Virus record (IMG/VR): IMGVR_UViG_3300035662_001191
Location: 1-25,924 of that record
Reading direction: 5' to 3' (one strand)
Source: a virus
DNA: 25,924 bases
Numbering within the stretch: the first letter of the stretch is position 1; every line of letters begins with the position of its first letter. A model generated the notes under the pieces. That model saw nothing but the letters and a program-made list of their open reading frames with translations. It did not search any database and had not been told where the DNA came from. The position numbers and the translations under genes were made by a program. This document shows positions 1 through 25,924 of this stretch, one piece after another.

Positions 1-2388
1 GAAGCCAAGTTGGAAATTAATGATGAGCTTAACACTCAATTGCTTGCTGAAACAGTATTTAAAGAAGAAAAAGCTAAGAGAAAGCCTTACCAAAAAACAA
101 AAGACTATAAGGCAGATAGAAAATCTATTATAGAATCTATTAAACAAAAATGGAAAGACAAGGACAAGCCTAGTGATGTCTTAATGGCATTGCCTTTTCC
201 TGTTCCAACCAAAAAAGCTCAACAACTTGTTGCGATTGCGCCGGATGTTAGCAAATTAATGGCGTCTTATATAGAAGAAGGTGTTGATGATTTGAAAGAA
301 ATAGTAAGCCGCATTTATGTTGATTTAAGGAATGAAATAGATGGATTATCTGAAAAAGATATATTTGATGTTATTGCAGGAAGGTATAAAAAAGAAAAGC
401 CATTATTATCCCAATTGCAATTAAAGAAAGCTGAATTAAAAAAAGAAGCTGAATTGATTGCTAAGATTGAGGACATCATGGCTGGCAATATGCCAACTAA
501 TGAAAAGGCTAAAATTGAACAAAATCAAAGACTTACTCAATTAAGAAATGAATTAAGAGATTTAAAGAAAGAAGTTGGTTTTTATGATTTATCAAAAATC
601 AATTCTTTAAAAGAAAAAAATCTTGAAAAAATTAAAGAACTTGATGAGAAAATAGAAAAAGGAGATTTTGAAAAAACAATAAAAGCCCCATCATTTTTAG
701 AAAATCCTGAATTTAGAAAGAAATATCCTAAAGAATATGAGGCTTATATTCAATCTGTAAAGGAATTGTCAGATAAAAAGCATGAGTTTGAAGTTTCATT
801 AGCTAAAGATGAGGTTAGCAAAATGAATATTAGGGAAAAGATAATGAAAAAGTGGTGGCCTGAATTTAAAAGTACCTTATCCGGAATTTTAGCTACTCTA
901 GATAACTCTTTTATATTCATTCAACTTGGCCCAGCTATATGGTCTAATCCATTATTATTGCCTAAAGTATTGAATGAGCAAAGAAAAGTTATTTTTAATG
1001 AAGGCAGGTTTAAGAGAGAAATAGTACAAATTTTTCAAAATAAAGAACTTGCAAATTTAATTGAGGTTTCTGGTTTAGATATTTTAGATCCACAAACTTT
1101 AAAAGAAAGTCTAAGAGAAGAACAATTAGGCGGAACAGACTTTTTAGAAAGAAGTGTAGAAATAAAAGGAAAAAAATATTCTTTAGCAACAATAATTAAA
1201 GCTCCTTTTGAAAGAATTGCGGTTGCAGCCGGAAACTATGTAAGATTAAGGTTATTCTTAGAAAGCGTAAGCCATCTAGAAGCAGAAGGTAAAACGATAG
1301 AAACCCATGAAAAAGAGTTTAAAGACGCTGCAAGAGTAGCAAATGAAATGACTGCTAGAGGGGAATTATCAGAAGAATTTAAAACAGGTTGGTTAAAAAC
1401 TTTATCATCTTTAACTTGGGCCCCAAAGATGATTGGTTCTACATTGAATTTATTAGGAATAGGTGATTTATATAATTGGTCATTAGGTAGAAAAGGTTAT
1501 TATGCTAGTTTATCTCCTGAATTGAAAAAGGCAGCTATTGGTAAAATGGCTACGGCAATCACTGTTCCTTATTTAATTATGGCAGCTATTGCTTTAGATG
1601 ATGATTTTGAAGTTGATTATGATCCAAGAAGTGTAACATTTGGTCAATTAAAACAATTGTCAACTGGCGATTCATGGAATCCATATGGTAGATTTACTTC
1701 AGTTGTTAGATATATAATACTTATGTTGATGGGGGTAAGATATATTAATGATGAGCAAATGAGAGCTGATTTTAAGAAAGAAAGCTATAAGTTTATAAGA
1801 GGTAAAATGGCACCTGCGTATGGTCTTGGTCTTGATGTGGCTTTTAGAGAAGGATTTGATGGGGAACCATTAAGTTTTAATGATATTGCAAAAAATTCAT
1901 TAACTCCATTAGCATTAAGAGATTTAAAAACATATTTAGAAGATGATGGCACATGGGGGTTAATTACAAAAGGTTTGCCAGCAATAACTGGTATTAAGGT
2001 TGGAATTGAAAAGCAATATAATCAAGCGAAGCAGCCATTAGAGGATGTTATTAAAAAGCACGCTAGAACAGATGATACATATTATTCTTTTGAATTAAAA
2101 AATCCAACTACTAAAGAAATAGCAACCAAAGAGCAGTTTAATAAGTTTGTAAAAGAAAGAGATAGATTAATTGCAGAAAAGCTAACTAATCTTTACAATG
2201 GCTATGTAATTACAGATTCTCCAAATCCGGTTCCTTTTGTATCATTAGAAGCTAAGGAGGCTGGTAAGGAAATTTCAGCAGCTAAGACCGAAGCTACAAA
2301 AGAAGCTAAAGAAGCAGTTTTTGGTAAAAAGAAAAAAACGGCTATGGAGAGATTGATTGAACGTAAAAGAAGGTTGTTAAGAAGATAG
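1..2388 (+). CDS. Large polyvalent/ejection-type phage protein, 5' end outside the window
   Basis: The frame is already open at base 1, so the in-frame TTG at base 10 is probably internal and the true start lies upstream. About 795 residues are visible. Residues about 124-270 are Lys/Glu/Leu-rich and look coiled-coil. A region near residues 280-325 (WWPEF, LDNSF, IQLGP) and another near 440-485 (ANEMTARGELS, then WAPKMIGSTLN) resemble, from memory, the large-polyvalent-protein-associated domain common in phage injected proteins. Two hydrophobic segments lie near 514-530 and 567-578, and the C-terminus is strongly basic (KKKKTAMERLIERKRRLLRR). Such proteins are usually packaged in the virion and delivered with the DNA. 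Family recognition is by eye, and the exact role (ejection, membrane pore, host defence inhibition) cannot be told because the N-terminal domains are missing. Confidence 0.55.
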   Translation, partial: EAKLEINDELNTQLLAETVFKEEKAKRKPYQKTKDYKADRKSIIESIKQKWKDKDKPSDVLMALPFPVPTKKAQQLVAIAPDVSKLMASYIEEGVDDLKEIVSRIYVDLRNEIDGLSEKDIFDVIAGRYKKEKPLLSQLQLKKAELKKEAELIAKIEDIMAGNMPTNEKAKIEQNQRLTQLRNELRDLKKEVGFYDLSKINSLKEKNLEKIKELDEKIEKGDFEKTIKAPSFLENPEFRKKYPKEYEAYIQSVKELSDKKHEFEVSLAKDEVSKMNIREKIMKKWWPEFKSTLSGILATLDNSFIFIQLGPAIWSNPLLLPKVLNEQRKVIFNEGRFKREIVQIFQNKELANLIEVSGLDILDPQTLKESLREEQLGGTDFLERSVEIKGKKYSLATIIKAPFERIAVAAGNYVRLRLFLESVSHLEAEGKTIETHEKEFKDAARVANEMTARGELSEEFKTGWLKTLSSLTWAPKMIGSTLNLLGIGDLYNWSLGRKGYYASLSPELKKAAIGKMATAITVPYLIMAAIALDDDFEVDYDPRSVTFGQLKQLSTGDSWNPYGRFTSVVRYIILMLMGVRYINDEQMRADFKKESYKFIRGKMAPAYGLGLDVAFREGFDGEPLSFNDIAKNSLTPLALRDLKTYLEDDGTWGLITKGLPAITGIKVGIEKQYNQAKQPLEDVIKKHARTDDTYYSFELKNPTTKEIATKEQFNKFVKERDRLIAEKLTNLYNGYVITDSPNPVPFVSLEAKEAGKEISAAKTEATKEAKEAVFGKKKKTAMERLIERKRRLLRR

Positions 2389-2400
2389 TTTATATATTTG
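2374..2400 (+). promoter_or_regulatory. Candidate Bacteroidetes-type promoter upstream of the terminase genes
   Basis: TATATTTG at 2393-2400 fits the TAnnTTTG -7 box. A TTG lies at 2374-2376, 16 bases upstream, slightly shorter than the usual 17-21. It sits at the only gap before the terminase genes, 20 bases ahead of the next ATG. Motif match only. Confidence 0.35.
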
Positions 2401-2420
2401 TATTAACTAAAACTATCTAA

Positions 2421-2732
2421 ATGGAAACATTAGAAGAATTAAGACAAAAGGTAGCCCTATATGAACAGAACGGGGCTGCCAAGTTGTTTTACGCTTTGAA
2501 TAGAAAGGCAAATGAAATGGCTGATTTGCTTAATAAGACCAACTTATCCCATTTGCTTTTAGAAGATCCAAAAGACAAGACTTTTGAAAGATTAAAAGCT
2601 ATTTGGAATGATAGCTCTGCCTTGTCAACGGCAATTAAAGACTTAGGCATATCTGCTGGTGTTACTGGCGATGAGCAAAAGGATGTAGTCAAAAAGCCAT
2701 TTGTAGAAAGTATAGCTGAATCTAGAAGATAA
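2421..2732 (+). CDS. Small protein in the small-terminase position
   Basis: This 103-residue protein is mostly helical by composition, with a Leu/Lys/Glu-rich first half and a short basic end (ESRR). Its stop codon overlaps the start of the large terminase gene (TAATG), so the two are translationally coupled. Small terminase subunits, which bind the packaging site and regulate the large subunit, commonly occupy this position. No helix-turn-helix or other terminase-small signature can be seen, so that role rests on position alone. It could equally be another small packaging or head protein. Confidence 0.5.
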   Translation: METLEELRQKVALYEQNGAAKLFYALNRKANEMADLLNKTNLSHLLLEDPKDKTFERLKAIWNDSSALSTAIKDLGISAGVTGDEQKDVVKKPFVESIAESRR

Positions 2733-4780
2733 TGGCTGAAGTAATAAGTATATACGGAACCAACATTACCCTACCTGAATGTGATACTGAAGTAGAAAAT
2801 TGGTGTGAATCTAATCCTGCCGAACAGTATTGGAGAAGAAAAGAACTGCCTAATATTTTTCAATCGGTAGAATACGATAAGGAGGGTAACGCCTTGCTTG
2901 ATGCACAACAGGCAGCTTTTGCCACAAGAGAAGTAGATAGATGCAAGAAAGGGTTCTGGTTTTACAACAATGGTAAAGCCACATACATTACAGGTAAACA
3001 TTATTTTTACCTTCAATGGTGGAAGCTAGAGGATGATATCTATGGTGATTTTAGGGACGCAGATAGAAGATACTTTTTGTTTTTAGACCATTGGGAAAAG
3101 ACTCCGTGGTGCTTAGGTGTTGTGCGAGGCAAGAAACGCCGTGAAGGTGCGACATCTCAAGCAACATCAAATATAGTTTACGAGTGTATTTTCTATAAGA
3201 ATAGTTTTTGTGGTTTGACAAGTAAAACGCAAATAGATGCTAAGGCAGCCTTTACCAATATGATTTCTTTTGGTTACAGACAACTACCGGTATTCCTAAA
3301 GCCCAAGCAATTAAACAACAAAGACAGTGTAAGCGAACTTGTATTTGCCCATAAGTCAGTAGATATTAAAGGCACAAAGGGTAATGCAATTGATAATGAT
3401 ACCGGACATAGGTCTAGAATTGATTATCGTGCGCCTTCCTTGAACTCTTATGACTCTGGTCGTCTTAGTCGTGGTTTATTTGATGAAGGCGGGAAATGGG
3501 CAAAAGAAACGCCATTCTCGACATTCTTATCCATTGTAAGTAAAACATTGGTAAAAGGTGCCAAGAGAGTAGGATTTATTGAATGTCCATCAACCTCGAA
3601 TAGTATGACTAGCGGGGGTGAGGAGTTCAAGATAGTATGGGATGCTGCCGATCATTTGAAATATCCCAAGACGCCAAATCGTTTGGTTAAGTATTTCTCG
3701 CCCGCGTATGATGGTTATCTAGGCTTTATTGATCGATATGGTATGAGTGTAATCGGGCCACCAACAGAAGAACAATATAAATATTTAGTTGATAATTACG
3801 TTGGCGCAGGTGATTTAAATGAAGAAGATGTAAAGTTGGGAGCTAAAGAATATTTATTAGCCAAGCGTAAGCAATTAGAAGGCGTGCAGTTAGAGGAGGA
3901 GATAAGAATGAATCCTTTTGATGAAAGGGAGATGTTCATGCTTAGAAATACCAATTGCCATTTTGATGCGGTATTGCTTAACGACCTTTATGAAATAGCC
4001 AAAATTAATGAGAAAGAAGTGCTTGAATATGGTAATTGGACTTGGAAAGACGGAGTGCCATTTACAGAAGCAGTATGGGAAACAACTAGCAAAGAGGCAG
4101 CAAGATGGACTAGGGCTAAGAATTTTAAGATAACAAAAGGCGAAACATACACAAGAAGGGGTAATTTATTTTTGCCTAAAAATTCAGTGCAGTTTATAAT
4201 GGGATGTGATCCATTCCAAAACTCAGTTGTTGAACATGGAGAAGGTTCAAAGGCAACTAGCTTGGTTTTAAATAGATATGATATTGGCATAAACGATCCT
4301 GTTTATAATATGATGTTTGTTTCCAAATACCACGCAAGACCTAAGATGGTAGAACTATTCCATATGGATATGGTGCTACAATGCTTTGCTTATGGAGGCC
4401 AAATGCTAATAGAGGCAAAGATGGATGGCGGCTTGCGAAAGTTCTTTGTTGACAATTATTGCGAATCGTTTCTAATAAGATTGCCAGACAAATCAAATTA
4501 CGGAGTAGATCCTAATGCGGATAACAAAGCCTTAATGGTAAACCTTTGGGAACAATACATTTTGACGCATGGTAAAGAAGGGAAGATAATATACCCAGAA
4601 TTAATAGATGATAAATATGATGGCTTGATTAAATTCAATGTAAACGAAACAGAGGTATCTGACTTAGTAATGGGAGGCGGATGGACTTTATTTGCAGATT
4701 ATTACAAAAGAGCAAACTTTAAAAAACCTGAAGCCAAATTCAAATTGACTGACTTTTTCCCACAAACTAAACTAGCGTAA
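2732..4780 (+). CDS. terL: Terminase large subunit
   Basis: The product is the 682-residue DNA-packaging motor, which uses ATP to pump the genome through the portal and cuts the concatemer. An atypical Walker A region lies at residues 133-141 (GKKRREGAT) and a Walker B at 248-254 (GLFDEGG, D251/E252). A likely coupling motif follows at 285-289 (CPSTS). The C-terminal RNase H-like nuclease shows acidic residues in GCDPF (D493) and LIEAK (E561), plus a DDKYDG/VSDL region near residues 630-655. Length and domain order fit TerL. Both ends overlap neighbours by one base (TAATG): the small upstream ORF and, unusually, the first glycosyltransferase gene. Confidence 0.88.
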   Translation: MAEVISIYGTNITLPECDTEVENWCESNPAEQYWRRKELPNIFQSVEYDKEGNALLDAQQAAFATREVDRCKKGFWFYNNGKATYITGKHYFYLQWWKLEDDIYGDFRDADRRYFLFLDHWEKTPWCLGVVRGKKRREGATSQATSNIVYECIFYKNSFCGLTSKTQIDAKAAFTNMISFGYRQLPVFLKPKQLNNKDSVSELVFAHKSVDIKGTKGNAIDNDTGHRSRIDYRAPSLNSYDSGRLSRGLFDEGGKWAKETPFSTFLSIVSKTLVKGAKRVGFIECPSTSNSMTSGGEEFKIVWDAADHLKYPKTPNRLVKYFSPAYDGYLGFIDRYGMSVIGPPTEEQYKYLVDNYVGAGDLNEEDVKLGAKEYLLAKRKQLEGVQLEEEIRMNPFDEREMFMLRNTNCHFDAVLLNDLYEIAKINEKEVLEYGNWTWKDGVPFTEAVWETTSKEAARWTRAKNFKITKGETYTRRGNLFLPKNSVQFIMGCDPFQNSVVEHGEGSKATSLVLNRYDIGINDPVYNMMFVSKYHARPKMVELFHMDMVLQCFAYGGQMLIEAKMDGGLRKFFVDNYCESFLIRLPDKSNYGVDPNADNKALMVNLWEQYILTHGKEGKIIYPELIDDKYDGLIKFNVNETEVSDLVMGGGWTLFADYYKRANFKKPEAKFKLTDFFPQTKLA

Positions 4781-5400
4781 TGTCTTGGACTAACTTTTTT
4801 ACTAAAATATTTGTCATAAACTTGCCGGAAAGGACAGATAGGCTAATAGAGATTGCAGAGCAACTTTACAAATGGGGTATACCATACGAATTAATCAATG
4901 CGACAAAGCATGAAAATGGTGCAGAAGGCTTGCGTATAACAGTAGAAAACATATTTAGAGAAGCGATAAAAAACGAATGGGAGTCAGTTTTGATTTTTGA
5001 AGATGACGCTATGTTTGTTGATTCTTGTGGCAACCCTAACGATACAATGAATGAAGTTGTAAAGCAATTGCCTGCCATATGGGATATACTATATCTTGGG
5101 GCGCAATGCACAACAGGTTTTAAACTAAGAGCCTCGCCTAACCTTTTATTGGTAGAAAATGCATATGCAACCCATGCTTGGGCAATATCACTGCATGGAA
5201 TGAAGGAGATATTAGGGGCGGTTTTAGAAGCTCCAATAGACAATTGCATTGTCAGCAAGATACAATGCCATGGGACAACTTATATTACTTATCCACTTTT
5301 ATGCACTCAAAGGCCGGGCGTATCAGATATAGGTAATACCTTTATTGACTGGCAGCCATTTATAGAACAAAGATATTATCAAAAACTAGGAAATTTATGA
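4780..5400 (+). CDS. Glycosyltransferase family 25-like protein
   Basis: This 206-residue protein opens with the family 25 signature KIFVINLPERTDR (residues 9-21) and carries the acidic EDD at 74-76 (VLIFEDDA), expected to bind the metal and nucleotide sugar. GT25 includes LPS galactosyltransferases and the collagen hydroxylysine galactosyltransferases. No signal peptide or membrane segment is seen, so it should act in the cytoplasm. It is the first gene of an eight-gene glycan cluster. Its ATG overlaps the terminase stop (TAATG) and its own stop overlaps the next start (ATGA). Donor and acceptor cannot be read from sequence. Confidence 0.85.
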   Translation: MSWTNFFTKIFVINLPERTDRLIEIAEQLYKWGIPYELINATKHENGAEGLRITVENIFREAIKNEWESVLIFEDDAMFVDSCGNPNDTMNEVVKQLPAIWDILYLGAQCTTGFKLRASPNLLLVENAYATHAWAISLHGMKEILGAVLEAPIDNCIVSKIQCHGTTYITYPLLCTQRPGVSDIGNTFIDWQPFIEQRYYQKLGNL

Positions 5401-6092
5401 GAGAAATATGTATATGTATCCCAACTTGGGATAGGGTAGAAATGACATTGAAAAGTTTTAGTAAGGTATATGACGATCCTCGTGTTAAAAACATTGTAAT
5501 AGTGGACGACATGAGTGACTTGCCTATTTATAACCAATTAAAGCAAGAATGTGATAAGCTAAAAAAGGTTAAACTATTTAGAAATTTAAGCAACAGAGAT
5601 TGTTATGCAAATAAGTATGTGGCTATAAGCCTATCAACGACAGACTATTGTATCATACTTGATTCTGACAATGAGATAGACACTGACTATTTAGATAAGA
5701 TATATGAGCAAGAATGGGATAAAGACACGGTATTGGCACCAGATTGGGCAATGCCAATGTTCAATTACACAGAATACGCTAACCTAATTGTAACTAAGGA
5801 TAACCTATCTGAGTATATAGACAAACCAATGTTTGAAACTTGCTTAAACTGCATGAACTATTTTGTAAACAAACATTCTTATTGCGAAGTATGGGATGCG
5901 GAAATAGATCCGGTTACTAGCGATAGCTTGTTTCAGAATTACAATTGGTTAATGTCAGGCCGAATAATTCATATAGTTGACGGATTAAGATATAATCACC
6001 TAGTCCACAATCAATCTCATTATATAAATAATGTGCAAAGAACAGGAGATTTTAGAGAAAAATTAATAGAAAAAATTAGGGAATTAAATTAA
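5397..6092 (+). CDS. GT-A fold glycosyltransferase, family 2-like
   Basis: The 231-residue product begins with the N-terminal nucleotide-sugar-binding pattern of family 2 enzymes (CIPTWDR at 7-13, then NIVIVDDMSD at 32-41). A DxD metal-binding motif occurs at 89-91 (ILDSDNEID). It ends shortly after the GT-A core and lacks membrane segments, so it is a soluble transferase rather than a polysaccharide synthase. Its start overlaps the preceding gene (ATGA). The 20-base gap to the fucosyltransferase-like gene is the widest inside the cluster. Sugar specificity is unknown. Confidence 0.8.
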   Translation: MREICICIPTWDRVEMTLKSFSKVYDDPRVKNIVIVDDMSDLPIYNQLKQECDKLKKVKLFRNLSNRDCYANKYVAISLSTTDYCIILDSDNEIDTDYLDKIYEQEWDKDTVLAPDWAMPMFNYTEYANLIVTKDNLSEYIDKPMFETCLNCMNYFVNKHSYCEVWDAEIDPVTSDSLFQNYNWLMSGRIIHIVDGLRYNHLVHNQSHYINNVQRTGDFREKLIEKIRELN

Positions 6093-6112
6093 ATTAATTA
6101 ACTTTATCCCCT

Positions 6113-6850
6113 ATGGTAACCTTCAACAACGCGGGAAGAATGGGCAACTGGCTTTTTGAGTGTGCTACGGCTATGGCCTATGCGTTAAAATATGACTTAG
6201 ATTTTACCGTCCCAAATGAAACTAGCAACCCAAAATGGAACCCTATCTATTGCTCGCATTTAATTAATGACAGCTATAATCCCGGACTTGAAAAAGTTCA
6301 CTTATGGGAAACAAAGCATTCTTACGAAGAATTACCATACAATCCATCTTGGAAAGACAAGAATATAATTATTGAAGGTTACAGGCAGACAGCTAAATAC
6401 TTTGACAACTATCGTAATGAAATAATTTACTTGTTAAATTTCCCATATAAAAAAATGGATGGCTATGTTTCTGTTCATGTAAGACGAGGCGATTATGTAA
6501 CGTTAAGAGATAAGCATCCCGAAGTAACAATAGAGTGGTATGAAAAAGCAATGAGTATGTTTCCTGATTGTAAGTTTAAATTCTTTTCTGATGATATTGC
6601 TTGGTGTATGGAAGCGTTCAAGCATAGAGGTGATTGCGAATATTCTGGAAATACAGATGAGCAATCCGATCTTGTAGAAATGAGCTGGTGTGAGCATCAA
6701 ATATGTTCGCCATCTACATTCTCTTGGTGGGGTGCGTATTTAAATAAAAATGAAGATAAAAAAGTAATCTTTCCGCAGTTTTGGTTTAGTGAAGGATGGT
6801 GCGGATTAGACACTAGCGATATTGTTAAACCTGAATGGATAAAATTATGA
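6113..6850 (+). CDS. GT11-family alpha-1,2-fucosyltransferase-like protein
   Basis: This 245-residue protein carries the hallmarks of family 11: GRMGNWLFE at residues 8-16 (the usual form is GRxGNQLFQ), HVRRGDY at 122-128 binding the GDP-sugar, and a C-terminal CSPSTFSWWGAYLN. Family members move L-fucose, or another GDP-L-sugar, from the GDP donor onto galactose. The GDP-mannose 3,5-epimerase two genes downstream makes GDP-L-galactose-type sugars, which is a plausible donor here; this is inference. The tail overlaps the next gene by ATGA. The Gln-to-Trp change in the first motif is the only visible oddity. Confidence 0.87.
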   Translation: MVTFNNAGRMGNWLFECATAMAYALKYDLDFTVPNETSNPKWNPIYCSHLINDSYNPGLEKVHLWETKHSYEELPYNPSWKDKNIIIEGYRQTAKYFDNYRNEIIYLLNFPYKKMDGYVSVHVRRGDYVTLRDKHPEVTIEWYEKAMSMFPDCKFKFFSDDIAWCMEAFKHRGDCEYSGNTDEQSDLVEMSWCEHQICSPSTFSWWGAYLNKNEDKKVIFPQFWFSEGWCGLDTSDIVKPEWIKL

Positions 6851-7437
6851 ATGATTTAATTATGTTTGATTTTCAGCATTTCTATCAAAGAATTGCAAAA
6901 GAGTTACCCAACAACGCACGACTAGCAGAAGTCGGTATTGCAAATGGCGATAGTGTTATATATCTAGCACAAGAATTAAAAAACTTGGGTAAAGATTTTA
7001 AAATTTATGCAATAGATAATATGGGCTACGGTGGTTTTTTCCAAATGAAAACCATATACGAAAACATTATAAAAAGTGGTTTGGGTGATTATATAGAAGT
7101 AATGCCTTATGCAAGTTTAGATTGTGCTAAAATGTTTAATGATGGTTTTTTAGATTTTGTTTACATTGATTCATCACACACATACAAAGAAACAAAACAA
7201 GAGGTAATTGAATGGTATAATAAAGTAAAAGACGAAGGCATACTTGCAGGCCATGATTTTAATGCAGATGAAGTAAATAGAGCAGTGAGTCAAATTGTAC
7301 CAAAAACATTTACTAGAGCAGATATTGCAGATAGAGAATTTGAAGCAGAAAAAGTTTTACATTCAGAAGAAACTGCTAACGGATGGGGATTATGGTGGTT
7401 TAAAAAACAATGGTATTTAAAACTAAATAAATTTTAA
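6847..7437 (+). CDS. Class I SAM-dependent methyltransferase (Methyltransf_24-like)
   Basis: The ATG at 6847 is chosen because it makes an ATGA overlap with the preceding stop; an in-frame ATG at 6835 would add only four residues. The 196-residue protein shows the Rossmann SAM-binding loop AEVGIANGDSVIYL (residues 27-40), an acidic strand end (YAIDN) and the family pattern FVYIDSSHTYKET followed by DEGILAGHDF. Related enzymes are often found in sugar-modification and glycan clusters. A role methylating a sugar of the glycan made by the neighbouring transferases is the best guess. The acceptor is unknown. Confidence 0.78.
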   Translation: MNDLIMFDFQHFYQRIAKELPNNARLAEVGIANGDSVIYLAQELKNLGKDFKIYAIDNMGYGGFFQMKTIYENIIKSGLGDYIEVMPYASLDCAKMFNDGFLDFVYIDSSHTYKETKQEVIEWYNKVKDEGILAGHDFNADEVNRAVSQIVPKTFTRADIADREFEAEKVLHSEETANGWGLWWFKKQWYLKLNKF

Positions 7438-7438
7438 T

Positions 7439-8446
7439 ATGAAAACAGCTTTAGTTTGTGGCGCAGGGGGATTTATAGGAAGCCACATGGTTAAAAGATT
7501 GAAGAAAGATGGTTATTGGGTCAGAGGTGTAGATTTAAAATATCCAGAACACTCCAATACTCTAGCAGATGAATTTATTATTGGAGATTTAAGAGATGAA
7601 AAATTAGTAAGCAAAGTTTTGTGGTGTCCTTATCAACATTATTTAGGAGATAAGGATAATGCATTTGATTTAGTAATTCAAATGGCTGCCGATATGGGCG
7701 GGGCTGGGTACATTTTTTCAGGAGATAACGATGCAAATGTTATGCATAATTCAGCTTTAGTTAATTTGAATATAGCTTTTTATGCATCTAAATGTAATGT
7801 TAAAAAATTATTCTTTTCATCTAGCGCTTGTGCTTACCCGCAAGAAATACAAGAGTCAACAGATAATAAAGGTTTAAAAGAAAGCGATTGTTTTCCAGCA
7901 AATCCAGATAGCCCTTATGGCTGGGAAAAAATATTTAGCGAAATATTGTTTGATTCATTTTATAGAAACTATGGTCTTGATATAAGAATAGCTAGGTTTC
8001 ATAACATATTTGGAGAAGAAGGTACATGGGAAGGGGGAAAAGAAAAAGCTCCAGCAGCATTAACTAGAAAAGTTTGCGAAGCAGAAGATGGTGGAGAAAT
8101 AGAAATATGGGGTGATGGATTGCAAACAAGATCATTTTTATATATAGATGAATGTATAGAAGGTGTAATGAGATTGCTTGAAAGCGATTATAGAAAACCA
8201 GTTAATATTGGTTCAGATGAAATGGTATCAATAAATGATTTAGCTAAAACAATAATTAAAATTTCAGGTAAAAATATTAAAATAAAGAATATAGAATCTA
8301 ATGCAATAGGTGTAAGAGGAAGAAATTCAAATAACGAGTTGATAGAGCAAGTTTTAGATTGGCGTCCAAACCAGCCTTTAAAAAATGGTTTAGATAATTT
8401 ATATGTTTGGATTAATGAGCAAGTTAACAAAAACAAAAATATATGA
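7439..8446 (+). CDS. GDP-mannose 3,5-epimerase-like short-chain dehydrogenase
   Basis: This 335-residue extended SDR enzyme has the NAD-binding CGAGGFIGSH at residues 7-16 and the catalytic YxxxK at 160-164. It also has features specific to GDP-mannose 3,5-epimerase as remembered from the plant enzyme: AADMGGAGYI, catalytic Cys131 in SSSACAYP, RFHNIFGEEGTWEGG, EKAPAA with Lys203, WGDGLQTRSF and NIGSDEMVS. The family converts GDP-D-mannose to GDP-L-galactose and GDP-L-gulose. The match runs nearly end to end, so the family call is strong; the exact product is not proven. It lies one base after the methyltransferase gene and overlaps the FkbM gene. Confidence 0.88.
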   Translation: MKTALVCGAGGFIGSHMVKRLKKDGYWVRGVDLKYPEHSNTLADEFIIGDLRDEKLVSKVLWCPYQHYLGDKDNAFDLVIQMAADMGGAGYIFSGDNDANVMHNSALVNLNIAFYASKCNVKKLFFSSSACAYPQEIQESTDNKGLKESDCFPANPDSPYGWEKIFSEILFDSFYRNYGLDIRIARFHNIFGEEGTWEGGKEKAPAALTRKVCEAEDGGEIEIWGDGLQTRSFLYIDECIEGVMRLLESDYRKPVNIGSDEMVSINDLAKTIIKISGKNIKIKNIESNAIGVRGRNSNNELIEQVLDWRPNQPLKNGLDNLYVWINEQVNKNKNI

Positions 8447-9078
8447 TGATATCATTTGACTATTTAGTCAACAAGCATAAGTTAGATATAAAAGGCGTTC
8501 TTCATTTAGGCGCATCAACAGGGCAAGAAAGAAAAGAATACGATAATTATTGTAAGGGGGATGTTTTGTGGGTTGAAGCAATACCATCTGTTTATTTAGA
8601 ATTGGTAAAAAACATAGAACCTTATGAATACCAAAGAGCTTTTAACGCTTGTCTAAGTAATGTAGACAATGACGAAGTGGTTTTTAATGTGTCAAATAAT
8701 GAAAGCCAAAGTTCATCAATGCTTGAGCTTGGTACTCACCTTTTAATCCATCCTGAAGTACATTACATAGAACAGATAACCATGAAAACTAAAAGAGTTG
8801 ATACTCTGTTTAAGGGTTATAGTTTTAAAAATATAAACTTTCTTAACGTAGATCTTCAAGGTGCAGAGCATCTAGCAATAGAAGGGATGGGCGATTTAAT
8901 TAAGAATATAGATTACGCATTGCTAGAAGTAAACCAAAAAGAAACCTACAAAGGGTGTATGCTTATTCCTGAGTTAGATTATTTCATGATGCAGCGCGGG
9001 TTTGAAAGAGTTGAAACGGGGGATTGGGTTGCCGATACATGGACTGACGCACTTTATGTAAGAAAATTTAATATATGA
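8443..9078 (+). CDS. FkbM-family methyltransferase
   Basis: The 211-residue protein fits the FkbM family of O-methyltransferases. It has a SAM-binding start GVLHLGASTGQE (residues 18-29), the acidic strand WVEAIP near 43, the mid-protein NESQSSSML, and NFLNVDLQGAEHLAIEGM followed by ALLEVN. FkbM-type enzymes methylate hydroxyls on sugars and secondary metabolites. Overlaps at both ends (ATGATG at the start, ATGA at the stop) place it firmly in the glycan operon. With the earlier methyltransferase it suggests a doubly methylated, possibly capped, glycan. The substrate is inferred from context only. Confidence 0.87.
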   Translation: MMISFDYLVNKHKLDIKGVLHLGASTGQERKEYDNYCKGDVLWVEAIPSVYLELVKNIEPYEYQRAFNACLSNVDNDEVVFNVSNNESQSSSMLELGTHLLIHPEVHYIEQITMKTKRVDTLFKGYSFKNINFLNVDLQGAEHLAIEGMGDLIKNIDYALLEVNQKETYKGCMLIPELDYFMMQRGFERVETGDWVADTWTDALYVRKFNI

Positions 9079-9896
9079 TAGACGTGCCGCAGGAGTTTAT
9101 GCCTACCATAAACACGGTTTATCCATTTGAAAATTATACCATTTTTGAAGAATGGGTTTCAAGTAGATTTATACCAGAGTTTAATGGAAGGGCGTATTTA
9201 AGAATCCATTGGACATCATATCATGTAAATAACAACTACGGGAATGATCCAGTAGCTAGAAAAAGCCTGCAAGACTATGTAGATGCGTTACCTAGAAATC
9301 AGCAATATTGGACTATTTGCCAATATGATGATGGGGTTTTGGTTGACTTTAAAGATTTAGATATATTGGTATTTAATATGAGTAAGAAAGAAGGGGTAGA
9401 AATACCTTTGCTTTGTATGCCACATAGTTTTAAATGGAATGGTAAAAAAAGTATTTTTGCCTCTTTTATTGGCACTAATACTCATCCAATAAGAAACTAT
9501 GTATTTAGTATTCAAAATCCAGATTATTACATATCTCAAGAACAACACGATGTTAATAGGTTTTGCGGTATTGTCAGCCAATCTATATTTGGATTATGCC
9601 CTAGAGGATATGGGTTAAACAGCTTTAGAATAGCGGAGTGCCTCCAATACGAAACTATTCCTGTTTATATTAGCGATGAGTTTATTAATTGTTTCGATGC
9701 CAATTTTGAAGATTATGGGGTAATTATAAAAGCAGAAGATGCCCATAAAATAGTTCCAATTTTAAATAGTATCCCAAGTATAGATATAGTTGAAAAGCAA
9801 CTAAAAATTAAAGAAATATACAATAAGTATTATACTTATCAAGGGGCTTTAAACAACATAATACTGAAGCTAAATGAAGATAGCGGTAATTCATAA
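9075..9896 (+). CDS. Exostosin/GT47-like glycosyltransferase
   Basis: This 273-residue protein contains the characteristic exostosin C-terminal signature at residues 172-204: FGLCPRGYGLNSFRIAECLQ, then IPVYISDEFI. That region forms the GT-B nucleotide-sugar site in GT47 enzymes. Upstream, SIFASFIGTNTHPIRN (126-141) matches the usual strand before it. No membrane anchor is present, unlike the Golgi enzymes of eukaryotes. It overlaps the previous gene by ATGA and the next by 23 bases. Donor and linkage are unknown. Confidence 0.8.
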   Translation: MIDVPQEFMPTINTVYPFENYTIFEEWVSSRFIPEFNGRAYLRIHWTSYHVNNNYGNDPVARKSLQDYVDALPRNQQYWTICQYDDGVLVDFKDLDILVFNMSKKEGVEIPLLCMPHSFKWNGKKSIFASFIGTNTHPIRNYVFSIQNPDYYISQEQHDVNRFCGIVSQSIFGLCPRGYGLNSFRIAECLQYETIPVYISDEFINCFDANFEDYGVIIKAEDAHKIVPILNSIPSIDIVEKQLKIKEIYNKYYTYQGALNNIILKLNEDSGNS

Positions 9897-10419
9897 CTTT
9901 GACGCTAGCGATAGATTTGATAGATTAATGAATGAATTTAAGGAGCAGGGTATTAAAGATTTTTCCTTTTTCCCGGCTGTATATGATTCTCATTCGGTTA
10001 AAAGGGCAATTAACGTAGCCCACAAGCAGTGCGTTCAGTATGCCAAAGATACGGGGTTGCCTGAAATATGTATAATGGAGGACGATGTTCATTTTACCAA
10101 TCCGGATAGTTTTTCGTACTTTTTAAGAAATAAGCCATTAGATTTTGATATATATTTAAGTGGCATATACATTGGAGAGATTCGTCAAGACCAAACAGTA
10201 GATAATTTTACCGGTTTTCACTGTTACATAGTCAACAGCAAGTTTTACGATACATACCTAAATACGCCTTTGGATGAGCATATAGACCGTGCGTTAGGGG
10301 GTTTAGGGAAGTATGTGGTTTCCGATCCTTTTATCGCTATTCAATACAACGGATTTTCATATAACACAAAAATGGAAATGAATTATGATAGTTTATTGGA
10401 AGGCAGAAAATTATATTAA
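9874..10419 (+). CDS. Second GT25-like glycosyltransferase, short
   Basis: The 181-residue product resembles family 25, with an N-terminal IAVIHNFDASDRFDRL and an acidic EDD at 69-71 (CIMEDDVHF). It is shorter than, and only distantly similar to, the other GT25-like protein in the cluster, so this is not a recent duplication. The start lies 23 bases inside the exostosin-like gene, implying translational coupling. It is the last gene of the glycan operon; an AT-only hairpin and T-run follow its stop. Confidence 0.7.
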   Translation: MKIAVIHNFDASDRFDRLMNEFKEQGIKDFSFFPAVYDSHSVKRAINVAHKQCVQYAKDTGLPEICIMEDDVHFTNPDSFSYFLRNKPLDFDIYLSGIYIGEIRQDQTVDNFTGFHCYIVNSKFYDTYLNTPLDEHIDRALGGLGKYVVSDPFIAIQYNGFSYNTKMEMNYDSLLEGRKLY

Positions 10420-10454
10420 ATTAATTAATATAATTTAATTTGTTTTTTTTATTT
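10416..10454 (+). terminator. Possible weak terminator after the glycan operon
   Basis: An 8-base perfect inverted repeat (TTAAATTA at 10416-10423, TAATTTAA at 10431-10438) is followed by a T-rich tract. The stem has no G-C pairs, so it would be weak and may only partly end transcription. Confidence 0.35.
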
Positions 10455-10471
10455 ACTTTTAATTAATTTTG
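10439..10471 (+). promoter_or_regulatory. Bacteroidetes-type promoter for the portal and head operon
   Basis: TTTG at 10439-10442 and TAATTTTG at 10464-10471 are separated by 21 bases, matching the Bacteroides -33/-7 consensus. They lie 24 bases before the portal ATG, in the largest gap of the first half of the window. This is the best promoter match seen in the window. It predicts a very short leader without a Shine-Dalgarno site. Confidence 0.55.
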
Positions 10472-10495
10472 GTTAATTAAATCTTCATTAGTATA

Positions 10496-12850
10496 ATGCA
10501 ACAGGCCACCAACACATACCCTAACCAGCAGATAGATCCTAGAGAAAAAGGATACGATTGGATACTACAATACTGCAAAGCTGCGTGGGGTGATTCAAGA
10601 GGGTATGTTCCTAACAATATGTTAAATTTTGGTCAATCCAAAATGAACGAAATTAGAGAATATGCATTAGGTAGACAAAGTACAACTAAATATAAAAAAC
10701 TTTTAAATGTCGATGAACAACAAGATAAAACTTGGTTGAACATTGATTGGACTCCGCCATCTTTTTTAACAAAGTTTAGAGAGATAGCAATATCAAAATT
10801 AGTTCAAAGAAGATATGATATAAATGCATTTGCGGTAGATCCAATTGCTAAAAGTGAAGAAGATAATTACTTTACCGAAATGAAGGTAAAGATTTTAATG
10901 AGAGAAGCAGCACAAAAAGCAGGTAATCAAGAATTGCTTAATAGCCCAGTGTTAGCGCCTCAGCCGGGCGAAGCTCAAGATTTAGAGCAATTAAAAATGG
11001 AGGAGCAATTTGGATACAAGCACGTTATGTCTATGGAAGCAGAGATGGCAGCATCTTTAGCAATGTATCAAAATAAATTTGAAGAAAAAAGAAAACGCAC
11101 AATAGAAAATCTTTTTGATTTTGGAATGGGCGGTTATACAGAATACATAGATGAAAATGGTCAAGTAAAATTAAGAGAGATTAACCCTGAAAATATGGTG
11201 TTGTCTTATTGTGCTAAAAATGATTTTTCAGATTTAGTGCATTGGGGTGAAGTTAGAGAAGTATATGTAGGTGATCTTGCTCCGTGGTTTACAGTAGAGC
11301 AAATGAATCAAATTGTACAAAGCGTAGCAGGTCGTTTTGGTAATCCATCAAACTTTATGTATGGTACTGACTATTCTAAATATTGGAATAGATTTAAAGT
11401 GCTTGTTTTGGATTTTGAATTTTTATCTTGGAACGATTATACATACAAAGAAGAAGTAGACAACAGAGGCAATGTAAGATTTGGCAAGACAAAATATCAA
11501 GACGCAACTAAGCTATCTGTAACCAAAGAAGGTGTTATTGATAAAATGGGAACTATACCTAACATGATAGATTTTACCATGAAAGGTCAAGCAGAACCAG
11601 TTTTCATGCCTGTTACTCGTAAGGTAGTTTACAAGTGTAAGTGGCTTATCCAAACGGACTATATGTACGATTGGGGTATGTCAGAGAATCAAATCAGAAA
11701 ACCATCATCTTGGTGGGATACTAAATTAAATATTCAGCTTTATTCTTGGAATTTTTATAAGATGCGCTTTGCTGGTATTACAGAAAGATTAATTCCACTT
11801 GAAGATAAAGCTAGTCTTACTTGGTTTAAATTACAAAATATGTCAAATAAGTTAATTCCTTATTTGATTAACATTGATTTAAACGCACTTGAGGGAGTTG
11901 ATTTTGGTGGTGGTGGAGAAAAAATGAATCCTACAAAAGTTATGGATTTTATTTTCTCAAACTTTGTTGTGCCTTACAGATCAACAGATTTATTAAGTCA
12001 AAATCCTAATTACAAACCTGTATCCATTGAGGCATCAGGTCAATTAGCTGTGTTTGGTCAATTATATCAAGAGTTGCAAAATACTTTGGATATGATGCGT
12101 CAAATATCTGGATTAAATGAATTAACAGATGGTTCTACTCCAAATGCTAAGACATTGGTTCCAGTTGCAAACGCAGCAATGGAAAGTACAAACAATGCTT
12201 TGTATCTATTAGCTTTTGCAGATAAACAATTAATACAAGATTTAGCAGATGCTATTGTTAGCAAGGTTCAGATTGCAGTTAAATTAGGTAAAGTGGAAGG
12301 TTATGCTAGGTCATTAGGTGAAGAAACTGTTAAATTTTTCCAAATTAATCCTGATATTTCAATTCATGAGTTTGGTATTTTTATTGAAGATGTACCTTCT
12401 AGTTTTGAAAGACAACAATTAATTCAAGAATTAAACATAAGAGATAGCCAAGGACTTATAGAGCCAGAAGATAAGATATTAGTAATGAGTACTAAGAATT
12501 TAAAGATGGCGTCTATGATCTTAGCTTATAGAATTAAAAAGCGCAGAGAGAAATTACAAGAATTTGAATTACAAAAAATTCAGGAAGCATCTCAAGGTAA
12601 TGCTATGGCAGTTCAGGTTGCAGAGCAAGAGAAGCGTGTTACATTACAAACTCAATTAGAGGTCGATATTGCTCGTATCAATGCAGAAAAACAATGGGAT
12701 TACATTATCCAAATGGGCAAGAAAGACAAAGATATTCAAGAAGCAGAAATTCAAAAAGAAGCAAAAGTTATTGCTCAAAGAATACAAGCAGATGCTAGAA
12801 TAGTAGTAAGCGAAAAGAAACAAATACAAACACCCAAAATAGAAAAATAA
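10496..12850 (+). CDS. Portal protein
   Basis: At 784 residues this fits a large phage portal, the dodecameric ring through which DNA enters and leaves the head. The evidence is partly positional: it is the first gene of the head module, upstream of scaffold-like and major capsid genes. The sequence supports it with a conserved-looking N-terminal part (LNIDWTPPSFLTKFREI near residues 79-95), a Trp/Tyr-rich middle, and a long C-terminal helical region (about 650-784) rich in Gln/Glu/Lys that could form the barrel. No clip or stem motif can be assigned by eye. The stop overlaps the ferritin-like gene (TAATG). Confidence 0.68.
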   Translation: MQQATNTYPNQQIDPREKGYDWILQYCKAAWGDSRGYVPNNMLNFGQSKMNEIREYALGRQSTTKYKKLLNVDEQQDKTWLNIDWTPPSFLTKFREIAISKLVQRRYDINAFAVDPIAKSEEDNYFTEMKVKILMREAAQKAGNQELLNSPVLAPQPGEAQDLEQLKMEEQFGYKHVMSMEAEMAASLAMYQNKFEEKRKRTIENLFDFGMGGYTEYIDENGQVKLREINPENMVLSYCAKNDFSDLVHWGEVREVYVGDLAPWFTVEQMNQIVQSVAGRFGNPSNFMYGTDYSKYWNRFKVLVLDFEFLSWNDYTYKEEVDNRGNVRFGKTKYQDATKLSVTKEGVIDKMGTIPNMIDFTMKGQAEPVFMPVTRKVVYKCKWLIQTDYMYDWGMSENQIRKPSSWWDTKLNIQLYSWNFYKMRFAGITERLIPLEDKASLTWFKLQNMSNKLIPYLINIDLNALEGVDFGGGGEKMNPTKVMDFIFSNFVVPYRSTDLLSQNPNYKPVSIEASGQLAVFGQLYQELQNTLDMMRQISGLNELTDGSTPNAKTLVPVANAAMESTNNALYLLAFADKQLIQDLADAIVSKVQIAVKLGKVEGYARSLGEETVKFFQINPDISIHEFGIFIEDVPSSFERQQLIQELNIRDSQGLIEPEDKILVMSTKNLKMASMILAYRIKKRREKLQEFELQKIQEASQGNAMAVQVAEQEKRVTLQTQLEVDIARINAEKQWDYIIQMGKKDKDIQEAEIQKEAKVIAQRIQADARIVVSEKKQIQTPKIEK

Positions 12851-13335
12851 TGGTAAAGTCTTTATTATCAGCAAACATGAGAAAAGGTTTGCAAGAGGCA
12901 CTTCAAATGGAATTATATCAATCTAACCTTTGGAAGCATTTGGCTAACCAATTGCAAAGATTAGGTTACTTTGGTAGTCAGAAATATTTCTTAGATGAAA
13001 GTGCAGAAGAATTGACGCATTACCAAATTATCGTTGACTTTATGAATGATATGGGTGATTGCGCTAGTTTGCCTGAAATTGAAGCAATGAAGGATAAGGT
13101 TGAATCAATTGGCGATGCATTAGAAATTGGGTACGAAACAGAGCTAGATGTATTAAATATGTACAAAGAGTTACAAAAGCAAGCTCAAGAAGAAGATTGC
13201 GCAGTTGGCATTTTCTTACAGCAATTTGTTACGATTCAAGTAAAAGCAGTAGGTCATTACGGAGATTTATTAGCTAAATACAAAGTTGCTGAATACACTA
13301 AAGAGCTTTTAGAATTTGATCAACACATTAATTAA
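12850..13335 (+). CDS. Ferritin-like diiron protein
   Basis: This 161-residue protein matches the four-helix ferritin fold. Helix A has MELYQS (Glu21), helix B AEELTH (Glu54, His57), helix C YETELDV (Glu98) and helix D FVTIQV (Gln130). Aligned by eye with FtnA, these are the ferroxidase ligands Glu17, Glu50, His53, Glu94 and Gln127. The third-site Glu130 is replaced by Ala133, as in eukaryotic H-ferritin. It would store or oxidise iron, or protect DNA from Fenton chemistry. The short C-terminal helix and head-module position also allow a repurposed structural protein. It is coupled to the portal gene by TAATG. Confidence 0.78.
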   Translation: MVKSLLSANMRKGLQEALQMELYQSNLWKHLANQLQRLGYFGSQKYFLDESAEELTHYQIIVDFMNDMGDCASLPEIEAMKDKVESIGDALEIGYETELDVLNMYKELQKQAQEEDCAVGIFLQQFVTIQVKAVGHYGDLLAKYKVAEYTKELLEFDQHIN

Positions 13336-13381
13336 TTTTTTTAATTAATTTTACATAATTTCGTAAACGAAAATCAACTAT

Positions 13382-14521
13382 ATGACAGAAGAACAAAACG
13401 GACAAGAACAACAACAAGAACCAGCTAGACCAACCTATAAGGTTAGTTCTGGCATCCCAACACCGGAAGAATACGAAGCACAATCGTTTGCCCCTGCACC
13501 CGTAGAGGCAGCGCCGGTTGAAGCACAAGTAGAACAAGGTAATGATCAGGTTCAAGGCGAGCAAGCTCCACTAGAAGAAAATCAAGCATCTTTTTCTATG
13601 CCATCATTTGATGGTGAAAGTAATGAAGGTGAAGAAGGCGAGGCAGCAGCGACTATTGTAGATTGGAAAGAAGAATTAAAAAAGGCAAACCCAAAAGATA
13701 TTTTAAAAGAATTAGGCTATGATGATTTTGTAGCTGAATTTGCAGAATTTAGAAAGAATGGAGGAGATGCTTACAAATATTTAGAAGCAAAGGCATTTGA
13801 TTGGGAAACGGTAAATCACCAAGATTTAGTTCTTGATGAGTTAAAGTTACAATACCCTCATTTAGCAGATGACAAAATTGAGAAATTATACCAAGCAAAG
13901 TATAAATTGTCTGAATACGCATCTGATGAAGATAAGGAGGTAGGCTTAATCCAATTAGAAGCTGATGCTGAATTGATAAGACAAAAAAGAATTTCAGAAC
14001 AGAAGGCTTTTCAGATTCCAGAAGTGTCTAGATCGCAAGAGGCGATTGATACACAAAACAGGATGGCTGAACAGCAGGAAATACAAGCCCAACAAGTTCA
14101 ACAAGCACTTCAATTTTTTAAGGAACATGAAGCCACTAAAAACCTAATGGAAAGCAAGAGAGTTGCTATTGATTTAGGCGATAATGGTAAATTTAACTTC
14201 ACTGTTGATAAACCTGAAAATTTGATGGCAGTAGCTTTAGATTCAGAGAAATGGCAAAGGGCAATAGCTGTTAATCCGCAAGAGGCAGATCCAAGCAAAT
14301 TGATTCCAGATGTCGCAAAATTGCAAAAAATTGCATTAGTAGCTTTGAACCCAAACTATGAAAAAGACTTGGTGAACTATGGCAAATCATTAGGATTGAA
14401 AACTATCGTAGAGGAGGGGCAAAATGCTCGCAGACCTGTCGGTAGCACACCTGCCCAACCTAATGAATCATTCGCCGAAGCTATTAAAAACAGGGCTAAG
14501 GTGGGTGTATTAGGCAGGTAA
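13382..14521 (+). CDS. Scaffold-like acidic head assembly protein
   Basis: The product is 379 residues, strongly acidic and Gln/Glu-rich. Residues 1-90 look disordered (repeated Gln, Pro, Ala, Glu), residues about 185-250 are probably coiled-coil (RSQEAIDTQNRMAEQQEIQ), and the end is basic (NRAKVGVLGR). Immediately upstream of the major capsid gene, a protein of this composition is usually the scaffold that templates capsid assembly and then leaves. No protease motif is visible. Assignment rests on composition and position. Confidence 0.62.
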   Translation: MTEEQNGQEQQQEPARPTYKVSSGIPTPEEYEAQSFAPAPVEAAPVEAQVEQGNDQVQGEQAPLEENQASFSMPSFDGESNEGEEGEAAATIVDWKEELKKANPKDILKELGYDDFVAEFAEFRKNGGDAYKYLEAKAFDWETVNHQDLVLDELKLQYPHLADDKIEKLYQAKYKLSEYASDEDKEVGLIQLEADAELIRQKRISEQKAFQIPEVSRSQEAIDTQNRMAEQQEIQAQQVQQALQFFKEHEATKNLMESKRVAIDLGDNGKFNFTVDKPENLMAVALDSEKWQRAIAVNPQEADPSKLIPDVAKLQKIALVALNPNYEKDLVNYGKSLGLKTIVEEGQNARRPVGSTPAQPNESFAEAIKNRAKVGVLGR

Positions 14522-14533
14522 AAATATTTTACC
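14517..14533 (+). other. Perfect small hairpin between scaffold and capsid genes
   Basis: GGTAAAA, ATA, TTTTACC forms a 7-base stem with a 3-base loop across the scaffold stop codon, 19 bases before the capsid ATG. No T-run follows, so it is not a standard terminator. It could be an RNA-processing or stability stem that tunes capsid expression. Confidence 0.35.
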
Positions 14534-14552
14534 ACAATAAAAAAATAAAACA

Positions 14553-15902
14553 ATGAGTATAGGTGCAATAAATAAAGCCTACGTCAGCTCTATTGATCCA
14601 GTATTAGATACAAGAGAGATCAATAAATTAGTGACTGACATTCAAAACGAAGATGCTCTTACAGACATCTTATGGTTAGGCGACAGAAAAAAGCCAATCG
14701 CAACTGGTCAACCTTTGTACTACACTTTTGTAAACGAAAGTTTATTTAAGTTGTTAGATACAACTGGCGGTTCAGTAAACGGTTCTGGTACAACTTCATT
14801 AAACTTCACTTGTACGGCAGCGACTTCAGGTCAAGCTCGTAAAGATGATTTAGTGTTAGTTCCAACTGGTGCTATTTCTGCAATCGTAACTAACGTAGTA
14901 ACAACTTCAGGTGTTGACACAGTTTATATCAAGACTGTATCAGGCGCTAACGCTACTTTAACTGCTGGCGACAAATTAAGTTTGTTCTCAGTAGCAGTAG
15001 GTGAGAACTCAGTTTCTCAAAGTAACTTACGTTTCGGTTTAACTAAGTATACTAACAAGTATCAAATCTTTAGAGAAATCTCTAAAATCACTGACGTTCA
15101 AAACGCAGCTACAATCGAAGTAGAATTTAACGGTCAAAACAAATTTATCGTTAAGGATCACTTAGAGAAAGCAATCCGTTTGAAAGGTCAAATCAACGCA
15201 GCATTCATTGCTGGTGATATGTCTGTTACAACATTCAGCGATACTAACCCTATCTTAACTGATGCTAACACAGAAGGTTCAAATGGTGGTGGACCGGTAC
15301 AAACAACTCGTGGTTTGAACAAATACATTGAAATGTTTGGTTCTACATTAGTTAATGGTACTTTAGGTACAGTACAACAAACAAACATTGATAACGCTTT
15401 AGACGTGTTAATTGCTAACCGTTCTCCTAAAGATTATTTAGTGTTTGGATCAAGTGCAGCTAAGCGTGCGCATGATACATATTGGAAGGCTTTAGGTTCT
15501 TCTGGTGTTCAATCAGTTCGTATCGTTGTAGACGGTAAAGAATTAGATTTGACAGTAGATAAAGTATCTTACGGCGGATTCCAATTACATTACATGGCAA
15601 TGCCAATCCAAGACCAACCAGTGTTGTTTAGCCAAACAACTATCAACAAGTCTGTTTACTACATCCCGTACAACAACAGAGTAAAAGTTGAAGGTGGTGG
15701 TTTTGATTCTGCAATGAGAGTACGTTATGTACCAACTCAAACTAAGTACGGTAATGACATGATCGGAGAAATCCATACAGGTGCATTATCTCCAGTTAAC
15801 CCTAACGGAGATGCAATGAACTGGACATGTTCTTGGACTACTGCGCAAGGTCTCGAGTGCCTCGGTGTGCAACACTTTTTACGTCAACAAGTTTTGGCAT
15901 AA
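14553..15902 (+). CDS. Major capsid protein
   Basis: A 449-residue protein follows the scaffold-like gene and is itself followed by a strong terminator. It begins without a signal peptide. Residues about 70-140 are a Gly/Thr/Ser/Val-rich beta region that could be an insertion or surface domain. The rest has the mixed alpha/beta texture of HK97-fold capsid proteins, including the spine-like helix FIVKDHLEKAIRLKGQI near residues 194-210. Codon use differs from its neighbours: Arg is often CGT and Asn often AAC, where other genes use AGA and AAT, as expected for the most abundant virion protein. Fold assignment is inferred. Confidence 0.78.
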   Translation: MSIGAINKAYVSSIDPVLDTREINKLVTDIQNEDALTDILWLGDRKKPIATGQPLYYTFVNESLFKLLDTTGGSVNGSGTTSLNFTCTAATSGQARKDDLVLVPTGAISAIVTNVVTTSGVDTVYIKTVSGANATLTAGDKLSLFSVAVGENSVSQSNLRFGLTKYTNKYQIFREISKITDVQNAATIEVEFNGQNKFIVKDHLEKAIRLKGQINAAFIAGDMSVTTFSDTNPILTDANTEGSNGGGPVQTTRGLNKYIEMFGSTLVNGTLGTVQQTNIDNALDVLIANRSPKDYLVFGSSAAKRAHDTYWKALGSSGVQSVRIVVDGKELDLTVDKVSYGGFQLHYMAMPIQDQPVLFSQTTINKSVYYIPYNNRVKVEGGGFDSAMRVRYVPTQTKYGNDMIGEIHTGALSPVNPNGDAMNWTCSWTTAQGLECLGVQHFLRQQVLA

Positions 15903-15912
15903 ATCAACAGGA

Positions 15913-15949
15913 GGGGTGGTTTTAGGCCACCCTTTCTTTTATTTTTATT
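15913..15949 (+). terminator. Intrinsic terminator after the capsid gene
   Basis: GGGTGG at 15914-15919 pairs with CCACCC at 15927-15932 across a 7-base loop, followed by a T-rich run (TTTCTTTTATTTTT). It begins 11 bases after the capsid stop. Confidence 0.8.
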
Positions 15950-15962
15950 TAAACGATACGGG

Positions 15963-16523
15963 ATGCACAACGAAATTTGGAAGCCAATTTTGGGCGTTAA
16001 AAACGATTTATATGATGGGTATTACGAAGTAAGTAATTTAGGTAGGGTAAAAATGCTTCCTAGATTATTGAATCATAGTAAAGGCATGAGGGTGTCTAAA
16101 GAAAAAATAGTAACAGGGAGCAATAGTCATGGTTATAAAATTGTTTCTTTTAAAAAAGATGGCATTAAAGCGGTAGTTGCTGTCCATGTGCTAGTAGCTA
16201 GGGCTTTTATTAAAAATCCATGTCCTGATAGATTTAAAATTGTTAATCATTTAAATAGTGATAGGGCTGATAATAGGGCTGAAAATTTAGAGTGGTGCGA
16301 CCACAGTCGAAATGCAAAACATGCTATTGAGGCTGGTAGGGTAAAAATATTACAAGGTTCTTCTAGATCTTCTGCCATTTTGAACGAAGATAAAGTTTTG
16401 GCAATAAAATTGCTGTATAAAACAGGAAAGTTTTCTTATTGGAAACTTGCTGAAATATTTGAGATAGGTAAAACAACTATTCAAGGTATTATTAATGGAA
16501 CCAAATGGACTCATGTAGTCTAA
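15963..16523 (+). CDS. HNH homing endonuclease (NUMOD4-HNH-HTH)
   Basis: This 186-residue protein has three recognisable parts. Residues 5-30 are a NUMOD4 DNA-binding motif (EIWKPI, then YYEVSNLGRVK). Residues 75-121 are an HNH nuclease with His75, Asn95-His96 (VNHLNSDRADNRAENLEWC) and Asn104. Residues about 140-186 are a helix-turn-helix-like tail (YWKLAEIFEIGKTTIQGIIN). It is a free-standing selfish endonuclease that spreads by cutting alleles lacking it. It sits between the capsid terminator and a structural-region gene, a typical insertion point. It is probably intact. Confidence 0.9.
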   Translation: MHNEIWKPILGVKNDLYDGYYEVSNLGRVKMLPRLLNHSKGMRVSKEKIVTGSNSHGYKIVSFKKDGIKAVVAVHVLVARAFIKNPCPDRFKIVNHLNSDRADNRAENLEWCDHSRNAKHAIEAGRVKILQGSSRSSAILNEDKVLAIKLLYKTGKFSYWKLAEIFEIGKTTIQGIINGTKWTHVV

Positions 16524-16549
16524 TTATTTTATAACTAAAACAACAAAAA

Positions 16550-17437
16550 ATGCAAACAGTCGGAAAATTTAACACAATTTCTGAAGATCTGATGAAATCA
16601 ATCCCACAACTAGAGGTAGGTCAAGCGGTTACGTTTGAAATGCTTACAGGGGTTAAAAACAATGATCCAGATGAAAAAGAAAGACAAAGAAACCCAGTTC
16701 TTTATCCAAAAGCAAATATCCCTACAAGAGATAGAATTAAAGATCCATACTTAGCCAAGCAGGGCAAAGATGCGTGGGTAGAAATCGTGGTAGCGGATTA
16801 TTGGGATAAAGAAAGACCTATTGAAAGACTTTTTGTACCGGGATTAAGTGATGGAGTTACTAACTTCCAATTTGGAGGTAAATTCTCATTAGTCGGTGGC
16901 AATCAAAGAGATGAAGAATTGTATGAGTATTTAATGATTACAAATTTTAACCAAGATTCAATTTTAGGAGAAGGTAGAGATACTAGCAAAACTCCTTTAT
17001 TTAAATTGGTAAATACAAAGGCAGCAAGCCAAAAAACCTTGACAGGATTTGCTACATTGAAAGAAGCAGTAAGCATTATTTCTACATTGACAGCAGCAGA
17101 AGCAAGAAAAATTGGCGCAGCTCTAAACTGGAATGAATTTACTGATGATGATGCTATTTTGGCTGAAGCTGCAAACTTGGCAAGATCAAATCCAGAAGAA
17201 TTTTTGAAGGTTTATAAAGATCCAAATTTAGAAACAAAGGCAGCCATTAGAAAGGCTTTAGATACTAATATTTTAAATTTTGACATGGCAACCGGTAAGG
17301 TAAACATAGGCAGTCAGGAGATTACAACTATTGCAAAACAAGACAGAGGTAATGTAACTGATGCTCTAACACAATTCATTTTGTCCGCTAAAAACGGAAA
17401 AGAAGTCTTGGAAAACATCAAGAGTCAGTTAAAATAA
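16550..17437 (+). CDS. Unassigned protein of the head-proximal region
   Basis: I do not recognise this 295-residue protein. The first 120 residues are mixed, with a basic, Pro-containing stretch (RQRNPVLYPKANIPTRDRIK) and several Trp/Phe residues. From about 160 it becomes helical and Ala-rich, including two acidic segments (DDDAILAEAANLARS) and a Lys-rich end. No signal peptide or membrane segment is seen. An A-rich leader precedes the ATG and a strong terminator follows the stop. Position downstream of the capsid gene suggests a head, head-completion or head-associated regulatory protein, but nothing in the sequence proves it. Confidence 0.6.
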   Translation: MQTVGKFNTISEDLMKSIPQLEVGQAVTFEMLTGVKNNDPDEKERQRNPVLYPKANIPTRDRIKDPYLAKQGKDAWVEIVVADYWDKERPIERLFVPGLSDGVTNFQFGGKFSLVGGNQRDEELYEYLMITNFNQDSILGEGRDTSKTPLFKLVNTKAASQKTLTGFATLKEAVSIISTLTAAEARKIGAALNWNEFTDDDAILAEAANLARSNPEEFLKVYKDPNLETKAAIRKALDTNILNFDMATGKVNIGSQEITTIAKQDRGNVTDALTQFILSAKNGKEVLENIKSQLK

Positions 17438-17456
17438 TTTAATTTAATTTTTAGCA

Positions 17457-17493
17457 AAAAAGCTCCATTAAAAAAATAATGGGGCTTTTTGTA
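17457..17493 (+). terminator. Intrinsic terminator
   Basis: AGCTCCATTA (17461-17470) pairs with TAATGGGGCT (17477-17486) with one G-T wobble, extended by A/T pairs and ending in a T-run. It ends the transcript of the 295-residue gene. The ATG at 17479 is inside this stem and is therefore not a credible start. Confidence 0.82.
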
Positions 17494-17521
17494 TTTGTGT
17501 TATTATTTATTGGTATTTTTG
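17494..17521 (+). promoter_or_regulatory. Candidate promoter for the fibre-region genes
   Basis: TATTTTTG at 17514-17521 matches TAnnTTTG. TTTG at 17494-17497 is 16 bases upstream, and another TTTG at 17488-17491 is 22 bases upstream, so either spacing is slightly off. It lies between a terminator and the ATG at 17536, which would give an almost leaderless message. Confidence 0.4.
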
Positions 17522-17535
17522 ATAAACGTTTTTTT

Positions 17536-18054
17536 ATGCCTTTAGTAGAAAATTTTACCGCCACGCAATATGTAGCTACTCCAAATTTACTTGTATTAGA
17601 TGATACAAGCACAGGAAGCGATGCAGGTATTACAGTAAGATATGTTTATTTGCAAAAAGCAGATGGATCATATTTAGTTGAAGGAGGAACAACAACTAAT
17701 TATGAAATATGGACATTAGCTTCTGGTAATACAATTAGTTTAAATGTTTTAGATAAAGATTATGCATTAACAATTACGGTTGAGTGGAGAAGTAATAGCG
17801 CAGTATTATATAATAAAACTGTGTCTTATTGTTTTTCAACTTACGCTAAAATATATAATGTAAAATTATCAAAAGCACAAGTATCAAGTCCAAGTTTGTT
17901 AGATAGAGATAATTGGTTAAGTACAAAATGTAATTTAAATACATACATTGATGCAGCTGATGATGCTGTTGCTTTAGGTGCAGGAATTACAATTGCGCAA
18001 TTATCATTAAACAAAGCAAAATTTATTATTGATAATCCTAAATTAGTATTCTAG
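17536..18054 (+). CDS. Unassigned beta-rich protein, probably structural
   Basis: The ATG at 17536 is preferred over 17479, because the latter lies in the terminator stem and would add a 19-residue hydrophobic leader with no homologous look. The resulting 172-residue protein is rich in Thr, Val, Tyr and Ser with alternating strand-like segments, and ends in a helix-like AADDAVALGAG region. No known motif is recognised. It begins the transcription unit leading into the fibres and directly abuts the next gene (TAG then ATG), so a connector, neck or tail role is plausible. Confidence 0.6.
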   Translation: MPLVENFTATQYVATPNLLVLDDTSTGSDAGITVRYVYLQKADGSYLVEGGTTTNYEIWTLASGNTISLNVLDKDYALTITVEWRSNSAVLYNKTVSYCFSTYAKIYNVKLSKAQVSSPSLLDRDNWLSTKCNLNTYIDAADDAVALGAGITIAQLSLNKAKFIIDNPKLVF

Positions 18055-18573
18055 ATGCCAACGACAGCAGAGGTAATTGATATAGCAAGAGTAACTGTTG
18101 CAGTTGTTATAAAAGCAATTGAACAAAATCAAGAAAATGATCTTGAATTGCCTAATAAAATTCGCATTGAAGCAAATGCATTAGAGTGGGTGAACACAAC
18201 AGGATATACAGGAATAAATATAAATGGATTTACAGACTATGTGTATGGAATGTGCGGTGGGTATGCGTTTGAGGCTGAAGCGTTGATGGGAGTTGCTGGT
18301 GTTGTTGTAAATCCTTCAAGTGGTGGCAACGGAAGATTCCCAGAACAATTTGGCAAATTTGCTAGTAGTGGTTCTGTTGTAATTTCATTTAGTCAAGCAT
18401 TAAATAAATCATTATTATATGCGAGTAGAGGTGGTATCGATGTTGGAGAAATTATAACATCAGGTACTCCGGTTTTAAATCAAGTTAAATGGGATAGTGC
18501 AACTGCGACTTTAACGGTAGCATCAGCTGTTCCGTTTGTTACAGGCGAATATGTTAAAATATTAGTGTACTAA
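18055..18573 (+). CDS. Unassigned protein ahead of the first fibre gene
   Basis: This 172-residue protein has a helical N-terminus (EVIDIARVTVAVVIKAIEQ), a Gly-rich centre (MCGGYAFEAEALMGVAGVVV) and a C-terminal beta region ending in ATLTVASAVPFVTGEYVKIL, which looks like a small carbohydrate-binding or immunoglobulin-like sandwich. Its ATG follows the preceding stop directly, and the fibre gene begins 19 bases after its own stop. Likely a tail or adaptor component by position; no family is recognised. Confidence 0.6.
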   Translation: MPTTAEVIDIARVTVAVVIKAIEQNQENDLELPNKIRIEANALEWVNTTGYTGININGFTDYVYGMCGGYAFEAEALMGVAGVVVNPSSGGNGRFPEQFGKFASSGSVVISFSQALNKSLLYASRGGIDVGEIITSGTPVLNQVKWDSATATLTVASAVPFVTGEYVKILVY

Positions 18574-18592
18574 AACACATAAAAATAATCAG

Positions 18593-21500
18593 ATGGCAAT
18601 ACAAGGTCTTTTTACGGGTGAAGTAAAAATAAGAGAATTAAATGGTGTGTTAATTGCCACCGATGGTATTGTTGATTCTGTTGGTAATATTACTTCAGGA
18701 ACAGCAGGTACTTCTGGTTCATCTGGTACTTCTGGTACTTCCGGCACGGGTGGTACTTCTGGATTTGCAGGAACAGCAGGTAGACTTGTAAATAATTATA
18801 TAGCAATAGCAGGACAAACTAATTTCAATGTGCCAAGTGGATATGATAATGGCATGATAGATGTTTTCGTTAATGGAGTAAAATTATTTCCAAGCGATTA
18901 TACAGCGACAGATGGTTACAATGTAATACTTAATAATGCTTTGCAAGTAGGCGATAATGTAGAAATAGATAATTTTGTATCTAGCTATGTTTCTTCTTCT
19001 GGTTCATCTGGAACGGCGGGTACCGCAGGTACTTCTGGTACAACAGGTACCTCTGGTATTGGCGGTGATAAATATTATACAATATCTGTTTCAATTTTTA
19101 CATTAGGAACGGGCGGTTATCTTATGGTTTCTCCGGGCTTATCATACTCCCCTGCTCAATCAATTATTGTAGTACATGATAATACTCACTTCCAAGAATG
19201 TGAGGTAGTTTCTTATAATGTTGTTACAGGAGAATTAGTATTTGGTGATCCTAGCAGAGTTGTTGGAGGTGGAACATTTTCTAGTTGGGTAGTAAATTTA
19301 GATGGAGCCTCTGGTGGTGATGGTACTTCTGGTACAAGTGGTAGCTCTGGTTCAAGCGGTAGCTCTGCTACAAGTGGCACTAGCGGTACTACTGGTACAT
19401 CTGGTAGTTCAGGTAGCTCTGGTTCAAGTGGTTCTAGCGGTTCATCTGGTTCAAGTGGTTCTAGCGGAAGCAGTGGCTCATCAGGTTCATCAGGAACATC
19501 TGCTACTAGTGGAAGCAGTGGTACTTCTGGCATAGATGGTACTTCTGGTACATCAGGAAGCAGTGGTTCATCAGGGTCTAGTGGAACATCGGGTTCTTCA
19601 GGAACATCTGCTACTAGCGGAACAACAGGGACTAGCGGGACAGCAGGTACAACAGGTACATCTGGTCTTTCAGGAGATAGATATAGAACAACATCTACTT
19701 CAACATTTACTTTAGGCAATGCAGGAACTATTACCGTAGGAACACTATTGGGATATAGCCCTGTTCAATCAATAATTATAGTCTATGATACTTCAAACTT
19801 TCAAGAGTGCGAGGTGGTATCATATGATGCAAATACAGGTTCTTTAACATTTTTGGCTCCTACTAGAACAGTAGGTAGTGGAACATATTCGTCATGGACA
19901 GTGAACTTAGATGGCGCTAGTGGTGGAGATGGTTCAAGCGGCACTTCGGGTACTTCTGGTTCATCAGGTTCAAGCGGCACTTCTGGTACCACTGGTACTT
20001 CTGGTACCACAGGTACTTCCGGTACCACAGGTCGTAATGGTATAGATGGTTCTTCAGGAGCTTCTATTGCTAACTGGTATGGTGCGTTTACAAGTACATC
20101 CACTCAAGTGGTAACTGGCGCAAATGTAGCGACAGCAATTACATATACGAATCAAGAGCTAGCTTTTGGTATATCTTACTCAGGTTCTCAAATAACAGTT
20201 CAACATACTGGTATCTATGAAATAGGATATTCACTTCAAATAGAAAAAACACAAGGCACAGCTGCTGACGTTAATATTTGGTTAGTTAAAAATGGTACAG
20301 AAATTATTAGAACTGATTCTATCTTAGGCTTAGTATCTAATTCATCAAAATCATTGCCATTCGTTTCTATTATAGATAGTGCAACTGCAAATGATTATTA
20401 CCAAGTTTATTTCCAATCAACTAATGAGCATGTTCAAATTACAGCAGTAGCTGCAAGTGGTTCAATCCCAGCAGCACCATCAATCATTACCAATATCAAA
20501 CAAATTGGCATAGCTGTTGGTACAACTTCTGGTACTTCTGGAACATCTGGCAGCTCTGGTACCACAGGTACAAGTGGTTCTTCTGGCTCTAGTGGATCAT
20601 CAGGTTCATCAGGTTCAAGTGGAAGCAGTGGATCTTCTGGAACAACGGGGACAAGTGGTTCTTCGGGTACCACAGGAACTTCGGGTACGACTGGTACTTC
20701 GGGTTCAAGCGGTACATCTGCAACAAGTGGTTCAAGTGGAACTAGTGGTCTTTCTGGTACTTCTGGTGCGCAAGGAACTAGCGGTACCACTCCCGTAGGT
20801 GTAATAACAGGCTCAGGTACAACAAACTACCTACCTAAGTTTACAGGTGCAAGTACAATAGGAGATAGCGTAATACAAGAAGTGAGTTCTAATATTGGAA
20901 TAGGTGTAAGTCCTTCATATAAATTAGATGTAAATGGGGCTGCTCAATTTAGAGATGATATTCGCTTCAGCACTACAAATAGTTCTATTGGTTATACAGA
21001 TGCAATTAGATTTGTAGAATTAGGTGTAGCTACAAGAATGACATTATCTTCAGGCAATTTAGGAATCGGAACGACTTCGCCTAATCATTTATTATCATTA
21101 TCTGCAACTGCAAGTAATGCAACAGTAATAGGATTATACAATACTTTTAATGATGCTACAAATAGAAACTGGGGAATAGCTACAAACCAAATTGCATTTG
21201 GTGATTTCCATATTATGCAAAGCAATGCTAAAGATGGCAACCCTATTTCTGCTGGTACATCAAGATTAATGATTAATGCATCTGGTAACGTTGGAATCGG
21301 AACGAGTACAAGTTTAAGTAATAAATTTACTGTTAATGGTACAATAGCAAATGGTTTTAATTGGGGAGTTTCTGGTTCTACCTTAAATATAGTTCCAGAT
21401 GCAGTAGGCACAAATGGAATTACTTTATCTGCAAGTTATTGGAGTGATGGATATGGTCCTATAAAGTTTAATACAAGTGATACCGAACGAATGAGAATCA

Positions 21501-22183
21501 CATCGGGGGGTCAAATATTGTTTCAAAAGACAGCTGCTAATAATACAGATACAGGAGTAGTTTGGTTTCCAAATGATTATTTTTGTGTTACTAATAATTC
21601 AGCAGACTCAGGTGATAGAGTTGTACTTATAAACAGACAAAATTCAGACGGTACTTTAATTGATTTTAGACACGCAAATGTAACTGAGGGAACTATATCT
21701 GTTTCAGGAAGTACTGTTTCCTATAATGGTGGTCACCTTTCAAGATATTCACAAACGGAATTAAATGAAAAAATAGAAGGTTTATTAAAGGGTACAGTAA
21801 TGTCAAATCTTGATAAAATGGCTGAATGGATAAACCCAGAAACAAAAGAGCCTTATGAAAATGAGCAGTTAAACTGTATGAAGATTTCAGATGTAGAAGG
21901 TGATAAAAATGTAGCAGGTGTTTTTGTTAATTGGGAATATGATTCTGAATTGTTAACAAATGATATGAACATAGCAATGACAGGTGATATGATTATAAGA
22001 ATTGCACAAGGAGTAGTAGTAGAAAAAGGTCAATTATTGATTTCAGCAGGTGATGGAACTGCAAAACCACAAGAAGATGATATTGTTAGAAGTAAAACAA
22101 TTGCAAAAGTTACATCTAATCATATTACTTGTGTTTATGAAGATGGTTCTTATTGTGTACCTTGCGTATTAATGGCTTGTTAA
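18593..22183 (+). CDS. Collagen-like tail fibre with multiple globular modules
   Basis: A 1196-residue fibre. Parts in order: N-terminal anchor (1-35); short Gly-X-Y arm (36-63); fibre domain with IDVFVNGVKLFPSDYTA (65-130), a type common in aquatic phage fibres; short arm; an 80-residue module (159-242); long GTSG/GSSG arm (243-361); the same module again (362-446); arm (441-489); a jelly-roll-like C1q/BclA-type domain (493-640); arm (643-731); beta repeats with NVGIGT-type motifs (735-1045); and a C-terminal domain (1046-1196) ending in YCVPCVLMAC. The last resembles, from memory, the end of marine phage fibres with DVEGD and GDGTAKPQ motifs. It probably binds the host surface. Confidence 0.88.
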   Translation: MAIQGLFTGEVKIRELNGVLIATDGIVDSVGNITSGTAGTSGSSGTSGTSGTGGTSGFAGTAGRLVNNYIAIAGQTNFNVPSGYDNGMIDVFVNGVKLFPSDYTATDGYNVILNNALQVGDNVEIDNFVSSYVSSSGSSGTAGTAGTSGTTGTSGIGGDKYYTISVSIFTLGTGGYLMVSPGLSYSPAQSIIVVHDNTHFQECEVVSYNVVTGELVFGDPSRVVGGGTFSSWVVNLDGASGGDGTSGTSGSSGSSGSSATSGTSGTTGTSGSSGSSGSSGSSGSSGSSGSSGSSGSSGSSGTSATSGSSGTSGIDGTSGTSGSSGSSGSSGTSGSSGTSATSGTTGTSGTAGTTGTSGLSGDRYRTTSTSTFTLGNAGTITVGTLLGYSPVQSIIIVYDTSNFQECEVVSYDANTGSLTFLAPTRTVGSGTYSSWTVNLDGASGGDGSSGTSGTSGSSGSSGTSGTTGTSGTTGTSGTTGRNGIDGSSGASIANWYGAFTSTSTQVVTGANVATAITYTNQELAFGISYSGSQITVQHTGIYEIGYSLQIEKTQGTAADVNIWLVKNGTEIIRTDSILGLVSNSSKSLPFVSIIDSATANDYYQVYFQSTNEHVQITAVAASGSIPAAPSIITNIKQIGIAVGTTSGTSGTSGSSGTTGTSGSSGSSGSSGSSGSSGSSGSSGTTGTSGSSGTTGTSGTTGTSGSSGTSATSGSSGTSGLSGTSGAQGTSGTTPVGVITGSGTTNYLPKFTGASTIGDSVIQEVSSNIGIGVSPSYKLDVNGAAQFRDDIRFSTTNSSIGYTDAIRFVELGVATRMTLSSGNLGIGTTSPNHLLSLSATASNATVIGLYNTFNDATNRNWGIATNQIAFGDFHIMQSNAKDGNPISAGTSRLMINASGNVGIGTSTSLSNKFTVNGTIANGFNWGVSGSTLNIVPDAVGTNGITLSASYWSDGYGPIKFNTSDTERMRITSGGQILFQKTAANNTDTGVVWFPNDYFCVTNNSADSGDRVVLINRQNSDGTLIDFRHANVTEGTISVSGSTVSYNGGHLSRYSQTELNEKIEGLLKGTVMSNLDKMAEWINPETKEPYENEQLNCMKISDVEGDKNVAGVFVNWEYDSELLTNDMNIAMTGDMIIRIAQGVVVEKGQLLISAGDGTAKPQEDDIVRSKTIAKVTSNHITCVYEDGSYCVPCVLMAC
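19067..19318 (+). repeat. Shared fibre module, copy A
   Basis: About 84 residues: FTLG, YSPAQSIIVV, NFQECEVVSY-type strand, VVNLDGASGGDG. Copies B and C lie at 19676-19930 (fibre 1) and 24230-24487 (fibre 2). Each is flanked by Gly-X-Y arms, so the module behaves as an exchangeable unit. It looks like a small beta sandwich; no family is recognised. Confidence 0.85.
19319..19675 (+). repeat. Main collagen-like Gly-X-Y arm of fibre 1
   Basis: About 118 residues of almost unbroken Gly-X-Y where X and Y are nearly all Ser or Thr, with no proline. Three Gly-to-Ala changes occur in the context SATS (residues 259, 304, 340). The Ser codons are mixed (TCT, TCA, AGC, AGT). At 19421-19467 a 27-base unit is exactly repeated over 20 bases. 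Confidence 0.92.
19676..19930 (+). repeat. Shared fibre module, copy B
   Basis: Residues 362-446 of fibre 1. It shares FTLGNAGTI, GYSP, SIIIVYD, TGSLTF, TVGSGTYSSWTVNL and GASGGDGSSGTSG with copy C in fibre 2, to which it looks closer than to copy A beside it. Confidence 0.85.
20519..20785 (+). repeat. Distal collagen-like Gly-X-Y arm of fibre 1
   Basis: Residues about 643-731 of fibre 1 repeat GTSG, GSSG and GTTG and contain a fourth SATS interruption (Ala710). The arm links the jelly-roll-like domain to the C-terminal beta region. Shorter arms lie at 18698-18781, 19001-19063 and 19913-20059. Confidence 0.9.
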
Positions 22184-22234
22184 TTATTAATAAAAGAACT
22201 AAAAGCAGAAATAGACGAATTAAAAAATAAATAA
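22184..22234 (+). pseudogene. Relic of a peptidase S74-type fibre C-terminus
   Basis: Directly after the TAA of fibre 1, and in the same frame, the bases encode LLIKELKAEIDELKNK and then a TAA. This is the typical closing coiled-coil of intramolecular chaperone (S74) domains; fibre 2 ends in the comparable ALEKRIAELEAKLNK. No start codon precedes it. The simplest reading is that the fibre's original chaperone end was replaced by the present C-terminal domain and only its last helix remains. Translation by stop-codon readthrough is possible but unproven. Confidence 0.7.
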
Positions 22235-22236
22235 TT

Positions 22237-22287
22237 ATGAAATATTGGTACATTAATCAATTATTTAAATTTGTAGCTACAAAATAA
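22237..22287 (+). CDS. Possible 16-residue leader peptide or gene remnant
   Basis: ATG at 22237 opens a 16-codon frame (MKYWYINQLFKFVATK) whose TAA overlaps the ATG of the GIY-YIG gene (TAATG). It could couple translation into that gene, or be the truncated start of a gene interrupted there. WYINQLF slightly recalls the opening of the small fibre-region protein at 23084 (NFQFVISQL). Weak on its own. Confidence 0.3.
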   Translation: MKYWYINQLFKFVATK

Positions 22288-23078
22288 TGGCATACGTTTA
22301 CCGACATATCAGGCTTGACAAAAATGAACCTTTTTATATTGGGATAGGTTCGGATGAATCATATTTCAGGGCAAACAAAAAAAGTCAAAGAAATATACAT
22401 TGGAAAAGAATTGTGTCTAAATCTGATTATGAAGTAGAAATTTTAATAGATGATTTAACTTGGGATGAAGCAAAAGAAAAGGAAAAGGAGTTTATAGCAT
22501 TATATGGTAGATGTGATCTAAGTAATGGATGTTTAGTAAATATGACTGAAGGAGGGGATGGGACAATTGGTAAAATTATAACCGATGAAACAAAACAAAA
22601 ATTATCTGATTCTATAAAAGAATGGAATAAAACAAGAGTAATTAGTGATATTCAAAGAAGCAAAGCATCACAACTATTTAAAGAATTCAATAAAAATGAA
22701 GAATTTAAACAAAAACGTATGTCTGCTTTAAGAAATAGTGATAAATTAAAAGAATATAATAATTCAAGAAAGGGAATACCAAGTGGGTATAAACATACTG
22801 AACATAGTAAGAAATTAATAGCACAATCTAAAATTGGCAAAAAAATAGCATTTGAGCATTATTCTAAAAAATGTAAACCTTTATTACAATTAACTTTAAA
22901 TGGCGAATTTATTAAAGAATGGGAGTCTGCAAGAGAGGTACAAAGAGAACTTAAATTTAATCAGGGTAATGTATCAAAATGCTTAAATGGAGAATATAAA
23001 CAAGCCTATGGATTTATATGGAAATATAAATACCCTGAAAGAATGGGTAGAAAACCAAGAACAATTAATAAAAATTAA
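22287..23078 (+). CDS. GIY-YIG homing endonuclease with NUMOD repeats
   Basis: This 263-residue protein starts with a GIY-YIG nuclease: YVY at 3-5 and YIG at 17-19, then Arg29, Glu68 and Asn85 (NMTEGGDG) as the probable catalytic set. The middle is Lys-rich with a NUMOD3-like element (GIPSGYKHTEHSKK, about 166-179). The C-terminus holds a NUMOD1-like DNA-recognition repeat (GEFIKEWESAREVQ, then GNVSKCLNGEYKQAYGFIW). It is free-standing and lies between the two fibre genes, where it could promote gene conversion of the fibre locus. It appears intact. Confidence 0.88.
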   Translation: MAYVYRHIRLDKNEPFYIGIGSDESYFRANKKSQRNIHWKRIVSKSDYEVEILIDDLTWDEAKEKEKEFIALYGRCDLSNGCLVNMTEGGDGTIGKIITDETKQKLSDSIKEWNKTRVISDIQRSKASQLFKEFNKNEEFKQKRMSALRNSDKLKEYNNSRKGIPSGYKHTEHSKKLIAQSKIGKKIAFEHYSKKCKPLLQLTLNGEFIKEWESAREVQRELKFNQGNVSKCLNGEYKQAYGFIWKYKYPERMGRKPRTINKN

Positions 23079-23083
23079 ATAAA

Positions 23084-23446
23084 ATGACAAATTTTCAGTT
23101 CGTAATCTCGCAGCTTAATTGTGCAGTAGAATCAGAAGGTTTACCAGATGTAATCAATATGATTCATTGGAGATACAATGCAACACAAGTAGATGGAGAT
23201 AAAACCTACTTTGCTGACACTTATGGTTCATCAAGTGTAGCACAACCAAATCCACAAAACTTTATACCTTACGCAGATGTAACTGAAGCTGAAGTAATTG
23301 GATGGTTAGAGGCAATATTACCTGTGGATGCTATGCAATTAGCTTTAGAAAACAATATTGCTTTACAAATTAACCCTGTTGAGGTTACATTGCCCTTACC
23401 TTGGGCTACTCCATCAGAAAATAGTGTAGAAAATACGACAGTATAA
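23084..23446 (+). CDS. Small fibre-region protein of unknown function
   Basis: This 120-residue protein (FQFVISQLNCAVESEG near the start, FIPYADVTEAEVIGWLEAIL in the middle, LPLPWA near the end) has the outline of a small phage family found beside fibre genes in aquatic phages: an N-terminal beta domain, a FIPY...V..W helix and a terminal LPW. This is recalled, not searched. Function is unknown; an assembly or accessory role for the fibres is a guess from position. It begins five bases after the endonuclease gene. Confidence 0.68.
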   Translation: MTNFQFVISQLNCAVESEGLPDVINMIHWRYNATQVDGDKTYFADTYGSSSVAQPNPQNFIPYADVTEAEVIGWLEAILPVDAMQLALENNIALQINPVEVTLPLPWATPSENSVENTTV

Positions 23447-23456
23447 TAAATTTAAT

Positions 23457-23464
23457 TAACTTTG
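23457..23464 (+). promoter_or_regulatory. Candidate -7 box before the second fibre unit
   Basis: TAACTTTG matches TAnnTTTG and lies 17 bases before the small ORF's ATG. No TTG or TTTG is seen at the expected distance upstream, so the promoter would be incomplete. Confidence 0.28.
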
Positions 23465-23481
23465 AAAAAAAACTAAAAAAA

Positions 23482-23661
23482 ATGAACCAAGAAACAAAAC
23501 AACTACCGGTACCATCATTGAACGCTGAACAAGTTCAAGTATTAATGAATTATGCTAATGAGCAATTGCCAACAAAATATGGCAAAGAGATACTAGGATT
23601 TATTGAAAAAATAGCTATTGAATTAGAAAAAGCAAAAGAAGTTCCTGTTGAAACAGAATAA
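23482..23661 (+). CDS. Small helical protein ahead of fibre 2
   Basis: A 59-residue frame (MNQETKQLPVPSLNAEQVQV at the start) with an A-rich leader like its neighbours. Residues 14-52 are predicted helical by composition (LMNYANEQLPTKYGKEIL, then IEKIAIELEKAK) and the end is acidic. It fills the gap between two real genes and its stop is 10 bases from the fibre start. No family recognised. Could be a small fibre or tail accessory protein; real coding is likely but not certain. Confidence 0.6.
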   Translation: MNQETKQLPVPSLNAEQVQVLMNYANEQLPTKYGKEILGFIEKIAIELEKAKEVPVETE

Positions 23662-23671
23662 AAAATAGAAA

Positions 23672-25624
23672 ATGAGCAAAAATACAGTCCTTAGTGAAAT
23701 ACCTAATGTATCAGGCATAATAAAGCAGGTTGGTACAAGTGGTTTTGCAACTGCAACTCCTAATGTGGATTATCAACTACCAATTAGTTTAACCACATTT
23801 GGCGTAACTGGACCGGCTACTTTTAGTAGCAATGTATTGAATATACCTATTTATGGATCAAGTGGTACGACTGGTACATCAGGTACTAGTGGCATAGGCA
23901 CTTCTGGGACTAGCGGTAATGCGGGTACTTCAGGTTCTTCAGGCACTAGCGGAATTGATGGCACTTCGGGGACTACTGGTACATCAGGTTCTTCGGGGTC
24001 TAGTGGTACTAGTGGCATCAATGGCACTTCTGGTACTACGGGTACTTCAGGCTCATCAGGCTCATCTGGAACTTCAGGAACAACTGGGACATCAGGTTCA
24101 AGTGGCTCTAGTGGCTCATCTGGAACTAGAGGTACTAGTGGTTCATCAGGAACTACGGGTACTTCAGGCTCATCAGGAACTACGGGTACTAGCGGTTCAT
24201 CAGGCACTAGTGGTATAAATGGCGTTAGTGGAGATAGATATTTAACCACTTCAGCTACATCTTTTACATTAGGCAATGCAGGTACAATATCAGTAGGATT
24301 AGGATTAGCTTATAGTCCAGCTCAAACTGTTATCATTGTTTATAACGGAAGCAATTATCAAGAATCACCCGTAACATCATATTCTAGTATAACGGGTAGT
24401 TTATCATTCGGCGCACCCATTGCAACAGTTGGTTCGGGTACTTACACTGCTTGGACAGTAAACCTCGCAGGTGCAAGTGGCGGGGATGGTAGTTCTGGTA
24501 CTAGCGGTACTTCTGGGCTAGCAGGGACAAGTGGTGTTAATGGGACAAGTGGTATCAATGGCACAAGCGGATTAAGTGGCACAAGTGGATTAAGCGGTAC
24601 AAGTGGTAATAATGGTACAAGCGGATTAACTGGTACTTCAGGTATAAATGGTGTGAACGGTACTTCAGGTATAAATGGTGTGAACGGTACTTCAGGAATT
24701 AATGGTACTAGCGGCGTTAGTGGCTCTAGTGGATCAAGCGGCTCAAGTGGATCAAGTGGCACTAGAGGTACAAGTGGAGTAAATGGTAATAACGGTACTT
24801 CAGGTACAAGCGGTGTAAATGGAAGCAGTGGTGTAAATGGAAGTTCAGGTGTAAACGGAACGGCTGGCATTAGTGGAACATCTGGGGCAAACGGTACTTC
24901 AGGAGTAAATGGAACAAGCGGTGTTTCTGGTTCTTCTGGCATAAATGGTAATAACGGTACTTCAGGTACAAGTGGCGCACAAGGTGGTAATGGTACTTCA
25001 GGCGTTAGTGGTTCAAGTGGCGTAAGTGGTTCTTCAGGCACTTCTGTGTCAGTGTCAGGAACAACCAATAGAGTAGTTAAATTTACATCTTCATCTACAA
25101 TAGGTAATTCAGATATTAGTGATACTGGTTCATTAATTAAAATGAGTAACGGAGATGGCGTAAATGTTCAATTAGGAGATGGTGGTGCGTCAAATTGCAA
25201 TCTTGATTTTTACGCTTCAAATGCTAATAGCGGTTACGGAGGAAGAATACAGGGTAGAAATAGCAATGGAAAAGTTTATTTTTTATATAGAAATAATAGT
25301 GCTTCTTATAGTGATATAGGTTTTTGGGATGCAACTGGTATAAATGCAATAGCATTTTTTGAAACATCTGATATAAGATTTAAGAATGTATTAGAAACAA
25401 ACCCATCCATAGATTTACCATTAGATGTAATTAAATTTACTAGAACAGATGAAGATAGTAATACGATTAGATATGGTTATTCAGCTCAGCAAGTAAAATC
25501 ATACCTTCCAGACGCAGTTTCAGGTAGTGAAAAATTATCTGTAAATTACATGGATGTTCATACATTAAAAATAGCAGCATTAGAAAAACGTATTGCAGAA
25601 TTAGAAGCTAAATTAAATAAATAA
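23672..25624 (+). CDS. Collagen-like tail fibre with S74 chaperone end
   Basis: A 650-residue fibre. Residues 1-61 form an N-terminal beta domain, 62-187 a Gly-X-Y arm, 187-272 the module shared with fibre 1, 267-457 a second arm rich in GINGTSG and GVNGSSG, 460-560 a beta region, and 562-650 a peptidase S74 intramolecular chaperone. The chaperone shows SDIRFK, giving the Ser566/Lys571 pair spaced as in endosialidase chaperones, then YGYSAQQV, YLPDAV and a closing coiled-coil. In this family the chaperone trimerises the fibre and cuts itself off. The stop overlaps the next gene (TAATG). Confidence 0.9.
   Translation: MSKNTVLSEIPNVSGIIKQVGTSGFATATPNVDYQLPISLTTFGVTGPATFSSNVLNIPIYGSSGTTGTSGTSGIGTSGTSGNAGTSGSSGTSGIDGTSGTTGTSGSSGSSGTSGINGTSGTTGTSGSSGSSGTSGTTGTSGSSGSSGSSGTRGTSGSSGTTGTSGSSGTTGTSGSSGTSGINGVSGDRYLTTSATSFTLGNAGTISVGLGLAYSPAQTVIIVYNGSNYQESPVTSYSSITGSLSFGAPIATVGSGTYTAWTVNLAGASGGDGSSGTSGTSGLAGTSGVNGTSGINGTSGLSGTSGLSGTSGNNGTSGLTGTSGINGVNGTSGINGVNGTSGINGTSGVSGSSGSSGSSGSSGTRGTSGVNGNNGTSGTSGVNGSSGVNGSSGVNGTAGISGTSGANGTSGVNGTSGVSGSSGINGNNGTSGTSGAQGGNGTSGVSGSSGVSGSSGTSVSVSGTTNRVVKFTSSSTIGNSDISDTGSLIKMSNGDGVNVQLGDGGASNCNLDFYASNANSGYGGRIQGRNSNGKVYFLYRNNSASYSDIGFWDATGINAIAFFETSDIRFKNVLETNPSIDLPLDVIKFTRTDEDSNTIRYGYSAQQVKSYLPDAVSGSEKLSVNYMDVHTLKIAALEKRIAELEAKLNK
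23855..24232 (+). repeat. First collagen-like arm of fibre 2
   Basis: Residues 62-187: Gly-X-Y triplets, mostly GTS, GSS and GTT, with a few GID, GIN and GTR. No proline. One register shift occurs near residue 76 (GIGTSG). Confidence 0.9.
24230..24487 (+). repeat. Shared fibre module, copy C
   Basis: Residues 187-272 of fibre 2, with FTLGNAGTISVG, YSPAQTVIIVY, TGSLSF, TVGSGTYTAWTVNL and GASGGDGSSGTSG. It is the same module as copies A and B in fibre 1. Confidence 0.85.
24470..25042 (+). repeat. Second collagen-like arm of fibre 2
   Basis: Residues 267-457: Gly-X-Y with many GVN, GIN, GNN, GLS and GVS triplets between GTS and GSS. It is more varied than the other arms. Contains the perfect 27-base tandem duplication listed separately. 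Confidence 0.9.
24632..24685 (+). repeat. Perfect 27-base tandem duplication in fibre 2
   Basis: Two identical 27-base units (24632-24658 and 24659-24685), each encoding GTSGINGVN, followed by a partial third (GTSGIN) with synonymous changes. Identity at third positions points to a recent slippage or recombination event. Confidence 0.9.
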
Positions 25625-25924
25625 TGTCATTTAGTGCCTTAGCAGATAATCAATGTGTATCCTACAACAACTTGCAAAGCGGAGTTAATCAAGGATATTT
25701 TGATGCAAAAACAACAATACCAGCTACTAATCAAGAAAGCACTAAATCAGCCGCTTATACTTATGTAGATATTGATCCTAATTATCCTCCATTTGCGTCT
25801 AAATTAGATAATCAATTAGTTGTTAAAAGGGATTTAAAGGATAATGTTGCTGTAATTGAAATATCTAATAATTTTTTTGAAGGAACAATAACAGATGTTA
25901 CAGTAAACGGAGTTAGTATATATG
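25624..25924 (+). CDS. Unassigned protein, 3' end outside the window
   Basis: The ATG overlaps the stop of fibre 2 (TAATG) and the frame is open to the end of the window, giving 100 residues. It begins MSFSALADNQCVSYNNLQSG and continues with a Tyr/Pro-rich stretch (YVDIDPNYPPF) and strand-like sequence. No family is recognised. Coupling to the fibre gene suggests another tail or host-recognition component. Confidence 0.65.
   Translation, partial: MSFSALADNQCVSYNNLQSGVNQGYFDAKTTIPATNQESTKSAAYTYVDIDPNYPPFASKLDNQLVVKRDLKDNVAVIEISNNFFEGTITDVTVNGVSIY

Follow-up and report, generated by a model that had tools for sequence, protein, structure and literature searches.

A conserved eight-gene, predicted glycan-building island between the terminase and portal genes of an uncultured phage lineage

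What would a phage build with eight glycan-related genes lodged between its terminase and its portal, and what would carry the product? The question is raised by a stretch of 25,924 nucleotides from an IMG/VR virus record (IMGVR_UViG_3300035662_001191), analysed at its full length and referred to here as the window, in which eight intact open reading frames, all on the + strand, occupy positions 4780-10419. To their left lies terL, encoding the terminase large subunit (2732..4780, + strand; phrog_6681, E 8e-71), and to their right the portal gene (10496..12850, + strand; phrog_6547, E 1e-68). The phage lineage is uncultured, its host group is probably the Bacteroidota, and it is related to Flavobacterium/Cellulophaga phages. 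The analysis supports a dedicated, soluble, multi-step glycan pathway that possesses its own donor-sugar enzyme and resides within the head/packaging block. A virion protein is the favoured target, and we consider it fairly probable that the pathway is cytosolic and builds a short methylated oligosaccharide on such a protein late in infection.

Family membership was judged by Pfam against curated cut-offs. The first gene, g1 (4780..5400), encodes a GT25 glycosyltransferase (PF01755, 36.7 bits, cut-off 24) and is followed by a GT2 glycosyltransferase, g2 (5397..6092; PF00535, 43.6 bits, cut-off 23.3), and by g3 (6113..6850), a GT11 enzyme of the alpha-1,2-fucosyltransferase type (PF01531, 80.2 bits, cut-off 23.9; phrog_2644, E 2.5e-39). 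Next come a class-I methyltransferase of the Methyltransf_24 type, g4 (6835..7437; PF13578, 58.8 bits, cut-off 26.3), a predicted GDP-mannose 3,5-epimerase (GME), g5 (7439..8446; Pfam Epimerase, 129.2 bits, cut-off 20.9), and an FkbM-family methyltransferase, g6 (8443..9078; PF05050, 51.2 bits, cut-off 22.7; TIGR01444, 47.1 bits, cut-off 37.7). The run is completed by an exostosin-type GT47 glycosyltransferase, g7 (9075..9896; PF03016, 36.1 bits, cut-off 33.4), and a second, divergent GT25, g8 (9874..10419), whose PF01755 score of 24.5 bits is barely above the cut-off of 24. An earlier note, made from the letters alone, had listed five glycosyltransferase genes, from four families, along with two methyltransferases and one epimerase, an inventory now confirmed by Pfam and, for g7 and g8, by AlphaFold. 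Reading of the junction likewise confirmed that the terL stop and g1 start are coupled through TAATG, and the ORF coordinates agree with the claim of overlapping or near-abutting genes: the overlap is 4 bases at g1/g2, g5/g6 and g6/g7, 16 at g3/g4 and 23 at g7/g8, whilst gaps of 1, 20 and 76 bases separate g4/g5, g2/g3 and g8/portal, respectively. An Rfam scan of the window gave no match.

The identities of individual enzymes were examined beyond their family scores. Both GT25 candidates exceed the Pfam cut-off and preserve an EDD motif, invariant in all 12 aligned sequences for g1 and all 21 for g8; the GT-A fold was examined in g8 only. The best PDB match of g1 by sequence is COLGALT1 (E 2.5e-4), and the AlphaFold model of g8 (pLDDT 93.5) matches mimivirus R655, beta-1,4-galactosyltransferase and COLGALT1, so that, judged from its model, g8 is GT25-like despite a Pfam score near the cut-off. 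The model of g7 is of moderate confidence (pLDDT 76.9) and matches EXT1/EXT2 (E 1.3e-9), by which g7 is classed as an exostosin-like GT47. A sequence search for solved-structure relatives of g3 gave none; its GT11 assignment suggests that the donor would be a GDP-L-sugar. For g4, the top PHROG is phrog_2675, named 'DNA methyltransferase' (E 2e-14), a match that is only partial. The protein encoded by g5 aligns with GDP-mannose 3,5-epimerase (PDB 2c59) across residues 6-333 of 335 at E 8.7e-88, the first non-GME match standing at 3e-24, and preserves the SSAC-YP, YxxxK and GG-EKAPAA segments, which we take to be catalytic in GME. Its top NCBIfam match is GDP-L-fucose synthase, at 109.7 bits far under the 500-bit cut-off of that model. 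By sequence, g5 is thus closest to GME, as is its second allele (see below), and the predicted activity implies GDP-L-galactose as donor sugar. None of the eight proteins contains a membrane segment, since the highest 19-residue hydropathy is only 1.08.

Conservation of the island was assessed in 51 contigs spanning terL to portal, 49 of them obtained through TerL and portal searches, one (L166) through a g8 search and one (L225) through a TerL search of bacterial contigs. The island is present in 35 of the 51, with a single gene order in 35/35, and is wholly absent from 16; this constancy of order indicates that it is not a chance arrangement. Six genes (g1, g2, g3, g6, g7 and g8) occur in every island, and g4 and g5 each occur in 33 of the 35. 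The earlier note had expected comparison of terL-portal synteny to reveal a variable insertion; this is correct insofar as the island can be missing altogether, as it also is from one isolate relative whose gene table was inspected, but incorrect for the carriers, which are invariant. What varies is the decoration genes within the island, not the island itself within its group. Decoration genes have been gained and lost among carriers, and the g5 epimerase has been swapped between lineages (AU p 3.5e-5). Purifying selection acts on all eight: compared with six close relatives, dN/dS is 0.01-0.11, except that swapped alleles give 0.19-0.34 for g5 (five relatives) and 0.17 for g4 (one relative).

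These assignments allow a pathway to be proposed. The g5 enzyme would convert host GDP-mannose to GDP-L-galactose (or GDP-L-gulose), whilst g1 or g8, as GT25-type transferases, may start or extend a chain that g2, g7 and the remaining GT25 would lengthen. The GT11 enzyme g3 would attach the L-sugar from its GDP donor; O-methylation of sugar hydroxyls would fall to g4 and g6. We infer the order of steps, the sugar identities, the action of the methyltransferases on sugars and the virion-protein acceptor. Exchange of g5 alleles and methyltransferases between lineages would vary the outer glycan around a constant five-transferase core.

The timing of expression bears on the target. A putative promoter of Bacteroidota type, TTG-N21-TAATTTTG, lies on the + strand at 10440..10471, 25 bases upstream of portal; the flavobacterial sigma-A consensus is TAnnTTTG (PMC9723704). 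Portal and the major capsid protein (MCP) gene may therefore not share the island transcript, which counts against the virion reading. The terL-portal interval harbours no + strand terminator-like site, whilst the portal ORF contains one and a strong but only suggestive one follows the MCP gene (15909..15937, + strand), where a stem of 13 pairs runs into a T-rich tail. The region is no richer in such sites than shuffled sequence (6 found, 7.5 expected), and a sigma-70-type promoter scan gave no signal (50 sites, 58.6 expected). Late expression of the island is plausible.

Two candidate acceptors were considered. Because G-T/S-S repeats abound in two proteins of the window (18593-22183 and 23672-25624; PF01391), and because GT25 includes collagen galactosyltransferases, co-occurrence of the island with collagen-like Gly-x-y runs was tested within up to 10 kb after portal. 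Runs are present in relatives whose portal is 86-99% identical to that of the window, apart from the short L091 (97%), and are absent from nine loci at 82-83% (L069, L070, L071, L072, L079, L080, L081, L082 and L089), from L083 and L085, from the 72-kb record G010 and from the 50-kb records G007, G008 and G017; G009 carries a repeat of a different kind. A collagen-like fibre was consequently rejected as a universal acceptor, being missing from several island carriers, including the 72-kb record. In the MCP, two N-x-S/T sites appeared conserved among carriers; these were also discarded, as both are missing in L166, G008 and G019 and one in L055. The majority of the remaining structural proteins are common to carriers and to non-carrier loci, the latter including L037, L038, L039 and L042.

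Relatives of the cassette occupy diverse settings. In three records of a sister type (G011, L172 and L173), a different glycan module with a g8 homologue at its end lies one gene upstream of a GroES-like gene, with virion structural genes next. Two further sister records, G012 and G013, which are fragments of about 50 kb, matched none of the gene families of the island, and the island is absent from L225, a contig with a sister-type TerL binned as Sphingobacteriia, which is weak evidence of host. In L171 the cassette is located after a primase, and in the distant phage L214 homologues of g2, g3 and g7, in the order g2-g3-g7, are flanked by RecT-like and ParB-like genes amid DNA metabolism. Cassette genes are thus not always found in virion operons, and the L214 arrangement counts against a virion-only role. 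Among 50,697 isolate-phage records, g7 matched 4 and g3 matched 102, with no match to g8 or the MCP. No g7 relative was confirmed in bacterial genome contigs by short exact peptide patterns, a weak method. A hydroxylase suggested by eye in L045 (4079-4789) and L166 (3045-3695) gave no Pfam match and was dropped.

The principal competitor to a virion target is that the island acts during infection on a glycan of the host surface (LPS or capsule), blocking superinfection or re-adsorption to debris. Bacterial surface-glycan loci typically hold GT11, GT25, FkbM and GME genes, and homologues of g2, g7 and g3 occur in L216 and L219 in large clusters that also include epimerase-like genes and genes that by eye resemble GDP-mannose dehydratases. 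A gene cluster of this kind in a cyanophage has also been interpreted as serving cell-wall modification, in the available part of the source (PMC9602691). Against this stand the lack of membrane segments, the position of the island in the packaging/head block and the export families: in 17 records, of which 15 carry the island and several are fragmentary, there was no match to GtrA (PF04138), the flippase of gtr-type serotype conversion, nor to the flippase (PF01943) and lipid-linked initiator (PF02397) of Wzx-type export, in keeping with the earlier claim that membrane proteins and flippase are lacking. A phage could nonetheless make use of the lipid carrier and flippase of its host. We regard surface modification as unlikely yet a genuine contender. 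Glycosylation of phage DNA by the island transferases is a much less likely reading. Pyle et al. (2024) have reportedly described viral glycosyltransferases that attach diverse glycans to DNA, and both the L214 setting and the PHROG label of g4 point the same way; however, the thymidylate-synthase-family base hydroxymethylase of DNA hypermodification (PF00303) was absent from a set of 17 records that included 12 carriers, and so there is no obvious hydroxylated base by that route.

Soluble enzymes of these families can use small molecules, and the product could be a small glycosylated metabolite or a modified host protein with no connection to the virion. The island contains no further biosynthetic enzyme and its five different transferases suggest a chain, making such a product highly improbable. 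That the island is decaying or neutral cargo, as gain and loss of decoration genes might suggest, is contradicted by purifying selection and fixed order and is scarcely credible. Attachment to a virion protein accords with the co-directional run in the packaging/head block, the module near virion genes in G011, L172 and L173, and the occurrence within the structural block of glycosyltransferase and methyltransferase genes whose products are soluble, with no lipid-carrier or flippase family among the 17 records, several of them fragmentary. In addition to the putative promoter, the g4 PHROG label, the failure of both acceptor candidates and the lack of island families in G012 and G013 weigh against it. 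The virion target is no more than favoured because neither candidate acceptor held up and because relatives of the cassette do not always lie beside virion genes.

Among the titles listed from open-licence PMC papers, none describes the island, the lineage or the idea, and in the available parts of such papers glycosylated virion proteins are reported for few phages, all of them mycobacteriophages (PMC11256854, PMC12619734). Here a whole pathway, including an enzyme for a rare donor sugar, is fixed in an uncultured phage lineage whilst its decoration genes are swapped. If the target is the virion, it would follow that phages beyond mycobacteriophages both produce particle glycans and diversify them, using compact, clonable sets of genes; the purpose of such a coat (protection, adhesion to host glycans or evasion) would become directly testable. 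A more specific proposal, offered tentatively and considerably less probable, is that the virion bears an L-galactose-containing, O-methylated oligosaccharide with a fixed five-transferase core, the epimerase and methyltransferases being exchanged as cassette alleles to give 'glycotypes'. Were this so, phage glycotypes would parallel the antigenic variants of chloroviruses, which differ in their glycans.

Among known systems, the cluster O mycobacteriophage Corndog has three transferases and an O-methyltransferase in the interval from portal to capsid protease, and its authors propose that these could add methyl groups and glycans to the capsid (PMC4351075, available part). Both loci are small glycosyltransferase/methyltransferase cassettes within the head block beside portal. 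In contrast to the present island, with its eight genes, GME-like enzyme and Flavobacterium/Cellulophaga-related lineage, the Corndog cassette comprises four genes on the opposite side of portal, with no sugar-nucleotide enzyme named in that part of the source (PMC4351075). In Che8 and Rita, glycans are reported on the major capsid proteins in the portions available (PMC11256854, PMC12619734); there too the glycosyltransferases are phage-encoded, virion glycosylation being reported for those phages and proposed for this one (PMC11256854). In Maravista, of the same F1 cluster, the transferase genes lie near the genome 3' end, outside the head block, according to the part available (PMC11256854). 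The T4-like cyanophages, whose homologues share about 29-35% identity with g3 and g7, display similar combinations: S-SM2 has GT11 adjoining GT25, and S-SKS1 a GT47 homologue close to two epimerases, in clusters that lie beside metabolic genes, e.g. phosphate uptake, rather than between terL and portal. S-SCSM1 encodes GME, an alpha-1,2-fucosyltransferase and further transferases, in the cluster whose authors favour cell-wall modification (PMC9602691, available part). Relative to the GME of PDB 2c59, g5 differs in being phage-encoded and in lying within a glycan island, its activity being predicted. The chlorovirus PBCV-1, as described in the accessible part of PMC9614988, differs in being an algal virus with an N-linked glycan, for which a single protein combines two of the transferases with a methyltransferase; nevertheless, its viral transferases and methyltransferases (A064R, A061L) make the methylated end of the virion glycan, and its antigenic variants differ in the outer glycan.

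In the window, which is an uncultured virus record of 25,924 bases, the interval between terL (2732-4780, + strand, phrog_6681) and portal (10496-12850, + strand, phrog_6547) is filled by eight + strand ORFs, lying at exactly the coordinates that the earlier note had claimed for an eight-gene island (4780-10419, here g1 to g8). Their Pfam families are, in order, GT25, GT2, GT11, Methyltransf_24, NAD-dependent epimerase, FkbM methyltransferase, exostosin GT47 and a weak GT25. The coupling of terL to g1 by TAATG, also claimed previously, was read at the junction itself, overlaps occur at five of the seven internal junctions and the G+C content of the island (0.31-0.36 in 1-kb windows) is similar to that of its flanks. 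Neither tRNA genes nor Rfam RNAs were found in the window.

IMG/VR searches returned 51 loci with TerL and 41 with portal, which were merged per contig. Contigs on which both genes were found were kept (n = 51), 49 of them from these searches and two added, L166 through a search with g8 and L225 through one of bacterial contigs; those starting inside portal (L076, L079, L080, L081, L084, L088, L089 and L091) were excluded beforehand and those ending within the terL-portal interval were left out of the counts. The island is present in 35 of the 51, without exception in g1-to-g8 order, with g1, g2, g3, g6, g7 and g8 in every carrier and g4 and g5 each in 33. Many contigs are near-identical, and the numbers therefore refer to contigs and not to independent events. 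The other 16 contain none of the eight genes, have terL-portal gaps of 21-1047 bases and encode TerL proteins 55% or less identical to that of the window, whereas carriers from the TerL search share at least 65%; the L166 record has a portal 54% identical to the window's. Because this all-or-none presence follows TerL/portal kinship, the island characterises one phage group and is not a sporadic insertion. The variable insertion that synteny was expected to reveal is thus borne out insofar as the island is wholly missing from 16 of 51 contigs, but not in the single gene order of all 35 carriers. In three carriers (L085-L087) TerL is 32% and portal 63% identical to the window; in L085, g1, g2, g5, g7, g8 and portal are 50-63% identical, g3 and g4 42% and g6 32%. 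Since TerL is so much more divergent than most of the island and portal genes, a recombination boundary at the terL/island junction is possible in these contigs. By TerL and portal, the nearest isolates are phages of Flavobacterium, Cellulophaga, Tenacibaculum and Maribacter, with identities under 60% (26-29% in the best rows), and in one isolate, Flavobacterium phage elemoF, terL and portal are annotated 8 bases apart.

Sequence comparison places g5 closest to GDP-mannose 3,5-epimerase (GME). Its best five matches among PDB sequences are all GMEs (E 1.8e-85 or better), the first non-GME following at 3e-24, and alignment to GME retains the SSAC-YP, YxxxK and GG-EKAPAA segments, which we take to bear the catalytic residues; the top NCBIfam model, GDP-L-fucose synthase, scores 109.7 bits, far below its cut-off of 500. 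For a second g5 allele, in the related record G006, GME is again the nearest match (E 5.7e-78). Known GT11 members use GDP-L-fucose, and because GDP-L-galactose, the expected g5 product, is the 6-hydroxy analogue of this donor, its hand-over from g5 to g3 may reasonably be supposed. The genes g4, whose top PHROG is labelled DNA methyltransferase, and g6 are predicted methyltransferases. While the Pfam GT25 score of g8 is barely over the cut-off, its fold is predicted with high confidence (mean pLDDT 93.5) and matches a beta-1,4-galactosyltransferase, human COLGALT1 and mimivirus R655, itself a putative collagen glycosyltransferase as described in PMC9546862. The g7 model, of moderate confidence (76.9), matches the EXT1/EXT2 exostosins, and an EDD motif is invariant in g8 (21/21) and g1 (12/12).

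The island is real, and as a glycan pathway it is conserved in its lineage and under selection. With the window as reference, dN/dS for the eight genes is 0.01-0.11 against six close relatives (L002, L003, L022, L026, L027 and L031), swapped alleles aside, similar to or slightly higher than the 0.02-0.04 of TerL and portal. Swapped alleles give 0.19-0.34 for g5 (five relatives) and 0.17 for g4 (one relative), and the more distant L007 and L013 give 0.16-0.23 for g4 and up to 0.29 for g6, many dS values being saturated. Between the window and G006, DNA identity drops from 90-97% to 63-76% across 7482-8482, which corresponds to g5, and recovers immediately; the g5 tree parts the window from the sequences to which TerL and g8 relate it, a topology keeping those six rows together being rejected (p-AU 3.5e-5). 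The methyltransferases vary as well: L016 encodes a fused FkbM-Methyltransf_24 protein and an additional FkbM, L045 an additional FkbM, and L166 a GT8 and more methyltransferase-like genes. The pattern is one of constant transferases at the core and decoration genes that can be exchanged.

Elsewhere in the window, an ORF at its edge (10-2388), with no Pfam or PHROG match, is swapped as well, because some close relatives share ~91% identity with it and others ~25%; it may be the end part of a very large protein, and G003 encodes 3,718 aa at this place. Homing endonucleases of HNH/NUMOD type lie at 15963-16523 and 22287-23078, and similar genes were seen by eye in G010, where they separate g6 from g7, and in G009 and G003, where they precede portal; in L004-L006 there is a jump in g2/g3 spacing. 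The window also encodes two long proteins that are collagen-like and carry G-T/S-S repeats (PF01391; 18593-22183 and 23672-25624); among the relatives examined, they are limited to close ones. Between portal and a scaffold-like gene lies a ferritin-like protein (12850-13335; PF00210, 62.8 bits; PDB ferritins, E 2e-10), whose homologue in the sister phages G012 and G013 is instead upstream of terL; such enzymes are described from gut phages in PMC8008677.

On the + strand, the terL-portal interval is free of terminator-like sites; a weak one occurs within portal, and the major capsid protein (MCP) gene is followed by a stem of 13 pairs and a T-rich tail, neither terminator-like nor sigma-70-type sites exceeding shuffle level. 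In the window and G006, a TTG-N21-TAATTTTG site precedes portal by 25 bases, and the identical string in G003 lies 18 bases before the endonuclease gene preceding portal. In an alignment of ten distinct g8-portal spacers, a TAnnTTTG box is by eye exact in seven, one base shorter in L083 and L087 and absent from L019. This putative promoter fits the flavobacterial sigma-A box, given as TAnnTTTG in PMC9723704. Ahead of the gene that precedes terL, a scripted search for the motif matched 1 of 32 distinct sequences (L031), and by eye TATATTTG is present in the window, L002 and L005 and TATCTTTG in L022 and L027. From the boxes at these two places, orf2-terL-island may form one unit and portal onwards another, both of which would likely be late.

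Related genes are found in other settings. The 73-kb contig L171 keeps the island's order (g1-g2-g3-x-g6-g7-g8) after a primase, with a gene similar to short tail fibre proteins ~3.6 kb further on; it lies far from the contig's portal, which is a remote match only. G011 has no island in its terL-portal interval; it, L172 and L173 contain another module with a g8 homologue last, followed one gene on by a GroES-like gene and then virion structural genes. In G011 this module includes a GDP-mannose 4,6-dehydratase (386 bits), cupin-like and methyltransferase-like genes under Pfam cut-offs and a GT2-like place. L214 carries g2-g3-g7 flanked by RecT-like and ParB-like genes, an arrangement unlike that of a virion operon, L204 has g7 within a 136-kb contig, and four examined of nine further loci (L216, L219, L223 and L224, of L216-L224) place g2 and g7 homologues in larger sugar clusters, which in three cases include g3 as well. 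T4-like cyanophages have comparable gene sets. Taken together, these cases indicate that the cassette genes travel together, beside structural genes in some lineages and elsewhere in others. The sister ~50-kb records G012 and G013 gave no match to any island family. G003 and G006 share (80%) a glycosyltransferase outside the island, a 934-aa opposite-strand protein with group-1 and GT9-like regions (L113 15035-17839; PF00534, PF01075); G003 also has a calcineurin-like phosphoesterase (L114 1128-2135; PF00149), common to G010, G006 and, by eye, L214. At the ends of the 72-kb record G010 (L097 and L100), the first eight ORFs mirror the last eight, with matching lengths in reversed order on the opposite strand, reflecting either an inverted terminal repeat or an artefact of assembly.

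As to where the glycan is placed, glycosylation of the virion is the best reading and somewhat favoured, the position of the island and its soluble enzymes counting for a virion protein. Counting the same way, families for lipid-linked initiation, GtrA and flippases were each found in 0 of 17 records (15 carriers, G011 and G021), several of which are fragments so that absence is not proof; the lack of a flippase asserted in the earlier note accordingly holds in this set. Modification of the host surface would nevertheless be served if host carriers were borrowed, which is a possibility, and PMC9602691 reads a cyanophage cluster as cell-wall modification. Transfer to DNA is opposed by the thymidylate-synthase/hydroxymethylase family, found in 0 of 17 records (12 carriers, five non-carriers). 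Within the favoured virion reading, an acceptor was sought and none found: collagen-like fibres and N-x-S/T sequons of the MCP both failed as candidates, and most other structural genes compared are also present in non-carriers.

Among known systems, the Corndog cassette, as described in PMC4351075, is alike in kind; compared with it, the island is larger, includes its own donor-sugar enzyme and belongs to an uncultured group.

Follow-up and report, generated by a model that had tools for sequence, protein, structure and literature searches.

Directly behind the stop codon of a long fibre gene in an uncultured phage we identified a short stretch of DNA that corresponds to the last helix of a Peptidase_S74 intramolecular chaperone. 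We put the probability at about 90% that this stretch is the displaced 3′ end of an S74 chaperone domain that once ended fibre 1, or its predecessor, and that was left behind by recombination. The DNA analysed, here called the window, covers positions 1 to 25,924 of the IMG/VR virus record IMGVR_UViG_3300035662_001191, and the features discussed are listed in Table 1. The 45 bases at 22190-22234 are an untranslated fossil of the last helix of an S74 chaperone, and as such a clear and fairly ordinary one.

Table 1. Features of the window around the end of fibre 1 (nucleotide positions in the window)
Feature	Position	Strand	Basis
Fibre 1 gene, collagen-like stalk, non-S74 C-terminus	18593-22183	+	ORF; Pfam collagen, no S74
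Acquired domain at the fibre C-terminus, own stop included, ending VPCVLMAC-TAA	21629-22183	+	Alignment with viral loci and Roseobacter phage CRP-831; stop after MAC in relatives
TTATTA, joint sequence linking the new domain's stop to the S74 remnant	22184-22189	+	LL before IKEL in no intact S74 end in the loci
S74 chaperone 3′-end remnant, IKELKAEIDELKNK-TAA, untranslated	22190-22234	+	33-nt matches, profile score, L195 extension
Remnant of DUF7936 gene start, MKYWYINQL	22237-22263	+	Same start in 64 contigs; tested intact genes PF25590
FKFVATK-stop, joined to the DUF7936 start and similar to the final codons of another S74 fibre end	22264-22287	+	Comparison with L103 and L159
Putative free-standing homing endonuclease gene	22287-23078	+	PF22083, PF07460; NUMOD motifs in Pfam; N-terminus reads as GIY-YIG-like
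Complete DUF7936 gene behind the endonuclease gene	23084-23446	+	PF25590, E 3.6e-25

Results

Identity of the segment behind the fibre 1 stop codon

The stop codon of fibre 1 occupies 22181-22183, and the same frame continues behind it for 16 codons, LLIKELKAEIDELKNK, until a second TAA at 22232-22234. An earlier note, made from the letters of the window, had described this segment (22184-22234), and it is present as described: TTA TTA, followed by ATA AAA GAA CTA AAA GCA GAA ATA GAC GAA TTA AAA AAT AAA TAA. Its reading of the segment as the relic of an S74 tail holds from position 22190 onwards, where the similarity to S74 ends begins with ATAAAAGAA (peptide IKELK). The six bases before that position are joint sequence, since the residues preceding IKEL in the intact S74 ends of the loci are mostly KA, NA, KS or EA and never LL. 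The fibre 1 protein gave no S74 profile match indicative of a functional Peptidase_S74 domain.

We scored the segment on a profile of 25 distinct S74-type ends, which occupy this gene position in other contigs. The 16-mer behind the fibre 1 stop obtained 32.0, within the range of the profile members (18.7-42.9); the next best stop-terminated 16-mer of the window, the end of fibre 2 itself, obtained 13.7, and the best score in 60 Markov-simulated windows was 16.9. A 33-base stretch of the remnant, AAAGCAGAAATAGACGAATTAAAAAATAAATAA, is matched exactly in nine other IMG/VR contigs, and in each of them a long fibre ORF ends with it. Because the score is far above the simulated maximum and the 33-nt matches are all fibre ORF ends, the remnant is not a chance resemblance. 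Peptidase_S74 was reported by Pfam in all four of these ORFs that were tested (L131, L132, L133, L136), and in 7/7 intact reference ends when L103, L195 and L187 are included (E 7e-9 to 4e-19). A 42-nt extension of the match to L195 was equalled in 0 of 400 simulations; A/T-rich codons in the S74 ends of these phages raise such DNA similarity somewhat. In no homologue did the segment turn out to belong to a gene unrelated to S74 domains, an outcome that the earlier note had named as speaking against its claim.

At the DNA level, then, the remnant corresponds to the helix, with its stop codon, by which these fibres end behind their S74 domain (PF13884). It differs from an S74 chaperone in that just the terminal 14 codons are left, outside the ORF of a fibre that has no S74 domain. 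The search for the parental S74 gene gave no exact match, the closest 51-mers differing at seven positions; the end of that gene would be expected to read ...IKELKAEIDELKNK-TAA-TT-ATG-AAATATTGGTAC, on the stalk of this fibre.

Position of the remnant relative to the DUF7936 gene

Two bases past the stop of the remnant, an ATG at 22237 opens the sequence ATGAAATATTGGTACATTAATCAATTA, the start of a DUF7936 gene. We found the same MKYWYINQL start in 64 contigs, with PF25590 in all three intact genes tested. Of the 63 contigs in which the ORF upstream can be read, 57 have an S74 ORF that ends no more than 250 nt before this start, usually at 1-2 nt (S74 ends were counted with a profile from Pfam-confirmed members, which replaced a stricter regular-expression count of 35/64). 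One such fibre, in L195, ends AIQELKAEIDELKNK-TAA-T-ATG, an S74-type end abutting the same DUF7936 start. As 57 of 63 DUF7936 starts are preceded by an S74 ORF, the remnant lies at the exact site at which S74 fibres of relatives end, directly before the DUF7936 start.

The DNA of the sister phage L103 has 93% identity to the window over 16527-20059 (3.5 kb, comprising the start and stalk of fibre 1), diverges through the fibre tip, and is 99% identical again at 23465-23700, which places the exchanged stretch of the window between ~20060 and 23465. Fibre 1 of L103 retains S74 (Pfam E 1.3e-14). The comparison with relatives at this locus, proposed beforehand in the earlier note, thus bore out its claim that a former S74 end was replaced by the present C-terminus and that the joint is frozen in the DNA: the full S74 end is kept in L103, and the S74-type ends of L195 and L159 abut the same DUF7936 start.

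In the window just nine codons of this DUF7936 start are left, and FKFVATK-stop is joined to them; it resembles the end of fibre 1 of L103, LHKIVATK-stop, which stands before an endonuclease gene. The two pieces make up a 16-codon ORF, MKYWYINQLFKFVATK (22237-22287), a DUF7936 start fused to the apparent end of another S74 fibre. The composite MKYWYINQLYKFVATK-stop is found also in L159, behind an S74-type fibre end, and there the downstream DNA differs from that of the window. Truncated DUF7936 starts of another type stand, as in the window, directly before endonuclease genes in three further contigs (L059:5120-5330, L057:240-420, L111:6070-6180), with the peptides MATTYKWVRHK, MATTYKWVIHK or MTTTYKWVRHK followed by a stop.

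We also aligned 26 mutually divergent S74 fibres at their stop codons. Their DNA identity was ~0.33-0.37 further upstream and 0.43-0.75 in the last 60 nt, a contrast that is approximate, as the alignment was ungapped and the rise near the stop is partly an effect of this. The gene following these fibres showed a DNA identity of 0.77-0.95.

The present C-terminal domain of fibre 1

The earlier note was right that the C-terminus has been replaced; the exchanged domain is slightly longer than the 151 residues it gave, comprising ~185 residues. This domain is common to 28 viral loci and Roseobacter phage CRP-831, and alignments over ~185 residues with 22 other viral loci gave 62-84% identity. In all 28 readable relatives the stop codon directly follows MAC, and none of the 28 carries an S74-like tail behind it. 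This pattern suggests that the acquired domain most likely brought its own stop codon and that the remnant stems from the displaced gene. We searched IMG/VR with a pattern of a MAC stop plus helix that fits the window itself, and the search reported no other MAC-domain gene followed by a helix tail, the exact fibre 1 junction being found in this contig only. The pattern gave nine matches, none of them a MAC-domain gene: five that were examined are intact S74 genes read in another frame, three share sequence with one of these five, and L144 looks like chance.

The predicted structure of the domain is beta-rich, in a low-confidence model. Searches of Pfam and PDB returned no convincing match, and PHROG matches to virion and tail proteins were weak. 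Peptidase_G2 (PF11962) was rejected as its identity: the profile was reached by one of 24 members at E 0.07 and had no match in the window, and a fragment of phi29 gp12 came up only at E 0.96, on a model of pLDDT 66.

Similar scars and endonuclease genes at the boundary

A second joint of this kind is seen in L035. The non-S74 fibre there has the end NIYTI-TAA, and LKSQLNK-TAA comes next in the same frame; apart from this copy, the stop-terminated near-exact occurrences of the LKSQLNK DNA are S74-type fibre ends (L038, L043/L123, L044, L062, L063, L064, L111). In a third case, L155, an endonuclease gene ends GYIWKFKALINK-TAA, its last codons (ALINK-TAA) matching S74 tails such as that of L148, and its upstream neighbour is another complete S74-type end. 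This homing-endonuclease gene (L155:9461-10108) has apparently borrowed its last codons from the end of the resident S74 gene. When the other non-S74 ends upstream of DUF7936 were scored for remnants, in A/T-rich DNA and with one set including bases of the next gene, we claimed a remnant for the window, L035 and L155, and a possible one for L194. Two related non-S74 fibre ends were also seen at the DUF7936 boundary, in L203 (upstream of 6973) and L157 (upstream of 8370, + strand). That of L203 has the extra residues EIKQETENK, which resemble an S74 tail within the protein, a resemblance that is statistically not clear.

Homologues of the endonuclease gene of the window occupy the same junction in L059, L103 and L208, and endonuclease genes at the S74/DUF7936 boundary were found in L059, L103, L155, L194 and L208. 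A second putative homing endonuclease gene of the window (15963-16523; NUMOD4 and HNH_3) lies behind a capsid-like gene.

Genome context and host

The terminase of the window is similar, at ~29% identity, to those of phages of Flavobacterium and Cellulophaga, a sequence resemblance that points to a member of the Flavobacteriia as the probable host. Between the terminase gene and the next large structural gene there is an eight-gene sugar cassette (4780-10419), with GT25, GT2, GT11, two methyltransferases, an epimerase, an exostosin-type GT47 and GT25. A ferritin-like protein (12850-13335; PF00210, E 4e-17) is encoded inside the structural gene block.

Discussion

The joint behind fibre 1 would be explained most simply by homologous or microhomologous recombination that imported another C-terminal fibre domain, stop codon included. 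On the right, the crossover would have taken place within the terminal helix of the resident S74 gene, among its conserved last ~45-60 bases. As the S74 end and the downstream DUF7936 gene are conserved between phages, they are usable as a right-hand homology arm, and with the stop of the incoming domain in place the old last 14 codons would no longer be translated. Which way the swap went is inferred, as is a reliance on homology or microhomology, and the homing endonuclease next to the joint may have had a part in it.

An in-frame helix directly behind a stop codon could also reflect readthrough or a recent nonsense mutation, and the earlier note had raised a readthrough product as its second possibility. 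The outcome would be a minor fibre form with an extra helix, IKELKAEIDELK joined to the fibre C-terminus, and indeed the segment is in frame and has no other stop before its end. However, chance alone would put a third of such segments in this frame, the extension is not conserved, the relatives of the domain all stopping at MAC, and the other remnants are neither of one length nor of one sequence. Nor does a lone S74 helix, lacking the remainder of the domain, have an evident use, and we consider this explanation highly improbable. It is likewise very unlikely that the joint is an assembly chimera, with two phage variants fused by the metagenome assembler at the conserved S74 tail. The contig is metagenomic, the junction was seen once, and a tail common to many genomes can be confused by assemblers; yet the joint is unlike a simple repeat collapse, as no S74 tail belongs to the MAC module itself and six joint bases are present. 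Moreover, the right-hand part (the DUF7936 start plus KFVATK) recurs in L159, and L035 carries the same kind of joint.

The segment may in addition have been kept as useful DNA, as a recombination anchor or as an endonuclease target by the DUF7936 start, which would add to a displaced S74 end rather than compete with it. The conservation of the last ~60 nt of S74 genes between otherwise divergent fibres and the repeated presence of endonuclease genes at the S74/DUF7936 boundary fit this idea. The coding of the helix and recent exchange explain the conservation too, however, and several non-S74 fibres at the locus have no clear long remnant (scores of the MATT set are inflated by next-gene bases), so that we regard such retention as rather unlikely. 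Also on the unlikely side is a broader reading in which the S74 fibre/DUF7936 boundary is a dedicated exchange site: free-standing homing endonucleases lying precisely there might cleave resident genomes and so disseminate entire fibre tips, with remnants of S74 tails and DUF7936 starts as the scars.

A displaced S74 end, the reading that we prefer, places one crossover of a fibre-tip exchange within a few bases, and it marks out the final 45-60 bases of the chaperone gene, together with the gene that follows, as the common right-hand joint. The recurrence of endonuclease genes at the boundary makes a homing-driven spread of fibre tips testable. The remnant also calls for caution, as DNA that matches the S74 helix may fall outside any ORF.

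T-even phages are described as exchanging their fibre tips at conserved motifs (Tetart et al., 1998, as cited in PMC7468147, ref. 50). Going by that citation, the two cases are alike in that short conserved motifs serve as recombination sites and the receptor-binding end is swapped; they differ in the phages concerned and in that the present joint falls within the final helix of a chaperone, with an untranslated remnant behind the new stop. In the modular receptor-binding proteins of Klebsiella phages a C-terminal chaperone is variably present (Latka et al., 2019, PMC6872550), and as in our phages some members of the group have it and others lack it; gain and loss were inferred there from protein comparison, whereas here the joint is visible in the DNA. 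The variable islands of natural phage populations frequently contain tail-fibre genes and homing-endonuclease genes alike (PMC7468147). Tail-fibre mosaicism is already known, and the useful addition of the present case is a recurrent joint with homing-endonuclease genes beside it.
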